Assembly: GCF_000190635.1 (NCBI RefSeq) | Contig: NC_015172.1 | Coordinates: forward strand, 2,790,001-2,854,000 | DNA length: 64,000 bases | Reading direction: 5' to 3' | Source of the DNA: Syntrophobotulus glycolicus DSM 8271 | GTDB taxonomy: Bacteria > Bacillota > Desulfitobacteriia > Desulfitobacteriales > Syntrophobotulaceae | Part shown: in pieces, positions 1-64,000 of the stretch | Position numbering within the stretch: the stretch's first letter is position 1 | Layout of the letters: the number at the start of each line of letters is the position of its first letter | Program-made: the position numbers and the translations under genes | Notes under the pieces: model-generated | Databases searched by the model: none | What the model was told of the DNA's origin: nothing | What the model saw: the letters and a program-made list of their open reading frames with translations, nothing else

Positions 1-152
1 TCCCCCACACTTTGCAATACAACCGAAAGGGACGGGACAAATTGTTGATCAAGCCAGCCGAGAGAAGGGGCAATCTGCCAAAGGAGCAGAAAAATTGCCA
101 TCCCAATATATTTATTGAACAGAAAACCTATTTTCTTTTTTGTCAGCTCCAT
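1..152 (-). CDS. ABC transporter permease, N-terminal part (runs off left edge)
   Basis: This is the first 50 codons of a membrane permease whose remainder lies outside the window. The start is the ATG at 152, preceded by AAAGGCGG. The product starts MELTKKKIGF and contains a hydrophobic segment followed by LLWQIAPSLGWLD. That segment closely matches the start of the permease at 2344-3126 (WQAGPSLGWID), so it belongs to the SsuC/TauC (nitrate/sulfonate/taurine type) family. It follows the substrate-binding protein gene on the same strand, so it is probably the last or next gene of the same import operon and the third permease in it. The family call rests on this short similarity only. Confidence 0.75.
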   Translation of the reverse strand, partial: MELTKKKIGFLFNKYIGMAIFLLLWQIAPSLGWLDQQFVPSLSVVLQSVG

Positions 153-184
153 GAAATAACCGCCTTTGCCCGCCAAAAGAGAGG

Positions 185-210
185 ATCGGAGGCTCCCGAA
201 AAATCGGGTT
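185..210 (-). other. Hairpin between binding protein and third permease
   Basis: On the minus strand a CCCGA/TCGGG hairpin (195-208) is followed directly by AGCCTCC. The shape resembles the short hairpin plus AGGCT of the leader elements found elsewhere in the window. There is no clear U-rich tail, so I cannot say whether it terminates. It may be a degenerate copy of the leader element or a simple intercistronic hairpin. Confidence 0.3.
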
Positions 211-255
211 TATCACACTCCCTTTTGCCCATTGCCGTGATGCCATTTAAACTCA

Positions 256-1344
256 TTACTTTTTCGTTTCGTTGCCATACTGTTCAAAAACATGAACCAC
301 CAGGTCACTGGCTTTTACCTTGCCTACAGGAATGACTTTATTGTCTTCCAACTGTTTAATCCAAGGAATGAGATCATTTTCATCGATCGTTGTATCGTCC
401 GCATACCAGTGATTACCGGTTACAGGAATTCCAATGGCATCCGAGACCCACTGGGCCACCTGATCGGGATGTTCATCGGCATATTTCTGGCCCTTGCTGA
501 TGGCCCTGACAAAGCGTTTTACCGTATCAGGATTTTGATTAATAAAATCTTCGGTGAAATAATAGGCGGTCAGTCCGGCCAGCGATCCCAGCCCTGTTTC
601 AAAAGAATCGGCAATCCTTATCGCCCCGGCATCCTCCATGCCCTTATAGAATGGGGGATGGACAGGCGAGACATCGACCAGTCCCTGTTTCAGGGCTTGA
701 ATAGCCTGGATATCCGGCATCGTCACCCACTCGATTTTATCTTTTGGAATGCCGTATTTATCAAACAGAGTGTTGGTCAGGAAGTCCGTGCAAGTATTTG
801 TGGTGATGATGGAAAACTTAATCTTGCCCGGGAAATTTTTCAGGTCGGCGATACTTTTGATTTCCGGGTGTTTGGTCGGATTCACAAAAAACCACATGTG
901 GCGGAATTTCGGGTCAACACTCTCATCAGGTTCAATAATTCCCCTGCTGACCCCTTTCAGCTTGGCTCCCCCTGCCACCGCAACGGCCAGCTGATTCGGA
1001 TGGACCGAAGCGACATCATTGTTGCCGTTGATGATAGACGGAATCTGCTGGTTTGGCTGCAATTCACCGGTAAATACCAGTTTAATCCCTTCTTCTTTAA
1101 AATAGCCCAGCTTATCAGTCACCAGCCAGGGAGCAAGCGAACAATCCTTCCTGGTCCAGGTCTTGAGGACCGTTAACCCTTCATCATTTCCCGCTGCCGC
1201 CTGACCGCCGCCGACAGTAGCCGTGACTTCAGACGGAGTCTGTTCGATCGTCCTCCCTCTGTAGGCCCCTATGGCGATACCTGCAATAACTACCAAAGAA
1301 ACCGCTATAATTGCAATCGTTTTCCCTTTTTTTTCGAGCGACAT
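256..1344 (-). CDS. ABC transporter substrate-binding protein, NMT1/SsuA-TauA family
   Basis: This 362-residue exported solute-binding protein is likely for a sulfonate- or thioether-type organosulfur compound. I start it at ATG 1344 because GGGGG sits 8 nt upstream; the reading frame is open further but has no better ribosome site. An N-terminal membrane anchor (about residues 8-30) is followed by a linker rich in G and A. The mature domain has the type-II binding-protein pattern of the SsuA/TauA/NMT1 group (LAPWLVTDKLGYFKEEGI; DVASVHPNQLAVAVAGG). No lipobox cysteine is visible, so it may stay as a signal-anchored protein. It is downstream of two permeases and the ATPase on the same strand. 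The substrate is not determinable from sequence. Confidence 0.85.
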   Translation of the reverse strand: MSLEKKGKTIAIIAVSLVVIAGIAIGAYRGRTIEQTPSEVTATVGGGQAAAGNDEGLTVLKTWTRKDCSLAPWLVTDKLGYFKEEGIKLVFTGELQPNQQIPSIINGNNDVASVHPNQLAVAVAGGAKLKGVSRGIIEPDESVDPKFRHMWFFVNPTKHPEIKSIADLKNFPGKIKFSIITTNTCTDFLTNTLFDKYGIPKDKIEWVTMPDIQAIQALKQGLVDVSPVHPPFYKGMEDAGAIRIADSFETGLGSLAGLTAYYFTEDFINQNPDTVKRFVRAISKGQKYADEHPDQVAQWVSDAIGIPVTGNHWYADDTTIDENDLIPWIKQLEDNKVIPVGKVKASDLVVHVFEQYGNETKK

Positions 1345-1504
1345 CAATGTTACCCCCTTTAATGGTTTTATCTTTATCTTTTTCTTTCTCTGCAAATCGG
1401 TGCCCTGTTTACTCTATTCCCGATAGTTGATCTTAGTTTTCATCCCGTAATCCCCCTTCCCATTGATCATCATCAAAATCTTCAATCGGTTATTTTCGTT
1501 TCTT

Positions 1505-2293
1505 TTAAAAAGAAACAGAATCTTTCCACTTGACGATTTTTCTCTCCAGAAGTCTGAACAATCCGTTAATAACTAAGCCAAGCAAGGATATAACCACCGT
1601 AGCCGCATAAAGTACGGGGATCTGGTAATTGGTCTGGGCATTCCAGACCAGCCAGCCTAAGCCTCTGCTGGCCCCGATCATTTCAGCGGCGATCAGCATG
1701 AAGAAAGCTATTCCGGAGCTCATCTTAATTCCTGTGAAAATATAGGGAAGGGAAGATGGGAAAACTACTTTACGAAATATGGTCAGCCTCTTGGCACCCA
1801 TTGACTTGGAAGACTTGATCAGGAGCGGGTCAACCTCTCTAACCCCAGTAATGGTATTGAAAAGAATAGGCCAGAGGGATACCCAGAAAATCATCGTCAC
1901 CTTAGAAACCTCACCTATTCCCAGAATAAGAATAAATATGGGGAAGAGTGAGAAAGGATTAAACTGCCCCAAAAAGAACAGGACCGGCTTGACAATTCTT
2001 TCAAAGGTTTTGAACCCGCCTCCCAGCAAAACACCTAAAGGTATGCCGATGATAATGGCAAACAGGAAACCTAAAACCGTTCTTTCCAGACTGACCAGAA
2101 TATGCCCGAAAATCAATCCGTCTTCCGCCAAGCCGATAAGGGTGGTGATGATGGTCGAAGGCGCGGCCACAAAATTCTGATTGATCACATTTGTCCGGCA
2201 CCCTATTTCCCATAAAATCAGAAATGAGATCACTGAATAGCTTTTGGTCAATTGCGCCGGGATTCTGCCTAAGGATATTTTTTTATCTGCCAT
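1505..2293 (-). CDS. ABC transporter permease, SsuC/TauC family
   Basis: This 262-residue inner-membrane permease has about six hydrophobic segments. The ATPase-coupling EAA loop is visible as SMGAKRLTIFRKVVFPSSLP (about residues 165-184). The start is ATG 2293 with AAAGGAG six nt upstream; the longer frame adds eight residues without a ribosome site. It lies 50 nt downstream of a sister permease (2344-3126) to which it is clearly paralogous. Two different permeases with one ATPase suggest a heterodimeric pore. The family imports nitrate, sulfonates, taurine or thiamine precursors; the sulfur context of this window favours an organosulfur substrate (inference). Confidence 0.85.
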   Translation of the reverse strand: MADKKISLGRIPAQLTKSYSVISFLILWEIGCRTNVINQNFVAAPSTIITTLIGLAEDGLIFGHILVSLERTVLGFLFAIIIGIPLGVLLGGGFKTFERIVKPVLFFLGQFNPFSLFPIFILILGIGEVSKVTMIFWVSLWPILFNTITGVREVDPLLIKSSKSMGAKRLTIFRKVVFPSSLPYIFTGIKMSSGIAFFMLIAAEMIGASRGLGWLVWNAQTNYQIPVLYAATVVISLLGLVINGLFRLLERKIVKWKDSVSF

Positions 2294-2343
2294 TTTATCT
2301 CCTTTCATTCCAAACAATCATACAAAGCGTAATTTTGCCTAAT

Positions 2344-3126
2344 CTAAATATCCACATCTTCTTTCCAGGTGATGACGGATGATTCGATCAAGGCAATCAA
2401 ATAATTGATCGCATAGCCAAGCAAGGCAATGACCAGGACCCCTACAAAAAGGCGGGGAATCACATTATTATTGGAGGAGTTATAGATCAGCCACCCCAAG
2501 CCGGCGCTCGAACCAAGCATTTCTGCCGCAATAATCATCAGAAAAGAAGTCCTCGCCCCCATCTGCAGCCCCGTGAAAATGGAACGGGCCGCCCCGGGCA
2601 AGATTACCTTGGCAAATATGATGAGCTTCCCGGCGCCCATGGATCTTATACTTTTGATTAGGAGAGGATCGACATTTTTTACTCCGGATATGGTATTGAA
2701 AAAGACTGGCCAGATCGCGGACCAGAAAATGATGGCCAACTTGGCCGTCTCTCCGATTCCAAAGGCAAGAATAAAGATCGGGAAAAGAGAGAACGCATTA
2801 ATCTGGCCGAAAATATTCAATAAAGGATGAAGAAAAACCGTTACTTTGGGGAACCACCCACCAAGGATAAAGCCGAGCGGTACCGCTACCCCGATTGCCA
2901 TTAATAGGCCGACTAAGACTCTGAACAGGCTAGTCGTGGTATGAATGAACAGATCGCCGGTTATGGAAATCTTATAGGCCTCAACCAGGATATCAGAAGG
3001 GGGCGGGATAAACTGGGGATCGATCCAGCCCAGGCTGGGTCCTGCCTGCCAGACAGCAAAGAACAGGATAAAACCATAATAATCGATGAACTTTTCATGG
3101 ATTGCCCGTATCGTATTCTTAATCAT
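2344..3126 (-). CDS. ABC transporter permease, SsuC/TauC family
   Basis: This 260-residue permease is paralogous to its downstream neighbour. It has an N-terminal membrane segment (FILFFAVWQAGPSLGW), a central GFILGGW region and an EAA loop at SMGAGKLIIFAKVILPGAA. The start is ATG 3126 with AAGGGG upstream. It is separated from the ATPase gene (3270-4169) by a terminator-like attenuator at 3172-3232, so the permease and binding-protein part of the operon could be expressed at a different level from the ATPase. It acts in the cytoplasmic membrane with the ATPase; the substrate is unknown. Confidence 0.85.
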   Translation of the reverse strand: MIKNTIRAIHEKFIDYYGFILFFAVWQAGPSLGWIDPQFIPPPSDILVEAYKISITGDLFIHTTTSLFRVLVGLLMAIGVAVPLGFILGGWFPKVTVFLHPLLNIFGQINAFSLFPIFILAFGIGETAKLAIIFWSAIWPVFFNTISGVKNVDPLLIKSIRSMGAGKLIIFAKVILPGAARSIFTGLQMGARTSFLMIIAAEMLGSSAGLGWLIYNSSNNNVIPRLFVGVLVIALLGYAINYLIALIESSVITWKEDVDI

Positions 3127-3171
3127 AATTTTCCCCTTTTTAAGTGGAATGCCTGAAAATATGGAAAGCCT

Positions 3172-3232
3172 GAAAATAAAAGAGGTTAAATGCCCTTTTC
3201 AATAAAAAACATTTAACCTCCGGTTGATCCAG
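3172..3232 (-). terminator. Intercistronic attenuator: leader-type hairpin plus strong terminator
   Basis: On the minus strand a small hairpin CTGG-ATCAA-CCGG (3220-3232) is followed by a perfect 11-bp stem GAGGTTAAATG/CATTTAACCTC (3182-3220) and a CTTTTATTTT tail. The arrangement GACTGG...CCGGAGGTT matches the leader element repeated upstream of the nitrogenase-like genes. It lies between the ATPase and permease genes, so it should attenuate read-through into the permeases. Confidence 0.75.
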
Positions 3233-3269
3233 TCAGTTAAATTTAAGTTTATTTAATTGGTTCTGTTGA

Positions 3270-4169
3270 TTAAAGTACCGTACTTGAAGAAATTTCTTCA
3301 GCAAGATCAATGCTGTCTTGTTTTTCATTCTTATTAATCTCAGACTGACCATTGTTTAATGATTCCCAGACCTTATGCCTGATCCAGCTGAATTCCGTAG
3401 AAGCTTTTAGATCGCCCACCCGTCTGGGTCTTGGCAGTTTAATCTCGATGATCTCTTTGATTGTGCCCGGATTTACACTCATTACGGCGACTCTGTCGGC
3501 AAGGGCTACCGCCTCATCAATGCTATGGGTTACAAAGATAATGGTTTTGCTTGTCTCCTCCCAAATTCTGAGAAGCTCATCCTGTAACGCCTCCCTGGTC
3601 TGAGCGTCAACAGCGGCAAATGGTTCATCCATCAGCAACACTTCAGGATCATAAGCTAGGGCCCTGGCAATCGCCACCCTTTGTTTCATCCCCCCCGACA
3701 ATTCATAAGGGAATCTGTCTTCAAAGCCGCTGAGACCGACAAGATCGATAAACTTGGTGCTAATCTCTTTCCGCTGATTTTTCGGTACCTTCTTGATCTC
3801 AAGCCCCATCTCCACATTCTGCCTTACCGTTCTCCACGGCAGGAGAGCATAGCCCTGCAGGACAATGCCGCGATCCAAATCGGGTCCGGTAATCTTTTTA
3901 TTGTCAATAAAGATGTCCCCTGAGTTTTGCTTGGATAACCCCGCAATAATATCCAGAAGAGTTGATTTCCCGCAGCCGCTGGGACCTACTATCGTAATAA
4001 ATTCTCCTTTGTTGACTACAAGATTGACATCTTCTATTGCTAAAAACTGATTTTTCCCATCTTCCCTGGTGCTATTAATTTCGTAAACCTTGCTTAAGCT
4101 TTGTATGACAATCTTATTCTCCGGATTCCAGCCCTCTGAAACTCCGTTTTCCTGTAATTTGGTGCTCAT
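3270..4169 (-). CDS. ABC transporter ATP-binding protein, SsuB/TauB family
   Basis: This 299-residue cytoplasmic ATPase energises the import system. It has Walker A GPSGCGKST (about residues 64-72), signature LSGGMKQR (about 158), Walker B VLLMDEPF and the switch histidine in FVTHS. The start ATG 4169 follows AGGAGG by 10 nt; an in-frame TTG one codon upstream is possible. A C-terminal tail of about 45 residues extends beyond the core domain. It is the first gene of the operon and sits behind its own promoter, operator and leader (4190-4337). The SsuB/TauB/NrtD subfamily is inferred from the permease type and the sequence between Walker A and the signature. Confidence 0.9.
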   Translation of the reverse strand: MSTKLQENGVSEGWNPENKIVIQSLSKVYEINSTREDGKNQFLAIEDVNLVVNKGEFITIVGPSGCGKSTLLDIIAGLSKQNSGDIFIDNKKITGPDLDRGIVLQGYALLPWRTVRQNVEMGLEIKKVPKNQRKEISTKFIDLVGLSGFEDRFPYELSGGMKQRVAIARALAYDPEVLLMDEPFAAVDAQTREALQDELLRIWEETSKTIIFVTHSIDEAVALADRVAVMSVNPGTIKEIIEIKLPRPRRVGDLKASTEFSWIRHKVWESLNNGQSEINKNEKQDSIDLAEEISSSTVL

Positions 4170-4189
4170 CAAAATCCAACCTCCTTTTT

Positions 4190-4256
4190 ATCATAAAATA
4201 AGGCCGAGAATTTAACATTCCATCTGTTAAAAACTCAGCCTCCAGATCTCCTGGTC
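4190..4256 (-). ncRNA. Leader attenuator of the ABC importer operon
   Basis: The minus-strand transcript begins GTTGACCAG-GAGAT-CTGGAGGCTGAG. The short hairpin CCAG/CTGG is at 4242-4254. It is followed directly by a long stem, AGGCTGAG...CTCGGCCT with an inner TTTAACA/TGTTAAA (4201-4240), and a TTATTTTAT tail. The second hairpin looks like an intrinsic terminator placed before the ribosome site of the ATPase gene. It is one of about twelve related leaders in the window. Confidence 0.75.
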
Positions 4257-4272
4257 AACTATCTTTCAATTT

Positions 4273-4337
4273 ACACTAATCCTATATACTTTATATATAT
4301 TAGTTTACATTTTAATTCCTTAGAAGATCAAAGTCAA
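4273..4337 (-). promoter_or_regulatory. Promoter and operator of the ABC importer operon
   Basis: The minus-strand -35 TTGACT is at 4332-4337 and the -10 TAAAAT at 4309-4314, spaced 17 bp. The operator region downstream of the -10 contains TATAGGATTAGTG at about 4273-4285 and a wider inverted repeat ACTAAT...ATTAGT (4275-4304). It resembles the palindromic box shared by many promoters here, and its position suggests repression by blocking transcription. Confidence 0.7.
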
Positions 4338-4404
4338 TAGTACTTTTTTAATAAGTGCATACTTTGTTTTATTGATATGAATATAGCTAAAAGATGATTC
4401 ACCG

Positions 4405-5343
4405 TTACTTTACATAATTTACAACATTCAAGTTTCTGCTGACCGGTTCCTGGTCTGGGTCGGCATCATAACCGACGATCAGACAGGCAATGCTGCGGTA
4501 TCCTTCCGGAATTCCTATTTCTTGTTTTATCTTTTTTCCGCTATCGGTCTCCAGAAACCTGGTTGGTGAAACAAGATACCGTGAGCCAAGTCCCAAAGAG
4601 GTAGCGGCCAATGTCATGTTTTCCACTGCTATGGCAGAGTCCTGTTCAGCAAATTGATAATCTGCGGGGGTAGATACAACAATTAAAGTCGGGGCATTGT
4701 ACAGGGGAAAACGATTAACCGGTGAAGTTTGAAGGCTGAGCACGCTATCATTAATTTGCCGGAGAATTTCTTCATTCTGAACAACCGTAAAATGCCGGTT
4801 CTGAGTATTTCTTGCGGTAGGCCCGGCGATACCGGCGAAAATAATACTCTCCAGATCTTGCCCCTTTACCTGCTCAGTGGTATAGCTTTTTGTGCCCTTT
4901 CTTTTGTGAATTGTTTCAATGGTTTGATTCATCTCGTTCTTCTCCTTGTTTATTAATTTATTTATTTTGGGGGTTTCGAGATCCAACTCTGTCTCCATAG
5001 CTTCCTGTGCATAGCGTTTGGCCTCATCAAGATCTTGCTTCGACAGCATTGAGTCCCGCAGCTCACTGAATTCTTTACCAATCAGGTCGTTTAAAAGGCG
5101 AAAAGTCAGTGACTTTTCCTCCAGCTCGGCTTTCATAAAACGAATGCAGCCATAGCATTCAGGATTACGTACCACATGCTTTCGTACGTCAATACCATGC
5201 CACCGGGCCAGAAGACGCATCCCCAAAAGCAAAGGCTCCCGAACCAGCCGGAACCACCAGTGTAATTCATAGCATTTCAGGGCAAGCTGAAGTGCACAAT
5301 TTTTGCAAATAATACGCGGAGTTTGCTGGTTACTATTCAACAA
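4405..5343 (-). CDS. Nitroreductase-family flavoprotein with a cysteine-containing N-terminal extension
   Basis: This protein has about 312 residues. The C-terminal half, from about residue 148, is a nitroreductase fold: RKGTKSYTTEQV, then AGIAGPTARNTQNRHFTVV and LAATSLGLGSRYLVSP, which form the FMN site. Nitroreductases use NAD(P)H to reduce nitro, quinone or other electrophilic substrates. The N-terminal ~135 residues are unusual: CKNCALQLALKC and CYGC resemble metal or cluster ligands, and I do not recognise the domain. I place the start at TTG 5343 because AAAGGAG lies 12 nt upstream; the frame is open to 5373 without a ribosome site. It is a single gene with the shared operator and leader, so it is probably part of the same regulon. 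A frame change is not seen; the fusion appears real. Confidence 0.7.
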   Translation of the reverse strand: MLNSNQQTPRIICKNCALQLALKCYELHWWFRLVREPLLLGMRLLARWHGIDVRKHVVRNPECYGCIRFMKAELEEKSLTFRLLNDLIGKEFSELRDSMLSKQDLDEAKRYAQEAMETELDLETPKINKLINKEKNEMNQTIETIHKRKGTKSYTTEQVKGQDLESIIFAGIAGPTARNTQNRHFTVVQNEEILRQINDSVLSLQTSPVNRFPLYNAPTLIVVSTPADYQFAEQDSAIAVENMTLAATSLGLGSRYLVSPTRFLETDSGKKIKQEIGIPEGYRSIACLIVGYDADPDQEPVSRNLNVVNYVK

Positions 5344-5520
5344 TATTCGGAGACTCTCCTTTCCCGGGCTCAAATAGAAATCTTAACATACTTGAATCCT
5401 TTACTTCGCATTCCTTTTATCCTCTACCCTCTCTCACTCTGAAAGAGCAGTCCGAAACAGAAAAAAGAAAACAATCTAATAAAGTAATTTAACAATATGG
5501 AAAGGAAAAAGCAAACTAAA

Positions 5521-5562
5521 ATAAAAAGAGACTGAATATCAGTCTCTAGATCTACTAGTCAA
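5521..5562 (-). ncRNA. Leader attenuator of the nitroreductase gene
   Basis: The minus-strand leader reads GTTGACTAG-TAGAT-CTAGAGACTGA. The CTAG/CTAG hairpin (5546-5558) shares two bases with a perfect terminator stem AGAGACTGA/TCAGTCTCT (5527-5547) with a TTTTTATTTT tail. The two hairpins cannot both form fully. The P1 stem is CTAG/CTAG here and CCAG/CTGG in other copies, which is compensatory change supporting a real RNA fold. Confidence 0.8.
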
Positions 5563-5574
5563 CTTGCCAAACCC

Positions 5575-5638
5575 AAGTATTCCTATGTATTTTATGTGTT
5601 TGCTTTTTTACATTATCATATCTTTTTTAAGTTGTCAA
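5575..5638 (-). promoter_or_regulatory. Promoter and operator of the nitroreductase gene
   Basis: The minus-strand -35 TTGACA is at 5633-5638 and the -10 TAATGT at 5610-5615, spaced 17 bp. The box AAATACATAGGAATACTT follows at 5575-5594, matching the shared operator. Confidence 0.7.
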
Positions 5639-5679
5639 TCGGATTCAGAGACAGCTTCAAAGATAGATATTGTACTTGA

Positions 5680-5709
5680 TTGACATGTCAGATAAATCCA
5701 TAATATAAT
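5680..5709 (+). promoter_or_regulatory. Promoter of the NifX-like gene
   Basis: A -35 TTGACA (5680-5685) and a -10 TATAAT (5704-5709) are spaced 18 bp. It diverges from the nitroreductase promoter. No clear copy of the shared palindromic operator is visible downstream. Confidence 0.7.
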
Positions 5710-5787
5710 AATTAATATTATTATTCATATGATATATCACATGAAGCAAGCTGAAAAAGCGCCATTTTGATCGGCTGAGCTTCGTTA

Positions 5788-5853
5788 CAGTTGACTAGCT
5801 GTCTAGAGACTGAACTGCCGGGGAACACCCTGAAGGTTCAGTTTTAATTTTTT
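5788..5853 (+). ncRNA. Leader attenuator of the NifX-like gene
   Basis: The leader contains GTTGACTAG-CTGT-CTAGAGACTGAAC. The hairpin CTAG/CTAG (5795-5806) precedes a terminator stem ACTGAAC/GTTCAGT (5809-5842) with a TTTTAATTTTTT tail. It ends 17 nt before the start codon. It is the only clear copy of the strong form on the plus strand. Confidence 0.75.
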
Positions 5854-5870
5854 ATCAGGAGGAAAATAAG

Positions 5871-6272
5871 ATGTTGAAAGTTGCGGTCGCAAGCACTGAC
5901 GGAATCCATATCAATGAGCATTTTGGCCGGGCAAGTGAGTTTATGATTTATGAGGTGGATGAAGAGGGCAAATACTCTCTGATCGAAAACCGGAAAAACA
6001 ATCCCCACTGCCCCGGTGACCGCCATGTCACCCATGTAGCCGATACTATAGCGGATCAGCTCTCCGATGTCCAGGTCATTCTCGTCAGCCAGATCGGCCC
6101 CGGTGCCGCCAGAACATTGAGCCAGAAGAACATCAGATCCTTTGCGTTGTCGGAAAGCATTGATAAAGCCCTTACTGTGATCGGAAAGAAGCAGAAGCTC
6201 CTGGAGAAGCCAACCCAGTTCACTGTCTGCACCAACAATAAACTTTGCGGCTGTGATCAAGATTGCCATTAA
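5871..6272 (+). CDS. NifX/NafY-family cofactor-binding protein
   Basis: This 133-residue cytoplasmic protein is of the dinitrogenase iron-molybdenum cofactor family (NifX, NafY and NifB C-terminal domain type). The fold signature is visible as VAVASTDGIHINEHFGRASEFMIYEV (about residues 4-29) and the later VILVSQIGPGAARTL. Family members carry NifB-co or related Fe-S clusters between assembly proteins. The last ~15 residues are cysteine-rich (VCTNNKLCGCDQDCH), unusual for NifX and a possible extra metal site. It is monocistronic behind its own promoter and leader. A second member lies at 51305-51646 beside nifH. It probably ferries the cofactor for one or more of the nitrogenase-like enzymes. 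Confidence 0.85.
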   Translation: MLKVAVASTDGIHINEHFGRASEFMIYEVDEEGKYSLIENRKNNPHCPGDRHVTHVADTIADQLSDVQVILVSQIGPGAARTLSQKNIRSFALSESIDKALTVIGKKQKLLEKPTQFTVCTNNKLCGCDQDCH

Positions 6273-6937
6273 CCTTTCGTCACTCGCCGCTCTCCTCTCC
6301 AATTTTCTTCAACCCAACCATAAAAATGTTTTACTTTTTCAAAAATAAAATCGGGATTCTCTTGCAATACCCGCTTTCGGTCCGCTGTCTCAGCCCAAAC
6401 CGCTCCAATAGACACCACACCCGTTTCCTTTGCCGAAGCCATGTCATAGGCCATATCCCCGATATAGGCCACCTCCCGGGGAGCAAGCTTCCATAAATCC
6501 AGCACTTTTCCGATCTGCTCCGGCTTATCTGCACCGCTTACCGAGCCAGTCTGAACTACCTCGAAATATTTTCCCAGCCCTGAATACCGTAATGAAATGG
6601 CCATTGTCCCCGGCCCCTTGCCGGATACGATTCCCAGTCTTAACTTGCGCTCGGTCAATAAAGATAACAATTGCTCTATTCCGGGAAAAGGTTCCGTATA
6701 TGTTTCATGAATCTTTTCATAGGCATCAAGATAGTGCTGCAAAGCTTCCTGCCAATCCCCGGGAAGAAGTTTTTTCAATACACCCTCTTCTGAAGGACCA
6801 AATAAAGATCTGATTTCCTGGTCTGTATATTCCCGTCCGGTATACCTCAGCAAGGTGCTGCGAAATCCCATGTAACATACAGGCAAGGTATTCAGGAGGG
6901 TCCCGTCCAGATCAAAAATACAACCTCTGATGTTCAT
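6269..6937 (-). CDS. HAD-family phosphatase (phosphoglycolate phosphatase/PpaX-like)
   Basis: This 222-residue cytoplasmic hydrolase of the haloacid dehalogenase superfamily has motif I DLDGT (about residues 8-12, the nucleophile and acid aspartates), motif II in IVSGKG, motif III lysine in GADKPEQI and motif IV GDMAYD. The C1 cap domain between motifs I and II is alpha-helical, as in Gph/PpaX. ATG 6937 is taken as the start; ATG 6949 lies directly against the GGGAG and is less likely. It is convergent with the NifX-like gene and overlaps its stop codon by four bases. The substrate is not predictable, and no leader element is seen. Confidence 0.8.
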   Translation of the reverse strand: MNIRGCIFDLDGTLLNTLPVCYMGFRSTLLRYTGREYTDQEIRSLFGPSEEGVLKKLLPGDWQEALQHYLDAYEKIHETYTEPFPGIEQLLSLLTERKLRLGIVSGKGPGTMAISLRYSGLGKYFEVVQTGSVSGADKPEQIGKVLDLWKLAPREVAYIGDMAYDMASAKETGVVSIGAVWAETADRKRVLQENPDFIFEKVKHFYGWVEENWRGERRVTKG

Positions 6938-7002
6938 GTTCGCCTGCATCTCCCTTTTGGACTAAGTAATTAAGACTACCGCTGATTTCAAAGACTCATT
7001 TT

Positions 7003-7458
7003 CTATTCGGGCAAGGATGAGTTAAGGATAATCTTGGACTCGAACCAATAGTCCGCAGAGCCCATATTCAGGCTGCCTGCTATCCGGGCATCCAAATTGG
7101 AATCAAAGCCTTTTAATACGGCTAAGTCCAATTGACATAACAAATTTCCCCATTTCGGATTCTTTGGGCAGGAACAGGAATCAGCAGCCGGGCAGTGAAT
7201 AATGCTGTATTGCTCAGCACCGTTTTGAATGATACAGTTTTTTTGCTGACAGGAACGGACAAATCCATAGGTCGCTAAAAATGATTTTAAGTCTGCTTCT
7301 ATCCCCTGTTCCTCCATGTCGTCCCGAATGGCCCTGCCTAATTTCACCCCATAAGTATGCAGCAATTCTGTTTTTCCCTGTTCTTCCCCTGCCTCTTTCT
7401 GAGCTTCCTGCAGTAAACAATCAATAGCCTTCTGAATGTTTTCTATTCTTTGGTTCAT
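7003..7458 (-). CDS. Conserved hypothetical protein, last gene of the D1-K1 operon
   Basis: This is a 151-residue soluble protein. The N-terminal half is helical and charged. The C-terminal half holds cysteines in CQQKNC, IIHCPAADSCSCP and LLCQLDLAVLKGFD, then a GSADYWFE end. The order Cys-Pro, LCxxDxA, GF and a terminal WF/YW motif loosely recalls the L-2-amino-thiazoline-4-carboxylic acid hydrolase-like family, a sulfur-related fold; I would not rely on this. It starts 87 nt downstream of the D1 subunit on the same strand, so it is likely co-transcribed and may be an accessory protein specific to this pair. Confidence 0.6.
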   Translation of the reverse strand: MNQRIENIQKAIDCLLQEAQKEAGEEQGKTELLHTYGVKLGRAIRDDMEEQGIEADLKSFLATYGFVRSCQQKNCIIQNGAEQYSIIHCPAADSCSCPKNPKWGNLLCQLDLAVLKGFDSNLDARIAGSLNMGSADYWFESKIILNSSLPE

Positions 7459-7544
7459 CGATGAACACTCCTTTCATGAGCCAATTCATTGTTATTCAGC
7501 AATATCATTGAGTGGTTGTTCTTTGGCGGTACATTCAATGGCTG

Positions 7545-9038
7545 TTATTCAACAATGTAACTGAACGGGTTCTTCGTATACCATTCCTTTTTGAACGGAA
7601 GGTTTACATTCTCTTTGAGGCTGCTCTGAAATGCGGTATTTCCCAGAGCTCTTACCGCCCGTCTTGCTACTTCAAAGACACCCCTATAGCCAAAATAATA
7701 CTGGGCTTGGGCAAAAATAGGAATGGATGGTATCCCCAGCTTGGCTGCCCACACATTACTCCCGCTGTGCCCCAGCAGCAAGTCCGGTTTAGACTTATTC
7801 AGCAAATTGACCAGTTCAAAGATCTGGGTCGTGGCAATATTCACGTTTAAATCCGGGTTGTCGGCAATCAATTGAGAAAAAATATCGTCGCCAAAATGGT
7901 CATAGTGGTGCCCTCTGATCCCTACCAGCTCACACCCCAGCTCTTTTAACAGCATTCCGGTAACGGCTACCCTGATCTCTCCCCCGCTGACAAATACCTT
8001 CTTGCCTTTTAACCTGCCGGCAAAAGGTAAAAGGCCTTTTTGCAAAGCCGCGGTTTCACTCTCAATGATTCTTTGGGCCTGGGCTTCTAAATGAAATTCC
8101 CTGGCAATATCCAGAAGCCATTCATTCGTATTTTTAATCCCAATAGGCATATTGCGGATAATATAGGGAATACCAAAGCGCTCCTGTAAATGCTTCAGAA
8201 AATAGTCGTCATGAGTGGGGCAAAGACTGACGTTTAAAGCGGCCTTCGCCAATTCCTTGAAGGCCTCGGGATGGACGAAATTGGGATAAAAATTTACCCG
8301 GAGATCCAATGAATTCAGAAGTCTCTGCAGCTCCAATTCATCTGTCCGGCCAATGGAAAACGTATTATAAATATTAACTGTCCTGCTTTTTTCGTACTGT
8401 TCTCTGAGAAGGTCCAGTTCATCCGCAACAACATTTGTCTCCTCCTCATCTTCCAGATCAAAGCTCCTGGCAATCCCATGGTAAACCGCGTCATATCCTG
8501 TCGCCGATATTTTCGTTTTAAATCCTTCACAATGCGTAAGCATGACCCTGGCGGCCACATTTTTTTGAACTCTTGCCACCAATTCGTCAACATCATCCCC
8601 GATAATTCCCGGAGCACAGGTTGTCAAGACAATAATGGCCGCAGGCCTATAAAAGGAGTCCACTTCCAAAATCGCTTCTTCTAATTTTTTTTCGCCGCCA
8701 TTAATAATGTCATTCTCGTCAAGATTGGTCGAAACCCAAAGCAGAGGCTTAGGCTTTATCCCCCGGGCAATCTGTCCGATCCTGAAATGATTGTCATTTT
8801 GCTGGTTGCCGCACCCTATGGGCCCGTGCATAATCAGCACCGCATCGGGAATTGTTGTCACCATGGAAAGCGCCAATCCTAATTGACAGTTGAACGTTTG
8901 GCAAAAGCTGCGATTTTTGTTGATCAGGCAGCCGCTTCCGGACTCTTTGATCAAATCACTAATCTTTCCCCCGTAAGCATTACTGGCATTTAACCTGTCT
9001 TCTCTCTTTGGCACAACCTTCTGATCAATAAGTCCCAT
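7545..9038 (-). CDS. Nitrogenase-like alpha subunit (NifD-like), D1
   Basis: This 497-residue protein pairs with K1 (9043-10377). Family landmarks are NRSFCQTFNC (Cys46/51), HGPIGC (Cys76) and TTCAPGIIGDD (Cys141), equivalent to the P-cluster ligands alpha-62/88/154. Cys273 in SLCPTHDDYF corresponds to cofactor ligand alpha-275. The CEGF motif (about 170) is followed by Ser and Tyr where NifD has Gln191 and His195. The region after LGIP has no histidine equivalent to His442. Hence it is a nitrogenase-like reductase, not a dinitrogenase. ATG 9038 is chosen for its seven-nt spacing to GGAGG (ATG 9041 is also possible); K1 ends at the adjacent codon, so the two are translationally coupled. It is closest in this window to D4 (shared CPTHDDYF). 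Confidence 0.85.
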   Translation of the reverse strand: MGLIDQKVVPKREDRLNASNAYGGKISDLIKESGSGCLINKNRSFCQTFNCQLGLALSMVTTIPDAVLIMHGPIGCGNQQNDNHFRIGQIARGIKPKPLLWVSTNLDENDIINGGEKKLEEAILEVDSFYRPAAIIVLTTCAPGIIGDDVDELVARVQKNVAARVMLTHCEGFKTKISATGYDAVYHGIARSFDLEDEEETNVVADELDLLREQYEKSRTVNIYNTFSIGRTDELELQRLLNSLDLRVNFYPNFVHPEAFKELAKAALNVSLCPTHDDYFLKHLQERFGIPYIIRNMPIGIKNTNEWLLDIAREFHLEAQAQRIIESETAALQKGLLPFAGRLKGKKVFVSGGEIRVAVTGMLLKELGCELVGIRGHHYDHFGDDIFSQLIADNPDLNVNIATTQIFELVNLLNKSKPDLLLGHSGSNVWAAKLGIPSIPIFAQAQYYFGYRGVFEVARRAVRALGNTAFQSSLKENVNLPFKKEWYTKNPFSYIVE

Positions 9039-9042
9039 CATC

Positions 9043-10377
9043 CTACCTCCTTGCCAGTAAAACATTGAATAAATCTTCGAACAGGTGCAGCCCGCCTTTG
9101 AAACCGGCATATCCTTTGTTCAGCACTGCTCTGTCCACAATGGGAAAACTGATGCTTAACGCTTTGGCTCCCAGATTACCGGCCAGTTCCAGCTCATGGG
9201 TACTTCCCAGAACAAATAAAGGGCTGAGTGCGGGTAAATACCTGTCATCACTGTAAAGGCTGCGGCCCTGGGCAAAATGACTTTGAATTTTCCCCGTATC
9301 CGTTTCGAAAACCAGTTCCGGGGCTTTGATGTTTGTAAAATCTTTAAAACTCAGGCGAAGAGTCTCTTTCTCCTCATCGGTCAAACTGTCCGTAATCACG
9401 GAAAGTTCCGGAAGCCAGCCGATCTCTTCGGCCAGAAAGCGGGTAACCGGATAACAGTAGTTGGCATTTCCGACGACGACAGCATAATTTTGCAAATCTG
9501 AATCTAAATAGGAATCTGCGACTCTCTCCATGTAGGAATAATAATTCTTCTTTTCCCGGGCAATCACCCTGTCCACCGATTGTTTATTCAAATTGAGCAA
9601 TTCCGTGATTTTGTCTAAAAATTCTACCGTTGCCTGCGCTCCGATCGGAATATCTTCAACAATATAAGGTGTCCCGTGCTTTTCCTGAAAACTCTTGGCT
9701 GCCTCCAGGCCATAAACTCTGGATAACACAATATTGGCCGAAGCCGAGCCTGCACGGTATAAATTTTCCAGTGATTCATCATAGCTGTAAAATGTATTGA
9801 CTTGAATTCCCAGCAAGTTCAATAATCTTTTGATTTCCTCCAAATCACCTCTGAAAAAAGGGTCAAGACCGGGAACAACACCCCAAATATTGACCAGGTT
9901 CTTCTTTTTGGACTTTGCCTTGGCTACATATTCGCTGAAAAGCGTCTCCAGAACCAGATCGTATCCTTTATAGGAGTTCCCTTTAAATCCTCCGGTATGA
10001 ACATACAGAATAGGCTTGGCGGGATCTTTAAACTGACTGACCACGATTTTGGGATCATCACCAATGATTTCTGTCATACAGCCGGTAACGACGATATAAA
10101 TTTCTCCCTCAATCATTTCCAAAGTTGTTGTGATCTGCTCCTTCAGTCTTTCTTCCCCCCCAAAAATGATTTCCTTCTCAGAAACATTAGAACTGGGCAT
10201 GGAAAGTCCGCCGCAGAAACCTGACCCATAAAGACCGGCCGCCTGTTGCGTACTAAAAAGATTGCCGCCGCAGCCGCTGGCAGCATGAATGATCGGAACG
10301 GCGCCCGGCAAGGAGGTTATGGTCTGTAAAGCTCCGCCCAGAGTACAACTGAACCTGGGCCTTTCAATATATGGCAT
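9043..10377 (-). CDS. Nitrogenase-like beta subunit (NifK-like), K1
   Basis: This 444-residue protein is the first gene of the operon K1-D1-(7003-7458). P-cluster-type cysteines are Cys11 (RFSCTLGGA), Cys36 (HAASGCGG) and Cys100 (VTGCMTEIIGDD), with an additional GFCGG cysteine at about 55. The IIFGGEERL and GGFKGNSY motifs are typical of the NifK/VnfK/AnfK-like superfamily. It lacks the long N-terminal arm of true NifK. It presumably forms an alpha2-beta2 complex with D1, fed by the NifH-like protein at 51767-52645. It is closely similar to K4 (28111-29451), sharing IERPR, HAASGC and PSSNV-EKE. It sits behind a promoter, operator and leader at 10413-10530. Confidence 0.85.
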   Translation of the reverse strand: MPYIERPRFSCTLGGALQTITSLPGAVPIIHAASGCGGNLFSTQQAAGLYGSGFCGGLSMPSSNVSEKEIIFGGEERLKEQITTTLEMIEGEIYIVVTGCMTEIIGDDPKIVVSQFKDPAKPILYVHTGGFKGNSYKGYDLVLETLFSEYVAKAKSKKKNLVNIWGVVPGLDPFFRGDLEEIKRLLNLLGIQVNTFYSYDESLENLYRAGSASANIVLSRVYGLEAAKSFQEKHGTPYIVEDIPIGAQATVEFLDKITELLNLNKQSVDRVIAREKKNYYSYMERVADSYLDSDLQNYAVVVGNANYCYPVTRFLAEEIGWLPELSVITDSLTDEEKETLRLSFKDFTNIKAPELVFETDTGKIQSHFAQGRSLYSDDRYLPALSPLFVLGSTHELELAGNLGAKALSISFPIVDRAVLNKGYAGFKGGLHLFEDLFNVLLARR

Positions 10378-10412
10378 CTCTATACTCCTTTCCAGAAGAT
10401 AAAATATAACTT

Positions 10413-10466
10413 CAAAGAAAGACCATCTTTCATGAAAGAAAGTATGGCCTCCAGATTTCTAGTCGG
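10413..10466 (-). ncRNA. Leader attenuator of the K1-D1 operon
   Basis: The minus-strand leader is CCGACTAG-AAAT-CTGGAGGCC. The CTAG/CTGG hairpin (10451-10462) is followed by GGCCA...TGGTC (10421-10449) with an inner TCTTTCATGAAAGA hairpin and a TTTCTTTG tail. The terminator is weaker than in other copies. Confidence 0.65.
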
Positions 10467-10475
10467 ACAAACATC

Positions 10476-10530
10476 ACTATTCCTATAGATTTTATTTTTA
10501 ATTATACCGGCAAGGCAATTCCCCTGTCAA
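10476..10530 (-). promoter_or_regulatory. Promoter and operator of the K1-D1 operon
   Basis: The minus-strand -35 TTGACA is at 10525-10530 and the -10 TATAAT at 10501-10506 with an 18-bp spacer. The box AAAATCTATAGGAATAGT is at 10476-10493, immediately downstream of the -10. This is one of the best copies of the shared operator. Confidence 0.8.
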
Positions 10531-10579
10531 GCCATAATCCTTGGCGGAATCCTTGCTGTGGACTTCAAATCGTACTGTC

Positions 10580-11218
10580 TCAGTGGCTTAAATGACCGTT
10601 TTTATAGGCAAAGGCAACCAGCTGCACCCGGTTGCGCAGATGAAGTTTGGCTAAAATGTTGCGCAGGTGATTTTTGACGGTGCTTTCCGTGATATGAAGC
10701 TTCTCCCCGATATCCTTATTGCTTAGCCCCTGGCTGACCAGCTGAACAACTTCTTTTTCCCGCTCCGATAATTTATTGTCGGAAGAATCATCTTTCTGAA
10801 TTGAAAATTCCTGGAGGATTTTTGTGGCCAAATTGCGGGAGATCGGTGCTTCTCCCTGCACAATACTCATGATATAATCCAGCCAGTATTCAGGCTCCAT
10901 ATTTTTCAGAAGATAACCCTGGGCCCCATATTTAATGGCCTCAAAAAAATCCTGCACATCATCGGAAACACTGAGAATGATAATTTTCACATAAGGCATT
11001 TCTTCTTTAAGCCGGCGGGTTGCCTCAAGTCCGCTGCCGTTGGGCATTCGAATATCCATCAGAATAAGATCAGGGACCAGGCGCCTTGCCTGTTCAACAG
11101 CTTCCTGCCCGTTCGTCGCTTCCCCGGCAATCTCAAACATCGGGTGTGCCGAAAGGATGCTGGCAATCCCTTTGCGCGACAATAAGTGATCATCTACAAC
11201 CAAGACTCTCGTCATCAT
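10580..11218 (-). CDS. NarL/LuxR-family response regulator
   Basis: This cytoplasmic DNA-binding regulator has about 212 residues. The receiver domain has the acidic pair DD near residues 9-10, the phospho-acceptor Asp in LILMDIRMP (about 55) and a Lys in YLLKN. The C-terminal LuxR helix-turn-helix is LSEREKEVVQLVSQGLSNKD...TVKNHL. ATG 11218 or the next codon ATG 11215 is the start; both sit close to AAAGGGA. It stands alone, with no kinase beside it. Its promoter carries nearly the same operator as the histidine kinase at 21311-22147, so these two are the likely partners. The signal may be sulfur or redox related, by context only. Confidence 0.9.
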   Translation of the reverse strand: MMTRVLVVDDHLLSRKGIASILSAHPMFEIAGEATNGQEAVEQARRLVPDLILMDIRMPNGSGLEATRRLKEEMPYVKIIILSVSDDVQDFFEAIKYGAQGYLLKNMEPEYWLDYIMSIVQGEAPISRNLATKILQEFSIQKDDSSDNKLSEREKEVVQLVSQGLSNKDIGEKLHITESTVKNHLRNILAKLHLRNRVQLVAFAYKNGHLSH

Positions 11219-11268
11219 GCCTATCCCTTTCCTCACTCATTCATCTTCACCAAGCTTCATCAATCTTC

Positions 11269-11328
11269 ACTAAATCTATAGTATTAGTAGATTAGCTAAA
11301 ATATAATCCCCTCATGCTATTTTGTCAA
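11269..11328 (-). promoter_or_regulatory. Promoter and palindromic operator of the response regulator
   Basis: The minus-strand -35 TTGACA is at 11323-11328 and the -10 TATATT at 11300-11305, spaced 17 bp. The box CTAATACTATAGATTTAGT (11269-11287) follows, preceded by CTAATCTA. It is near-identical to the box at 22191-22216. Confidence 0.8.
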
Positions 11329-11391
11329 TAAAAATCCGCCTCTGTCATGGTCAGGGAGAAATTTTCCTTCCGGACAATGAGGAGGCGAATT
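11327..11391 (-). terminator. Terminator of the D3-K3-K2-D2 operon
   Basis: The minus-strand stem AATTCGCCTC/GAGGCGGATT (11333-11391) is followed by TTTTTATT and lies about 45 nt after the D2 stop codon. It overlaps the -35 of the response-regulator promoter, so the regulator is transcribed separately. Confidence 0.75.
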
Positions 11392-11436
11392 TACTCAAAT
11401 CATCAAAAACCGGGCTGAATTTGCTTTAACCGGAAA

Positions 11437-12918
11437 TCAGCCGGCAAACTCTTCATCCTCAAGGAACGTGAAAGAGTTCTGTTCAAACCACCAATTACTA
11501 TAAGGCAGAGTGATTCTCTCCGAAAGATTTCTAGCCAGACTGTTATTGGCCAGAGTATCGATGATCCTGTATCCAAATTCAACCGTCCCTTCATAGCCCA
11601 AGGCCGTATACACATCGGCGACCATGAGTGAGGGAATCCCCAGTTTGGTTGACCAGACACTGAGCCCGGGATGCCTGGAAATATAAATATCCGGTTTCAG
11701 CTTTTTCAGGAGGTTCAACATTTCAAAGTTTTGCTGATCGGCAATACTTATGGAGATATCATCTCTCCTTGAGGCTAGCTCCAGGGTAGCCTCAGGTATG
11801 CTGCCATGGTCATAATGCTGGTCAAAATGCCAGGCCGCAGCCCAGAGAATTTCTATTCCCAATTCCTGCAAAACCCTGACGTAGCTGTGGGAGAAGCTTG
11901 GGCCCATACCGATCACAGCTTTTTTCCCCTTTAGTTTTTTTCTTATTTCCTCCAGCTCCGGCTTAATGCGTTCTTTTTCCTCTGCGATATAGGCCTCGAT
12001 TTCCTTTTCTTTACCGACAATTTTGCCAAGTTCCCGCAACCAGCTGTCCATTCCCGCTATGCCGTGAGGCTGCAAAGCCTTGACAAAAGGTACGCCATAA
12101 TGCTGTTCGAGCCCATTTCCCAAATACCCGCCCAAAGTGCCGCAAACACTGATCGTGGCCGCGGCCTCCGACAGTCTGGATAACTCTTCAATGGTTTTGT
12201 CCGCCAGCACAAATTGAGGAACCAGTCCAAACCGGGTAAAAATTTTGGTGATTGCCGCAAATCCGCCCAAATTGCTGCGGAAAGTAATTAAATTTACAAG
12301 CTCGGGCCGTTTCTTTTCGGGCGGCTTAACAATCCGGGTCAGAACGGCGTGATAAGCGGCATCAAACCCCGAAGCCCATACTTTGGAGCGAAAGCCCTCA
12401 CAAAGGACCGGAATAACAGGAATTGCCAGCTCCTCTTCCAATTCGGCCAGAATACTTTTGACATCATCGCCGATAATCCCGGAAGCACAGGAGGTGGTGA
12501 CAAATATGGCCTTGGGGCTAAATCTCCTGTAAGCTTCCCTTACTCCCTGCCTCAATTCTTCGGCTCCCCCAAAAACAGTAGAGCTTTCAGTCATATTTGT
12601 ATTTAAAACCCTAATATTGGTCAGCTTGAGCCCGTTGATTGTCTGGGACATTTGGGTCTGAACATTTGTTCCGATAATTTCAGCTGAACAACCCACTGGT
12701 CCATGATTAACCACAGCGGCATCTTTAATGGAAGCCAGCTGTCCCTGAGCGCAGCCCGAGCTGCAATTACTGGTTTGGCTAAAGCATCTCTCTTTGTTTT
12801 TCAAACTGCCGCAGCCCACCTGTTCAACAAGATCTTTGATCGATCCCCTGTAACCTGTGATGGCTCCCAGCCTGTTTTCCCTGGTCGGAGCCTCTTCATT
12901 TTGGATATTGATCGTCAT
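11437..12918 (-). CDS. Nitrogenase-like alpha subunit (NifD-like), D2
   Basis: This 493-residue protein is the partner of K2 (12945-14261). Cysteines are Cys45 and Cys52/56 (ERCFSQTSNCSSGC), Cys77 (HGPVGC), Cys144 (TTSCASGIIGDD) and Cys259 (ISVCGTLGGYLGNGL), the last at the alpha-275 cofactor-ligand position. Gln191 is replaced by Trp and His195 by Phe. The region equivalent to His442 reads LMVADVYTALGYEG, without histidine. It starts at ATG 12918 with GGAGGG six nt upstream. It is the last gene of a four-gene operon (D3, K3, K2, D2). It is very similar to D5 (35798-37255), with TRENRLGxITGY and CxGTLGxYLGNGL in common, so these two form one subfamily. The substrate is unknown; a Mar-like reductase or an assembly scaffold are both possible. 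Confidence 0.85.
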   Translation of the reverse strand: MTINIQNEEAPTRENRLGAITGYRGSIKDLVEQVGCGSLKNKERCFSQTSNCSSGCAQGQLASIKDAAVVNHGPVGCSAEIIGTNVQTQMSQTINGLKLTNIRVLNTNMTESSTVFGGAEELRQGVREAYRRFSPKAIFVTTSCASGIIGDDVKSILAELEEELAIPVIPVLCEGFRSKVWASGFDAAYHAVLTRIVKPPEKKRPELVNLITFRSNLGGFAAITKIFTRFGLVPQFVLADKTIEELSRLSEAAATISVCGTLGGYLGNGLEQHYGVPFVKALQPHGIAGMDSWLRELGKIVGKEKEIEAYIAEEKERIKPELEEIRKKLKGKKAVIGMGPSFSHSYVRVLQELGIEILWAAAWHFDQHYDHGSIPEATLELASRRDDISISIADQQNFEMLNLLKKLKPDIYISRHPGLSVWSTKLGIPSLMVADVYTALGYEGTVEFGYRIIDTLANNSLARNLSERITLPYSNWWFEQNSFTFLEDEEFAG

Positions 12919-12944
12919 TTTCAGCCCTCCCTCATGCCCCAATC

Positions 12945-14261
12945 TTATTGGAAGCTATTTAAAATTACGGAATAAATGTCCTCTGTCAGCCGCAGGGCTC
13001 CTTCATAGCCCACATAAGCCCGGCTTAACACCATTCTATCGCTGATCGGCGTAGAAACGGAAAGCTGGTAACCGTTTAATTCCCTGGCAACAACCCTGTC
13101 CCAGGCACTGCCCAGAATCAAGGGTCTGCCTCTGAATTTAATTTTCTTCAATTCTTCTCTGACCTCTCCGCCGTCATTGGTAAACGTCACTTCCGCCTTG
13201 ATCCCGTCCACAAAATGTTCAAACTCTTTTTGGATTCCGGCCCTGTGTTCTTCAGGGGCATTGTCGGTGATAAACTGTTTATTGGGCAATAAGCCCAGGT
13301 CATTGACCAAAAACCTGGCAATCCCCAGGGAATAGAAGCTGTCTGTAACCGTGACAAAATGTTTGGGCAGCAATCTGCTTTCCAGAAAGGCATCGGCGGA
13401 ACGCTCAATATAATAATAATATTTATCTTCCTGCTGTTTAATGACATCCTCCGCCTTCTGGGCGGGAATTCCCGTGGCCTCAGCCAGTTTCCTCAAAAAC
13501 TTGCCTGTTTCGGTCGGACCGATCGGCAATACCGGATAATGGATATAAGGGGTCCCGAATTTTTCTTTCAGCTGAATTACGTTTTTCAGGCCGACCCAGG
13601 GGGACAGCAAAAGATTGTATTGGGCCTTGGGGACCTTATTCAAGGCCTTCAGGCCGTTTCCCGGACCGAAAATCACATTGGGCTTCAATCCCAGCAGGCC
13701 CACCAGCCTGCTTAATTCCTCCAGGTTGCCCGCCCAAAAGGTATCCTGGAACGGCACAACCGACCAGATATTAATCAAGCCCTCTTCGATTTCCTCCGCA
13801 GGTTCAAGATATTGGCTGATCAAGGCCTCAAGCACCAATTCATGCCCGAAGAGGTTGCTGCCCTTAAACCCTCCCGTTTCCGCGAAGATTACCGGATAGC
13901 CCTGATCTCTGAACTCGCCGACGACTTCGCCCACATCATCCCCGACAATATCCGATGTGCAGCCTGTCAACACAACATAAAGATCGGCATCCATGATTTT
14001 AAAGGAATTGCTTAAAACCTCCCTTAAGCGGTCCGTGCCGCCGAAAATCACTTCTTTTTCTGTCACGTTCGTGCAAGGTATGGAATGCCCGCCGCTATGT
14101 CCCGAACCCTGGCAGCCGTTTTGCAGACCAAGTGTTGTCCAGAGCTTGGCCCCGCAGCCCGGCCCCGCATGGAGCACCGGTACTGCTTTCTCTACTGCCA
14201 GTACGGACTGATACCCTCCCAAAGCACAAACATGTCTCAATTGTTCAACATAACTTCCCAT
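12945..14261 (-). CDS. Nitrogenase-like beta subunit (NifK-like), K2
   Basis: This 438-residue partner of D2 has P-cluster-type cysteines Cys12 (HVCALGGYQ), Cys36 (HAGPGCGAK) and Cys101 (VLTGCTSDIVGDD). The motifs PCTNVTEKEVIFGG and AETGGFKGSNL are typical of the superfamily. The start ATG 14261 is preceded by AGGAGG. It is placed after K3 and before D2, so the order in this pair is K then D, the reverse of the sister pair D5-K5. The shared segments with K5 (PCTN-EKEVIFGG, VLTGCTS, LLVSPWVGL) identify a duplication. The spacing to K3 is 69 nt with no internal leader. Confidence 0.85.
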   Translation of the reverse strand: MGSYVEQLRHVCALGGYQSVLAVEKAVPVLHAGPGCGAKLWTTLGLQNGCQGSGHSGGHSIPCTNVTEKEVIFGGTDRLREVLSNSFKIMDADLYVVLTGCTSDIVGDDVGEVVGEFRDQGYPVIFAETGGFKGSNLFGHELVLEALISQYLEPAEEIEEGLINIWSVVPFQDTFWAGNLEELSRLVGLLGLKPNVIFGPGNGLKALNKVPKAQYNLLLSPWVGLKNVIQLKEKFGTPYIHYPVLPIGPTETGKFLRKLAEATGIPAQKAEDVIKQQEDKYYYYIERSADAFLESRLLPKHFVTVTDSFYSLGIARFLVNDLGLLPNKQFITDNAPEEHRAGIQKEFEHFVDGIKAEVTFTNDGGEVREELKKIKFRGRPLILGSAWDRVVARELNGYQLSVSTPISDRMVLSRAYVGYEGALRLTEDIYSVILNSFQ

Positions 14262-14330
14262 TGGTTCCTCCTATTATTGTGTTCACCATCTGTCCCCTCT
14301 GAATTAAACAAAGGCATACTTACCCCCGAA

Positions 14331-15665
14331 TCATAACGGCCCTCCGTATTTCACCATCAGATCTTCCATCAGGTTGAGCCCTCCCCGGTATCCGGTGTAG
14401 CTCCGGTAGACAATAAGCCTGTCATAGGAAGGAAATCCTACACTGAGGAAAATCGCCCCGCCGAGCTCGCTTTCCGAAATATACTTTTCCAGGGAGCTTG
14501 CCAGCACAAGCTGAACGGTGTATTCACGGAGAAGCAGCCTGATTTTGTGGGAATCGACCTCAAATATCACTTTTGGTTTGATCACTGATTCCAGCCTGTC
14601 CGTGAGGTCCTTGACAATCTGTTCTCTCTGCTCTTCAGGCGGGTCGTCCGTTATGATGACGATTTCCGGATTAAAGCCAAGCTCATTGGTCGCATAGTTA
14701 CCGATCCCAATAGCAGTGGAGCTGTCGGCAACCAGAGCATAGTAAGCGTGGGGCAGGGCAATTACGATAATATTGCCGATATATTCGGTAAACCGGTAAG
14801 TGATGCGCTCTTCTTCATTGACCACTTTAAGCACAACATCGGCGGGAAGATGAAACTTGTTCCCCACTGTCCTCAGGAATTCGCTGGATTGTTTGGGCCC
14901 GACAGGGGCTGAAGGGAATACCACATAAGGAGTCCCGAACTTCTGCTTGAGTTTTTCAGCCGGACTAATCCCCCATACCGAAAATACAAGATTCAGCTCC
15001 GCTTCAGGAATCTTTTCCAGCGCTTCCAATCCGTTAATTTCGGTAAAGATGATATTGGCCTTGATTCCTATCTTTTCCAGCAAAGTTTTTATATTCTGCA
15101 GGTCCCCTTTCCAAAACAAATGCTGGGTGGGGACAATTCCGAATATATTGACCAGTTTTTCCTGTTTCGGCTTTTCTTCCAGCAATTGATCAATGACCGC
15201 CTCAAAGTAAAGCTCATATCCTCTGAAAGAATTGCCGGTAAAACCGGCTGAATTGACATGAATGATTTTAACGTCATTTTTAAATTCGGCGACTACGGCA
15301 TTGACGTCGTCCCCGATCAGGGCCGGCACACAAGCCGTAATGACCGTGTACAGATCTCCCGGCATTAGGCTGATGGTAGATTTTATCAGTTTTCTGAGTT
15401 TATCTTCCCCGCCGAATATCACATGCTCTTCAACAAGAGTGGAGCAAGGCGTACTTGCTCCACCGACAGGACCGGGGGAATTCAACCCTCCGGCAAAGCT
15501 TTGTCCGGCATTTTGGGCAAACCCGCAGCCTCCGCCGGAATGCAGGATCGGTATGCTGCCGAAAGTGGCCAGGGCCGCCGAATAGGCCCCGCCTAAAGCG
15601 CAGGAATATCTGGGCGCTTCTATGCTGTCACCGTAGTGCTTGATTTGATTTTCTGTTAGAGCCAT
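14331..15665 (-). CDS. Nitrogenase-like beta subunit (NifK-like), K3
   Basis: This 444-residue partner of D3 (15672-17171) has a start codon 7 nt from the D3 stop; GGAGG within the end of D3 serves as ribosome site. Cysteines are Cys22 (RYSCALGGAY), Cys47 (HSGGGCGF) and Cys112 (TACVPALIGDD). The last motif lacks the usual acidic residue of E-I-I/V-GDD, and the insert QNAGQSFAGGLNSPGPVGG near 51-69 is specific to this copy. With D3 it forms the most divergent of the three subfamilies in the window. It likely forms an alpha2-beta2 enzyme with D3. Confidence 0.85.
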   Translation of the reverse strand: MALTENQIKHYGDSIEAPRYSCALGGAYSAALATFGSIPILHSGGGCGFAQNAGQSFAGGLNSPGPVGGASTPCSTLVEEHVIFGGEDKLRKLIKSTISLMPGDLYTVITACVPALIGDDVNAVVAEFKNDVKIIHVNSAGFTGNSFRGYELYFEAVIDQLLEEKPKQEKLVNIFGIVPTQHLFWKGDLQNIKTLLEKIGIKANIIFTEINGLEALEKIPEAELNLVFSVWGISPAEKLKQKFGTPYVVFPSAPVGPKQSSEFLRTVGNKFHLPADVVLKVVNEEERITYRFTEYIGNIIVIALPHAYYALVADSSTAIGIGNYATNELGFNPEIVIITDDPPEEQREQIVKDLTDRLESVIKPKVIFEVDSHKIRLLLREYTVQLVLASSLEKYISESELGGAIFLSVGFPSYDRLIVYRSYTGYRGGLNLMEDLMVKYGGPL

Positions 15666-15671
15666 CGACGC

Positions 15672-17171
15672 CTATACCTCCTTGGTGAAATAAAGGGGAT
15701 CCGGTTGATTGTACCACCATTCATTGTAGACATCAGGGGTCTTCTCCAGCATGGTCTGCTGAAATGAACGGTTTCTGGTGGACTGAAGCAGGAAATTACC
15801 GCTGGCAATCGCTCCCTTGTAACCGGCCTGGGCACTCCATTCCCGGGCATCGCCCCTGGCCGAATGAATCCTGGTCGCCCCCTTTTCCCGTTTATAGGCA
15901 TTCCCCTGGAAAGGGCAGGTCAGGGCAATGTCCGGATCGTACCTTCTTGTATGATGGGCAACCTCCGAAGCCTGGAAGGTATTGACCAGGATATCAAAAT
16001 CTCCCACCTCTTCGATCAGCTTATCGGTTTCATCCACGACGAGGTTATCAAAATCGAGACAGATGGCTGCCGATGTTTTGACGCCAATCTCATTGAAGAA
16101 GGGCACCTGGGTAAGCATACGTCCCTGTCCCAGTGAACCCAGAACATCAATTTTCTTGCCGTCCTTCTCCAGCTTCTCAAATTCGTTTCTGATGATTTCC
16201 AATTTTGGCAGCCACGTGTCATGCTCTTCGGCAATGAGTTTTTTCACTTCTTTCTCCTTGCCGGTATAATACGCTATATTTTTAAGCCACTCATCCGTAT
16301 GCTCGACACCGATCGGTGAAGGATAGAGAAAATAAAGCACACCGTATTCCTGTTCCAAACCTCTGGAAAGATAGTCCGTAAAAGAGGAGCAGATCGGTGC
16401 CGTCACCGCTGCTTCCGAAAGGATCTCGAACTGTTCGACCGTCGCAAATTCAGGGATAAAATTTGGCCTGAGTCCAAGCTTGCCCAGCAGCCGGGTTATC
16501 TCCATCCGGTCCTGCCAAGTATAGGAAAGCATACTGGCCACATTCACAAGATCCTTTTGTTTTTTGGCCGGCTTTTTGACCAGATATTTCAACACCCCAT
16601 GCCAGAAGGCATCATAGCCCGTCTGGACAAGCTTTGATTTAATCCCTTCGCAATGGATCGGAACAATTTTGGCCTTGACTTCCGGTTGGACCTCACTGAC
16701 AATGCCCTCAATATCCTCGCCGATAATCCCGGATGTGCAGGAAGCCAAAACAAAGATCGCTTGCGGATCATACCTTTCCTGAGCATCTCTGACAGCCTGC
16801 TTGAGCTTATCTCCCGCTCCATAGATGGCATCTCTTTCCTGCAAATTGGTGGTAAGCCAATGGAAATCGTAATTCTCAGGCCTGCCTAATCCGACCGGCA
16901 CTTTCCGGAAAATTTCCCTGTAGCCGAGCCCCACAACCGAGCATCCGACAGGGCCATGCACAATCATCACCGAATCACGGATGGTCATGATCCGCTGGGT
17001 CAGGAAAAAGTTCAAAAGGCACCCTGATGATTGTTGGAAAGAACGTTCCTTGTTTTGCAGTCCTCCCTCTCTCATTTGCTTTGTCAGTTCACTGGCCTTG
17101 CCGAAAAATGAGTTTATCCCATTGCCTCGGTCTTCCCTGGTCGGACAGGTATTGGCTTTCAGATTAATCAT
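15672..17171 (-). CDS. Nitrogenase-like alpha subunit (NifD-like), D3; keeps both cofactor ligands
   Basis: This 499-residue protein is the first gene of the operon D3-K3-K2-D2. Cysteines are Cys51 (QQSSGC), Cys77 (HGPVGC), Cys145 (LASCTSGIIGED) and Cys261 (APICSSFTDYL, alpha-275 equivalent). It is the only D subunit in the window with a histidine at the alpha-442 position: His436 in ATRIHSARGDA aligns with the REMHS motif of NifD. Gln191 and His195 are Val and Tyr, so dinitrogen reduction is still unlikely. The start ATG 17171 has GGGGGAGG upstream. This pair is the best candidate for a catalytic Mar-like reductase holding a FeS cofactor in a nitrogenase-like manner (inference). Confidence 0.85.
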   Translation of the reverse strand: MINLKANTCPTREDRGNGINSFFGKASELTKQMREGGLQNKERSFQQSSGCLLNFFLTQRIMTIRDSVMIVHGPVGCSVVGLGYREIFRKVPVGLGRPENYDFHWLTTNLQERDAIYGAGDKLKQAVRDAQERYDPQAIFVLASCTSGIIGEDIEGIVSEVQPEVKAKIVPIHCEGIKSKLVQTGYDAFWHGVLKYLVKKPAKKQKDLVNVASMLSYTWQDRMEITRLLGKLGLRPNFIPEFATVEQFEILSEAAVTAPICSSFTDYLSRGLEQEYGVLYFLYPSPIGVEHTDEWLKNIAYYTGKEKEVKKLIAEEHDTWLPKLEIIRNEFEKLEKDGKKIDVLGSLGQGRMLTQVPFFNEIGVKTSAAICLDFDNLVVDETDKLIEEVGDFDILVNTFQASEVAHHTRRYDPDIALTCPFQGNAYKREKGATRIHSARGDAREWSAQAGYKGAIASGNFLLQSTRNRSFQQTMLEKTPDVYNEWWYNQPDPLYFTKEV

Positions 17172-17204
17172 CTTGCTTCCTCCCCCTCAAATATTCTTAG
17201 ATTC

Positions 17205-17260
17205 AAGTGATAAAAGAAAGAGGCCATTTACATCGTAAACGGCCTCTTATTTCTTAAGTT
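17205..17260 (-). ncRNA. Leader attenuator of the D3-K3-K2-D2 operon
   Basis: The minus-strand hairpin CTTA-AGAAA-TAAG (17246-17258) is followed by AGG and a perfect stem GAGGCCGTTTAC/GTAAATGGCCTC (17220-17246) with a TTTCTTTTAT tail. The P1 stem is entirely different in sequence from the CCAG/CTGG of other copies but has the same size and place, which is strong compensatory evidence. Confidence 0.8.
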
Positions 17261-17268
17261 GGACAATC

Positions 17269-17327
17269 TTCATAATCCCTATCTATTTACTTTGCTTTAA
17301 TATACAGTAAATATTATTGGTTGTCAA
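17269..17327 (-). promoter_or_regulatory. Promoter and operator of the D3-K3-K2-D2 operon
   Basis: The minus-strand -35 TTGACA is at 17322-17327 and the -10 TATATT at 17299-17304, spaced 17 bp. The box AGTAAATAGATAGGGATTAT is at about 17270-17289. Confidence 0.75.
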
Positions 17328-17372
17328 TACTCCATTTGCTGCCTTATTCCTATAATAAACATCTCCGGAAAA

Positions 17373-19331
17373 TCAATGTTCAACTAAGGATGATACTCTC
17401 AGCACAGGGAAAGTATAACTCCTTCCATTGTCCGCATAAATTTTTTCCGTCCCGGTAAAGGTGCCTGTCACTGTAATGGTAATGTTATTTTGTTTTTTCG
17501 TATTTCGAATGAGATTCCAGGCCGTTAATTGTGAACCGGTACCGTCAAATGTTTTGCCATCAGCAAATACGGCAAATTCCCCGTCAAAAAAGCAGAACTT
17601 TTTGGAGCCGTCGTTTTGCAGTATGGTTATCCCATAACCACTTTTGGCGCAAGACCTCATGGATAAGCACCCCTTTGTATCCTCAGCGGGGTTTGCAAAA
17701 GCAAAGAAGCAGTGCGCATCTTGAATATACCCGGTCAAAGTCTGTTCAATGGGAGCCCCTTTTATCGAAATTGTATACGCTGCTGTTTTCCCTGCGACCG
17801 TTATGGTTAATGTTTGCCTGTCTCTGGCGGCTGAACTGTCAAAGCCGGTTACATTTGCCGCTGTTACAGGAATTACCGCTTTCGTCCCGTCCCTGTAAGT
17901 TCCTGTTACTTCTATGCCCGTAATAACCAGCTGATCTCCTACCTTATACGTCAGTTTATCGGCCGGTTTTGTTATCGCTATCTTTTCCGGAACAGTTTTA
18001 GATTCCTGAATAGCCCCAGGGAGGGATTGTGCTGCTGGTGAAGATTCCTGATCGGTTTGGGCATTACCCTGAGTATTTTCATGATTTGCTGTTCTGTCAT
18101 GATCACCGCTTCCGGGATCTTGAATCCGCACCTTTTTCAACTCATCAATATTTTCCACAACCGTTATCTTGCTCTTGATCATTCCCATCCAGCAGGTATA
18201 GATGAAATCCCCGGTTTCTGCCGGCGTAAACTCAATCAGGTTATCTCCAACATGAAGGCTGGTTTCAATCTTTAATTTCGGAGCCTGCAAAGCCTTATTG
18301 CAATCATTCAGATTTTCCTGTTCAACACTCATCGTCCACTTCACCGGGATACCTTTTACGACAGCAATTGCTGGAAAACTGTCGGGCTTTAACTCTGTTC
18401 GAAGCGTTTGGCTTTTACCATCAGGATCAACTGCGGCAACAGCATTTTCTCCGTTTGTCATGTTCATCATGCCAAATGATAGTCCGCTTAACGCCAGCCC
18501 CCTGCCAATCATTACTATGCCCAAAAACAGGACAAGAACAGCACTGAATTTTATGATGACTTTAGTAAATTTCCTATTTAAAAATGTATTTAGGATTCCG
18601 AAGGTAAACAATAAAGGAACTGTACCGAGAGAAAATACAAACATCGATGTTGCTCCATGGATCACACTTCTTGTACTGAGGGCGTAGAGCTGAACCATCT
18701 GTAATGGCCCGCAGGGCATAAGGCCGGTTAATATTCCGATTAATAACGGACTGTACTGATTTTCCCGAAATAATTTTTTGGCAAAAAATGAAGGCACTCT
18801 GATATTTAATCTTCTTAAAAACGGGAAAATACCCATAAGATTAATCGCCATAATCAGCATAAATATTCCGCCGATTATCGGAACAATTCCTTTCCATACA
18901 CCGCTAAAGCTGATGATTTGCCCCAGACCCCCGACAATTGCACCGACCAGAGTATAGGAAATCACTCTACCCAGATTATAAAATAATGACGGCAATATGA
19001 GTGTATGTGCCTTATTCTTCTCACCCTCGGCTTGCCTTCTTCTAATGGTCTGGGATATGGCAATTCCGCCACACATCCCGATGCAGTGAAATGATGTCAA
19101 TACACCGAAAATAAACAATAAGCCATAGCTTGCGTTGTTATCCAGCCTGGGAAGATATTTTAACAGAAATAAATCCGAAAAGAATGTTGAACCATCAACA
19201 TGAAAAATAAATTTCAATCCCGCACTCACCGCAATGATACCGGTCAAAACAATGATCAATATCAACATTTTTTTATTTATCAGCCGTTCTGAATAATAAC
19301 GATGTATTTTTCTCAATATCGGTTGAATCAT
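17373..19331 (-). CDS. TauE/SafE-type membrane protein fused to cupredoxin, Ig-like and Cys-rich domains
   Basis: This is a 652-residue membrane protein. Residues ~20-285 are a multi-pass domain with HCIGMCGG and LMPCGP, as in the SafE/CcdA-like copper and thiol-transport group. Residues ~320-395 look like a cupredoxin (PVKWTM; DNLIEFTPAETGDFIYTCWMGM), probably binding copper outside the cell. Residues ~445-525 resemble a bacterial Ig-like domain. The last ~120 residues are a cysteine domain (HCF, CLSMRSCAKSGYGI) that occurs twice more in the neighbour 19446-21176. The gene follows that neighbour on the same strand, 114 nt away. The likely role is copper or thiol handling at the cell surface; a function for the fusion as a whole is inference. 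Confidence 0.8.
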   Translation of the reverse strand: MIQPILRKIHRYYSERLINKKMLILIIVLTGIIAVSAGLKFIFHVDGSTFFSDLFLLKYLPRLDNNASYGLLFIFGVLTSFHCIGMCGGIAISQTIRRRQAEGEKNKAHTLILPSLFYNLGRVISYTLVGAIVGGLGQIISFSGVWKGIVPIIGGIFMLIMAINLMGIFPFLRRLNIRVPSFFAKKLFRENQYSPLLIGILTGLMPCGPLQMVQLYALSTRSVIHGATSMFVFSLGTVPLLFTFGILNTFLNRKFTKVIIKFSAVLVLFLGIVMIGRGLALSGLSFGMMNMTNGENAVAAVDPDGKSQTLRTELKPDSFPAIAVVKGIPVKWTMSVEQENLNDCNKALQAPKLKIETSLHVGDNLIEFTPAETGDFIYTCWMGMIKSKITVVENIDELKKVRIQDPGSGDHDRTANHENTQGNAQTDQESSPAAQSLPGAIQESKTVPEKIAITKPADKLTYKVGDQLVITGIEVTGTYRDGTKAVIPVTAANVTGFDSSAARDRQTLTITVAGKTAAYTISIKGAPIEQTLTGYIQDAHCFFAFANPAEDTKGCLSMRSCAKSGYGITILQNDGSKKFCFFDGEFAVFADGKTFDGTGSQLTAWNLIRNTKKQNNITITVTGTFTGTEKIYADNGRSYTFPVLRVSSLVEH

Positions 19332-19445
19332 ATCTCTTTCTCCTTAAAGCAAGCTGGCAGCCTTGTCAAATGTATTCCCTTACAAGGAGAACACCGCCCG
19401 CTTAGCGAGTGGTGCTGCTTACCTGTAAATATTTCTTGTTTCAAA

Positions 19446-21176
19446 TCAATTTTCGACCAAAGACGATACCGTTATCACCGGGTAGCTTATCCCGTCACTG
19501 GGCGAAACCTTATGATCCCCCTTTAAGGTACCTGTTATTTTGATTGAAACATGATCTTTCTTTAACGTATTCTTTAATAAAGCGGCGGCTTTTTCCTGTC
19601 CACCCGAAGCCTGTGGTGCAAATGCGCCGTCCAAATAATAGAATTGATATGCGCCGTCATCTTGCGCAACGGCTATCCCATAACCGCTTGCTGCGCAGGG
19701 AGCCATTCTTAAGCAGGTGATTGTATCTGATCCCGGATCATCCGGCATAGCGGCGAAGCAATCTTCGTCAATTATATAACCCGTAAACGCCTGTTCCGTT
19801 CCTGCCGCCTCTATTGCGATAATGGAGAATACGTTCAGGACAGGATAATCTTTACCGCCTATAGAGACTCTCTCTCCCGTCAACACACCTTCGGCCTTTA
19901 TTGCCGGAACCTTTAAGGATGTGGCGTTGGCTACAATATCTTGGGCAAGCTTATGCCCGTTTTCGTCAAATTTGTAATACACATAAGTACCGTCCCCCTG
20001 CTTTACAGAAATCCCATATCCGCTGGCCACGCATTTAGGGCATTTCAGGCACTGGTTGCTCATTGCTGTTGGATCGGCCTTTTCGGGACTGCAATCGGAA
20101 TCACCCAGCCAGCCGCTGAATACCTGCTTCTCCGATGAGGAAGCTGTTTTGCTTAAATTGGCCGCGGTGCTTTCTGAGATGACTCCCCTCCCGCCTAAGA
20201 TATACAAATTTGTTATTTTGCTGGAATCAAGAAACTCTTTTTGTTTTTCAATGTTGTTGTGATCAAGCAATACTATCGGCGCATTCAGCTTTGCCGCCAG
20301 GGCACTTCCGGCTAAAGCGTCGGCAAAATAATACCCGCTGGCAATGACCGCCGAATCGGTATCCTGATTAAAATAATTGTTTATGGCAAGAGATGTCTCA
20401 AACCGGTTGGTTCCTGAAATTCTTACTACTGCAGGGGTGTAGGATTTTAATTGATTCTCAATATCGCCGCTGACGACACCTGTCCCGCCAACAATGAAAA
20501 TCTGATCCGGTTTAATCGAACGAATAGCCTTTAATATCCCTGAATCAATCGTGTTTTGCCCGGTAAGTAATATCGGATAACCGTTCAGTGCCGCTATGGA
20601 AGAGATACTCAACGCATCCGGAAAATCATTCTGTGTGACAATCACAACAGGAGTGCCCTCCGTGACATCCAGCTTATCCAGTATTTTCAGATCTGTTTGT
20701 ATTCTGTCCGAACCGCCCAGCCTGACAAAATTCTGATAACCGAGGGCTTGTATTGAGCTGATGATCTCGTCACTGATTACACTTTGTCCTCCAAGAATGT
20801 AGATGTTTCCGCCGGGGTCCAAATGGTTTTCAAGATAATGAAAAACTTGCTCGTTTGCACCGGAGGTATTTCCAATGAATAAAATGGGAGCATCCAATTT
20901 TTTGGCCAGCACACTCCCCGCAAGGGCATCAGGAAAGTTGTACGCTGTTGACAATATGACATTTCTCACTGTTCCGGCATTGTATTCGGAAGCAATGGCC
21001 AGAGATGTTCCTATCCGCTCTTCTCCGGCTAGTCTTTGATTTGTATAGGATTTTTGTTCTGTTGCAGCCTGAGCCTGATGATCAGCCGAAGTGATAACGA
21101 ACAGAAAAGAGAATTGAAGGACAACTAAGAAGATTGTAAATACAGAAAACACATTTCTAAGATGTTTTTTGATCAT
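19446..21176 (-). CDS. Secreted cell-wall-binding protein with two Cys-rich domains
   Basis: This is a 576-residue exported protein. The signal peptide covers about residues 1-36 and ends near HQAQA. Residues ~48-340 contain three cell-wall-binding 2 repeats (RLAGEERIGTSLAIA, RLGGSDRIQTDLKI, RISGTNRFETSLAI, each followed by an A-DFPDAL type motif). These anchor proteins to secondary wall polymers. The C-terminus has two copies of the ~110-residue domain with DxC, a CL/CLK cluster and C(A/V)ASGYGI, shared with the TauE fusion. The start ATG 21176 has GGGGG upstream. A shared-type operator lies at 21199-21219. The cysteine domains may bind metal or form disulfides; their function is not known to me. 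Confidence 0.8.
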   Translation of the reverse strand: MIKKHLRNVFSVFTIFLVVLQFSFLFVITSADHQAQAATEQKSYTNQRLAGEERIGTSLAIASEYNAGTVRNVILSTAYNFPDALAGSVLAKKLDAPILFIGNTSGANEQVFHYLENHLDPGGNIYILGGQSVISDEIISSIQALGYQNFVRLGGSDRIQTDLKILDKLDVTEGTPVVIVTQNDFPDALSISSIAALNGYPILLTGQNTIDSGILKAIRSIKPDQIFIVGGTGVVSGDIENQLKSYTPAVVRISGTNRFETSLAINNYFNQDTDSAVIASGYYFADALAGSALAAKLNAPIVLLDHNNIEKQKEFLDSSKITNLYILGGRGVISESTAANLSKTASSSEKQVFSGWLGDSDCSPEKADPTAMSNQCLKCPKCVASGYGISVKQGDGTYVYYKFDENGHKLAQDIVANATSLKVPAIKAEGVLTGERVSIGGKDYPVLNVFSIIAIEAAGTEQAFTGYIIDEDCFAAMPDDPGSDTITCLRMAPCAASGYGIAVAQDDGAYQFYYLDGAFAPQASGGQEKAAALLKNTLKKDHVSIKITGTLKGDHKVSPSDGISYPVITVSSLVEN

Positions 21177-21198
21177 TTCTCGACCCCCTTTTAAAGTA

Positions 21199-21219
21199 CA
21201 CTAAATTTATAGATTTAAT
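21199..21219 (-). promoter_or_regulatory. Palindromic operator upstream of the cell-wall-binding protein
   Basis: The minus-strand box TTAAATCTATAAATTTAGTG matches the shared operator. A convincing -35/-10 pair could not be fixed; TATTGT and TAAATAT stretches lie just upstream. Confidence 0.55.
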
Positions 21220-21310
21220 TTATATTTACAATATCATGAAACAGCCCCTTAAGAAATTATCCTTAAGACTTATTTTTAACCATTAGTCTAGTACTTTTGG
21301 ACAGCGGGCT

Positions 21311-22147
21311 TTACTTCGAATCAATGTTTACGGACACCACTGTTCCCCGGCCCGGAAAGCTTTCCAGACCAAACCCTGCTCCCAGGGAACGCGATCTTTC
21401 CTCAAGGATTTTCAGTCCAAAGGATGTTTTTTTTGTTTGCAGATTAGTGAGATCAAACCCTTGCCCGTTGTCTTTAACCGTCAGGGTATAATGTCCCCCA
21501 TTTTCCTGCAGATTCACTTGTACCTGATCAGCCCTGGCATGCTTACGGATATTGCACAGGGCTTCCTGCAAAATACTGATTAAATGAGTCTTTTCTTTGC
21601 TAAAAAGTTGGGAGTCCAAATCACCCCCGAAATCCAAATCCACTTTGATCCCACTTTGTCTCTCAAAATCATGGACGATTTCCCGGGTTGTTGCAACCAG
21701 GTCAATCGTTTCCTGCCGTACCTTCTGCAGATCAAAGATATGCCGGCGAATATCGGTATCTGTAAATTTAATCGCCTCCTGCAGTTCTTTTACCTCTGCC
21801 AGCGGTTGACGCTCCTGCCGTAAAGCGGTCTCTATTTCCATGGCCTTAATATTCATGAAAAATAAGGCCTGTGAAATACTATCGTGCAGTTCATGGGCTA
21901 TACGGTCCCGTTCTTTTAAGATCACTACTTCTTCTTTCTCCTGCTGCAGCTTATGACTGAGGATTTGGAGCCAGGCGATAATTCCCCGGAAATAAAGGAA
22001 AAACAATATTCCGGTTAACCCCGCTACCATCAAATTGCCGCTGTCCATAGAAATCATATCCAGGAAATAATGACGCACAAATTCGAATAACCCAACAAAT
22101 AAAGCCGGAAACAAAGCACCTATCCATTTCATTTTATTTAAATTCAT
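21311..22147 (-). CDS. Membrane histidine kinase, NarX/DegS type (HisKA_3)
   Basis: This is a 278-residue sensor kinase. Two hydrophobic segments (about residues 8-28 and 38-58) anchor it, with almost no extracellular loop and no recognisable ligand domain. A coiled coil (about 62-80) leads into the HisKA_3 box ERDRIAHELHDSISQALFFM with the phospho-histidine in HELHD. The ATP lid motifs NIRKHA, DNGQGF and GRGTVVSV follow. It lacks an adjacent regulator; the NarL-type regulator at 10580-11218 is its natural partner, and both promoters share nearly the same operator. The signal may come through a membrane partner or the lipid bilayer. Confidence 0.9.
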   Translation of the reverse strand: MNLNKMKWIGALFPALFVGLFEFVRHYFLDMISMDSGNLMVAGLTGILFFLYFRGIIAWLQILSHKLQQEKEEVVILKERDRIAHELHDSISQALFFMNIKAMEIETALRQERQPLAEVKELQEAIKFTDTDIRRHIFDLQKVRQETIDLVATTREIVHDFERQSGIKVDLDFGGDLDSQLFSKEKTHLISILQEALCNIRKHARADQVQVNLQENGGHYTLTVKDNGQGFDLTNLQTKKTSFGLKILEERSRSLGAGFGLESFPGRGTVVSVNIDSK

Positions 22148-22190
22148 GATTTTACCTCAATCACATCAAATTAACCATTCATAATACTAC

Positions 22191-22251
22191 ACTAAATCTA
22201 TAGTATTAATGGATTAATAAAAAATATATTCTTCCCTTCCGGCTTTGTCAA
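22191..22251 (-). promoter_or_regulatory. Promoter and palindromic operator of the histidine kinase
   Basis: The minus-strand -35 TTGACA is at 22246-22251 and the -10 TATATT at 22223-22228, spaced 17 bp. The box TTAATACTATAGATTTAGT is at 22191-22209, nearly the same sequence and distance as at the response regulator. Confidence 0.8.
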
Positions 22252-22260
22252 TAGAACGAT

Positions 22261-22298
22261 GAAAAGAAAACGCTGAATCCTTATGAATAGGATCCAGC
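22261..22298 (-). terminator. Terminator-like hairpin in the kinase/CopA intergenic region
   Basis: The minus-strand stem GCTGGATCCT/AGGATTCAGC (22272-22298) with a 7-nt loop is followed by GTTTTCTTTTC. It lies upstream of the kinase promoter, downstream of the tiny reading frame at 22355-22408. It would end any transcript entering from the right. Confidence 0.55.
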
Positions 22299-22354
22299 CA
22301 ATTTAAGGGGTAACCATTGTTAAGGGGCCTGTTTTGCCCTGTCGCCTTTAACAA

Positions 22355-22408
22355 TTATTCCAAAGATAGCACACTGAGCCGGAAATGAAAATGGCACCGG
22401 GGTTTCAT
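22355..22408 (-). CDS. Possible 17-residue leader peptide
   Basis: ATG 22408 follows GAGAGGAG and encodes MKPRCHFHFRLSVLSLE. It is followed by an imperfect TTGTTAAAGG/CCTTAACAA stem and then by the terminator-like hairpin at 22272-22298. The layout is that of a translated attenuator, and Cys-His-rich short peptides precede sulfur genes in other phyla. I found no clear promoter, and no structural gene before the kinase promoter, so it may be chance. Confidence 0.25.
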   Translation of the reverse strand: MKPRCHFHFRLSVLSLE

Positions 22409-22482
22409 CTTCTCCTCTCTTCTAGTCCATTAAGACCATAAATAGTACTTTCGGATAGTAGATTTAAGTACTGGACCGGATT

Positions 22483-22555
22483 ATAATGTCTGGTAATACC
22501 ATAGGTTAAGTGGATTATTCTGAGTTTTTTCACTTAAGCCGGGGAGGATTTAAAA
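22483..22555 (+). promoter_or_regulatory. Probable copA promoter and leader hairpin
   Basis: A TATAAT lies at 22483-22488 without a good -35; upstream two AGTACT palindromes flank a 20-bp interval (22446-22472), a possible activator or repressor site. A stem GGTTAAGTG/CACTTAAGCC with one bulge ends just before the GGGGAGG ribosome site, so it could affect translation. The assignment is tentative. Confidence 0.35.
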
Positions 22556-22556
22556 A

Positions 22557-24875
22557 ATGGTGGAAAATATTTCGCTCAAAATATATGGGATGACTTGTGC
22601 CTTATGTTCTCTGACCATTGAATCTTCACTGCAGAGGCTTGACGGCATCAACAAGATCAATGTCAGCTACGCGGTTGAAAAGGCCCTGCTCGAATATGAT
22701 CCTGACCAGATTCAGCTCCAGGAGATTGAACGGGTGATCAACCGTTTAGGCTTTTCCGTGGAACGAAATGAACACAGTGCCGGTTCAGAAGGAGTGTCTC
22801 GCAGCGAGATAGAACAAAACAAACTGAAAAAACAATTGATTTTTTCCGCTATTTTAACTTCCCCTTTAATTTTGGCAATGGTTTTGGGAGGAATCGGCTT
22901 TTGTCACGATTATATCGCCCCCGCTTCCGACTCTGTTTTTTCCTTCTATTTGGCCGTTTTAAGGTCTAAAGCCCTTCTTCTTCATGACTGGCGCTTGCAG
23001 CTGGCTGTAGCAACCCCCGTCCAGTTTATTATCGGGTTCCGTTTTTACCGCAATACCTTTCACGCTTTGCGGGTGAAAAAAGTGACGATGGATTTATTAG
23101 TCGTTCTGGGCACGACTTCCGCCTATTTTTACAGTCTGTACACCGCGCTTTTCGATCCTGATTCTTTGTCTTATGGCATGAAAAATATTTATTTTGAAGC
23201 GTCATCCGTCATTATCACTCTGATTTTGTTAGGCCGGTATATGGAATCAATCGCCAGGGGACGGACATCCAGAGCTATGCAAACCCTGATCGGACTCCAG
23301 GCAAAAACCGCCAGGATCCTCAGCGAAAACCTGGAGACAGATATTCCTGTTAAAGATGTGCAGGCCGGCGACATCATTATCGTCCGGCCGGGGGAAAAGA
23401 TCCCTGTCGACGGTATGATCACCGAAGGCTATTCAACTATAGATGAATCGATGCTGACCGGAGAAAGCGTCCCTGTCGAAAAAAGAGAAGGCGACTTCGT
23501 GACGGGTGCTTCCCTGAATAAGTTGGGCACATTCAAATTCAGGGCCACCAAGGTCGGAAATCATACCGTACTTGCCAATATCATCAAATTGGTGGAGCAA
23601 GCCCAGAGCAGCAAGCCTCCCATTCAAAAAATCGCCGATCGGGTCTGCGGATATTTTATCCCCTTTGTCCTGACCGTTTCTGTTCTGACCTTCCTGATCT
23701 GGTACTTTTTGATTTACCACCATCTGACCTTCCTGATTGACCGGGCAATTATCCATGCAGTCTCCGTTCTGGTCGTCTCCTGCCCCTGCGCTTTGGGGCT
23801 GGCCACTCCCACAGCAATCATGGTCGGCATGGGTAAAGGCGCGCAAAACGGCATATTAATAAAAAACGGGGAAGCGCTTGAGCTTGCCTGCCGGATCAAC
23901 ACGGTTGTCCTGGATAAGACCGGCACCCTGACCCTGGGCGAGCCGGAATTAACCGACATCATTTTATTGAACCCCGAAAACCTCCCTTATCATGAAGCTG
24001 AGCTATTGAGACTTGCCTCCATCGCTGAAAAAAAATCGGAACATCCTCTGGGAGCGGCCATCTATGAGAAAGGAAAAGAAATGTTAAGCTCCGCTCTTTC
24101 GGATCCGGAACGGTTTGAAGCCGTTCCGGGCAAGGGAGTTAAGGCTTTGATCGAGCACCGGGAAATCCTCATTGGCACCCCAAAGCTGATGGGTGATCAT
24201 AACATTTCCTCTCGGGAAGCGGAAACTGTCCTCGACTCTTTTCAAAAGGAAGGAAAAACCGCGGTTCTGGTCGCTGTTGACGGTGTTTTGACCGCCGTTC
24301 TGGCCCTTGCCGACAGAGTGAAAGAGAATGCGTACAAAATGGTCTCAACCCTTGAAAAAATGGGAATTGAAGTCTATATGCTTACCGGGGACAACATAGA
24401 AACGGCCCTTTCCGTAGCCGGAAAGATCGGGATTCAACAGGTCATTGCCGAGGTATTGCCTCACGAAAAAGCTCAGGAGATTGAGAAACTCAAGGCCCGG
24501 GGCAGAATCGTCGCTATGGTCGGAGACGGCATCAATGACGCCCCTGCCCTGGCCACCTCAACTATCGGGTTCGCGATAGGCTCAGGTACGGATGTGGCCT
24601 TGGAGACAGGTGATATTGTCCTTTTGCATGATGATCTGATGGCCATACCCGGAGCGATAAAATTATCCCGGTTGACAATGAGAAAAATAAAGCAAAATCT
24701 TTTCTGGGCCTTTATTTATAACGCCGTCGGCATTCCCATCGCGGCGACCGGTCATCTGAACCCCATCCTGGCCGCGGCGGCCATGGCTCTCAGCTCAATC
24801 TCCGTATTGCTGAATTCTCTCGACCTCAAAAGAATAAAATGGGAAAACATGCAAGGAAAATCGCTGTCCTCATAA
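22557..24875 (+). CDS. copA: Copper-translocating P1B-type ATPase
   Basis: This 772-residue membrane pump exports Cu(I) from the cytoplasm. A single N-terminal heavy-metal-associated domain carries GMTCALC (Cys14/Cys17). Eight membrane segments are expected; the ion-site motif [11 protein letters not shown] precedes the phosphorylation motif DKTGTL, then the HP motif (SEHPLG), MLTGDN and VGDGINDAP. The actuator TGES loop is present (MLTGESVP). ATG 22557 follows GGGGAGG. It is near the cupredoxin fusion and the kinase, which suggests a local metal-homeostasis block. No CsoR or CopZ gene lies beside it. Confidence 0.95.
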
Positions 24876-24958
24876 AAGCTCAATTTTCTTGGAGAATTTT
24901 AAGGGATTGCGGAACCTACCATAATATTCCTTAATATTCTATAGAGGGGTGTTATTCC

Positions 24959-25315
24959 GTGGATTCTGATAACCTGGCCAAGATAGGCAATGTCTTGCTC
25001 TGGATTGGGGACTCGATTATTCTTTTGACCTTTGTTTTGACAAACAACAACTGGCTTAAGCTCAGGGCCGCCGATATTAAATTATTTGCGGGGTTCATTT
25101 TTGTGGCGTCTGTATATTTAGAAGGAGAAGAGATCGCCTCCTCCAAAGGAGTCCTTCCGGAGCAGTATACACCGAAAATTACCGGAGTACTCATCAGCCA
25201 GCTGGGTGCGGTTATATTAATTTGCGTTCTCTATTATGAGCTGAAAGTAAAGTCCTCAACAGGGAGGACACCGATTACTTCTCCATTTATCGGCCCTATC
25301 GGAAACGATGACTAA
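24959..25315 (+). CDS. Small membrane protein of unknown function
   Basis: This 118-residue protein starts at GTG 24959 with AGAGGGG about 10 nt upstream. Three hydrophobic stretches are visible (about residues 9-27, 42-54 and 76-93), ending in a short hydrophilic tail. I do not recognise a family. It follows copA by 83 nt on the same strand and may be co-transcribed, so a role at the membrane with CopA is possible but unproven. Confidence 0.6.
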   Translation: MDSDNLAKIGNVLLWIGDSIILLTFVLTNNNWLKLRAADIKLFAGFIFVASVYLEGEEIASSKGVLPEQYTPKITGVLISQLGAVILICVLYYELKVKSSTGRTPITSPFIGPIGNDD

Positions 25316-25444
25316 GACGGATCAGAAATCCTTTTTTACAATAAAGCAGGTCCGCCGCTTAAATGATGCCGGTTCTTACCTTAAAATGATTGGCATTACT
25401 TTTTGATAAACATACTGAAGATTTAATTTTGGTATCATTAGGCC

Positions 25445-25503
25445 TTGACTAGCTTTCCTTCAGTCTTTATAATGGACAATGATACTTACAAACTTTATAG
25501 GAA
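25445..25503 (+). promoter_or_regulatory. Promoter and operator in front of the SAM riboswitch
   Basis: The -35 TTGACT (25445-25450) and -10 TATAAT (25468-25473) are spaced 17 bp. The box ACAAACTTTATAGGAATACT begins at 25488, between the -10 and the riboswitch. It is the same type of box as at the nitrogenase-like operons, so this transcript may answer to both that regulator and SAM. Confidence 0.75.
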
Positions 25504-25507
25504 TACT

Positions 25508-25609
25508 ATCTTATCAAGAGTGGCGGAGGGACTGGCCCTGTGATGTCCGGCAACCGGCTTTAAGAGTACGGTGCTAAATCCTGGAGGATTATGATCCTAG
25601 AGATGAGAT
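25508..25609 (+). ncRNA. SAM-I riboswitch (S box)
   Basis: The core signature is present: CTTATCAAGAG, GGCGGAGGGACTGGCCC, TGATGTCCGGCAACC, then GGTGCTAAATCC and a closing GATGAGAT that pairs with ATCTTATC to form P1. SAM-I riboswitches fold on binding S-adenosylmethionine and turn off downstream methionine or cysteine genes by termination. A terminator lies directly behind. Confidence 0.95.
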
Positions 25610-25614
25610 TGATC

Positions 25615-25648
25615 AGCCTCTTTCTTTCTAGGAAGAGGCTTTATTATT
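25615..25648 (+). terminator. Riboswitch terminator
   Basis: The stem AGCCTCTT/AAGAGGCT with an 8-10 nt loop is followed by TTATTATTTC. It is the expression platform of the SAM-I riboswitch and ends before the ribosome site of the next gene. Confidence 0.9.
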
Positions 25649-25671
25649 TCTTTGGCGGAGGGATTGAAATC

Positions 25672-26814
25672 GTGAAAGAGCAAAACATATTAACCAAACT
25701 CGCCCAAATCGGCAACAGACTTGATCCGACTGGCGCGATCAGTTTCCCGGTCTATCATTCGTCAACTTTTGCCCATCCTGAACTGGGGAAAAGCACAGGC
25801 TACGATTATTCCCGTTCTGCAAATCCTACCCGTAAGGTTTTGGAAGATTCTCTTGCCGCCCTGGAAGGCGGATGTAAGGGCTTTGCCTTTTCTTCTGGTT
25901 TAGCGGCAATTACAACAATCCTGTCGCTTTTTAAAAGCGGTGACCATTTCATTGTGACTGAAGATCTATATGGAGGGACTTATCGCCTTTTTCAGCAGGT
26001 TTTTAACGAATTCGGCATTGAGGCCACTTTTGTCGATACAACGAGACCGGATCAAATAGAAGCCTCCATCTGTCCAAATACCAAAGCTGTCTTTTGTGAG
26101 ACCCCAAGCAATCCTCTGATGAAAGTGGCCGATATCCGGCAAATCTGCCGGCTTGCCCAGTCTCATCACTTGTTGACCATAGTGGACAATACTTTTTTAT
26201 CCCCGTATTTACAAAGGCCCTTGCAGCTTGGGGCCGATATCGTCGTTCACAGTGCAAGCAAGTTTATCGGCGGGCACAATGACGTTATTGCGGGACTCGT
26301 GGCAGCCAGAGAGGAACATTTAGCTGAACGTCTGGGTTTTTTGCAGAATGCTCTCGGCGCCGTTTTGGGACCTCAGGATTCCTGGCTGTTGATTCGCGGT
26401 CTCAAAACCTTAGGGCTTCGTCTGGAATGCCAGCAGAGCAATGCACTCCGCATTGCTCACTGGCTGGAGAATCATCCCCTCGTTGATCAGGTTTTTTATC
26501 CCGGTCTTTCTGCCCATCCCGGTTATGACCTGCAATTAAGCCAGTCTTCCGGTTTTGGGGCCATATTGTCTTTTTCCCTGAAAGATCACTGCTCGATCCC
26601 GGACATTCTTCAGAAATTCAAAGTGATATCCTTTGCTGAAAGCCTGGGCGGAGTTGAAAGTCTGATCACTTATCCTTATATTCAGACTCATGCCGATATT
26701 CCCGAAGAGGTGCGCAAACGTCTGGGCTTAAATGAATATTTATTGCGCATATCCGTAGGAATTGAAGACTGTAATGATCTGATCGACGATCTGAACCAGG
26801 CTTTAACCTTCTGA
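25672..26814 (+). CDS. Cys/Met metabolism PLP enzyme (cystathionine gamma-synthase/lyase type)
   Basis: This 380-residue cytoplasmic enzyme starts at GTG 25672 with GGAGG 10 nt upstream; the longer open frame would run into the riboswitch terminator and is rejected. The PLP lysine is Lys197 in VHSASKFIGGHND. SRSANPTR (about 47-54) and FSSGLAAI are typical. The family includes cystathionine gamma-synthase (MetB), beta/gamma lyases and O-acetylhomoserine sulfhydrylase; sequence alone does not separate them. Control by a SAM riboswitch favours a role in methionine synthesis. It is followed 50 nt later by a paralogue (26865-28013), a typical MetI/MetC pair in Firmicutes that together make homocysteine from O-acylhomoserine and cysteine. 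Confidence 0.9.
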   Translation: MKEQNILTKLAQIGNRLDPTGAISFPVYHSSTFAHPELGKSTGYDYSRSANPTRKVLEDSLAALEGGCKGFAFSSGLAAITTILSLFKSGDHFIVTEDLYGGTYRLFQQVFNEFGIEATFVDTTRPDQIEASICPNTKAVFCETPSNPLMKVADIRQICRLAQSHHLLTIVDNTFLSPYLQRPLQLGADIVVHSASKFIGGHNDVIAGLVAAREEHLAERLGFLQNALGAVLGPQDSWLLIRGLKTLGLRLECQQSNALRIAHWLENHPLVDQVFYPGLSAHPGYDLQLSQSSGFGAILSFSLKDHCSIPDILQKFKVISFAESLGGVESLITYPYIQTHADIPEEVRKRLGLNEYLLRISVGIEDCNDLIDDLNQALTF

Positions 26815-26864
26815 TCCTATTTTTAGCCAAACGATAAAAATTTAACTCGGAAAGGAAGCTTAGA

Positions 26865-28013
26865 ATGAAAAATCATGTTTTGGGCCTCAATACACTTTTG
26901 CTCCATGCCGCCGGCGACCGTGATCCTGTAACAGGCGCTTTAAGCGCCCCCATCTATCAGGTTTCGACATTTCACCGGGATCATGAAAATCCCTCAAAAT
27001 ATGATTATTCGCGTTCCGGGAATCCCACCCGGGATGTTCTGGAAGAATACATTGCCAAAATTGAGGGCGGCAGCCGCGGCTTTGCCTTTTCTTCCGGTAT
27101 GGCCGCAATCAGTTCAATTTTCTTTACTTTCTCCCCCGGAGATCATATTATTGCCTGCCGGGATATTTACGGGGGGAGCTACCGGTTTTTTACCCAGGTT
27201 CTTAAACAGTGGCATTTGGATATCGAGTTTGTTGACATCACGGATAATGAGGCTGTAGAAAAAGCAATCAAGTCCAATACCAAAGCAATTTTCCTGGAGA
27301 TTGTCTCCAATCCTTTTCTTCATATCGCCGATTTAAAGGGCATCCTTGATCTTTGCCGGAAATATCATCTGAGTTCTATTGTCGATAATACGTTCTTAAC
27401 CCCCTATTATTGCCGTCCTCTGGAGCTGGGCGCAGACATCGTCCTGCACAGCGCGACAAAGTTCTTAAATGGACACAGTGATGTCGTGGCCGGACTTGCC
27501 GCCGCCAATTCTCCTGAACTGGCCGATAAAATCGGTTTCATGCAAAACGCGCTTGGCACTATTCTGGGGCCCCAGGACTCCTGGCTTCTTCTGCGCGGCT
27601 TAAAAACTTTGGGCGTCCGTATGGAAAGGCAATCCAGCAGTGCTTTAAAAATTGCCCAATGGCTTTCTCAGCAAAACTGGATAAGAAAGGTTTACCATAC
27701 CGCCTTTCCTGCTCATCCCCGCAGAGAAATATTAAACGATCTTTCAAGCGGTCATGGTCCGCTGATCACTTTTGAGGTTAACCATCCGGACATCGCCGAT
27801 AATCTCAGGAGAAGGCTGTCCATCCCGGCCATAGCCGTAAGCCTGGGCGCTGTTGAAAGCATCCTCACTCATCCGGCGACAATGTCCCATGCCTCGATTC
27901 CCGCTGTGGTCAGAGAAGAGCTGGGAATCACCGATAACCTGTTCAGGCTCTCCGTCGGCTTGGAAGACCCGGCCGATATCATCCATGATTTTGATCAGGC
28001 GGCAAGCTGTTAA
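26865..28013 (+). CDS. Cys/Met metabolism PLP enzyme, second of the pair
   Basis: This 382-residue enzyme belongs to the same family as its neighbour and is clearly paralogous (SGNPTRDVLEEYIAKIEGG; FSSGMAAISS; PLP Lys199 in LHSATKF). By analogy with the metI-metC order of Bacilli this would be the cystathionine beta-lyase that releases homocysteine, but a methionine gamma-lyase or sulfhydrylase activity cannot be excluded. The start ATG 26865 has AAAGGAAG upstream. It is expressed from the SAM-riboswitch promoter and ends at a strong terminator. Confidence 0.9.
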   Translation: MKNHVLGLNTLLLHAAGDRDPVTGALSAPIYQVSTFHRDHENPSKYDYSRSGNPTRDVLEEYIAKIEGGSRGFAFSSGMAAISSIFFTFSPGDHIIACRDIYGGSYRFFTQVLKQWHLDIEFVDITDNEAVEKAIKSNTKAIFLEIVSNPFLHIADLKGILDLCRKYHLSSIVDNTFLTPYYCRPLELGADIVLHSATKFLNGHSDVVAGLAAANSPELADKIGFMQNALGTILGPQDSWLLLRGLKTLGVRMERQSSSALKIAQWLSQQNWIRKVYHTAFPAHPRREILNDLSSGHGPLITFEVNHPDIADNLRRRLSIPAIAVSLGAVESILTHPATMSHASIPAVVREELGITDNLFRLSVGLEDPADIIHDFDQAASC

Positions 28014-28041
28014 TCATCTCACAGGTTTAATGAAGAAATAA

Positions 28042-28085
28042 AAGCAAGCCTTATTCCTCAGACATCTGGGAAATAAGGCTTGCTT
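28042..28085. terminator. Bidirectional terminator between convergent operons
   Basis: The stem AAGCAAGCCTTATT/AATAAGGCTTGCTT spans 28042-28085. T-rich sequence on the plus strand and A-rich sequence on the left flank serve both the methionine pair (plus) and the K4 gene (minus). Confidence 0.9.
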
Positions 28086-28110
28086 CCTTTGTCTCTTCCT
28101 CTTTACCGCA

Positions 28111-29451
28111 TTATCTCATCACGACAGCTGCACTGAGAAGATCCTCAGCCAGCCTCAATCCTCCCCGGTATCCGGTATATCCCCTATCCAATACTGCCCT
28201 GTTGGCAACAGGGAAACCTATACTTAAATGGGGCACATTAATGGCCTGAGCCAATTCCCGGTCCAGGGAGCTTCCAACCACAAAAGCCGGGCTGAACCCT
28301 TTCATATATTTATTGCTCCCTATTTTGGGATATAAGCGGTTCAGGTGCTCAATCACACGGCTGGTGGTCGTTTCAAATATGACATGAGGCTTTAGTCCTG
28401 ATTCCAGATGATCGGTAAGACCGGCAAAATATTCTTTGCGGTCCTCCTCGATCTGGTCCGTGTACACAACCAGCTCCGGCAGCCAGCCCAAATCATCGGC
28501 CAGAAATCTGGTCAGGGCCGGGGCATAATTAAGATCGCCGATGACAACGGCGTATTTCTGCAAATCCAAATCCGTATAACATTCAATCAATGAGTCTATA
28601 TATTGATAATAGCGCCGGTTTTCCTCAGTAATGATCTTTTCTGCTTGTTCCGCGTCCAGAGAAAGTACTTTCGCCACGTCCCTGATCAGTTTGTCCGTAG
28701 CGGACGGACCAACCGGCAGGCCTGTAACGATATAAGGAATCCCATGAATCTCTTCAAAAGCTTTTGCCGTTTCGATCCCATAGCTTTCGGAAACCACAAT
28801 GTTCAATTCAGCGTTTGCGGCTTGCGCTAAACTCTCGGAGGTATCATCGGGGGTAAAAAATGTGTTCACTTCTAGCCCCAGTCTGGTCAGTACCTGCCGG
28901 ATGCCCTCAAGATTACCCCGCCAAAATACGTCCATATAGGGGACGATCCCGAAAATATTTACTTTGCCCTTGCCCTTGGTCTGGCTTGGTTTAATATAAT
29001 CTCTGGTTAAGGCCTGCATCACAATATCATAGCCGTCATAGGAATTTCCTTTAAATCCGCCTGTTTCTGCGGCAATAATCGGCAATCCCTCCTGCCTGAA
29101 TTCATTGACTACGGCCTTTACGTCATCTCCGATGATTTCTGTGACACAACCGGTGGTTACGACAAAAAGCTTGCCTTCCATAACATCAAAGGTATTCTTG
29201 ATCTGTTCCCGCAGCCTGTCGCCGCCCCCAAAAACCACTTCTTTTTCCTGTACATTGGAGCTGGGGACACTCAGCCCGCCGCAATATCCACCTGCCTGCA
29301 GCCCGCTGCCTCCATTCTGGGCCCATGTAATGTTTCCCGCACACCCGGAGGCCGCGTGCAAAATCGGTATGGTCCCGGGTAAAGCCGTCAGGGTCAAAAA
29401 GGCCCCGCCTAAAGAGCACAGGTATCTGGGCCTTTCAATATAACTCGTCAT
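28111..29451 (-). CDS. Nitrogenase-like beta subunit (NifK-like), K4
   Basis: This 446-residue partner of D4 (29452-30966) has an ATG that directly abuts the D4 stop codon. P-cluster-type cysteines are Cys12 (RYLCSLGGAF), Cys37 (HAASGCAGN) and Cys102 (TTGCVTEIIGDD), with an extra Cys57 in GYCGGLSVPSSNV, as in K1. It is the last gene of the operon methyltransferase - corrinoid protein - D4 - K4. Its similarity to K1 is high over the whole length, so D1K1 and D4K4 are one subfamily. It likely forms the alpha2-beta2 complex with D4. Confidence 0.85.
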   Translation of the reverse strand: MTSYIERPRYLCSLGGAFLTLTALPGTIPILHAASGCAGNITWAQNGGSGLQAGGYCGGLSVPSSNVQEKEVVFGGGDRLREQIKNTFDVMEGKLFVVTTGCVTEIIGDDVKAVVNEFRQEGLPIIAAETGGFKGNSYDGYDIVMQALTRDYIKPSQTKGKGKVNIFGIVPYMDVFWRGNLEGIRQVLTRLGLEVNTFFTPDDTSESLAQAANAELNIVVSESYGIETAKAFEEIHGIPYIVTGLPVGPSATDKLIRDVAKVLSLDAEQAEKIITEENRRYYQYIDSLIECYTDLDLQKYAVVIGDLNYAPALTRFLADDLGWLPELVVYTDQIEEDRKEYFAGLTDHLESGLKPHVIFETTTSRVIEHLNRLYPKIGSNKYMKGFSPAFVVGSSLDRELAQAINVPHLSIGFPVANRAVLDRGYTGYRGGLRLAEDLLSAAVVMR

Positions 29452-30966
29452 CTATTCCACCCCCGCGGTTTTGATATATTTGAATGGATCATCGTTATAC
29501 CATTGATCGGAATACGGCAGTGAGGTATATTGACTGAGCTTCCGGTTGAGAATAGGGTTTTTCAATTGTCTGAATAACCTGCGGGCTATCTCATATACGC
29601 CCAGGTACCCGATATAGCTTAACCCGGAGTTATAAATCACATGTGTTGCCACTCCAAGCCTGGATGCCGTTCCGTTCCCATGCCAATGACCCAGGAAAAC
29701 ATCCGGTTTCAACTTTCGCAGTAAATTGGCTTCTTCAAAGGGCTGGACATTGGCGATATTGAACACAAAGTCTTTGGGAGAAGAAGCCGCCAGCTTCTCA
29801 TATTCCCCAATGGCAAATTCGTCATGATGATAAGACCTTATCCCGACGATTTCAAACCCAAGCTCCTGCAGCAGTCTGGCTGTGGCCAGAGCCCTGAATT
29901 CACCCGCTCCCACAAAAACTTTTTTTCCCTGAAAAAGAGGCAGGAATTCTTGCAGCCCGGCCTCCAGTTCAGCTGTTTCCGCCTTGATCAGTTGATCAGC
30001 CTGCTCTTCCAGGCCAAAGAAACCGGCCACATCTTTAAGCCATAAATTCGTATTTTCAATGCCGATCGGCATATGATTCAGCAGATAAGGAATACCGTAC
30101 TGTTCTTTAAGGTGTTTGATAAAATAGTCGTCATGGGTCGGGCAAGTACTGACAGAAAGAGCGGCCTGCGTGACTTTGTACATTTCTTCCGGCCGGGCAA
30201 AAATCGGGAAAATGTTCACTTCCAGACCAAGAGAGCCCAGCAATCTGCTCAGCTCCAGTTCATCCACTCTGCCCATTGAAGAAACATTCATCAGGTTGAC
30301 CGTCCGGCTGCGTACAACCTTTTCTTTTAATTCTGCAAACTCGTCAATGATTAACCGGTTTTCCTCGCCGGGCTCTTCCAGCAATTTTCGGCCAAGCCCG
30401 TGGTAAACCGCATCATAGGCGGTGGCCCATATTTTTGTCTTAAATCCTTCACAATGAACGGGAACAAGGATGGCGTTAACTGTGGGCTGAACCTTTTGGA
30501 TCACCCCGTCAATATCATCCCCGATAATTCCCGGTACACACCCGGAAACAATCGTAATTGTCGTGGGCCTGTAGGTCTTCTCCGCTTCAATGATCGCTTT
30601 CTCCAGTTTTTCCTCCCCGCCGCCGATCACGTCCGATTCATTCAGAGCGGTGGAAAGCCAAATGGCGTCTTTGACTTTACCCCAGCGGATATTGCCTCCC
30701 GAGCGGGCATTGGCATTTTGGGAATGGGCGCATGATCCGCAGCCGATGGCCCCATGCAAAATGGTCACATTATCCGGCAAGCTGTTAATCATCGCCAGAC
30801 CGGGCAGCAAAAGACATATCGAGCCTTGGGAAAACCCTCTTTCCCCATCGTTTAAGCAGCAGCTTGCGCCTTTTTTAGCAAGTCCGCAAACTGTTCCGGC
30901 ATAAGTGATACAGGCCTTCAGCCGGTCTTCTCTTTTCGGTGGTTCTTTTTGGTCAAAATAGCTCAA
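29452..30966 (-). CDS. Nitrogenase-like alpha subunit (NifD-like), D4, in a methyltransferase operon
   Basis: This 504-residue protein starts at TTG 30966, eight nt after AGGAGG; the upstream ATG frame would add 21 residues that do not align with D1. Cysteines are Cys51 (SQGSIC), Cys76 (HGAIGC), Cys143 (VSGCVPGIIGDD) and Cys275 (STCPTHDDYF, cofactor-ligand position). Gln191 and His195 are replaced by Trp and Tyr. After LGVATH there is a histidine, but two residues earlier than the NifD His442 would be. It is preceded by a corrinoid protein and a zinc methyltransferase on the same strand, an association that points to methyl-sulfur chemistry. It is the sister of D1. Confidence 0.85.
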   Translation of the reverse strand: MSYFDQKEPPKREDRLKACITYAGTVCGLAKKGASCCLNDGERGFSQGSICLLLPGLAMINSLPDNVTILHGAIGCGSCAHSQNANARSGGNIRWGKVKDAIWLSTALNESDVIGGGEEKLEKAIIEAEKTYRPTTITIVSGCVPGIIGDDIDGVIQKVQPTVNAILVPVHCEGFKTKIWATAYDAVYHGLGRKLLEEPGEENRLIIDEFAELKEKVVRSRTVNLMNVSSMGRVDELELSRLLGSLGLEVNIFPIFARPEEMYKVTQAALSVSTCPTHDDYFIKHLKEQYGIPYLLNHMPIGIENTNLWLKDVAGFFGLEEQADQLIKAETAELEAGLQEFLPLFQGKKVFVGAGEFRALATARLLQELGFEIVGIRSYHHDEFAIGEYEKLAASSPKDFVFNIANVQPFEEANLLRKLKPDVFLGHWHGNGTASRLGVATHVIYNSGLSYIGYLGVYEIARRLFRQLKNPILNRKLSQYTSLPYSDQWYNDDPFKYIKTAGVE

Positions 30967-31024
30967 ACAACTAACCTCCTCTTTCTCACTTGTTCGATTA
31001 TCTGCTTTGCCGATGATGGGCTTG

Positions 31025-31062
31025 GACAAAGCGAAAACTTAGTCTCCAGTTTTTCCGGTCAA
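31025..31062 (-). ncRNA. Internal leader-type element before D4
   Basis: The minus-strand sequence is GTTGACCGG-AAAAA-CTGGAGACTAAG. The hairpin CCGG/CTGG (31046-31058) is followed by GAC-T-AAG/CTT-T-GTC (31025-31044), but no U-run follows, so it may process or regulate rather than terminate. It sits between the corrinoid gene and D4 and is preceded by an AT-rich remnant of the shared box (31060-31085). Confidence 0.6.
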
Positions 31063-31139
31063 CTAAATTTATTTTTATTCCGATCAGGACTATTGTCATT
31101 GCTGTGGATACCAACCAGATCAACCCGGTCCAAGAATTT

Positions 31140-31793
31140 TTATGAAGCCCGCCCGATAAGCCTCCAGGCAAGCCGGACTGCTTCCGCCGCGTTGACGGCA
31201 TAGCCATCCGCTCCGATTTTGTTGGCAAAACCTTGAGATATAGGACCTCCGCCGATTATGACTTTAAATTGTTTTCTGATTTTCTCGTTTTCCAGGATTT
31301 GTATTACACTTTCCATTCCATCCATTGTTGTGGTCATCAGGGTGGATAACGCAATGATCTCCGCACCGGTTTCTTTCGCTTTTTCCACAAATGCCACGGG
31401 AGGAATATCCCTGCCAAGGTCAAAAACCTCAAAGCCGGATGTTTCCAGCATGATTTTCACTAAATTCTTACCGATATCATGGGTATCGCCTTCAATAACA
31501 CCGATCACAACCTTATGCTTCACTTCATGCTCCTGAACAGCAATATGCGGCTTTAAAATTTCAAGACCGCTGTACATCGCATCGGAACACATCAGCAACT
31601 CAGGAATAAAGTACTCCTCTTCCTCAAAGAGCTGACCTGCCCTGTCCATTCCATCCGCTAAACCTTTATCAATGGCTTCATAGGCATCGAAACCTTGCCG
31701 GATTACCTCATTGGCCAGATCCTCAACTTCCTGTTCTTCCATCTCAACAACAGCATCTGAGAGCTTTTTAAAGATCTCTTCTTTATTCGGCAT
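31140..31793 (-). CDS. Corrinoid (cobalamin-binding) methyl carrier protein, MtaC/MttC type
   Basis: This 217-residue cytoplasmic protein has a helical cap domain (residues 1-88) and a B12-binding Rossmann domain. The base-off ligand motif DTHDIGKN places the cobalt-coordinating histidine at 105, and GGGPIS closes the lower pocket. These proteins carry the methyl group between a substrate-specific methyltransferase and a second methyltransferase. The gene lies 26 nt after a MtaA/UroD-type zinc methyltransferase and just before the nitrogenase-like pair D4K4. No MtaB/MttB-type substrate methyltransferase is present in the operon. Confidence 0.9.
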   Translation of the reverse strand: MPNKEEIFKKLSDAVVEMEEQEVEDLANEVIRQGFDAYEAIDKGLADGMDRAGQLFEEEEYFIPELLMCSDAMYSGLEILKPHIAVQEHEVKHKVVIGVIEGDTHDIGKNLVKIMLETSGFEVFDLGRDIPPVAFVEKAKETGAEIIALSTLMTTTMDGMESVIQILENEKIRKQFKVIIGGGPISQGFANKIGADGYAVNAAEAVRLAWRLIGRAS

Positions 31794-31819
31794 CGCTATT
31801 TCCCCTTTATTAAAATAAA

Positions 31820-32875
31820 TTAGAGACAGAATTGATCTGGCCTTCCGCTCTGCTGATAATTCCAGGCCGTATCCACCATAGAAACAATGTTTTCCAGAGG
31901 AACCGCCGGCGGAAGATCACAGCCAGGCATGAGAATATAGCCGGCATCCCAGCCCGCTTGATCAATGCAATCCCGGCAAACTTCCGCCACCTCTTCCGGG
32001 GAAGCATTCTGCATAATTGCTACCGGATTCATATTGCCGGAAAATGTTATCTGATCTCCTATTTTTTCTCTTGCCGTTTTGATCTCTACCTTATAGTCAA
32101 TAGAAAGGTTATTTACACCCGTTTCCGGTATCAGGTCCAGCCTGTCGGTAATATTGCCGCAAATATGGATACTGGAAAGCGCCCCTTTCTCCTTGACTTT
32201 CTGGACAACTTTTTTTAAATAGGGCAGGGAGAACTCCTCAAACTGCTTTCTGGAAATCAAATCTCCTGATGATGTCGGATCAGCGACGGAAACAATTTCT
32301 ACCCCCGCATCGATAAATAACGCCAAATACCGGTAACAAAGTTCTGAGGTAAACTCCAATACGGCCTTTACAGCCTCTTTATCCCTGTAAATGCTTCGCA
32401 TCAGCTTTTCCACTCCATAGATGTGCCCGGCCAGAGTAAACGGCCCCCACTGGCTTGCACCGATCAGAGTATGTCCGCCAATATTCTCGCTGACAATCGC
32501 AGCGGTTTCCACCAGCATATTAATATCTTTATCCTCAGTCAGATGATCAAGGTTTATGGTCTCAATATCATTAATATCTTTAAGCAGGGCTGATTGGACA
32601 TCCGGCGTACCCTTGGAACGGAATTTGATTTCGCCTCCGATTGCCCGGATTGCCAGATTATGATAGCCCGAGCTTGGCCAGACAATATCCGATTTAGCCA
32701 GTTCGTTTGTCTCCGCAATGATTTCGGCGGCCTGCCCGGCTCCGATATTCAATGCTTCTTCCAATGTCAAGCCTTTTCTGTTAAATGTCCAGGCCCCACC
32801 GGAAAGAAGAGCCACGGGAACTCTCTCCGTTTTTTCCCTGTTTAACGCTTTGATGATCAATTCTTTTGAACTCAT
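31820..32875 (-). CDS. UroD-family methylcorrinoid/thiol methyltransferase (MtaA/MtsA/CmuA-like)
   Basis: This 351-residue enzyme has a uroporphyrinogen decarboxylase-like TIM barrel. The zinc-binding set of thiol methyltransferases is visible: His237-x-Cys239 in SSIHICGN and Cys319 in LMPGCDLPP. These enzymes activate a thiol on zinc and exchange methyl with a corrinoid protein, the likely partner being the product of the next gene. True heme-pathway UroD lacks this Cys set, so that annotation is rejected. It is the first gene of the operon, behind a promoter that overlaps the end of cysK and a leader attenuator. Methanethiol, dimethylsulfide or another methyl-sulfur compound is a plausible substrate (inference). 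Confidence 0.85.
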   Translation of the reverse strand: MSSKELIIKALNREKTERVPVALLSGGAWTFNRKGLTLEEALNIGAGQAAEIIAETNELAKSDIVWPSSGYHNLAIRAIGGEIKFRSKGTPDVQSALLKDINDIETINLDHLTEDKDINMLVETAAIVSENIGGHTLIGASQWGPFTLAGHIYGVEKLMRSIYRDKEAVKAVLEFTSELCYRYLALFIDAGVEIVSVADPTSSGDLISRKQFEEFSLPYLKKVVQKVKEKGALSSIHICGNITDRLDLIPETGVNNLSIDYKVEIKTAREKIGDQITFSGNMNPVAIMQNASPEEVAEVCRDCIDQAGWDAGYILMPGCDLPPAVPLENIVSMVDTAWNYQQSGRPDQFCL

Positions 32876-32910
32876 TCAACAACACACCTTTTATTAAATC
32901 CCTCTTAAAA

Positions 32911-32970
32911 TAAAAACAAGACAAATTTCCCGTGATGAACAGGAAATTTGCCTCCAGCTTTTCTGGTTAG
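32911..32970 (-). ncRNA. Leader attenuator of the methyltransferase-corrinoid-D4-K4 operon
   Basis: The minus-strand leader is AACCAG-AAAAG-CTGGAGGC. The CCAG/CTGG hairpin (32954-32966) is followed by GGCAAATTTCC/GGAAATTTGTC (32920-32952) and TTGTTTTTATTTT. It is a strong intrinsic terminator about 45 nt before the start codon. Confidence 0.8.
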
Positions 32971-33018
32971 CTTTTACTTTATCGTATTTTTCATCTGATT
33001 CTTTTGTGCTTATTTTAG

Positions 33019-33047
33019 ATAGTACCAATTAGACCCTATCAAGTCAA
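33019..33047 (-). promoter_or_regulatory. Promoter of the methyltransferase operon
   Basis: The minus-strand -35 TTGACT is at 33042-33047 and the -10 TACTAT at 33019-33024, spaced 17 bp; the -35 overlaps the last codons of cysK. A clear copy of the shared palindromic box is not visible, unlike at most other operons. Confidence 0.65.
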
Positions 33048-34000
33048 TCATTTTTATAGGGTATTGATTTATTTTGGAACAATTCTGTCGATAAATACCG
33101 TTCCCCGGTATCCGGCAAAATAGCAACAATATTTTTCCCTTTATTCTCCGGCCTTTGGGCAATCCGGGTTGCGGCAAAAACCGCCGCTCCCGAAGATACT
33201 CCGACCAGCAATCCTTCCAATACCGCCAGCTTTCTTGACGTGGTAAAAGCTTCTTCATTTTTGACTTGATAAATTTCATCTATCACCGTCAAATTGGTTA
33301 CTTCGGAAATGAAGCCGGGACTGATCCCCTGGATTTTATGGGGCCCTTTTTTCCCGCCTGATAAAACGGCGGAATCATAGGATTCAACCGCAATGATTTT
33401 TACGTCTTTCCTGCGCTGTTTTAATACCTCGCCGACACCGGTTATTGTTCCTCCGGTCCCCACTCCGGCCACAAAAATATCTACCTGGCCCTCCGTATCC
33501 CGCCAGATTTCTTCGGCTGTCGTTTTTCTGTGAATATCGGGATTGGCCGGATTTTCAAATTGCTGGGGGATAAAGGAATTAGGAGTCTGTTCAGCCAAGT
33601 CCAATGCTTTTTTGATCGCCCCGGGCATCCCTTCCCCTCCTGGTGTAAGAACCAGCTCCGCTCCAAGGGCCTTCAGCAGGTTTCTTCTCTCCACACTGAA
33701 TGTTTCAGGTAGTGTAATGATTAGCCTGTACCCCTTGGCTGCGGCGACAAAAGCCAGGGCGATCCCTGTATTGCCGCTTGTCGGCTCAATAATCACCGTA
33801 TCCTTATTAATGATCCCTTTTTCCTCAGCTTCTTTGATCATGGCATAACCTATCCTGTCTTTGACACTGCTCGCGGGATTAAACGATTCCAGTTTGGCTA
33901 TGATTTTCGCTTCCAAGTCAAAACTCCGGTTGTAGTTAACCAGCTCCAGCATGGGAGTATTCCCGATTAAATCTGTTAAGTTTTTAACAATTCCGGCCAT
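33044..34000 (-). CDS. cysK: Cysteine synthase (O-acetylserine sulfhydrylase)
   Basis: This 318-residue cytoplasmic PLP enzyme makes cysteine from O-acetylserine and sulfide. The Schiff-base lysine is Lys47 in [11 protein letters not shown], the substrate loop is TSGNTG (about 74-79) and the phosphate loop is GTGGTITG. Length and motifs match CysK. ATG 34000 follows GGAGG. It is co-transcribed behind the DUF2325 gene from the promoter and operator at 34408-34470. It would capture sulfide produced by organosulfur breakdown. Confidence 0.95.
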
Positions 34001-34070
34001 TTTTTACCTCCGCAAAAACAATTGATGAAACTGAACTTCATTTTTTATTTCCAGACAACATTTTTTATTT

Positions 34071-34337
34071 CTAGACAATCAGGCGCTGGTGGGAAATTGC
34101 CCGCTTGCTGTAAACAATCGGGATGTCATTCGCTTTTGCCTGCTGCCGAACATTTCTCATGGTATTATGGTCAATGAAATCGCAAAAAATAATGACCTGG
34201 GCAACATCGATGGGGATGGATTTTTTCCAAAAGGTTTTGGAGCGGCCGCACCAATGAGTGATCTCCTCAAATCCTCTTTCTCTTAATTTGGAAGTGATAT
34301 TTCCCATTCGGTCTGCACCGACAATCAGCACACGCAT
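34071..34337 (-). CDS. DUF2325-family small protein
   Basis: This 88-residue protein starts at ATG 34337 with GGAGG nine nt upstream; the longer frame from 34403 has no ribosome site and begins only a few bases after the operator. It begins RVLIVGADRMGNI, then THWCGRSK and VIIFCDFIDHN, the typical DUF2325 pattern (a Rossmann-like fold with two cysteines). Its function is not established. It forms an operon with cysK under the shared operator, so a sulfur-related or redox role is reasonable. Confidence 0.75.
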   Translation of the reverse strand: MRVLIVGADRMGNITSKLRERGFEEITHWCGRSKTFWKKSIPIDVAQVIIFCDFIDHNTMRNVRQQAKANDIPIVYSKRAISHQRLIV

Positions 34338-34407
34338 TCCTGCCGCCCTCCATTCCTTAGTCATTTTAAAAAGACTTCCTTGGTCTAAAAGAACTTGTTT
34401 CATTTTA

Positions 34408-34470
34408 CATAAAATCTATGTATTTAGTAGTCTTTAAAAGTATGATATTCTTAATTCTCAACTTTGTCAA
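34408..34470 (-). promoter_or_regulatory. Promoter and operator of the DUF2325-cysK operon
   Basis: The minus-strand -35 TTGACA is at 34465-34470 and the -10 TATCAT at 34442-34447, spaced 17 bp. The box ACTAAATACATAGATTTTAT is at 34409-34428. No attenuator follows. Confidence 0.75.
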
Positions 34471-34491
34471 CCTGTTCTGCCGTTAAATTCT

Positions 34492-35790
34492 TTAGTTAAA
34501 TCTGGTTAAGACGATCGAATAAATATCTTCAATCAGTTTAAGACCGCCATGATAACCCACGTAGGATGAATTCATAACCAGCCTCTCAATAACCGGCCAG
34601 GATACATTAAGATAATGAGCGTTTGTTTCTTTGGCAACCTTTTTCTCCCATGAACTTCCCAGGATCAATGGATAACCGAAATAGTCCGTCCCGCGTATTT
34701 CTTCATGAATCTGATAGCCGTCGCTTGAAAAATCAATTTCAGCCCGCAGTCCGTCATTGAGATCCCTGAAGTGGCCGCGCAGTGATTCCCGGTATTGCTC
34801 TGGGGGATCATCCGTTATATATTGTTTCCCGGGGATCAAACCCAAATCATTGACTAAAAATTTGGTCAGGGCCAGGGAGGTTTGGGCATCAGATACTGTG
34901 ACAAATCTCTTTGCCATGACCCGTGTTTCTAAAAAGACATCGGCAAAACGTTCAATGTAATAATAGTACTCTTCCTCATGTTTCATGATGACTTCCTCCA
35001 CCTTTGCCTGATCAATACCGGCAAATTGGCCCAAAGTGCGCAAGAACTTCGTGGTCTCAAATGCCCCAATCGGTAAAGTAGGATAGTGCAGGTAAGGAGT
35101 CCCAAATTTTTCTTCCAGTTTTTTGACGTTATTCAAGCCTACCCAGGGGGAGACAAGCAGGTTGAATTCTGCCGCGGAAAGCTTATCGATGTTTTTTATT
35201 CCTCTTCCATGCCCGTAAATGGTGTTGGGAATCAGTCCCAGCTCAGCAACCAGCTTTTCCAGTTCCCTTAAGTTCCCCAGCCAAAACGGATCATGCAGGG
35301 GGATTCCCGTCCAGATATTTACTAAGCCTTTTTCTGTACGGTCTGCCGGCTTAAGATACTGCTCAATAATCGCATCCAGAACCCACTCATGCCCAAGGTA
35401 GTTATTCCCTTTAAACCCGGGGGTCGAAGCGTAAATCACAGGTTTCTCGGCGTGTTTAAATGAACGCACCACTTCTTCGGCATCGTCCCCAACGATTTCT
35501 GAAGTACAACCCGTCAGCACTACATAAAGATCAGCATCAATCACCTTGAGCGCATTCTCGATGGTTTCGCGCAGCCGCTCTTCCCCGCCAAAAATCACTT
35601 CTTTTTCACTGACATTGGTGCAGGGAAAAATATGGGGGGAAAAATATCCCGAGCTTCCCGTACTTCCCCCCAGCTTTTCCGCACAACCGGGTCCCGAATG
35701 AAGAATAGGCAGTGCTCTGCTGATCCCGTGAACGGTTTGCATTGCCGTCATCGCGCATTTATATCTCGGCTGGTCCAATATCTTGGCCAT
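34492..35790 (-). CDS. Nitrogenase-like beta subunit (NifK-like), K5
   Basis: This 432-residue partner of D5 (35798-37255) starts seven nt after the D5 stop, with AAGGAG upstream. P-cluster-type cysteines are Cys12 (RYKCAMTAM), Cys36 (HSGPGCAEK) and Cys95 (VLTGCTSEIVGDD). Cys57 in PCTNVSEKEVIFGG is shared with K2. It is the last gene of the operon GldA-like, D5, K5. It is paralogous to K2 throughout (LLVSPWVGLxNV, PIGxxETxKFLR), but gene order within the pair is reversed. Confidence 0.85.
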   Translation of the reverse strand: MAKILDQPRYKCAMTAMQTVHGISRALPILHSGPGCAEKLGGSTGSSGYFSPHIFPCTNVSEKEVIFGGEERLRETIENALKVIDADLYVVLTGCTSEIVGDDAEEVVRSFKHAEKPVIYASTPGFKGNNYLGHEWVLDAIIEQYLKPADRTEKGLVNIWTGIPLHDPFWLGNLRELEKLVAELGLIPNTIYGHGRGIKNIDKLSAAEFNLLVSPWVGLNNVKKLEEKFGTPYLHYPTLPIGAFETTKFLRTLGQFAGIDQAKVEEVIMKHEEEYYYYIERFADVFLETRVMAKRFVTVSDAQTSLALTKFLVNDLGLIPGKQYITDDPPEQYRESLRGHFRDLNDGLRAEIDFSSDGYQIHEEIRGTDYFGYPLILGSSWEKKVAKETNAHYLNVSWPVIERLVMNSSYVGYHGGLKLIEDIYSIVLTRFN

Positions 35791-35797
35791 CTCGGTC

Positions 35798-37255
35798 TCA
35801 CTCCTTTAAAAATGTTTGATTGTCCTGCTTATACCACCAATCCGTATAAGGCAGCTTGACTCTGGCGGCCAGATTTTTTTCAAAGCTCCTGTTTTTTATG
35901 GTATCCAGAACGGAATAAGCAAAATTCAAGGTACCTTGATAACCGAAAATCATATATTCATCGGCAACATAAAGGGCCGGAACCCCCTGTTTAATTGCCC
36001 AGACTGTTGTCCCGGGATGACGGGAAAAATAAATATCCGGCCGATAGGTATTCAAGATGTTCAAAACTTCGTAATTCTGCTGGTCGGCAACACTGATTCT
36101 GAAATTGTCCGGAGAATTCTCCCGCAGGTACTCCAGAGACGGAGGAGCCGCTTCATTATCATATTTTTTGTCATAATGCCAGGCTGCTGCCCAGACAACC
36201 TCCATATCCAATTCCTGCAAAACCCTGCTGACTTCAAAGGTATAGCCCGGACCCATGCCAATAACCGCCCGCAGGCCTTTTAATTCCCGTTTCGCTTCCT
36301 CAATTTTCGGGATGTAAAGTTCCCGCTGTTCGGCAAGATAAGCTTCCACCTTATCTTCTTTCTGAATCGTTTTCCCGATTTGCCTGAGCCATGTTTCAAA
36401 GCCGGTGACCCCCATGGGATTGATGGTCCTCACATAAGGAACACCATACCTTTCTTGGAGTCCGTTCCCTAAATAAGTACCCAGAGTTCCGCAAACGCAA
36501 ACAGTTGCCAGGGACTCGGAAAGTCTGGACAGTTCCTCAACGGTAGAATTCTGATATAAAAACAAAGGTTCAACATCAAACCTGGCAAATAAATCGATAA
36601 TTTCCAAACGGGCACTTTCATAAAAGTTTTTAAAATTGATCACATTTCTTTTTTGTTGGGGCGGCTTGACTATGCCGGTTAGCACAGCATGGTCGGAGAT
36701 ATCAAAGCCGGAAGCCCAGATCCTCGATTTAAAGCCTTCACAATGGACTGCGGCAATAGGAACGGGAATCTCTTCTTTCAGCTCTTCCACCACATTGTCC
36801 ACATCTTCACCAATAATACCGGTCACACAGGATGTCCCGATAAAGATTGCTTTGGGATGATAGCGGCGATAGGTTTCCAGTACAATTTCTTTTAGGGTTC
36901 CGGTTGCTCCGAAAACGGTGTCCTGTTCATTCATATCCGTCCCGATGAAAACCGTACTGTTCGTGACCCCTCTCTTCGCTGCCAGCTGGGCATTTTGTAC
37001 CGTCACCCCGGCTGCTGTCGCCGTACAGCCGGAAGGGGCGTGGTTGATGATCGCGATGTCCCTGATCCCTGAAAGCTGAGCCAGGGCGCAGCCGGATAGA
37101 CAGGTACTGGACTGGCTGAAGCATCTTTCTTTATCCCGCAAGGTTCCGCACCTTGACTGGTGCACTAAATCCCGGAGGTCGCCATGATAACCTGTAATGG
37201 AACCCAAACGATTTTCTCTGGTCCCAACAGAACTCTCTTTAAAATTGAACGCCAT
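35798..37255 (-). CDS. Nitrogenase-like alpha subunit (NifD-like), D5
   Basis: This 485-residue protein starts at ATG 37255 behind AGGAGGGG. Cysteines are Cys45 and Cys52/56 (ERCFSQSSTCLSGC), Cys77 (HAPSGC), Cys143 (TSCVTGIIGED) and Cys255 (VCVCGTLGTYLGNGL, cofactor-ligand position). Here the otherwise universal HGP before the second cysteine is HAP. Gln191 and His195 positions are Trp and Phe; no His442 equivalent (LYVADEYMIFGYQG). It is the sister of D2. It follows a glycerol dehydrogenase-like gene by 42 nt, so these are co-transcribed from the leader at 38432-38479. Confidence 0.85.
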   Translation of the reverse strand: MAFNFKESSVGTRENRLGSITGYHGDLRDLVHQSRCGTLRDKERCFSQSSTCLSGCALAQLSGIRDIAIINHAPSGCTATAAGVTVQNAQLAAKRGVTNSTVFIGTDMNEQDTVFGATGTLKEIVLETYRRYHPKAIFIGTSCVTGIIGEDVDNVVEELKEEIPVPIAAVHCEGFKSRIWASGFDISDHAVLTGIVKPPQQKRNVINFKNFYESARLEIIDLFARFDVEPLFLYQNSTVEELSRLSESLATVCVCGTLGTYLGNGLQERYGVPYVRTINPMGVTGFETWLRQIGKTIQKEDKVEAYLAEQRELYIPKIEEAKRELKGLRAVIGMGPGYTFEVSRVLQELDMEVVWAAAWHYDKKYDNEAAPPSLEYLRENSPDNFRISVADQQNYEVLNILNTYRPDIYFSRHPGTTVWAIKQGVPALYVADEYMIFGYQGTLNFAYSVLDTIKNRSFEKNLAARVKLPYTDWWYKQDNQTFLKE

Positions 37256-37297
37256 CTTTTTCCCCTCCTGTAAGTCCATCCGTATCCTCAGGCAAAT

Positions 37298-38407
37298 TCA
37301 GACCGCCCTGATCTCCTGTCTCAGGCTTTTGCGGCCGGTTTCATCGGCTTTGATTATGGCTTTCATCAGCAAATCCCGGTTCACCGGGAAATTCAGTTTA
37401 TCCAGTGAGGTTTCCGTAAAATTGATATGATCTGCCACAAGTGCCGCTTTCTCAGCCAATTCCCCCGCAATCCCCAGCTGCCCTAAGGTAACCGGCAGCT
37501 CCAATGTCTGAAGGAACCTGATAAAATGATCAATCTCCTGTGAAGGCTTATCTTGCAGGATTAACTGAACAACTAAACCAAAAGCGACAATTTCTCCGTG
37601 CAGGCTCTGGTGTGTTTCCTTTAGCAAGGTAAAATGATTATAAAGAGTATGCGCCAGTGCCGGCCTGCGGGTTCCCTGACTAATACTGCCGATAAGCCCG
37701 GCCAGAACAATAATTGCATCAACAACCCAACTCAGTTCATTTGAAGGCACTCTTGCCTCAACATCGCGTTGGGCCTGAGCATAATATTTCCTCAGCAAAT
37801 CCAGGGCCTGTTCAGCGATTTTAACACCGATAGTCAGAGAGATGTCGCTCTGCCCTTCCGCGGTATGAGGCGCTGTCTCATACCATTTGGCAATCGTATC
37901 GCCTATCCCGGCATTTAGATAGCGCACCGGAGCCTGGGCAATTATTCCTAAATCCGTCAATACCAGCCGGGGTGAAGTCTTTAAAAAGCGGTATTCCGCA
38001 AATTTTCCCTCTTCATCATAAAGAACAGTTAAGGCTGACCAGGCCGCACAGGTCGCCGCTATTGTCGGCACAGCAACAAGTGGTATTCCGGCGTCTTCAG
38101 CAATAGCTTTAACCGAGTCCAGAACCTTGCCTCCGCCTACACCGATCAGAATATCCGCTCTCAGTTCTTGGGCCAAAGCTGAATATTTCCGGATATTTTC
38201 AACTGTGCAATTCCCCTGAAATACAAAAGTTTGGCTTGAGATTCCGGCTTTTTCCAAGCTTGCTGTCAGTTCTTGACCGGCAACAGCCAAAGCAGTCTTT
38301 CCCCCGATGATCAAAGCATTTTGACCCAACCTGCCGATATGCTCTCCCGCTTTCTTCAGGCTACCCGCTTCATTGATATAGTGATCAGGTGTTTTTATGG
38401 TAAGCAT
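37298..38407 (-). CDS. Glycerol dehydrogenase-like (iron/zinc alcohol dehydrogenase family) enzyme
   Basis: This 369-residue protein is of the GldA branch of metal-dependent dehydrogenases. The NAD-binding GVGGGKVLD (about 83-91), the metal aspartate in NAGIGDTIAKWYE and the histidines in HTLYNHF and HGEIVAFG are visible. The family oxidises glycerol or reduces dihydroxyacetone-like carbonyls, but many members have other substrates. ATG 38407 is chosen; the longer frame begins within the leader terminator. As first gene of an operon with D5K5, it may process the carbonyl or alcohol product of that reductase (inference). Confidence 0.8.
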   Translation of the reverse strand: MLTIKTPDHYINEAGSLKKAGEHIGRLGQNALIIGGKTALAVAGQELTASLEKAGISSQTFVFQGNCTVENIRKYSALAQELRADILIGVGGGKVLDSVKAIAEDAGIPLVAVPTIAATCAAWSALTVLYDEEGKFAEYRFLKTSPRLVLTDLGIIAQAPVRYLNAGIGDTIAKWYETAPHTAEGQSDISLTIGVKIAEQALDLLRKYYAQAQRDVEARVPSNELSWVVDAIIVLAGLIGSISQGTRRPALAHTLYNHFTLLKETHQSLHGEIVAFGLVVQLILQDKPSQEIDHFIRFLQTLELPVTLGQLGIAGELAEKAALVADHINFTETSLDKLNFPVNRDLLMKAIIKADETGRKSLRQEIRAV

Positions 38408-38431
38408 GATTTCATTCTTCCTTTCCTTCAT

Positions 38432-38482
38432 CAAAAAACCCGGAGACTGAATCAAAGATTCAGCCTCCAGGTTTTCTGGTCG
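38432..38482 (-). ncRNA. Leader attenuator of the GldA-D5-K5 operon (clearest switch)
   Basis: The minus-strand leader is GCCGACCAG-AAAAC-CTGGAGGCTGAATC. The P1 hairpin CCAG/CTGG occupies 38467-38479. The downstream terminator uses AACCTGGAGGCTGAATC paired with GATTCAGTCTCCGGGTT (38437-38473) and ends in TTTTTT. The right arm of P1 lies entirely inside the terminator stem, so P1 and the full terminator are mutually exclusive. Confidence 0.85.
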
Positions 38483-38495
38483 GCCTATAATCTAC

Positions 38496-38547
38496 ACTAT
38501 TCCTATAGATTTCATTATATAATAGCATGGGAAGGTCCCGCTGTCAA
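38496..38547 (-). promoter_or_regulatory. Promoter and operator of the GldA-D5-K5 operon
   Basis: The minus-strand -35 TTGACA is at 38542-38547 and the -10 TATTAT at 38519-38524, spaced 17 bp. The box GAAATCTATAGGAATAGT is at 38496-38513, just downstream of the -10. Confidence 0.8.
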
Positions 38548-38588
38548 ATAAAATCTTTGATCTCATCAGGTACAGCAGGATATGTTCA

Positions 38589-38618
38589 TTGACAAACAAA
38601 GTTGATCTAATTTATAAT
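38589..38618 (+). promoter_or_regulatory. Promoter of the aminotransferase gene
   Basis: The -35 TTGACA (38589-38594) and -10 TATAAT (38613-38618) are spaced 18 bp. It is divergent from the GldA-D5-K5 promoter about 40 bp away. Confidence 0.75.
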
Positions 38619-38649
38619 TCTTTTTAGTATTTTTATACGAAAGCAAAAG

Positions 38650-38701
38650 CTGACTGAACGCCAGAGGCTGAACCGCAAGGGGCTCACTCTGTCGTTTTTC
38701 C
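38650..38701 (+). ncRNA. Leader attenuator of the aminotransferase gene (divergent form)
   Basis: The sequence GCTGACTG-AACGC-CAGAGGCTGA fits the leader pattern with a three-base CTG/CAG stem. A CAGAG/CTCTG outer stem (38662-38691) with GTCGTTTTTCC behind could terminate. The fold is weaker than in the other copies. Confidence 0.55.
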
Positions 38702-38776
38702 TTATGAACTAATTGCACTGTTAGAAGGAAGATATGATTAAACACCAAACTTTGGAGAAAGAAAGGAGCAGGATAG

Positions 38777-39871
38777 ATGTCTGATCTTCAGTACAGAAAA
38801 GCGCTTGAACACATCTCTCCCTATAAACCGGCCAAAACACTGGTAAAAATCAAAGAAGAGCTTGGTTTGGAGCATATTATCCGTTTGGCGGCCAATGAAA
38901 ACACCATGGGCTGTTCCCCCCATGTTCAAGAGGCGGTTAATGCCGCCTTAAAAGATATCTATCTTTATCCGGACGGCTTTTGTCATGATTTGCGCGCTCA
39001 ATTGGCCCAAACCTGTCACTTCGATCCCCATCAACTGATTTTTTCTAACGGCTCTTTTGAATTAATCTCCTTAATTGCCCAAGCCTTCCTGAATCCGGGC
39101 GAAGAATCGATTATTCCTGAGCCTTCCTTCGGCTGGTATAAAGTTGTTACTCTGGGCATGGACGGAGTCGTCAACAATGTCCCCTTAAAAAACCACTGTA
39201 TTGACTTGCAGAGAATTCAGAGGGAAATTAATGACAAAACCCGGATCATCTGGCTGTGCAACCCCAATAATCCAACAGGCACCTTTTTTACTCAAAGTCA
39301 GTTGGAATCGTTTATCGCAGATATTCCGCCCCAGATTATTATTGTTCTGGATGAAGCCTATTATGAATTTGTTACCGACAAATCCTATCCCGACAGCGTC
39401 TCCCTGATTGAAAAACATCCCAATATCATTGTGCTCAGAACGTTTTCCAAGGTTTATGGTTTAGCCTCTTTTCGCCTTGGCTATGGAATTGCCGGTCAGA
39501 ATATCATCGGAAACCTCAATAAAATCCGTTTGCCCATTAATGTGAATTATCTGGCCCAAATTGCCGGAATTGCCGCTTTGAGCGATAGGGAGTTTACCAA
39601 GGCCGTTCTGGACAATAACGCCCGGGAAAAACAATATTATTATCAGGTTTTTAAGGAAATGAGCCTGGACTATATCCCTTCAGAAACAAATTTTATAATG
39701 GTCAATGCGGAAAGAAGCAGTGAAGCTGTTGTGGATGAGATCCTCAAAAAAGGTATCTCTGTCCGGGCGGGCATGGAATTTGGCATGCCGAGCTGGTTAA
39801 GGATCACGATCGGACAACCGGAGGAAAACCGTTTACTGGTCACTGCCCTGAAGGAGGCTTTACCCAAATAA
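38777..39871 (+). CDS. Class I/II aminotransferase, HisC-like
   Basis: This 364-residue PLP enzyme resembles histidinol-phosphate aminotransferases: RLAANENTMG, the WLCNPNNPTG motif, DEAYYEF and the PLP lysine in RTFSKVYGLASFRLGY. HisC-like enzymes often act on aromatic amino acids or in other pathways. No other histidine genes are nearby. The regulon-type leader and the position suggest a sulfur-amino-acid transamination, but this is inference. The start ATG 38777 has AAAGGAG upstream. It ends at a strong terminator, so it is monocistronic. Confidence 0.85.
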   Translation: MSDLQYRKALEHISPYKPAKTLVKIKEELGLEHIIRLAANENTMGCSPHVQEAVNAALKDIYLYPDGFCHDLRAQLAQTCHFDPHQLIFSNGSFELISLIAQAFLNPGEESIIPEPSFGWYKVVTLGMDGVVNNVPLKNHCIDLQRIQREINDKTRIIWLCNPNNPTGTFFTQSQLESFIADIPPQIIIVLDEAYYEFVTDKSYPDSVSLIEKHPNIIVLRTFSKVYGLASFRLGYGIAGQNIIGNLNKIRLPINVNYLAQIAGIAALSDREFTKAVLDNNAREKQYYYQVFKEMSLDYIPSETNFIMVNAERSSEAVVDEILKKGISVRAGMEFGMPSWLRITIGQPEENRLLVTALKEALPK

Positions 39872-39934
39872 GAGAGCATTTACAGCTGACAGGAGCACAA
39901 AACAAGTTTCCTGTGGTTTACCATGAAAAGATAA

Positions 39935-39984
39935 AACAACAAAAGACGCTTCTGGCACTAGGCCAGTAGTGTCTTTTGTTGTTT
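39935..39984 (+). terminator. Terminator of the aminotransferase gene
   Basis: A long stem of AACAACAAAAGAC...CTGGC and GCCAG...GTCTTTTGTTGTT (39935-39984) contains a few mismatches and ends in T-rich sequence. It would act in both directions. Confidence 0.9.
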
Positions 39985-40035
39985 CAAGCTATTTACTGTG
40001 ACAACCTCATTTTTGTTCCTGAATTCGTTTAAGGT

Positions 40036-40092
40036 TTTTGAGTCGAAAAATACGCTTTTTGAGTAGAGTTAGAATTTACTAACTTTTATAAT
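40036..40092 (+). promoter_or_regulatory. AraC-type operator and promoter of the surface protein (site 1)
   Basis: TTTTGAGT occurs at 40036 and again at 40057, 21 bp apart; the second is extended to TTTTGAGTAGAGTTAG. The -10 TATAAT starts at 40087, 30 bp after the second repeat. There is no -35, and the second repeat covers its place. The same geometry recurs at 47137-47193 and 48371-48427. Confidence 0.8.
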
Positions 40093-40156
40093 AGAGCAAA
40101 CATCGCCTGACCATGGGCGCACTATTTTTTAAATGCTAAGGAGGATTTCAAGTAAA

Positions 40157-42577
40157 ATGAGGATTGAACCAACGATCAAGAATTGGCGGATAAGGAGAAA
40201 ATTTTTTAGTTTGCTGCTGATAGCGGCAATTGCTGTCACCTTTCTGCCGCTCCCTTCTCATGCCGCAGCTCCCTTTGCGGGGGGAGACGGGACCGCAGAA
40301 TCTCCCTATCAGATCGCCAGTGCAGAGCAGTTAGATGAAGTTCGCTATCACCTCGACAAGCATTTTATCCTGACTGCCGATATTAGCCTTTCTGACTATG
40401 GCGATTGGGAGCCTATCGGTGCTTTTCAGTCCCTTTCGGATGCCCCGGAAGATGCGGAGGTTCCCCAACCTGCGGTGGCTTTCACCGGCACCTTTGACGG
40501 AAACCATCATACTATTTCAAATATAAACATCAATAAGCCTATGTCTATGGCGGTTGGTCTATTTGGCTGCACGGTCGGTACAGAAGAAAATCCTGGTTCC
40601 ATCTCCAATCTCAACCTAGAGAATGTCAATGCAGCGGGATATTATCTGATTGGGGGAGCAGTCGGCCTTCAGCATCAAAACTTTATGGTGCAGAACGTGA
40701 CTTTAACGGGCACGAATGAGATTCAGGGCTTACAAGGAGTAGGCGGCATTATCGGAACCAGCTTTGACACCGTGAAAAACTGTACGGCTATTGCGGATAT
40801 TGTCGTCACTGGTGATGATGGCGCTTGCGCCGGCGTAGTGGTCGGCGGCACGGACGGAGGCTCTCTCCTCAACTGCACGGCGGCGGGAGGCTCGGTAACG
40901 GCAACAGGAAAGAATTGCTGGGCATTGGGCGGAGTGTGTGGCGCACCTTATGCCGCACCGAAAATCACAACCTGCATGGCCGAGAACGTGACCATTACAG
41001 CTTCCGGTACAAACAACCGCCTGATAGGCGGGTTGGTGGGCTTTACCGGTACCTACGGCGAAGATGCCCCCACCTCTGTAACAAATTGCACGGTTGCGGG
41101 TATCACCATCAATGTATCAGACAGCACGACCTGTGTCGGTGGTCTGGTGGGCGGCAGCACAGCAGGTTCGACTCAGACGATTCCTTCCGTTTTTGCCATT
41201 AAAGACAGTTCCACTGCCGGCGCCATTACTGGCGGAACTGCCTCCGTCGGCAGCATTGCGGGCTATGCTTACCATTCCACCGTGGAAAACTGCACAAGCA
41301 CCATGACTTGGAACAGCGGCATTCTTAACCAAATCGGGGAGAACGTCGCCGTACCTGTAAAATCCCGTGGGGGTAGAAGTAGCGGCGGGAGCTCTTCCTC
41401 CCTGCTGACCCCGCCCGCGCTGGCAACGGACAGCAGCGGTAACACCGCAGGCAGTGCCGTGGATATCACGTTTAACGATGATCAGGCCTGGCGGACAGCC
41501 ATCAGCCGTCTTACGGTTGACGGTAAGGTCCTGACCAACGCACAGTATACAATAACGGCAGGCAGCATCCGTATTATCGCAGGCGTACTGGAAACGCCCG
41601 GGAACCATAAGATAGCGGTCATCTCTTCAGGCTACAGCAATGCTGTTATAGCGCAGACAATGACGGAAGCCAGCATCGCTTCGGTGGTGCGGCTGGCGGG
41701 GAGTAACCGCTTCGAGACAGCTGTTGCGATTGCCAGGGCCGGCTGGACTGACGGCGCCGACAATGTGGTCTTGGTCTATGCCTTTGATTTTCCCGATGCC
41801 CTGGCGGCAGTGCCCTTAGCCAAGAAGCTGAATGCGCCGATTCTTCTTACCTCTAAGACAGAACTTTCAAGTGTAACCTTAGCAGAGATGGAAAGACTGA
41901 ACGCAAAAAAAATAACGCTCATCGGCAGTGCGGGCGTGATTTCTCAAAATGTGGAGGACAGCCTGATTGCCAGATATGGCCGGAATAATATCGTACGCTA
42001 TGGCGGCGCCAACCGCTACGCAACGGCGGCAGCGATTGCGGAAGCCATGGGCCAGACCGGCAAAGCCGTGCTTGTTAACGGAGAAACAGCACATTATCCG
42101 GATGCTCTGGCCATTTCTCCTTATGCCGCTTATCATGGGATACCCATCCTCTTTACAGAAGCGTCAAGACTTCCCGCAGAGACAGCCCGAGCCCTGACAA
42201 CCCAAAATGTCGGTGCTGCCATCATCGTCGGCGGTGAGGGAGCCATTTCGGCGGAGGTCTTCAATCAAATACCGGGGGCCAGTCGTTATGGCGGTGATGA
42301 TCGTTATGGGACAGCCGTGGCAATTATCAAGGGGCTGGCTCATGAATTTAATCAAGTCTATGTCGTAACCGGAGTGAATTTCCCGGATGCCCTGGTGGCA
42401 GGCAATTTGGCGGCACATACCCAGTCACCCCTGATCTTGGTGGATAAGCAAATTCCTGAAGCTGTTCAGACATTCTTCACAACAGCAGGACAGGACATTG
42501 CCAAAATAACGATAATTGGTGGTGAAGAGATTATTCCCGCCTCTCAGATCAGTGATCTCCTTAAAGCTCTAGAGTAA
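40157..42577 (+). CDS. Secreted surface protein with GLUG-like repeats and cell-wall-binding repeats
   Basis: This is an 806-residue exported protein. The signal peptide covers about residues 1-37 and ends SHAAA. Residues ~40-390 are Gly/Asn/Thr-rich repeats of the GLUG type (IGGLVGFTG, VGGLVGGS, NCTA) forming a beta-helix-like stalk. A low-complexity RGGRSSGGSSSS linker follows, then a ~75-residue domain (NDDQAWRTAISRLTVDG) like those in hemoglobin-binding surface proteins (DUF1533). Residues ~520-806 hold three cell-wall-binding 2 repeats (RLAGSNRFETAVAIA, RYGGANRYATAAAIA, RYGGDDRYGTAVAII). I choose ATG 40157, 12 nt after GGAGG. It is under the AraC-type operator, so it is probably induced with the ABC system at 43559-47051, possibly for iron or a chelate. 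Confidence 0.8.
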   Translation: MRIEPTIKNWRIRRKFFSLLLIAAIAVTFLPLPSHAAAPFAGGDGTAESPYQIASAEQLDEVRYHLDKHFILTADISLSDYGDWEPIGAFQSLSDAPEDAEVPQPAVAFTGTFDGNHHTISNININKPMSMAVGLFGCTVGTEENPGSISNLNLENVNAAGYYLIGGAVGLQHQNFMVQNVTLTGTNEIQGLQGVGGIIGTSFDTVKNCTAIADIVVTGDDGACAGVVVGGTDGGSLLNCTAAGGSVTATGKNCWALGGVCGAPYAAPKITTCMAENVTITASGTNNRLIGGLVGFTGTYGEDAPTSVTNCTVAGITINVSDSTTCVGGLVGGSTAGSTQTIPSVFAIKDSSTAGAITGGTASVGSIAGYAYHSTVENCTSTMTWNSGILNQIGENVAVPVKSRGGRSSGGSSSSLLTPPALATDSSGNTAGSAVDITFNDDQAWRTAISRLTVDGKVLTNAQYTITAGSIRIIAGVLETPGNHKIAVISSGYSNAVIAQTMTEASIASVVRLAGSNRFETAVAIARAGWTDGADNVVLVYAFDFPDALAAVPLAKKLNAPILLTSKTELSSVTLAEMERLNAKKITLIGSAGVISQNVEDSLIARYGRNNIVRYGGANRYATAAAIAEAMGQTGKAVLVNGETAHYPDALAISPYAAYHGIPILFTEASRLPAETARALTTQNVGAAIIVGGEGAISAEVFNQIPGASRYGGDDRYGTAVAIIKGLAHEFNQVYVVTGVNFPDALVAGNLAAHTQSPLILVDKQIPEAVQTFFTTAGQDIAKITIIGGEEIIPASQISDLLKALE

Positions 42578-42699
42578 GGGTTCATCTGGTTTTGCTTACA
42601 AGCTGGATTTTTAGCGGGACGAACACTTCTGCGTGTCTAACTTGGAACAGGTTTACCCACTTATGGAGTGGCAGTCGTATTCTGAAGCGGTTAGAAAGA

Positions 42700-42747
42700 G
42701 GCTGTTGCCTGACGGATGATAAAATTCGTTGGCAACAGCCCTTTTCA
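42700..42747 (+). terminator. Terminator after the surface protein
   Basis: A perfect 10-bp stem GGCTGTTGCC/GGCAACAGCC (42700-42740) is followed by CTTTTC. The rest of 42578-42894 holds no gene that I can support. Confidence 0.85.
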
Positions 42748-42894
42748 CCGATAGCAGATTCTCAGAAACTTGATCATTAAGGACTCCCCCACAACCCCGA
42801 CCAGCCGATAAACCCTGATGAAAGAGCCAAACTATGGTAAAATAAAGGCTACAATCAGACACATACAGATAATGAGGTCTGGAAGGAGCAAACC

Positions 42895-43521
42895 ATGAAC
42901 GATTTCATATTAAAAATCTATGAATTATTGACAATATTATTACCTTTTTTCATTGTTTTCGTCGTAATGAACATCATTTCAAGACGCAAAGGTATAGCCG
43001 CGTTAAACAGTTATTTTCTACTGACTTTTGTATTGGCAATTTATCTTTTCGGAACTTTATCTGTTACTGGTGCCGGTACAATTTTCGATCTAAAAATGTA
43101 TGGCATTGAAATAAGATCTGATCAGATTAATCTATTCCCTTTTTCACAGGATATCGATATTATGGCATATTTGCAAAATATTCTGCTGTTTATTCCATTT
43201 AGTTTTCTGCTGGCTTTAATATGGCCTCATTATGCTAAATGGAAATTTGCTGTGTTGTCTGGATGTTTATTTTCCTTATTGATAGAATTAAGTCAACTTC
43301 TTAATAACAGGCAAACCGATATTGATGACTTGATACTGAACATCGTTGGGACGGCCTTAGGTTATTTTCTCTACCAGATTTTTATCTCTGTAACAAAATG
43401 GAATAATGAGCGGTTGGTTTACTATAGATTTGAACCGGTTGTATATGTATGTGCAATGTTTTTAGGACATTTCTTGTTCTATAACGAGTTTGGTTTAGCG
43501 AAAATACTATATGGATTTTAA
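42895..43521 (+). CDS. VanZ-family membrane protein
   Basis: This 208-residue membrane protein has about five hydrophobic segments. The VanZ pattern is visible: INLFPFS, QNILLFIPFSFLLALIWP, LIELSQLLNNRQTDIDDLILNIVGTALGY. VanZ proteins give low-level teicoplanin resistance in some enterococci, but most members have no known role. The start ATG 42895 has GGAAGGAG upstream. It has no shared operator and is convergent with the ABC transporter. Confidence 0.85.
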   Translation: MNDFILKIYELLTILLPFFIVFVVMNIISRRKGIAALNSYFLLTFVLAIYLFGTLSVTGAGTIFDLKMYGIEIRSDQINLFPFSQDIDIMAYLQNILLFIPFSFLLALIWPHYAKWKFAVLSGCLFSLLIELSQLLNNRQTDIDDLILNIVGTALGYFLYQIFISVTKWNNERLVYYRFEPVVYVCAMFLGHFLFYNEFGLAKILYGF

Positions 43522-43558
43522 TCTGTGCCTTTATTCAGGTTGATACTCCTAAATCAGA

Positions 43559-45304
43559 TTAAGAGAGGCTCCAACCAGATGTTTTTTCTCTGATGCTTAC
43601 AAAATCGCGGTATATACCTGCCTGTTCTATTAATTCATTGTGGGTTCCACTTTGGCTGATGCGTCCGTCCGAAATCACTAAAATTTGATTTGCCTCTCTT
43701 ATTGTATTCAGCCGGTGAGCAATGACCAATAATGTTTTTCCTTTGACCAGTTCAGAAATTGCTTCCTGAATATAGCTTTCATTATCCGTGTCTACGCTTG
43801 CCGTCGCTTCATCCAAAATAACAATAGGTGCATCTTTCAAGATGCAGCGGGCAATGGAAATACGCTGTTTTTCACCGCCGGACAGGGTAGCTCCACCTTC
43901 GCCTACCATCGTTTGGAACCCCTCCGGTAAATTCATGATAAAGTCGTAACAGCGGGCCTTTTTTGCCGCCTTAAAAACATCTTCCTCCGTAGCATCCGGC
44001 TTACCCATGCTGATGTTATTATAAATGGTGTCCTGAAACAAATAGACCCGCTGGAATACCATACTGATCTGCTCCATCAGTTCACCAAGAGGAACATCCC
44101 GAATGTCGGTGCCTCGGATAGCCACACTTCCCGATTTCACATCCCAAAGCCTGGCAAGAAGATTCGCAATAGTGGACTTGCCTCCACCAGATGGACCCAC
44201 CAGTGCCAGCATTGAGTTTTCTTTTAAATTAAAGCAGATATCATTTAGCACCTCTTTGTCTTGATAGGCAAAGGTCACATGATTGAAGCACACTTCCGGC
44301 GCATTGGGGGAAACGGCCGGGATATGCTTTTTTCCGGTGGCCGGCAGTTCCTCTTCCTTCAATACAGACTCAATGCGATCCAATGCAGCATCCATCACCG
44401 TCAGACGGGTAGCCTCGCCATAAAGTGCCTTAAGTGGTCCAAACAGGTCAAAAACAAAGAGCAGAACGCCCAGCAAATAAGGCAGAGACAGTACGCCGTT
44501 CTGCTGAAGAGATATAGACAGTCCAAAAATGGAGGCAATTCCGAACGCATAGAGAATGTTTAGCCCTCGCGTCCACGGAGTCATTTTTTTCTCAAATGTA
44601 ATGGATGTATCTCTGGACTTTTTAAAATTATCACTTAACTCCTGCGATTTTTCGCCAATCAGATTGTAACTCTTAATCACTCCGATACCTTCGGTAAAGG
44701 AAAGCACCGCATCGGTCAAATGTTCGCTCTGTTCCTGCCGCTGGGCGGCCTCACCCAAGGATAATTGGTTCATGCGTCCCGCAATCAAGGATGCAAGCAT
44801 GATGATGCCTGTGGCAACCAGTCCCAGCCGCCAATCCAGAACAAACATAAAAACAGTCAAGATTAATGAAGAAAACAGATAACTCATCATGTTTGCAATA
44901 GTACTCATTGATACTTCTTCAATGAATACCATATCCGTACTTAGAACGGAACTGATTTTACCGATATTGCCTGCGGTAAAATAGCCCATAGGAAGTTTAC
45001 GGAGATGTCCGCCTAATGCCATACGCTGATCTGCAAACATCATGTATCCGGCTCCACTTTGCAGACGGTCGCTCAAAAAATGAACCACGGCTTGGAGCAC
45101 GACTACCGCCAAGAGGCCAAGACCAATATACAGGCAGCGTCTCGCATTCAAGGTATTCTCATAAAAGCCAGCCAGCACGATAAATGCAAAAAACAGCGGC
45201 ATTTTTGAAAGAACGGACTCCAAAAACGAGCAGACAGAGGCCGCTCCGATTCTCCCTTTGTATTTGCCGGAAAGTTGTAGAATTCTTTTGAACAGTTTCA
45301 GCAT
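43559..45304 (-). CDS. ABC transporter, fused membrane and ATPase domains (second subunit)
   Basis: This is a 581-residue type-IV ABC half-transporter with a six-segment membrane domain (residues ~20-300) and an ATPase domain with GPSGGGKST, LSGGEKQR and ILDEATAS. The start ATG 45304 follows GGGGGG; the longer frame overlaps the upstream gene and is rejected. It is translated one base after the stop of 45306-47051, so the two form a heterodimer. Under a PchR/YbtA-like AraC regulator such pairs are known as siderophore importers (YbtPQ, IrtAB). That is the favoured reading; peptide or drug export is the alternative. Confidence 0.85.
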   Translation of the reverse strand: MLKLFKRILQLSGKYKGRIGAASVCSFLESVLSKMPLFFAFIVLAGFYENTLNARRCLYIGLGLLAVVVLQAVVHFLSDRLQSGAGYMMFADQRMALGGHLRKLPMGYFTAGNIGKISSVLSTDMVFIEEVSMSTIANMMSYLFSSLILTVFMFVLDWRLGLVATGIIMLASLIAGRMNQLSLGEAAQRQEQSEHLTDAVLSFTEGIGVIKSYNLIGEKSQELSDNFKKSRDTSITFEKKMTPWTRGLNILYAFGIASIFGLSISLQQNGVLSLPYLLGVLLFVFDLFGPLKALYGEATRLTVMDAALDRIESVLKEEELPATGKKHIPAVSPNAPEVCFNHVTFAYQDKEVLNDICFNLKENSMLALVGPSGGGKSTIANLLARLWDVKSGSVAIRGTDIRDVPLGELMEQISMVFQRVYLFQDTIYNNISMGKPDATEEDVFKAAKKARCYDFIMNLPEGFQTMVGEGGATLSGGEKQRISIARCILKDAPIVILDEATASVDTDNESYIQEAISELVKGKTLLVIAHRLNTIREANQILVISDGRISQSGTHNELIEQAGIYRDFVSIREKTSGWSLS

Positions 45305-45305
45305 C

Positions 45306-47051
45306 TTAATTCCCCCCTTTTGCAGTAGCCACTTTCCACTCCGAACTATTTTGGGAAGCGTTCCACAGTTTATGATATTCCTCACAAGAGGACAGCAATT
45401 CATCGTGCTTACCCGCAGCCAGGAGGGAGCCATGTGCCATGACACAGATTTGGTCTGCGTTCATCATGGCAGACAGCTTATGGGCGATAACAAATAGGGT
45501 CTTGCCCTTAACCAGCTCCGCAATAGCCGCCTCCACCTTTTCCTCGTTTTCCGGGTCAATGTAAGCGGTGGCCTCGTCAAGAACCACGATAGGGGCGCTC
45601 TTCAAAATCGCTCTTGCCAGAGAGATACGCTGACGCTGTCCGCCGGAAAGCATTTTACCTGCATCCCCAGCCGCTGAATGGATACCTCGGGGTAATTCTT
45701 CGATATACTCCATACACTGTGCTTTACGGGCAGCTTCTACCACTTCCTCATCGGTGGCATCCAAACGCCCCATCCGAATGTTTTCCAGCAGAGAAGTGTT
45801 AAAAAGATACTGATCCTGCGCCACATAAGAAATCTGGCTGTTCAAAGCATTCAGACTCATTTCACTGACACTCTGTCCGCCAACGGTAATTGTTCCCTGC
45901 TGTGGGTCATAATAGTGGATCAACAGCTTTGCCAACGTACTTTTCCCAGAACCGGACTCGCCCACGAGAGCCGTTTTTTGCCCGGCTTTCGCGGTCAGGC
46001 TGACATCGTGAACGACTGTCTGATCTCCGTAAGCAAAGCTTACACCCTCAAAACAGATTGTATGATCTTTGCCACCGAAACCATCTTCGGTCTGATGGAG
46101 GGGTTCGGCTTCTAACACCTGTTCCAGTGCAGAGATTTTATAATTGAGCTGAGGCATGGCAGGCAGGAATCCAAGGGCTTTGAGCAAGGGAATACCAATG
46201 CTCAACGCCAGACACAGCACTAAAATCAGACTTGGCAAGGTAGAAAAGCCCCTCAGCACGAACCAGGCGCCTAAAGGCAGCGTCAGAATGATGGTACAAG
46301 GCAGCAAACTGTTATAAATCGCCATCCACGGCCAGCAAGCCTTATACCAGTTCAACGTATAGTCACGGTAATTGGTAACATCCTTTCGGAACCGTTCATA
46401 AGACTCGCCATCTTTGTTGAATACTTTGACTACTTCCATCCCGTTGATGTACTCAATAATGGTATTATTCATTTTCTGCCCTGCCTGATAATAAGGCCCC
46501 ATTTGCTTCATGCCAACAGAATACATCATCATCATTGCAACCAAGCTGATGGGCAGGGAGGCCAAAGACAGCAATGCCAGTTTCCAATCAATAAAGAACA
46601 TGGCGATATAGACCGCAAGCGGAACCATTAAATTTGCAATACCCTCCGGCAGCGAATGAGCCATCAGAAGTTCCAGACTGTCTACGTCGTCTACGAACAG
46701 CTTTTTAACGGTACCGATGCCTTTGTCCTGAATGATGCCCAAGGGCAGATTTTCTAACTTTTTCTGTAATGCAATACGCAGGCGCATCAGCGTATTATAG
46801 GCGGTTTTATGGGATAAATCCAATCCCCATCCATAAAGAACCGCCTGCAAAACCAGGCAAACCAGTACGCCAATGACACGTACTGTAATCTCGGCCAGGG
46901 CAACGCTTCCACCGGTGACCAATGGAGCAATAATCTGATAGGCCAGAACAAAGGGAAGGACACCCATCAGGACACTCACCAGGAATATGAGGGTCGCTGC
47001 ATAGATGCCTTTTTTATACGGACCGGCGTATTCAAAAATTTTATTGAACAT
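45306..47051 (-). CDS. ABC transporter, fused membrane and ATPase domains (first subunit)
   Basis: This is a 581-residue half-transporter with membrane segments in residues ~15-300 and an ATPase with GESGSGKST, LSGGQRQR and VLDEATAY. It is the first gene of the two-gene operon driven by the AraC-type promoter at 47137-47193. The membrane domain and D-loop are typical of the heterodimeric siderophore/multidrug group. The last residues (SEWKVATAKGGN) overlap the ribosome site of the partner. A siderophore or metal-chelate import role is inferred from the regulator type. Confidence 0.85.
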   Translation of the reverse strand: MFNKIFEYAGPYKKGIYAATLIFLVSVLMGVLPFVLAYQIIAPLVTGGSVALAEITVRVIGVLVCLVLQAVLYGWGLDLSHKTAYNTLMRLRIALQKKLENLPLGIIQDKGIGTVKKLFVDDVDSLELLMAHSLPEGIANLMVPLAVYIAMFFIDWKLALLSLASLPISLVAMMMMYSVGMKQMGPYYQAGQKMNNTIIEYINGMEVVKVFNKDGESYERFRKDVTNYRDYTLNWYKACWPWMAIYNSLLPCTIILTLPLGAWFVLRGFSTLPSLILVLCLALSIGIPLLKALGFLPAMPQLNYKISALEQVLEAEPLHQTEDGFGGKDHTICFEGVSFAYGDQTVVHDVSLTAKAGQKTALVGESGSGKSTLAKLLIHYYDPQQGTITVGGQSVSEMSLNALNSQISYVAQDQYLFNTSLLENIRMGRLDATDEEVVEAARKAQCMEYIEELPRGIHSAAGDAGKMLSGGQRQRISLARAILKSAPIVVLDEATAYIDPENEEKVEAAIAELVKGKTLFVIAHKLSAMMNADQICVMAHGSLLAAGKHDELLSSCEEYHKLWNASQNSSEWKVATAKGGN

Positions 47052-47136
47052 CTTGTTCCCTCCTCTTGGTTAAACTACTGTTCTGAAAACCGGCGCAATA
47101 TATCCTGTGCGAGGTTTTGGCCGCTATCTGACCTGA

Positions 47137-47193
47137 ATTTTACAGCTTACTGTGCTCTAACTCTACTCAAAAAGAGTATTCCGTTACTCAAAA
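47137..47193 (-). promoter_or_regulatory. AraC-type operator and promoter of the ABC pair (site 2)
   Basis: The minus strand has TTTTGAGT (47186-47193) and TTTTGAGTAGAGTTAG (47157-47172), 21 bp apart, then a -10 TAAAAT (47137-47142) exactly 30 bp from the second repeat. It is the same as sites 1 and 3. Confidence 0.85.
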
Positions 47194-47213
47194 TCCATCA
47201 ATCCTTGACTGAA

Positions 47214-47255
47214 TAAAAAAAGCCGCCGGATCTCCCCGACAGCAGTTCAGCAGCC
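47214..47255 (-). terminator. Terminator of the AraC-family regulator gene
   Basis: The minus-strand stem GCTGCTG/CGGCGGC (47222-47254) is followed by a run of seven T. It separates the regulator from the ABC promoter. Confidence 0.8.
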
Positions 47256-47266
47256 TTGCTCAATTC

Positions 47267-48289
47267 TTATTTGACTGTACTTTTTACATATTCACTGGGA
47301 TTAATCCCGTATTTCTTCTTAAAGGCTTTCGAAAAATGGCTCATATTTCCGTATCCCACCAGGCCGGCTACGCTGCCGATCCGCTCTTCACCGTTTTCAA
47401 AAAGGAAAAGTGCCGTTTCAAGCCGCTTTTCAATCACATAACGATGTACTGTTGTCCCCAGAAACACCTTAAATCCTCTTACTAATTTGGATTCACTCAG
47501 ATAGACCATCCGTGCAAGATTTGCGCAAGAGGGCGGATTAAAGATGTTCTTATCTAAAATTTCCTTTGCTTTTAGGAGGCTTTCCCGATCTGTACGAGAT
47601 AGTTCAATGAAATCCGTTTTCTGACCCCTCTGCATTATCACTTCACTAAAATAAACCGACAGCAGTTCCAGCAACTTTCCCTCAATATACATTTCAAGCA
47701 TGGTATTTTGGTAGGGACAACTCAGTATTTGCTGAAGGATGACCCTGACGGACGGAGTAATCCTGTGTTTTGCAAAATGACCGACTGATTTTTCAATGGC
47801 AACCTCGTCGGAAGCATCCGCATACTCTCGTACAATTTCCCGAAAGCGGAAGATTGGAATTTTAATACCAATAAAGTTAAACTGGCAGTCCTGATGATAA
47901 CAAGTGTGCTCTAATCCATGCCTGTTATTGGAAATAAAAGTTTCACCTTTATTGATTTGCAGTTGTTTTCGTTCCTCCTTGGACTCCCATGTCATGCCCT
48001 CTTCAAGACAAAAACAAAGATCAATATTGGCTGGATTTGTTGTTCCCAGCACATCCATATTATATTTAAAGCACATCCGGAATTCCGAAATGATCATGTT
48101 TTTGCGGGTACTTATCTGCCGGAAACCACCGCAACCAATTTTATCGGGAATAGAGAATTCGTATTTTCGGGCGGCAACTTGTGTAACCTTAGAGAAAGCT
48201 TCACAAATATACCTGCTTGCCGGCAATAGCTCACTATACAGGTTCACTGGACTTTGATCTGATTTTATTTCTTTATTCACTGATTGCAT
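47267..48289 (-). CDS. AraC-family regulator, PchR/YbtA-like
   Basis: This 340-residue DNA-binding regulator has a C-terminal domain with two helix-turn-helix motifs (LARMVYLSESKLVRGFKVFLG and VAGLVGYGNMSHFSKAFKKKYGINPSEY). The N-terminal ~230 residues resemble the ligand domain of siderophore-responsive regulators of the PchR group (INKGETFISNN; HTCYHQDCQFNFIGIKIP). The gene is controlled by the same operator it probably recognises (48371-48427), giving autoregulation. Its two further sites are upstream of the surface protein and the ABC pair. The inducer is unknown; a siderophore or metal chelate is likely. Confidence 0.9.
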   Translation of the reverse strand: MQSVNKEIKSDQSPVNLYSELLPASRYICEAFSKVTQVAARKYEFSIPDKIGCGGFRQISTRKNMIISEFRMCFKYNMDVLGTTNPANIDLCFCLEEGMTWESKEERKQLQINKGETFISNNRHGLEHTCYHQDCQFNFIGIKIPIFRFREIVREYADASDEVAIEKSVGHFAKHRITPSVRVILQQILSCPYQNTMLEMYIEGKLLELLSVYFSEVIMQRGQKTDFIELSRTDRESLLKAKEILDKNIFNPPSCANLARMVYLSESKLVRGFKVFLGTTVHRYVIEKRLETALFLFENGEERIGSVAGLVGYGNMSHFSKAFKKKYGINPSEYVKSTVK

Positions 48290-48370
48290 TGGGTGTCCCT
48301 CCGGCTTTATGTGACAAACTTCCGACTTTCGATTTATCGCAGTAGAATCAGCCCTTTTTATCCTAATTCA

Positions 48371-48427
48371 ATATTAATAGTTAGATAAAACTAACTCTAC
48401 TCAGAAAGCATATTTTACTGCTCAAAA
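48371..48427 (-). promoter_or_regulatory. AraC-type operator and promoter of the regulator itself (site 3)
   Basis: The minus strand has TTTTGAGC (48420-48427) and TTCTGAGTAGAGTTAG (48391-48406), 21 bp apart, then a -10 TAATAT (48371-48376), again 30 bp from the second repeat. Confidence 0.8.
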
Positions 48428-48511
48428 ACAGTATATTTCTTTATCATAAATCTGTCTATCCTGGGGTGTGCTCTCTGCCATTTACCTACTAAATGATATC
48501 TCCGTCTCATG

Positions 48512-49090
48512 TTATTTTTTCAGTAAATTGATCTGACTTTGCAGCCATTGGATAAGCTCTTGTTTATTTTTATTTACAGGAGCAATCTGTTCCCAAATTT
48601 CTTTAAAATACTCATGGAAAGCTTTGACCAGCATGGGTTCCGTTACGGACAGCCGTACTCCCGGCTTTGCTTCTGAGAGTTCCGCTATTTCAAGTAATGC
48701 AGCCTGCCTTTCTTTAACTACGCAATAATAGGCGCAATTAATCTTACCCTCTATCTCCTCATTCCGGGTTACAAAAGCAATATTGTAGTTATTATACGTT
48801 TCAAGAAGAATGATGATATTCTGCAAAAGCTCAATGACATCCTGAGTTTCTAAATCAATTCGCTCAAGTCCTGAATAGCGGTAAAGATAATACCACCGGT
48901 GTTTAATCAGGTCTTTTATTGAATCTGCCGAGCAGATATCATAGTATTGATAAACCTGGATGTTTGATAAAAACGCAGATAATCGTTTCCGGTAAAAGGT
49001 CAGTTCTGTTCTCATCTCATCATTTGAGAGCGCTTTTTTTTTAGGAGTTTGACATATAACTGTTCCGGCAAGGTTAATGGACTGGCACAA
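48512..49090 (-). CDS. C-terminal part of a frameshifted helix-turn-helix regulator
   Basis: This open frame of 192 codons begins upstream without a ribosome site and overlaps the 3' end of 49012-50064 by 79 nt in another frame. The overlap contains a run of nine A on the coding strand (49034-49042). A shift there joins ...YVKLLKKK to ALSNDEMRTELTFYRKRL and gives one protein of about 510 residues. The segment is soluble and helical with no recognised catalytic motif. I therefore treat it as the C-terminal half of the neighbour, not as an independent gene. Confidence 0.6.
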   Translation of the reverse strand: MCQSINLAGTVICQTPKKKALSNDEMRTELTFYRKRLSAFLSNIQVYQYYDICSADSIKDLIKHRWYYLYRYSGLERIDLETQDVIELLQNIIILLETYNNYNIAFVTRNEEIEGKINCAYYCVVKERQAALLEIAELSEAKPGVRLSVTEPMLVKAFHEYFKEIWEQIAPVNKNKQELIQWLQSQINLLKK

Positions 49091-50064
49091 TAATTGTATT
49101 GAAACCGGTTGCCGATATTCTCTTCACTTTTGATTAAACAGTGATTAAAGCTGGGCCTATCCTCAGGCGGATAATAGTGTATGAGGGGTCGGGCATAATT
49201 GGGCAGAAGGGTCTGATAGTAGTTCTGAAAAATTTCAATAGCAACCTTATTTTTTAGATAAAATGCACAGTTGATTTCCGAGCTCGGCTTAGTTGAAAAG
49301 CAGGATAACACTCCGATCTCCGGGACCGTAAAGTTCTCTCTGCCTATAGCTGAGGCATCGTATTGATTAATATAATAGGGGGCAAATTTACCGGTTCTGA
49401 TCAGAGGTTTGGCAAACTTGATCAGTTCGATTGTTCGATCAATATTATGATTTAACCGCAGTAATAATATGATATTCCACCCATGATTTATCGCTTTCAA
49501 TATGGCCTCTCTTAAACCATCAATCAAGTTCTGATTTTCTATGCCCCGATCGTTATGATAAGTGATATAAATTGTATTGTGATTTCCGCACTTTTGGTGT
49601 ATCGCTGTTTCCAGCAAGGAGATAGCGGCGGAAAAAATTTTTTCCTTTCTAAAGATGATTTGATCCTCGTCTGATAAGGCTACTGAGTGGGTAAGCTCAT
49701 TCACATCAAATAAATTCTTCTTATTAATAAGATTTTTTCTTTTGCATTCAATAGAATACCCTTGTGCCTCCAATAACAGCTTGAATATTTTTTCTTTTTG
49801 ATTACTTGCGGACCCATGACTTCCGCATACCCTCGCGAATAGTTCATTCAATCTCTGCGCTTGAATGGAATTTAAGATATTTTTCGCAAAGTAGTCGGCA
49901 ATCGTTTGAATATGTATTGAGTCATATCCCGGAATCCTTTTTCCGTTAACCCAACGGTTAACAAGTGAGCTATCCACATTGATCGCTTTGGATAGCCTGT
50001 TGGCACTTATATCCAAAATAGACAGTAACGAAGTCAAACATTCGCTGAATTTTATATAAGACAA
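49012..50064 (-). CDS. Helix-turn-helix (XRE-like) regulator, N-terminal part, cut by a frameshift
   Basis: This is a 350-codon frame. The N-terminus is a lambda-repressor-like DNA-binding domain (LDISANRLSKAINVDSSLVNRWVNGKRIPG, about residues 17-46). A long region without known motif follows (residues 90-340). The frame ends soon after a nine-A tract at 49034-49042, where the continuation lies in the overlapping frame 48512-49090. The cause is either a real disruption, slippage-based expression of two products, or a sequencing error in the homopolymer. It is divergent from the chemoreceptor gene, with a perfect palindrome at 50141-50166 between them. Confidence 0.7.
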   Translation of the reverse strand: MSYIKFSECLTSLLSILDISANRLSKAINVDSSLVNRWVNGKRIPGYDSIHIQTIADYFAKNILNSIQAQRLNELFARVCGSHGSASNQKEKIFKLLLEAQGYSIECKRKNLINKKNLFDVNELTHSVALSDEDQIIFRKEKIFSAAISLLETAIHQKCGNHNTIYITYHNDRGIENQNLIDGLREAILKAINHGWNIILLLRLNHNIDRTIELIKFAKPLIRTGKFAPYYINQYDASAIGRENFTVPEIGVLSCFSTKPSSEINCAFYLKNKVAIEIFQNYYQTLLPNYARPLIHYYPPEDRPSFNHCLIKSEENIGNRFQYNYCASPLTLPEQLYVKLLKKKRSQMMR

Positions 50065-50140
50065 ATATACCCTGCCCCCTAAAAATTGATACTTTTACAA
50101 TACCCTTATATATGCCGGGAGGGAATATCCCTTTAAATGC

Positions 50141-50166
50141 TTTGTCATAACCGTGGTTATGACAAA
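50141..50166. promoter_or_regulatory. Perfect 12-bp inverted repeat (probable operator)
   Basis: TTTGTCATAACC and its exact inverse flank a central GT. A smaller palindrome AGGGAATATCCCT lies just to the left (about 50120-50132). The site stands between the divergent HTH regulator and soluble chemoreceptor genes. Nothing else in 50065-50352 could be assigned. It may bind that regulator or another dimeric repressor. Confidence 0.6.
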
Positions 50167-50352
50167 TACTTGAAAATAGTACAAATCATGAGATTCATCC
50201 TCTATGATAAAACAATAGGTTACATAAAGTTACATAAATCGAGCAAATACAGCAGGTCATGAATTCTTAGAAGGCATATCGGAGATAGATCACCAGCTTG
50301 TTTTGTTGCTCAATATCGAAAAGGCAGTCTAAAAATATGGAGGTAGCGGATC

Positions 50353-51186
50353 TTGGAGAAATTCACCGGCAGAGAGACCTTGGAGTTTTTTATCAGGATA
50401 GCCCCAATCTTAAACAGGTTATTCCTCATGGATGTTTTCGTCGCAGTCAGTGATAGGGAAACGATTTTGTCCTATCGGGCAGCGAAGACTTTTGATATCG
50501 GAGTTAAATCCGGCGACCGGATTAAAGAAGGAACTTCGCTGGCCAAAGCGATGAAGGAAAGAAAAGAAGAAATATTAGAAGTCGGCAAAGAAGTTTTAGG
50601 GGTTGCCTATAAAACCATTACAGAGCCTATTTTTGATGAGAATGACCAAGTCATAGGGGCAATCAGTGTAGGAACAAGCCTCCAAAACCAAAATAAGCTA
50701 AGAGAAGTGATTGAGCAGTTTAGCGCCTCTTTTCAGGAAATCAACAGCAGTGTTCAGGAAATTGCTTCAGGTGCCGAAAATCTGGCAAAGATTGGTGAAG
50801 AATTGTCGCAAACAGCAGTGAACACCAAAGAGGATGTGAGAAAAACTGATGATATTATCCAAATGATCAGGGAAATTGCTGATCAAACAAAGCTGCTTGG
50901 TTTAAATGCCGCGATTGAGGCGGCCAGGGCCGGCGAGAATGGGAGGGGTTTTGCGGTAGTGGCTGATGAGATCCGCAGTCTTTCCGCGGAAAGCAACAAC
51001 TCGGCTAAAGAGGTCAACACCATATTAAGAGCAATTGCAGAATCCAGTAATTCGATCAGCAGTGATATCCAGGAATTGAGTGCTGTAAGTGAGGAACAAT
51101 CAGCGGCAATGGAGCAGATTTCCGCATCTGTGCAACAGCTTGTTGGTCAATTGGATTCTCTGGGCGAATTTACTAAAATTATCTGA
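50353..51186 (+). CDS. Soluble methyl-accepting chemotaxis-type signalling protein
   Basis: This 277-residue cytoplasmic protein starts at TTG 50353 with GGAGG nine nt upstream. Residues ~1-120 form a small sensor domain of the single-Cache/PAS-like type ([32 protein letters not shown]). Residues ~125-277 are an MCP signalling domain with the hairpin tip [32 protein letters not shown]. It has no membrane segment and the signalling arm is shorter than in transmembrane MCPs. It may sense an internal metabolite or redox state. Confidence 0.9.
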
Positions 51187-51222
51187 AAAAGCAATTGCAC
51201 GTTACTTTGTTCTCTAATCACA

Positions 51223-51269
51223 AAGGGAGTATTGCTAACTATGGAAAAATAGTTTTGCAATACTCCCTT
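51223..51269. terminator. Bidirectional terminator between chemoreceptor and NifX-like gene
   Basis: A perfect stem AAGGGAGTATTGC/GCAATACTCCCTT with a 21-nt loop is flanked by T-rich sequence on both strands. Confidence 0.85.
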
Positions 51270-51304
51270 CTGTATCTCAAGGGGGGGAACTTTTTATTTC
51301 TTCA

Positions 51305-51646
51305 TCATTTTCCGGTTGTCTCCGCTTTAATCAATTTGGGTAAAGCATCCTCAATAAAATCAGGAATCGTTAAGGCCTTTACTCCCTTTGCCTCCAAGAG
51401 CTGTTCGGCGCTTCTGCCGATCCGGCTGACCAGTACATACCTGCAGTCGGCAAGCAGATTCACCGATTTCTCCATGGTATTCTCTCCATGTTCTCCCGAG
51501 TTGCAGGCGGGAGTATTCTGGCGAAGTTCCAGAAAATGATATTCGTCCTTGTCGTCCACTTCAAAAATATAAAACTGACGGCTCCTGCCAAAATGGTCAT
51601 TGATAAATTTCCCGTCCGAGCTTGCTGCAGCAACCTTATAACCCAT
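51305..51646 (-). CDS. NifX/NafY-family cofactor-binding protein (second copy)
   Basis: This 113-residue protein of the dinitrogenase cofactor family has VAAASSDGKFINDHFGRSRQFYIFEVDD (residues ~4-31) and YVLVSRIGRSAEQLLEAKG. It lacks the cysteine-rich tail of the copy at 5871-6272. It follows the NifH-like gene by 120 nt on the same strand, with AGGAGG before ATG 51646, so the two are likely co-transcribed. The presumed role is binding or shuttling of NifB-co-like clusters to the D/K enzymes. Confidence 0.85.
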   Translation of the reverse strand: MGYKVAAASSDGKFINDHFGRSRQFYIFEVDDKDEYHFLELRQNTPACNSGEHGENTMEKSVNLLADCRYVLVSRIGRSAEQLLEAKGVKALTIPDFIEDALPKLIKAETTGK

Positions 51647-51766
51647 AATATTTTACCTCCTTTGACTTTTCCTGAATGAATGAACAAAATTATTTTTTAT
51701 TAATTTATATCATAAATCAAAACAGATAAAATACAATTCTTTTCGCAAGAATCGCCAGGAGGTTTC

Positions 51767-52645
51767 TTAGATATTTCCGACCGCCTCGGTGCGGACTTCC
51801 CCGGTTTCAAGCGCCAGCAGGTAATCGCCCCATTTTGCGGCCCATTCTCTTAATTCACTGATTTCCAAAGGTGTCGGAACCCTGGACTCGGTATGATGAT
51901 CAATCTTTTCGGCAAGGCTTTTGTAGATAGCGGCTTGTTTGGAATCCGGCAGGGCTTCAATTGTTGTTTTTCCCTGCAGCTCGCTCTGGGTAACAGTTAC
52001 GGAACGGGGCACATATTCCACTACCTGGGTGCCTGTTTGTTCAACAAAATCATCAATGATCTCTTTCGCATAAGGGGCATTGATCGAGTTGGCAATTACT
52101 CCGCCCAATAATGCTCCACCGGAGTTGGAATATTTCTTGATCCCTTTCATCAGGTTGTTTGCCGCATAGATGGCCATAAAATCCGCTGAAGATACGGTAA
52201 ACACATGTTCGGCAATCCCTTCACGCACCGGGACCGCAAATCCACCGCAAACGACATCGCCCAGGACATCATAAATGACATAATCCAAATCAAGCTCTTC
52301 AAAAACTTTTTGTTGTTTAAAAAGCTGAACTGCCGTAATGATTCCCCGGCCCGCACAACCAACACCCGGAGCAGGCCCGCCGGCTTCCACACAATAAATC
52401 CCATTAAAGCCTTCAAAGATTACTTCATGAGCTTTGACTGAGCTTTTTTCTCTCAGGGTATCAAGAACTGTCGGGATATATTTTCCTCCCCTGAGAGTAT
52501 TCGTGGAATCGCTTTTGGGATCACAGCCAAACTGCATGACCTTGTATCCTGCTATTGAAAGCGCGGCACTAAGATTAGATGTGGTTGTTGACTTGCCAAT
52601 ACCACCCTTTCCATAAATTGCAATTTGTTTAATTTTCTTTGCCAT
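51767..52645 (-). CDS. NifH-like Fe protein (ATP-dependent reductase component)
   Basis: This 292-residue protein is the only NifH homologue in the window. It has P-loop GKGGIGKST (12-20), the 4Fe-4S ligands Cys97 (GVGCAGRG) and Cys133 (DVVCGGF), and Arg100 beside the cluster cysteine. Its homodimer would hold the cluster and pass electrons with ATP hydrolysis to the nitrogenase-like pairs. With five D/K pairs and one H, it is likely shared. It is preceded by a leader-type hairpin and the two yezD genes, and followed by the NifX-like gene. BchL/ChlL-type and CfbC-type reductases are less likely given the partner genes. Confidence 0.9.
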
Positions 52646-52722
52646 TTCTCAATTCACTCCTAAAAATTTTATTCAACGAATACTACATGCCAAAAACAAG
52701 AGACCAAGCTCCTATCCTTATT

Positions 52723-52757
52723 TTGGCTAAGAACTTAGCCTCCATGTTTATGGTCAG
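52723..52757 (-). ncRNA. Leader-type element upstream of the nifH-like gene
   Basis: The minus strand has GCTGACCAT-AAAC-ATGGAGGCTAAG. The CCAT/ATGG hairpin (52742-52753) is followed by GGCTAAG/CTTAGCC (52725-52740). The second stem is not followed by T-run, so the output may be different from termination. The CCAT/ATGG pair is a further compensatory variant of P1. The promoter is uncertain (a TATAAA lies near 52770). Confidence 0.65.
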
Positions 52758-52877
52758 CCAAGAACGATTTTATAGAATCCTGTTAGAAAAAGAAGACAAT
52801 CGCCTTTAGCTTTCTAATCGAGCATAAACAAGGATCTCTAAGCGATATCATTGTTTGATTTATTCTCCTTCATTATC

Positions 52878-53048
52878 TTACTTTATTCTCATTTTCTCAT
52901 TTTTCTCCAGCTGGACGACTTCGCCATTTTGGATGATCAAAGTAATTGAACCAAATTTAATAGTCTTTAGGAGGGTGACAAGCTTTTCAATATACTCATC
53001 TGAAATAGGATTTTGAGAACTATCACCGCTTTTCTTGTTATCTACCAT
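52878..53048 (-). CDS. YezD-family small protein (DUF2292), second copy
   Basis: This 56-residue protein starts at ATG 53048 behind AGGAGGAGAAGAGG. The C-terminal half reads LLKTIKFGSITLIIQNGEVVQLEKNEK, the typical YezD core (GSxTLIIQDGxxVQxExxEK). YezD proteins are found next to sulfur-uptake and cysteine genes in Firmicutes, but their function is unknown. It is 91 nt downstream of its paralogue and together they precede the nifH-like gene. It is too short for most gene finders. Confidence 0.85.
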   Translation of the reverse strand: MVDNKKSGDSSQNPISDEYIEKLVTLLKTIKFGSITLIIQNGEVVQLEKNEKMRIK

Positions 53049-53139
53049 CCTCTTCTCCTCCTGTTTGCATTAATTTTCTTGGTTGCTTTAACCCCAAGCC
53101 GGTAGATTTTTTCCATGAACTTTTCTTTTCTAAAACGGG

Positions 53140-53304
53140 TTATTTCAGCTTTATCTTTTCGTATTTATTTACCTGAATTAATATTCCGTCTTGAATAATT
53201 AAGTTCAGGGAGCCAAAATGAATTTCTTTGATCATTTTCATAATTCGATAGAGTTCTTTATTCTTTGACAGATCGTTTATTTTGTTATTATCCAGGGTAA
53301 TCAA
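53140..53304 (-). CDS. YezD-family small protein (DUF2292), first copy
   Basis: This 54-residue protein starts at TTG 53304, with GGAGGGG about eight nt upstream. It contains IKEIHFGSLNLIIQDGILIQVNKYEK, the same core as its neighbour. It is the first gene behind the promoter and operator at 53329-53389. The promoter box places these YezD proteins in the sulfur-type regulon. A role in organosulfur uptake or redox is suggested only by location. Confidence 0.8.
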   Translation of the reverse strand: MITLDNNKINDLSKNKELYRIMKMIKEIHFGSLNLIIQDGILIQVNKYEKIKLK

Positions 53305-53328
53305 AATATCCCCTCCTCGAATTATCTA

Positions 53329-53389
53329 TAATATCTATGGGTTTAGTGGTCTTTAGAAAAAGAATATTAGAATTTACCTCTTTTGTCAA
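53329..53389 (-). promoter_or_regulatory. Promoter and operator of the yezD genes
   Basis: The minus-strand -35 TTGACA is at 53384-53389 and the -10 TATTCT at 53361-53366, spaced 17 bp. The box CCACTAAACCCATAGATATT is at about 53330-53349. No attenuator follows. Confidence 0.75.
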
Positions 53390-53438
53390 TATATTAATTT
53401 TTTTAATGAACCGATCAACCTCCCCATGCTGATTCTTA

Positions 53439-54269
53439 CTAAAATGCAGGAACAACGGCAACACCGTATTTATCCTTGAGAAACTTTTTTACATCTTCAG
53501 AATTCAATACAGCAATCAATTTTTTAATTTCAGGACGGTTCTCTTCTCCTGTTCTGACCGCAATGATGTTAGCATACGGAGAATTGGCGTCTTCCCGGAA
53601 CAAGGCAGTGTTGGGATCAATTTTTGCTTCCAACACAAAATTTGTATTGATCACCGCCCCGTCAACATCAGGCAAACTACGGGTAAGCTGTGCCGCATCG
53701 ACTTCGGCGAACTTCAATTTTTTGGGATTATCTACGATATCTTTGGGGGTAGCGGAATAATTGCTGATTCCTTCTTTCAGCTTGATCAGGCCTTTGCTCT
53801 CCAGCAGGACCAAAGCGCGGTATTCATTGGACGGATTATTGGGAATTCCTATTGTCGCTCCATCCTTTAACTGATCGAGAGCAGTAATTTTATTGGAATA
53901 AAAGCCGATCGGCTCAACATGGACCTTGCCCGCGACGGTAAGCGCATATCCTTTTTCTTTGGTGACAGAATCCAGATAAGGCACATGCTGAAAATAGTTG
54001 GCATCGATTTGTTTATCGGCGAGAGCCGGATTTAACTGAGCTTCGTCATCCAGAACGATGATATTGAGATCAATCCCCTGCTCTGCCAATTTAGGCTTGA
54101 CATAGTCCAGGATTTCAGCATGCGGTACCGCTGCTGCCCCGACTTTCAGTACGACAGGTGAAGCGGCGCTTGAAGGCTGGTCAGTCGGACTCTCGGCCTT
54201 ATTGCATCCTGTCAATACTCCAAAAACAAGGCTGATCACCAATAAAAATTTTAAACTCTGTGCTTTCAT
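53439..54269 (-). CDS. metQ: Methionine-type ABC transporter binding lipoprotein
   Basis: This 276-residue lipoprotein has a signal peptide with lipobox LTGC (Cys22). The NlpA/MetQ domain is clear: VGAAAVPHAEILDYVKPKL, DANYFQHVPYLD, GFYSNKI, IPNNPSNEYRALVLLE. It binds methionine or a related D/L-methionine derivative outside the cell. It is the last gene of the operon nifB-metN-metI-metQ, an unusual link that ties methionine-type uptake to the nitrogenase-like cofactor pathway. Confidence 0.9.
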   Translation of the reverse strand: MKAQSLKFLLVISLVFGVLTGCNKAESPTDQPSSAASPVVLKVGAAAVPHAEILDYVKPKLAEQGIDLNIIVLDDEAQLNPALADKQIDANYFQHVPYLDSVTKEKGYALTVAGKVHVEPIGFYSNKITALDQLKDGATIGIPNNPSNEYRALVLLESKGLIKLKEGISNYSATPKDIVDNPKKLKFAEVDAAQLTRSLPDVDGAVINTNFVLEAKIDPNTALFREDANSPYANIIAVRTGEENRPEIKKLIAVLNSEDVKKFLKDKYGVAVVPAF

Positions 54270-54327
54270 TTTTTACCCCTCTTTTTCTTTATCAGATTAT
54301 TTCACAGCTTCCATTGGGCTTCATTCA

Positions 54328-55002
54328 TCAATCAGCCCCGATCTTCGTCCTTCTTTTCTCAATATACTTTGCAACGGAATCACCGCCCCATTGAACAGCT
54401 TGAACAAAGAAAACCAGGATCAGAACTGTCGCCACCATGACATCATCACGGAACCGCATGTAGCCGTAACGGATAGCCAGACTTCCCAGGCCGCCGGCAC
54501 CGATAGCTCCTGCCACAGCCGTAAAGCCGGTTATGGTGATAACAGCCAAAGTAATTCCCCTGATCAGGGACGGCAGTGCCTCAGGGATCAATACTCTGGC
54601 AATAATCGCAACAGGATTGGCCCCTACCGCCAGAGCGGCCTCTATTTTTCCTTTGCCGACTTCTTTCAGGCTGTTTTCAATAATCCTGGCTACAAAAGGA
54701 GAAGCTCCTATAGAAAGGGGAACGATGGCCGCTGTCGACCCTAACGTTGTTCCCACAATAAATCGGGAAAGAGGCAGCAACACGACGATCAAAATAATAA
54801 AAGGAAATGACCGTACAATATTAATCACCGTCCCGAATATTTTATTGATTCTTGGCGCTTCACTGATATGATGTTTATCTGTTGTAACTAAAATAATTCC
54901 AAAGGGCAATCCTAAAAGCAGCGCAAAGAATGTTGAAAGGGCCACCATGTATATTGTTTCTCCAAAACCTGTGAAAAGAAGACCGGGCAGATCTTCACTC
55001 AA
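54328..55002 (-). CDS. metI: Methionine-type ABC transporter permease
   Basis: This 224-residue inner-membrane permease has five hydrophobic segments. The MetI hallmark is seen at SFPFIILIVVLLPLSRFIVGT and GASPFVARIIENSL, with the coupling loop ALAVGANPVAIIARVLIPEALP. The start overlaps the end of metN by four nt, so they are coupled. It pairs as a homodimer with MetN. Confidence 0.9.
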   Translation of the reverse strand: MSEDLPGLLFTGFGETIYMVALSTFFALLLGLPFGIILVTTDKHHISEAPRINKIFGTVINIVRSFPFIILIVVLLPLSRFIVGTTLGSTAAIVPLSIGASPFVARIIENSLKEVGKGKIEAALAVGANPVAIIARVLIPEALPSLIRGITLAVITITGFTAVAGAIGAGGLGSLAIRYGYMRFRDDVMVATVLILVFFVQAVQWGGDSVAKYIEKRRTKIGAD

Positions 55003-55778
55003 ATACCATCACCTCCCGCATAAAATTTTTTCTCCTGAAAGCTTTGGATTATCCTCACAAAATTCTTGGCGGTATCACTCTCAGGATTTAAAAAGAATTT
55101 TTCCGTAGGCCCCTGTTCAACAATCTTTCCCTGCTCCAATACGGCCATATGGTCGCAAATGTGTTTCAGGACATCTAATTCATGGGTGATTAAAACAATC
55201 GTCAACTGAAGTTTTTCATTGATATTTTTCAGCAGCTCCAAAATAGAATACGTGGTCTGAGGGTCTAAAGCAGAGGTCGCTTCGTCACAGAGAAGGACCT
55301 CCGGCTTATTGGCCAGTGCCCGCGCGATTCCTACCCTTTGTTTTTGACCGCCACTGAGGTGAGACGGATAAGCATTCAGCTTATCTGTGAGATAAACCAA
55401 TTGAAGGATTTCATGAACCCGGCCTTTAATTTGGTTCTTGGGGTATCCGGCGACCTGTAAGGGAAATGCAACATTTTCATAAACAGTCATGGAATCAAAT
55501 AGATTAAATTGCTGAAAAATCATGCCTATTTTCCTTCTGGCCAACCTCAAATTTTTCTGATCCAGATTCGTAATTTCCTGTCCTTCAATAAAAACACTTC
55601 CCGAATCCGGTTCTTCCAAACGGTTAAGGCAGCGAACCAGGGTTGATTTCCCGGCGCCGCTGAAACCGATAATTCCAAATATGCTTCCTTTTTCAATTTG
55701 CAGGTCAATATTATCTAAGGCCTTTACCTCCAGATGTTCTGTCCGGTAAGTTTTGCTCAGGTTTTTGATGGCAATCAT
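54999..55778 (-). CDS. metN: Methionine-type ABC transporter ATPase, without NIL domain
   Basis: This 259-residue ATPase has Walker A GFSGAGKST, signature LSGGQKQR, Walker B VLLCDEATSALDP and the switch histidine in LITHELDV. It ends about 85 residues short of typical MetN: the C-terminal NIL (C2) domain that binds methionine and shuts the transporter is absent. Uptake would therefore not be inhibited by internal methionine through MetN. It starts 12 nt after the NifB-like gene. Confidence 0.9.
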   Translation of the reverse strand: MIAIKNLSKTYRTEHLEVKALDNIDLQIEKGSIFGIIGFSGAGKSTLVRCLNRLEEPDSGSVFIEGQEITNLDQKNLRLARRKIGMIFQQFNLFDSMTVYENVAFPLQVAGYPKNQIKGRVHEILQLVYLTDKLNAYPSHLSGGQKQRVGIARALANKPEVLLCDEATSALDPQTTYSILELLKNINEKLQLTIVLITHELDVLKHICDHMAVLEQGKIVEQGPTEKFFLNPESDTAKNFVRIIQSFQEKKFYAGGDGI

Positions 55779-55790
55779 ATCGTACGATCC

Positions 55791-56681
55791 TTAACCATGA
55801 GAGAAGGACTGCAGGGGCTCGGGATAAAGGTTTTGAGCAAAATCCTTCTCCGCACCGGGAATCCCGCACGCATCGGCCCGGCACTGGCGACAATGTCTGA
55901 ATACCCCTAAATACCTTTCGGCAGCTTCTCTCTCCACATTCAATTCTTCACAATTGGGCACCCTGAAGTCGCTCATTTCATTTTGGGGGATAAGCGGGAT
56001 AATATTGATCGTTGACGCCCCGGCCGCTGATGTCACCCTGGCCACTTCCCCGACATGGCCGTTGTTGATCTCCGGGATCAGCACAGTGTTTATTTTTACA
56101 ACGATACCTCGTTCACTGATTTTTTTGATCCCTGCCAGTTGAGCTTCCAACAGCCACAAGGCCGCCTCCTTGCCATTGATCAACTGGCCATTGTAAAAGA
56201 TATAGGAGCAGATGTTCTTTAAAATCTCCGGATCTACAGCATTAACGGTAACGGTAACCGTCTTTACTCCCGCTTTGACAATTCTGTTCACATTTTCCCT
56301 TAATAAGAGACCGTTCGTACTGAGGCACTTGATCAAGTCGGGATACTTTTCGTGGACCAACTGAAATGTATCCAGAGCATGAGGAGTCGCCAAGGTATCA
56401 CCGGGCCCTGCAATACCGACCACTGTAATTTCCGGACAAAGCTCCAATGCTTTATCGACAACCTCCAGGGCTTTCTCCGGAGTTAAAATAGAACCTGCAA
56501 CTCCAGGCCTGTTTTCAAACTTATTTAAACTGCGCTTACAGAATTTGCACTGAATATTGCACCTGGGACTTACCGGCAAGTGGATCCGCCCATATTTATG
56601 ATGGGCTTCACCATTAAAGCAAGGATGCTTCTTGACTAAATGTTGATAACTCTGTTTTTCCGCCTTATTGTCTCTTTCCAA
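55791..56681 (-). CDS. nifB: NifB-like radical SAM cofactor maturase
   Basis: This 296-residue protein starts at TTG 56681 with GGGAGAGG upstream. It has the NifB N-terminal HPCF (Cys21), the radical SAM motif CNIQCKFCKR (Cys41, 45, 48), AGPGDTLATP, GVKTVTVTVNAVD, and the C-terminal cluster ligands HCRQCRADACG. NifB fuses two 4Fe-4S clusters and inserts a carbide and sulfur to make the 8Fe core. It lacks the C-terminal NifX-like domain, which is supplied by separate proteins (5871-6272, 51305-51646). It presumably supplies the cofactor to all five D/K pairs. The operon leader at 56705-56768 matches that of the reductase genes. Confidence 0.9.
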   Translation of the reverse strand: MERDNKAEKQSYQHLVKKHPCFNGEAHHKYGRIHLPVSPRCNIQCKFCKRSLNKFENRPGVAGSILTPEKALEVVDKALELCPEITVVGIAGPGDTLATPHALDTFQLVHEKYPDLIKCLSTNGLLLRENVNRIVKAGVKTVTVTVNAVDPEILKNICSYIFYNGQLINGKEAALWLLEAQLAGIKKISERGIVVKINTVLIPEINNGHVGEVARVTSAAGASTINIIPLIPQNEMSDFRVPNCEELNVEREAAERYLGVFRHCRQCRADACGIPGAEKDFAQNLYPEPLQSFSHG

Positions 56682-56704
56682 TCAAAACACCTCTCCCTCA
56701 AAAA

Positions 56705-56768
56705 CAAAAAAAGCTAAATAATCCGACATTTCAAAGTCAGACATCTAGCCTCCAGATCACTGGTCAAC
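56705..56768 (-). ncRNA. Leader attenuator of the nifB-metNIQ operon
   Basis: The minus-strand leader is GTTGACCAG-TGAT-CTGGAGGCTAG. The CCAG/CTGG hairpin (56752-56763) is followed by an interrupted stem GCTA-TCTGAC/GTCGGA-TTAGC (56712-56750) and TTTTTTTGTTTTT. It is a strong intrinsic terminator before the nifB ribosome site. Confidence 0.85.
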
Positions 56769-56780
56769 CAAAACTTTCTC

Positions 56781-56832
56781 CATAATCCCTATATATTTAC
56801 TGTATTTTAATTGATTGCAGGCAAATTGTCAA
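56781..56832 (-). promoter_or_regulatory. Promoter and operator of the nifB-metNIQ operon
   Basis: The minus-strand -35 TTGACA is at 56827-56832 and the -10 TAAAAT at 56804-56809, spaced 17 bp. The box AGTAAATATATAGGGATTAT is at 56782-56801. Its arrangement is the same as at the D3-K3-K2-D2 operon. Confidence 0.8.
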
Positions 56833-56879
56833 GTGTATTTTTTCAGTTTTCACTTGCCACAGCAAATAATTTCCCTCAG

Positions 56880-58022
56880 CTACCCTAAAGCCTGCTCGAA
56901 ATCCTCGATTAGATCCTCAATATCTTCCAATCCAACTGAAACACGAATTAAGTTTTCTGTAATCCCCATTCTTTCCCTTTCCTGTCTGGGCATACCGGCA
57001 TGAGACATTTTTACCGGATAGGAGATAATGGTCTCCACCCCGCCCAGGCTGACAGCCACAGCAGCATTTTTTACTCTCTCCATAAAATCTTTGCCTGTAT
57101 TTCCTTCCCGAATTTCAAAGGAAAGAACTGCCCCGGCTCCTGCAGCCTGGCCGAAATGGATCGCTCTCCCCCCATGGTCCCGCAGTCCCGGATAGTAAAC
57201 TTTTTTGACCTTAGGGTGATCGGCAAGCCACCCGGCAAGGATTTGAGCATTTTTTTGCTGGTAATCCAGGCGGACTTTCAACGTTTTTAATCCTCTTAAC
57301 AACAACCAGGAATCCATCGGGCCCAGTACTGCCCCAAAATTATATTGAACAGCCTGGATACGTTTGGCCAGTTCTTTCGTCTTTACGACCACTAATCCGG
57401 CCACCACATCACTATGTCCGCCAATGAATTTCGTCGCACTATGAATCACAATGTCAATACCTAATTCAATCGGCCTTTGCAGATACGGGGTCATAAACGT
57501 ATTATCAATTAAAGTGGTCAGTCCGTGTTTTTGAGCTATTCTCACAATTTCCCGGATGTCGGTTATTTTCAGCAAGGGATTTGAAGGACTCTCGATAAAG
57601 ATTGCCTTGGTATTGTGTTTTACAGACTTCTCAACACTCTCCGCTTCCGTAGCATTGATGAAGGTAATGTCGACATCGAATCGCCGGAAAAAGCTCTGAC
57701 TGGCTTGATAGGTGCCCCCATAGACATCTTCACATATAATCAGATGATCACCTGCCGAAAAAATGGAAAGAGCGGAGGAAATGGCCGCCATCCCTGATGA
57801 AAACGCGAACCCTCTGTACCCTCCCTCCAGAACAGCGATTGTTCCCTCGAGGGCTCTTCTTGTCGGGTTCGCTCCCCTGGAGTATTGGTACTCCTTCGGT
57901 GCGTCAATATCCCTTTGATGGAATGTTGAAGTTTGATATATCGGTATACTTAAAGCTCCTGTGCTTTGATCCATTTCATAGCCATTATGGATCAGCCTTG
58001 TTCCAAATTTCATATTACTCAC
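56880..58022 (-). CDS. Cys/Met metabolism PLP enzyme, third copy
   Basis: This 380-residue enzyme is of the cystathionine gamma-synthase/lyase family. The PLP lysine is Lys198 in IHSATKFIGGHSD; SRGANPTR and FSSGMAAISS are typical. The start is GTG 58022 behind GGTGAAAG; an ATG at 58013 is also possible. It is monocistronic, with the operator between its -35 and -10. Compared with the SAM-riboswitch pair it may be a lyase that releases sulfide, or a sulfhydrylase; the sequence does not decide. Confidence 0.85.
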   Translation of the reverse strand: MSNMKFGTRLIHNGYEMDQSTGALSIPIYQTSTFHQRDIDAPKEYQYSRGANPTRRALEGTIAVLEGGYRGFAFSSGMAAISSALSIFSAGDHLIICEDVYGGTYQASQSFFRRFDVDITFINATEAESVEKSVKHNTKAIFIESPSNPLLKITDIREIVRIAQKHGLTTLIDNTFMTPYLQRPIELGIDIVIHSATKFIGGHSDVVAGLVVVKTKELAKRIQAVQYNFGAVLGPMDSWLLLRGLKTLKVRLDYQQKNAQILAGWLADHPKVKKVYYPGLRDHGGRAIHFGQAAGAGAVLSFEIREGNTGKDFMERVKNAAVAVSLGGVETIISYPVKMSHAGMPRQERERMGITENLIRVSVGLEDIEDLIEDFEQALG

Positions 58023-58051
58023 TCATCTTTCACCAACAAGTAGTTTTTCAT

Positions 58052-58081
58052 AATATACACTAATTACATAGTTTTAGTCAA
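58052..58081 (-). promoter_or_regulatory. Promoter and operator of the third PLP enzyme gene
   Basis: The minus-strand -35 TTGACT is at 58076-58081 and the -10 TATATT at 58052-58057, spaced 18 bp. ACTAAAACTATGTAATTAGT is at 58059-58078, a near palindrome that fills the spacer rather than the region after the -10. It has the best symmetry of the half-sites ACTAA/TTAGT in the window. Confidence 0.75.
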
Positions 58082-58169
58082 GTTTGATACAAAAGAAAAA
58101 AGTGGTTTTCCCACTTCTTTCCTGAACGGCTTGATGCATTTCATTACAGATCACAGAAATTCCGGATAT

Positions 58170-59897
58170 TTATAGCATAAATCTCTTCATGGAATCATCA
58201 AGATCCCCCGCCAATGCTTTCATCTGTTCTGAGGCTTCTTTTAAATCCTCAAACAGGGCGGTGATTTCACCGGTTGCGTTGGATATTTCCTGTGATCCGC
58301 TTGAACTCTCCGTAATTGTTGCGGCAATCGAGTCCATTGACTGGTTGACTTCACTGACCCCCTGAAGAATTCTCATGCTGGTTTCACTGACCTGGTCGGA
58401 CACCGTATAGAAATCCTCCGCATCAAGCTTATACTGCCGGCCGACTTCCACAAATGAAGTATAATCTCCTTCTACGGCTTTTCTGATAAAATCCATCAGA
58501 GTATCCGTATTTTCTACAAGCTCTTTGATCGATTCTTCCACTTTTCCGGTCAGTTCCCGGATATCGGTCACTGTAGCGGAAGATTCTTCGGCAAGTTTTC
58601 GGACCTCATCGGCCACGACTGAAAATCCTCTGCCGTGCTCGCCGGCCCTTGCCGCTTCAATTGCCGCATTCAGAGCAAGCAGATTCGTTTGATTGGCAAT
58701 TAATGAAACAGAGTCTGTCAGGAGAGAGATATTTTTAATCACTTCAGCCTTTTCAACCGCGACCGCGACCTTTTCTTTAATCTCGGAATAGACGGTTGAT
58801 GATACCTGACGGGCATCTTCGGCTTTCTCACTCAGAGCAACCGCCCTTTGCTCAATCTCACCGGATTTTAAATTGGCTTCTTTGGCCTGTGATGAAAGTC
58901 CCGAAAGCTTCGCTTTGATTTGCTCACTGGAGGCCGCTATTTCTTGAACAGAAGCGGACATCGTTTCCATTCCTGCCGACATCTCTTCAGTCGATGCCGA
59001 AATTTCCTGGATGTTTTCAGAAGCGGACTGGGTCTTATCACTTAGATTTTTGCTGGAAAAAGCCAGTTTATTGGACGCATTTTGAATGTCCAGAATCATC
59101 GAACGGAATGAATTCCGCATTTGTTCTAAGCCTACAGCAATTTGACCGAATTCATTACTGGTTTTATATTTTTCTTCCACTGCCGTACTTAAATCACCCT
59201 GAGAAATTTTGGCCATTGTTAACAATGTATATCTTATTGGCTTTGAGATAGAAATACTGATGAGGTAAAAAAACAGGATACTGATGATCAGAATCGTTAA
59301 AATCAGGCTGATCATTTGGAAAATGCCGGAACGGATGACCGATTTCAATTCTGCCTGTGAAGCTTCTGTTTTCCTGTTTGTCAGGTCAACAATCTGATCT
59401 ATTACGCCCCGCTGCTTATCATAGGCATCCTTCATTTCAATCAGATATTGTTCCGCCTTGTCCCTTTGTCCGCTCAATAGCGCAGGCAGCAGTTTTTTGT
59501 CTCTGATGTCGTAGAACTCAGTTGCATATCGGTGGGCCTCTACTACCATCAGCTCTCTGATCTGTCCCTCAGGCAATGTGTTCACCCAATATTCATGTCT
59601 GACCTGATACTCATTTTCCAATTGTTCACCGTGTTTGATGAATTGCTCAATTTTATTGTTATCCTTTTCAACTGTGATTTGAAGTACAGTTAAGTAAGAC
59701 TCGATAATATATTCGGGCGGCGGCAAAATATCCGCCACCAAGTCTTTATCTAACATGATGTCATTATAGATTTGGCCGTCAACCTTTGTTTTATTGAATA
59801 AATTAGAAAAGAACAGACTGATCACTAGAATTCCGGATAAAAAGATGATCATTAAAGCCAATAGTTTTGTTTTGATTTTTAGATTGGCAAACAGCAT
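58170..59897 (-). CDS. Transmembrane methyl-accepting chemotaxis protein
   Basis: This 575-residue chemoreceptor starts at ATG 59897, with AAGGTGG nine nt upstream. Membrane segments are at about residues 11-35 and 187-212, enclosing a four-helix-bundle-like sensor domain. A HAMP domain follows ([21 protein letters not shown]). The signalling tip is [32 protein letters not shown]. The ligand is unknown. It is monocistronic without a shared operator. Confidence 0.9.
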
Positions 59898-60036
59898 GTA
59901 AAATTTCCACCTTCTCAATATTTCATATATCGCAACAGAAGTATTATATCTATCTTAGCAATGTTTTTCAATCTCTTTAAACTTTGCAAAGATCACCGGA
60001 TATTCACTTTCTCAGCAGTAAAATAGGGCATTTGTC

Positions 60037-63000
60037 CTATAAAGAAAATATTCTGGCTTCAGGATGAGCAAAAACCAGAGCGGAAACTGATGCTTCCGGG
60101 TCCATCATCAGACTTTCGGTTAGGGTGATTCCAATGTCCTCCGGTTGAAGCAACTTGAATATCTGCCTCTGAGCTTCCAAATCCGGACAAAGGGGATAGC
60201 CCGGGGACAGCCGTATTCCCTGGTATCTTCTGCGGTTTTTTTCTTTATTTCCGGAAACCTCCCGCTCCGGAAGCCCCCATTCTTTCCGCATGATTTCATG
60301 GACTTTTTCCGCCATGGCTTCAGCCATTTTGAGAGAGATGACCTGGAGAAGGTATGATTTGAGATATTGGCCCCCGTCCTTTAACGCCTGAGCTTTTTCT
60401 CTGAGGCCGACACCGGTGGTCACTGTAAAAAGGCCGAGATAATCGGTCTTTCCGTTTATGGGGTTTTGAATATAATCAGCAGGGCTTAAAAAAGGCTCCG
60501 CAGTTTGTCTGGGGAATAAAAATTCCGCCTGGATTTCCTCATGATTTTCCGGGTTGAGTATTCTGACCAGATTTCCGGCGGAACGGGCCGGCAGAAAACG
60601 ATATACCCCCCTGGCCTTAATCATTTTTTGATCAACAATTTCATTAAACAATTGCTGAATGGTATGGGCAAGTTCTTCTTCCCGGGTATCCCTGACGAAG
60701 CCGCTCCCCATTTCCTGCAAGGTATCAGGCTTCTTCTTGCCTATACCCAGATAAAATTTCATTAAAGATTTTACATCGATATCCCGAATGATTTCCTGCA
60801 AGGGAAAATCAAGCAGGACATGCCTTTGCAGGTCACTGGGCACATAAATCGGTCCGGGAAGAGGACGTGCAATCTGATCCGTTTGGCTTCTCAGCAGTCC
60901 GGTTTCATTGAGCGGGTGGGTATCCCGTGATTCCTGGGCAAAAGTTTTTCGTTTCCGGGCTTCTTCATCCCTCCGGTCTATCCCCTTGTCCTGATTGGCT
61001 TTGATCACCGTGTCTTTATGGGCATACAGGTATTCCTGCAGAACTTTCAGACCTTCCATGGCATCTTGGCAATAAAAGGCCGGTGCGTCATAAGCCGGGG
61101 CTATTTTTTCCTCGGTAAACTTTCGGGAAAGAGCAGCGCCGCCCAGGATCAGAGGAACTTTTATGTTTTCGGCGCGCATCTCCTGAGCTGTAACCAGCAT
61201 CTGTTGCACAGATTTCACTAAAAGACCGGAAAGTCCGACCGCATCCGGCTTGTGCTCCCTGCAAGCCTTGATGATCTCTTCAGGCGACACTTTTACTCCC
61301 AGATTAATCACCTGATAGCCGTTATTGGAAAGAATGATTTCCACAAGGTTCTTTCCGATATCGTGAACATCTCCTTTAACTGTCGCCAGGATCAGCTTTC
61401 CTTTAATCGCCTCTTCTGTTTTATCCATATGTTTCTCCAGAATACCCACAGCCGCTTTCATCACTTCGGCACTTTGGAGGACTTCAGCCACAATCAGCAT
61501 ATTCCGGTTAAACAGGCGTCCGACCTCATCCATTCCTTTCAGTAAAGGCCCATTGATCAATTCTAAAGGGGTATGCGTTTTCAGGCCTTCGCTCAGATCG
61601 GCCTCCAGCCCTTCTTTAGATCCGTCAACAATATTTCTGGCCAGCCTTTGATCCCAGGAAAGCTGCTCCTGGACATGAACCGGCACAGCTTTTTTATCCC
61701 GGTAGAAATCTGTAAAGTTCTTTAAGGTCCGGTCATTGGTCTGAAAGAGAAGGTCCTCAGCTAATTTACGCTCTTCCTCAGGAATATCCGCATAGGATTT
61801 GTGCTTTTCCGCATTCACAATAGCATAATCCAGTCCGGCCAAAGTATTGTGATGGACAAAAACAGCATTAAGCACTTCTCTGCCCACGGTCGGCAGACCA
61901 AAAGATACATTGCTTACCCCGAGAATGGTTTTACAAGCGGGAATTTTTTCTTTGATCAAGCGCAGGCCCTCAATCGTCTCTTTGGCAGAACCCAGATATT
62001 TGGGATCACCGGTGCCGACCGGAAAGGTAAGCGGATCAAAAATGATATCACCTGGCTGTAGTGCATACCGTTCGGTAAGCAATTGGCAGGAACGCTCCGC
62101 TACTCTGAGCTTGTCCTCTCTGGACAGGGCCATCCCTTGTTCGTCAATCAGTCCGACAACGATTGCCGCACCGTATTTGTGAATTAAAGGAACAATTTGT
62201 TCAAATCTCTCCAAGCCGTTTTCCAAATTAATTGAATTGATGATGGCCTTGCCCTGGATCATTTTCAGCCCGGCTTCCACTACCTGGGCATCTGTGGAAT
62301 CCAGCATTAGAGGAACTTTAACTTTTTTGACGACATAGGAGAGAAAGTTCACCATATCATGGTATTCGTCCCGGTCAGGATTAGCCACACAGATATCAAC
62401 AACATGGGCGCCTTTTTTCACCTGGCCTCTGGCGACCTCAGAACCTTCTTCATAATGTTCCCCCACGATTAAATCCCGGAAAAGACGGGAGCCAATGACA
62501 TTGGAACGCTCCCCGACCAGAATCGGCCTTCCCGTTTTTTCCAGCCACAGCGGTTCTATCCCGGAAACCGCGCTCTCTGCTTTTTGTTTGCCGGCTCTTG
62601 GCCGACAGTCCCTGAGTTCTTCCGCCAAGGCTTTAATATGCTCCGGTGTCGTTCCGCAGCAGCCGCCGGCAATATTCAACCAGCCGTTTCGCGCGAATTC
62701 AGCCTGTTTAGCGGCAAAGGCCCGCGGCTGTTCCAAATAATTCCCTTCTTCATCCGGCAGCCCCGCATTAGCGTGACAACTGACCGCGCAAGAAGCAATT
62801 CCGGCCAAAGTCCGTACATGTTCCCTCATTCCATCGGCCCCTGTCCCGCAGTTTAGCCCGATTACCGCAGGGTTCAGGTGCTTAACCGAAAGATAGAAAG
62901 CCTGAATGTTCTGCCCGGCAAGCATCGTTCCCGAAGGTTCTATTGTACAGGAAATCATGATAGGGATTTCTTTGCCCAATCCGTGGAAAGCCCTTCCGAT

Positions 63001-63522
63001 TCCAATTCCGGCTGCCTTCACATTCAAAGTATCCTGACAGGTCTCGACCAGCAAAAGATCCGCTCCACCTTTTATTAATCCTAAGGCCTGACGATAATAG
63101 GCTTCTTCCAATTCTTCAAAGGTAATCCCCGCGGATAATGTCAGCATTCTGATGGTCGGTCCCATAGATCCGGCAACGAATCTGGGCCATGCTTTTGTGG
63201 ACCTTGCATCCGCGGCTTCCCGGGCCAGACGGGCGGAAATTTCATTCAGCTCAATATCCCGGTCCGCCAACCCATATTCCTCCAGGACAACATTTGTCGC
63301 CCCGAAGGAATTGGTTTCTATGATATCCGCACCGGCATCCAAATAAGCCTCATGTATTGCCTTGATCAGGTCCGGTTGAGATAAATTCAGGATTTCGTTA
63401 CAGCCATCATATTCCGGCTGACCAAAATCATCCGGTTTTAACTGGTGACGCTGAAGCATGGTTCCCATAGCGCCGTCGAGAATCAGTATCTTTTTCTCCA
63501 GCTGTGTCTTGAATAAGTCCAT
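60037..63522 (-). CDS. metH: Cobalamin-dependent methionine synthase
   Basis: This 1161-residue cytoplasmic enzyme transfers methyl from methyltetrahydrofolate via cobalamin to homocysteine. Domain order is homocysteine-binding with the zinc cysteines at GLNCGTG and GGCCGTTPEH (residues 1-310), pterin-binding (about 330-600), cobalamin cap, B12-binding with DVHDIGKN (about 730), and a C-terminal activation domain with RYQGIRLSPGYPLCPDL. All modules are present, so it is full length. I start at ATG 63522, behind GAGGGG; ATG 63564 lacks a ribosome site. It remakes methionine from the homocysteine produced by the PLP enzymes. A folate-linked supply of methyl groups fits the CO dehydrogenase gene upstream. 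Confidence 0.95.
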   Translation of the reverse strand: MDLFKTQLEKKILILDGAMGTMLQRHQLKPDDFGQPEYDGCNEILNLSQPDLIKAIHEAYLDAGADIIETNSFGATNVVLEEYGLADRDIELNEISARLAREAADARSTKAWPRFVAGSMGPTIRMLTLSAGITFEELEEAYYRQALGLIKGGADLLLVETCQDTLNVKAAGIGIGRAFHGLGKEIPIMISCTIEPSGTMLAGQNIQAFYLSVKHLNPAVIGLNCGTGADGMREHVRTLAGIASCAVSCHANAGLPDEEGNYLEQPRAFAAKQAEFARNGWLNIAGGCCGTTPEHIKALAEELRDCRPRAGKQKAESAVSGIEPLWLEKTGRPILVGERSNVIGSRLFRDLIVGEHYEEGSEVARGQVKKGAHVVDICVANPDRDEYHDMVNFLSYVVKKVKVPLMLDSTDAQVVEAGLKMIQGKAIINSINLENGLERFEQIVPLIHKYGAAIVVGLIDEQGMALSREDKLRVAERSCQLLTERYALQPGDIIFDPLTFPVGTGDPKYLGSAKETIEGLRLIKEKIPACKTILGVSNVSFGLPTVGREVLNAVFVHHNTLAGLDYAIVNAEKHKSYADIPEEERKLAEDLLFQTNDRTLKNFTDFYRDKKAVPVHVQEQLSWDQRLARNIVDGSKEGLEADLSEGLKTHTPLELINGPLLKGMDEVGRLFNRNMLIVAEVLQSAEVMKAAVGILEKHMDKTEEAIKGKLILATVKGDVHDIGKNLVEIILSNNGYQVINLGVKVSPEEIIKACREHKPDAVGLSGLLVKSVQQMLVTAQEMRAENIKVPLILGGAALSRKFTEEKIAPAYDAPAFYCQDAMEGLKVLQEYLYAHKDTVIKANQDKGIDRRDEEARKRKTFAQESRDTHPLNETGLLRSQTDQIARPLPGPIYVPSDLQRHVLLDFPLQEIIRDIDVKSLMKFYLGIGKKKPDTLQEMGSGFVRDTREEELAHTIQQLFNEIVDQKMIKARGVYRFLPARSAGNLVRILNPENHEEIQAEFLFPRQTAEPFLSPADYIQNPINGKTDYLGLFTVTTGVGLREKAQALKDGGQYLKSYLLQVISLKMAEAMAEKVHEIMRKEWGLPEREVSGNKEKNRRRYQGIRLSPGYPLCPDLEAQRQIFKLLQPEDIGITLTESLMMDPEASVSALVFAHPEARIFSL

Positions 63523-63713
63523 CGATCTTTTTTGCCCCTCTGAACTTGGTATTTTTTCTTTCATCCAAAGTATTGCTTCATATTTTATCACAAACTTTTT
63601 TTCCGCAAAAGGAAAAGGGACTTGTCCAGCCAAATATATGACAAACTTCTATTCTCATTATGTTCCGCCAAACTGAGCCGGTGTTATTGCGGGCTAAGAC
63701 AAAAGCGGCTGAA

Positions 63714-64000
63714 TTAGCTTAGACCTAAGGCTTTTCTTTTCTCTACAATATGAGCCTCGATTCCGTCGGCCGCCTCTTGAGGGTCATCACCAAGTCCGAC
63801 TTTACCCCCGGTCAATTTTTCAACTTCTTCTGTCAGGAGTTTCACCAGTTTTGGGGCGCCCGTCATAAACGGTACCGGCGAAAGATGTGTATACGTCCCA
63901 TAAGCAACCGCAAATATCCCGTCAATTGTCGCTTTCTGCTCCATCCACTCCGGTGCTGTTACGGCAATCGGAAGCTGGGGAATATCTACTTCCAGGTGAT
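63714..64000 (-). CDS. cooS: Anaerobic CO dehydrogenase, C-terminal end (runs off right edge)
   Basis: This is the last ~95 codons of an open frame that continues beyond the window. It reads HLEVDIPQLPIAVTAPEWMEQKA, then VAYGTYTHLSPVP, GAPKLVKLLTEEVEKLTGGKVG and IVEKRKALGL, the typical end of Ni-Fe carbon monoxide dehydrogenase (CooS/AcsA). The enzyme interconverts CO and CO2. It lies upstream of metH on the same strand with a gap of about 190 nt. It suggests an acetogenic or CO-using anaerobe. The cluster-ligand cysteines are outside the window. Confidence 0.8.
   Translation of the reverse strand, partial: HLEVDIPQLPIAVTAPEWMEQKATIDGIFAVAYGTYTHLSPVPFMTGAPKLVKLLTEEVEKLTGGKVGLGDDPQEAADGIEAHIVEKRKALGLS

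Follow-up and report, generated by a model that had tools for sequence, protein, structure and literature searches.

The closest solved relative of the alpha subunit D3 considered here is methylthio-alkane reductase (MAR). In the MAR structure (PDB 9FMG) an [Fe8S9C] cofactor is bound by Cys270 and His429, the histidine lying on loop I, a loop other than that of NifD His442 (loop II), and the authors of the structure named Arg428-His429 a likely MAR hallmark (PMC12552129). NifE uses Cys250 plus Gln419 (PMC13031127), and IsrD, of the isethionate reductase IsrBHDK of R. capsulatus, has a single P-cluster cysteine and lacks both cofactor ligands (PMC11423573). Nitrogenase and MAR have been argued to have acquired their strong histidine ligands independently, on different loops, and to share an ancestor that held the cluster differently (PMC12552129, PMC13031127). 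For Syntrophobotulus glycolicus DSM 8271, whose chromosome measures 3,406,739 bp (PMC3156405), nine nitrogenase-like pairs and two four-gene runs were described in 2012 (PMC3464626); Dos Santos et al. reported that this group keeps Cys275 and is without His442 (PMC3464626).

Nitrogenase-like pairs of the genome and the window

We found 24 PF00148 genes in the genome: those of true NifDK and NifEN, an Anf-like pair and the nine nitrogenase-like (Nfl) pairs, of which five lie inside the 64-kb window (the whole stretch of DNA analysed here); since the pairs were already counted in 2012 (PMC3464626), their number is not new. The alpha subunit D3 (15672..17171, minus strand) is a MAR-like (Nfl) PF00148 protein of 499 aa with an intact reading frame. 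Its beta subunit K3 (14331..15665, minus strand) begins 6 bp past the D3 stop, and adjoins D3 in other D3 loci too; a second beta subunit, K2 (12945..14261, minus strand), completes with D2 the minus-strand run D3-K3-K2-D2, which should be one of the 2012 runs, Sgly_2775 to Sgly_2778. The MarH- and MarB-like partners of D3K3 lie within the window and are adjacent to it in other D3 loci. They are the only Nfl-type H component of the genome (51767..52645, minus strand) and a NifB/MarB-like radical SAM protein (55791..56681, minus strand), the likely cofactor maker, which scores 288 bits against TIGR01290, under the cut-off of 344. The nine Nfl D/K pairs of the genome appear to share a single Nfl-type H and a single MarB-like protein; the only other NifB-like protein of the genome adjoins the nif operon (L102). 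Elsewhere, D3K3 has H and NifB-like genes as neighbours in L034/L092, L035, L094, L099 and L100, the H genes being 75-81% identical to that of the window, and cysK is often nearby; no D/K pair other than D3K3 is present in regions L034, L035, L094, L098, L099 and L100. In L096 (9993-16929), from another phylum, a D2K2-type pair (49-54% identical) comes after D3K3, as in the window. Beside D3 we also noted two surface-type proteins (17373-19331 and 19446-21176) with common C-terminal domains, in which the motif D..C...P..T..CL.M..CA.SGYGI is repeated.

A maximum-likelihood tree of Nfl alpha subunits, built with both loops left out, divided the proteins into an Arg-His (MAR) clade, a Gly-His clade and a D3 clade, the last joining the MAR clade as its sister (support 98/92). 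D1 (7545..9110, minus strand) and D4 (29452..31029, minus strand) fall in the Gly-His clade, each with a loop I histidine at position 448 (7767-7769 and 29686-29688, respectively). D2 (11437..12942, minus strand) and D5 (35798..37279, minus strand) fall in the MAR clade, and the Arg-His hallmark is present in both: D2 has Arg423-His424 (histidine codon 11671-11673), His424 being aligned directly to MarD His429 by HMMER, and D5 has loop I His421 (36017-36019). In fact, a loop I histidine occurs in 28/28 non-D3 Nfl alpha subunits examined from this and other genomes, MarD included (Arg-His in 16, Gly-His in 12), and in 0/15 D3-family proteins. The simpler history would be a loss of this histidine in the D3 line, the alternative being an early split of D3; by the AU test, placing D3 outside the remaining Nfl proteins is also compatible with the data (p 0.26; the nitrogenase outgroup branches are long).

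These results bear on the original prediction, in which D3 alone kept both cofactor ligands and the other four pairs held the cofactor either by one cysteine, like scaffold NifEN, or differently, as possible scaffolds or as enzymes with a distinct cofactor. Loop II of D1, D2 and D5 is indeed without a histidine, as had been stated. Nevertheless, the prediction is almost certainly wrong in its conclusion: D1, D2, D4 and D5 all carry, at the place of MarD His429, the loop I histidine that is a ligand in the MAR structure and that D3 is missing, and so they are not one-cysteine scaffolds, the structure contradicting that reading for the D2/D5 type; NifE itself, moreover, pairs its cysteine with a glutamine. 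Because the MAR histidine ligand is on loop I, alpha-442 is the wrong place to test in the MAR-like family. Most likely, judging from their sequences, these four proteins hold their cofactor as MAR does. The oddity of D3 is real and had been read the wrong way round; D3K3 is not the only cofactor-bearing pair. Loop II histidines are also seen outside the D3 family. D4 and its relatives L071, L073, L082 and L083 have, besides the loop I histidine, a conserved histidine opening loop II (ATH/TSH), which precedes the position of D3 His436 by one residue, and loop II of the organism's own NifE (L004), GVAFIDHNHDRKHP, has histidines about where A. vinelandii NifE reportedly uses Gln419 for the L-cluster.

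The D3 family and its cofactor site

D3 has orthologues in a Bacillota MAG (83% identical), in Geotalea toluenoxydans (70%), in deltaproteobacterial MAGs (63-65%) and in seven further genomes of the Geotalea order, together with a sister pair (L057/L058) at about 50%. The gene is rare, occurring in 2/398 genomes sampled in the phylum of Syntrophobotulus and 8/141 in the Geotalea order (Geobacterales). Among 15 D3-family proteins from several phyla 148/499 columns are invariant; residues shared by every family member but by no other Nfl protein include R60, E86, Q183, W190, D373, P420, H436 and R439. The D3 family is a previously undescribed, separate subfamily among the MAR-like nitrogenase relatives. 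In the draft of G. toluenoxydans K3 (L034, 7506-8830) is split by a frame break, probably a draft error; a near-identical locus in another genome (L092, G867) is unbroken.

By sequence and by fold, the closest solved structure to D3 is MarDK of Rhodospirillum rubrum (PDB 9FMG, 9D9U), with E-values of 1e-68 for the sequence comparison, 1e-88 for the family profile and 2e-32 for Foldseek, and 32% identity in the fold alignment. D3K3 and MAR have in common the fold, the P-cluster cysteines, the cofactor cysteine and MarH- and NifB-like partners. All six P-cluster cysteines are kept, Cys51, Cys77 and Cys145 in D3 (spanning 16737..17021, minus strand) and Cys22, Cys47 and Cys112 in K3. Cys261 of D3 (16389..16391, minus strand) corresponds to MarD Cys270 and NifD Cys275, in a column filled by cysteine in 46/46 aligned alpha subunits, and we strongly infer that it anchors the cofactor. 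Around the cluster, on the other hand, D3 departs from MarD: Trp195 and His375, both at the cluster, become Val182 and Asp373, and the hallmark Arg428-His429 becomes Cys419-Pro420 (15912..15917, minus strand), which, given the loop I histidine of the other four alpha subunits of the window, makes D3 the exception. Cys419 aligns with MarD Arg428, the neighbour of the ligand His429; it is present in 13/15 family members and replaced by Ala in the sister pair L057/L058, whereas Pro420 is found in 15/15. Also unlike MarD, D3 has His436, an extended loop II and arginines at MarD positions 74, 353 and 446. These arginines, R60, R351 and R439, are invariant across the D3 family. Arg60 (16992..16994, minus strand), at MarD Gln74, adjoins the NifD Val70 substrate site and is family-specific; Arg351 (16119..16121, minus strand) corresponds to NifD Arg359, in a column that holds Arg also in the Gly-His clade and mostly Tyr, His or Phe in MARs; Arg439 is at 15855..15857 (minus strand). 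A further arginine, Arg85 (16917..16919, minus strand), occupies the NifD Arg96 column in 13/15 members, with His in the sister pair.

D3 resembles NifDK in its cofactor cysteine, in its Arg96- and Arg359-type arginines and in having a loop II histidine near alpha-442; yet NifD Gln191, His195 and the homocitrate anchor Lys426 are replaced by Val182, Tyr186 and Gln422, and D3 scores 119 bits against the NifD model TIGR01282, below the cut-off of 653.6. A literature search on Gln440 and homocitrate returned nothing. The likeness to NifEN lies in possible L-cluster binding without a loop I histidine; unlike NifEN, D3K3 has all six P-cluster cysteines and in several loci is accompanied by no other D/K pair, and the NifE model TIGR01283 gives 121.5 bits against a cut-off of 505. 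Isethionate reductase IsrBHDK is likewise nitrogenase-like and shares with D3K3 a NifB-like partner and an Ssu-type importer, but D3, unlike IsrD, has three P-cluster cysteines and the cofactor Cys261. On ligand pattern and model cut-offs we rejected D3 as Isr, true NifD or NifE.

His436 (15864..15866, minus strand), in the stretch ATRIHSARGDA, is invariant in 15/15 D3-family proteins, including the sister pair about 50% identical, a conservation beyond chance, and beyond residue 191 it is the only conserved histidine of the family; if a conserved histidine of the domain binds the distal iron, it is therefore the sole candidate. The original prediction placed Cys261 and His436 at the alpha-275 and alpha-442 positions. 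Both residues are present in the intact frame and the first placement holds; the second is off, since a count from the conserved glycine ahead of the last strand gives +7 for NifD His442 and +5 for D3 His436. The histidine of D4, described as displaced, is out of register too (+4), though only one residue away from that of D3, so that a one-residue difference had decided between counting D3 in and leaving D4 out. Exact homology between His436 and His442 finds no support from MAFFT, the HMMER profile, hhalign or strand counting: in MAFFT the 442 column is taken by D3 Arg439, in HMMER His436 is matched to a MarD proline, and in hhalign the 442 region corresponds to D3 residues beyond 440. The loop behind His436 is longer than in NifD. 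In the AF2 model of D3, whose pLDDT falls below 50 at 420-425 and 436-444, the last strand ends at 433-435, immediately before His436; in a control model of D2 the strand runs from +3 to +5. His436 lies on the loop of NifD His442 (loop II), standing about two residues early.

A candidate reaction and its alternatives

An SsuABC-type importer (256..4172, minus strand) lies at the start of the window, with a binding protein (SBP, 256-1395), two permeases (1505-2317 and 2344-3126) and an ATPase (3270-4172). Its binding protein is a weak match in NCBIfam (61 bits, cut-off 163.5). Orthologues of this importer usually adjoin D3K3 in other genomes, the binding protein and ATPase being 56-68% identical to those of the window, and D3 and the SsuA gene often lie about 1 kb or less apart. 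Among Geobacterales, the SsuA orthologue is present in 8/8 genomes with a D3-family gene and in 5/133 without one (Fisher p 4e-10, uncorrected for kinship). Two of these five D3-less genomes hold apparently the same operon, one with K3 and one (G866, L119) without D3 and K3. The former (L118, G834:C29, 385-8831) reads H-cysK-SsuC-SsuC-SBP-K3-SsuB-SsuC, with D3 absent and K3 still open, and looks like a loss of the alpha subunit. Taken with the regions in which D3K3 is the sole D/K pair, the D3-less operons argue for an enzymatic role of D3K3 and against its serving another pair as scaffold. The arginines, like the importer, would fit an anionic substrate resembling a sulfonate. Between D4K4 and cysK the window also holds a corrinoid protein and a URO-D-type methyltransferase (31140-32875), and URO-D-type genes occur near D3K3 in L033 and L094; this suggests methyl transfer linked to this sulfur metabolism.

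We favour, at slightly less than an even chance, a reading in which D3K3 is an active MAR-type reductase, with an L-cluster anchored by Cys261 and His436 and an anionic organosulfur substrate. By homology, the H protein would pass electrons via the P-cluster to the [Fe8S9C] L-cluster, which, to judge from gene linkage and from MAR, would be made by the NifB/MarB-like protein. His436 would take over the binding of the distal iron from the lost histidine, the same cluster being anchored from the nitrogenase-side loop. R60, R351 and R439, which are Gln, Tyr and Leu in MarD, may bind the anionic substrate, for instance a sulfonate delivered by the importer; a carbon-sulfur bond would be split reductively, and the released sulfur could pass to CysK. 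The parts of this reading differ in strength. Anchoring by His436 is nearly an even call; of the classical holding once suggested for D3K3 the pair Cys261 and His436 remains the best guess, His436 being conserved in the family, though outside the alpha-442 column. Cleavage of a carbon-sulfur bond in an anionic organosulfur compound, suggested by neighbours and charge, is plausible but more tentative.

Both Cys419 and Arg439 compete with His436 for the ligand spot. Cys419, kept in 13/15 members and next to the position of His429, could itself be the second ligand, a two-cysteine hold in which His436 would be second-shell or a proton relay; the sister pair, with Ala at this position and His436 and the core residues retained, makes such an arrangement unlikely. 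Another possibility is that D3K3 carries a different or smaller cluster, its Arg-rich pocket holding some other cofactor or the substrate directly. In its favour, several MAR pocket residues (W195, H375, R428 and H429) are missing from D3 at once, but D3K3 retains the cofactor cysteine along with all six of the P-cluster, its genes are linked to NifB-like ones, and we consider this possibility quite improbable. Less probable still is a D3 without a second strong ligand, a NifE-like scaffold that holds the L-cluster loosely for its neighbour D2K2. The run D3-K3-K2-D2, the adjacency of D3K3 and D2K2 in L096 and the scaffold roles proposed for such runs by Dos Santos et al. 2012 (PMC3464626) all point that way; against them stand nine other D3K3 regions with no D2-like pair adjacent (some on short contigs), several regions in which H and NifB-like genes accompany D3K3 as the only D/K pair, and the missed NifE cut-off (121 of 505 bits).

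Overall, with His436 as the preferred ligand, the gene and its surroundings indicate that D3K3 is probably a sulfur-scavenging enzyme with a new mode of holding its cofactor. It is possible, if rather doubtful, that the family represents a further anchoring mode, for the carbide-containing iron-sulfur cofactor, with a histidine (or cysteine) at a site that serves this purpose in nitrogenase no more than in MAR, and that the enzyme uses nitrogenase-type clusters to cleave sulfonates or other organosulfur anions. The alpha-442 test is unfit for calling MAR-like proteins cofactor-free scaffolds. A living family that is without the MAR histidine and has another on the nitrogenase-side loop makes the question of ligand evolution testable in purified protein. 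If the proposed function is true, anaerobes would have, besides Isr, a second nitrogenase-like route to sulfur from the cargo of sulfonate-type importers.

Follow-up and report, generated by a model that had tools for sequence, protein, structure and literature searches.

Three promoters of Syntrophobotulus glycolicus, those of a surface-protein gene, of a pair of ABC half-transporter genes and of an AraC-family regulator gene (araC), share a direct-repeat operator. We consider it probable (roughly 70%) that they constitute a small iron-uptake regulon with a dual input, in which a DtxR/EqbA-type repressor and a cupin-AraC protein acting as a class-II activator would control the same genes. Given that the regulator, the transporter and the wall protein are under the same promoter switch, the three genes probably take up iron jointly. 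The window, that is the whole stretch of DNA that was analysed, has 64,000 nucleotides and occupies positions 2,790,001–2,854,000 of the single contig of 3,406,739 bp that was used for the genome searches.

The shared operator and the core promoters

The sequence TTTTGAGY-N13-TTYTGAGTAGAGTTAG is common to the three promoters and is matched exactly at positions 40036–40072 (+), 47157–47193 (−) and 48391–48427 (−) of the window; the spacing of the half-sites is 21 bp in all of them. The predicted AraC-type direct-repeat operators span 40034–40066 (+) in the surface-protein promoter (GTTTTTGAGTCGAAAAATACGCTTTTTGAGTAG), 47163–47195 (−) in the promoter of the ABC pair, and 48397–48429 (−) in the araC promoter, where the operator would mediate autoregulation. 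When up to three mismatches were allowed, the window contained no further match (none in 100 shuffles), and in the whole genome the operator was confined to the same three sites, with no match for the reversed pattern. The single geometry that an earlier note on this DNA had described is therefore exact and unique to these promoters, and the genome-wide scan that it had proposed as a check recovered the full operator only here. A relaxed genome search with three mismatches gave four further matches; since these are at or below the control level and none is in a comparable promoter, they do not point to a larger AraC regulon. Across 150 relatives the full operator had only two one-mismatch matches, not tied to comparable promoters, and a plasmid collection was without a near match.

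The −10 hexamers are TATAAT for the surface gene (40087–40092, +), TAAAAT for the ABC pair (47137–47142, −) and TAATAT for araC (48371–48376, −); in each case the distance from the first base of the second TTYTGAG to that of the hexamer is exactly 30 bp. A consensus scan did not find a sigma-70 promoter with a −35 element at any of the three; this position is taken by the TAGAGT of the operator. Both features had been noted before, and both hold at every promoter. A proximal half-site that abuts or overlaps a weak −35 region, at a fixed distance from the −10, is the layout of class-II activation. Together with the geometry, the uniqueness in the genome and the recurrence of TGAGT-N16-TGAGT in other genomes (see below), it gives good support to the prediction of a shared AraC-type class-II operator for the surface gene, the ABC pair and araC. 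A search of Rfam over positions 39800–49500 returned no RNA family, and a hairpin in the leader of the surface gene (40104–40119) was discarded because its folding was not significant.

An AraC gene adjoins homologues of the ABC pair at seven loci of other genomes (L011, L049, L050, L132, L135, L136 and L141). In two of them, L049 and L050, which belong to another bacterial family, the ABC promoter carries TGAGTC and TGAGT separated by an A-rich stretch, also at 21 bp (TGAGT-N16-TGAGT). This pattern had five matches in 38 genomes: these two promoters, and three sites without relation to the system, which are intragenic or at the edge of a gene. The operator matrix derived from the window peaks at the ABC promoter of L050 over the whole 12-kb locus (0 of 100 shuffles); by itself it does not single out the site in the ABC promoter of L049. 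L055, L136 and L011 have another direct repeat, with a spacing of 21 or 22 bp, and next to it either a GTTAG palindrome or a Fur-like box. Given that a convincing site for the full-operator matrix is absent from most other AraC-ABC loci, the half-site sequence seems to be specific for each regulator; what recurs across loci is the layout, direct repeats plus a box, and the half-site sequence follows the regulator. The loci L049, L050, L136 and L011 thus resemble the S. glycolicus locus in the AraC gene next to the same ABC-pair family and in the 21- or 22-bp direct repeats with a Fur-like box or the GTTAG palindrome beside them; in contrast, a surface protein was not seen at any of these four loci, and the half-sites of L011 and L136 are unlike those described here. 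The closest homologues of the ABC pair (L044–L046, 55–60% identity) adjoin a TetR gene or a truncated AraC gene and not a regulator of this type, which counts against the explanation that we favour.

A probable iron-box palindrome next to the direct repeats

The earlier note read the second repeat as extended. The shared sequence is indeed there, but its last five bases, GTTAG, form the left arm of another element, the palindrome GTTAG-N6-CTAAC, so that the element is composed of two predicted operators, the AraC direct repeats and an EqbA/DtxR-type iron palindrome, and not of one. The palindrome is exact in the surface-gene promoter (GTTAGAATTTACTAAC, 40068–40083, +), where it overlaps the spacer between −35 and −10, and in the araC promoter (GTTAGTTTTATCTAAC, 48380–48395, −), and it is degenerate in the ABC promoter (GTTAGAGCACAGTAAG, 47146–47161, −). 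That the transporter's own promoter has just a degenerate iron box is an observation that counts against the favoured explanation.

In the genome, GTTAG-N6-CTAAC occurs 26 times as compared with five for the reversed pattern, a five-fold enrichment; an extended 18-bp version occurs 14 times against none in the control, and 26 times against one in a further genome of the same order (G031). Judged from the genes around them, 24 of these palindromes adjoin FeoA/FeoB, IrtAB/YbtPQ-like ABC pairs, AraC, ECF/Opp, NEAT or CWB2 genes; the two without a neighbour of iron type are at 303735 (ABC ATPase) and 1508421 (peroxiredoxin). The palindrome also recurs in promoters at the homologous AraC/ABC loci of other genomes and at paralogous loci of S. 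glycolicus itself. All four strong DtxR-family genes (1512280, 2941610, 1505660 and 1598584) lie within a few kb of palindromes, whereas none of the three Fur-family genes does; the genome hence combines the palindrome upstream of iron genes with DtxR-family genes, as expected for an EqbA/DtxR-type iron-box regulon. In Streptococcus equi, the DtxR-like repressor EqbA binds the GTTAG-N6-CTAAC core in vitro in a metal-dependent manner, and its locus also encodes a YbtPQ-like pair (PMC3672683). The proximity of DtxR and not Fur genes, the identity of the core bound by EqbA and the presence of a YbtPQ-like pair in its locus provide good support for the palindrome as the predicted site of an EqbA/DtxR-type iron repressor. 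A literature search of partial coverage did not retrieve a description of GTTAG palindromes acting as iron boxes in genomes of Desulfitobacteriaceae type, which does not prove that none exists.

The regulator, the transporter and the wall protein

The regulator gene (47267–48289, −) encodes an AraC-family protein with a cupin sensor and a DNA-binding domain with two helix-turn-helix motifs. The latter matches HTH_18 (3.9e-18) and has the C-terminal arrangement of the AraC/XylS family. In an AlphaFold2 model built from a shallow alignment of eight rows (A2; mean pLDDT 78.8, pTM 0.54), residues 42–145 form strands and residues 146–221 helices, a cupin-like sensor followed by a helical linker, as in the N-terminal part of AraC/XylS proteins; the modelled sensor aligns with those of BgaR, ExsA and AraC with Z scores of 10–12, and the modelled DNA-binding domain with AraC-family structures with Z of about 15. 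The protein had been called PchR-like, a description that no specific match to PchR or YbtA supports: its NCBIfam matches are only generic, RhrA (35.9 bits) and Btr (31.6 bits) align over the DNA-binding domain, and the other matches are to generic AraC domains. Its full-length relatives, 30–39% identical, are scattered among Firmicutes.

Among half-transporters, the product of the first gene of the pair (ABC1, 45306–47051, −) is closest to YbtP/YbtQ and IrtA (YbtP 316 bits, YbtQ 287, IrtA 276–282, TM288 235); that of the second (ABC2, 43559–45304, −), with ABC_membrane and ABC_tran domains, scores 302 bits with Sav1866 and 254 with both YbtQ and MsbA. A terminator-like hairpin (47222–47243, −) lies between araC and the pair, which would thus have its own transcript, in agreement with the separate ABC promoter. 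Neither a substrate-binding protein nor a siderophore gene was found near the locus, which is a further point against the favoured explanation.

The surface protein (40157–42577, +) has a signal peptide, GLUG repeats, a Shr-like HID domain (PF07550; about residues 430–510 of a reading frame of 814 residues) and three CWB2 domains. PF07550 occurs in many surface proteins, and heme or hemoglobin binding need not follow from it, which likewise weighs against the favoured explanation; the HID is present here in a protein that lacks NEAT, in contrast with the combination of both domains in Shr-type hemoprotein receptors. The genome encodes more than 20 CWB2 proteins, and this is the only one with the AraC operator. 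Two others are directly behind iron boxes; one of them has 4363 residues and seven NEAT domains, and its CWB2 region, at 56%, resembles that of the window protein more than any other in the genome does. With regard to the layout, the VanZ gene had been placed on the other strand and the surface gene 4 kb away from the transporter; VanZ is actually on the forward strand, as the surface gene is, and just 1 kb separates the end of the surface gene from the ABC pair, which is convergent with it; the distance between their promoters is 7 kb. The earlier proposal was that the surface protein is likely to belong to the uptake system; the iron box strengthens the uptake reading, and the membership of the surface protein in the regulon is credible.

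Proposed dual control, its alternatives and related systems

From the sequence elements we infer the binding, the direction of regulation, the ligand and the substrate as follows. The iron-loaded DtxR/EqbA-type repressor would sit on GTTAG-N6-CTAAC in the spacer by the −10 and shut the araC and surface-gene promoters; the ABC promoter, whose palindrome is damaged, would be shut only weakly and depend mainly on AraC. At low iron, the AraC protein would bind both TTTTGAG half-sites from the same face of the helix, probably with an imported iron complex as the ligand of its cupin, and would replace the missing −35, recruiting RNA polymerase to araC, the ABC pair and the gene of the CWB2 wall protein. 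Anchored through CWB2, this protein probably aids the capture of the iron source. Tentatively, we propose that, in this monoderm anaerobe, the wall protein with its Shr-like HID domain serves an IrtAB/YbtPQ-like importer as a dedicated partner for capture; the ligand-sensing AraC protein of the importer would also turn the wall protein on, and an EqbA/DtxR-type iron repressor would keep it off, through interlocked operators. As to the substrate, the HID domain and the regulon's NEAT neighbours would favour heme, and the paralogues linked to Fec/Opp a siderophore.

Heme as the substrate, which the HID/CWB2 protein would deliver to the ABC pair in the way that Shr supplies SiaABC, seems a possible but less likely version. 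PF07550 is not heme-specific, the locus is without a NEAT domain or a heme lipoprotein, and the host comes from anoxic sludge, where there is no hemoglobin; it is favoured by the NEAT and NEAT-CWB2 proteins that share the iron-box regulon, as well as by the Shr-like HID domain, since the HID of Streptococcus pyogenes Shr binds hemoglobin (PMC8977872). It is rather unlikely that the same dual-control regulon serves an exporter, in which case the transporter would expel or detoxify a compound such as an antimicrobial peptide or a drug, AraC would sense this compound, and the surface protein would take part in envelope defence. Exporters under AraC control are common, the ABC halves have an exporter fold, and Sav1866 is the top match of ABC2, but two of the three promoters carry iron boxes, the orthologous and paralogous pairs under the same box are accompanied by Feo, Fec, Opp and ECF importers, and ABC1 is nearest to YbtP/IrtA.

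Two further alternatives concern the promoter element itself. A reading of all 40 bp as one site for AraC alone, with an incidental palindrome, would account for GAGTAGAGTTAG, which is unchanged in the three promoters including that of the ABC pair, where the right arm of the palindrome is missing. We regard this as improbable in view of the right arm being exact in the other two promoters, of the enrichment of the palindrome by iron genes, and of the homologous operators of L049 and L050, which are without GTTAG. Much less credible still is that the three stretches are functionless copies of a small repeat or the outcome of a recent duplication, as near-identical 40-bp stretches inside 8 kb might suggest: there are just three in the genome, all directly upstream of genes and in the correct orientation, and the −10 spacing is kept. 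In pairwise comparisons the promoters show high identity only within about −30 to +30 of GAGTAG, and outside it falls to background or chance level; this limit at the operator edges is not explained by recent duplication and favours maintained sites, as predicted.

The preferred reading, a dual-control iron-uptake regulon, is of a known kind; what is new is the wall protein in the role of a partner. In the yersiniabactin island, Fur boxes and YbtA repeats are present in shared leaders (PMC8725597), upstream of ybtA and ybtPQXS. Both systems, that of S. glycolicus as predicted, combine AraC repeats with an iron-repressor box, an autoregulated regulator and a target of YbtPQ type; in contrast with the island, the predicted S. 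glycolicus box is of EqbA/DtxR and not of Fur type, siderophore synthesis genes are absent, and the third target is a CWB2 wall protein instead of an outer-membrane receptor. The equibactin locus of S. equi shares GTTAG-N6-CTAAC and, with the system predicted here, a metal-dependent DtxR-like repressor and a YbtPQ-like pair (EqbKL), but it has NRPS genes, which are absent here, and an AraC activator is not described in the available part of that source. Shr of S. pyogenes is likewise an HID surface protein under iron regulation, in its case within an operon; the S. glycolicus protein differs in lacking NEAT and in having CWB2 anchoring, GLUG repeats and predicted AraC control.

On this reading, the logic of an activator plus an iron repressor that is used in the siderophore islands of pathogens would hold also for anaerobic Firmicutes from soil and sludge, in which an EqbA/DtxR-type box would replace Fur. 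With its 26 sites, the palindrome outlines an iron regulon in S. glycolicus, and one of about 20 otherwise nameless CWB2 wall proteins becomes linked to iron uptake, which provides a testable function for a large family.

Surroundings of the three-promoter locus

Upstream of araC, two ORFs of 192 and 350 aa that overlap each other lie on the minus strand (window 48512-50064), and searches of Pfam and NCBIfam gave no match for either. Downstream of the surface gene, inspection by eye showed GGCTGTTGCC...GGCAACAGCC, a strong inverted repeat with CTTTTC behind it, at 42700-42750; it is likely a terminator that would divide the surface gene from vanZ. The locus is bordered on either side by groups of nitrogenase-like genes (29452-37279 and 51305-54269), which together encode three PF00148 proteins, URO-D, a cysteine-synthase-like PALP protein, a NifH-like protein, an NlpA/MetQ lipoprotein and a protein with a FeMo-Co-binding domain; this set appears closer to a methylthio-alkane-reductase-type cluster than to one for nitrogen fixation.

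A half-operator beside a related ABC pair

At L045, a locus outside the window whose ABC halves are 58-60% identical to those of the window, half of the AraC operator (TTGAGTCAAAAAAATAC) adjoins a palindrome and a truncated AraC gene (L045:10560-10640), perhaps a decaying copy of the operator/palindrome switch found in the window.

Other loci with the candidate iron box or NEAT genes

An iron box immediately precedes the gene of a 4363-residue wall protein (L118:252-13343; S. glycolicus genome 1486551-1499642) with seven NEAT domains, leucine-rich repeats, three CWB2 domains and a weak Shp-like match. NEAT genes adjoin the gene of a protein that combines a DtxR/MarR-like helix-turn-helix with a weak NEAT match (genome 1482376 and L111:9799-10620), and this protein is possibly a heme-sensing regulator. 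At another locus, a GGDEF-EAL protein gene and a Feo operon have a common iron-box promoter region (L106:4290-6107), an arrangement that may tie iron to cyclic-di-GMP.
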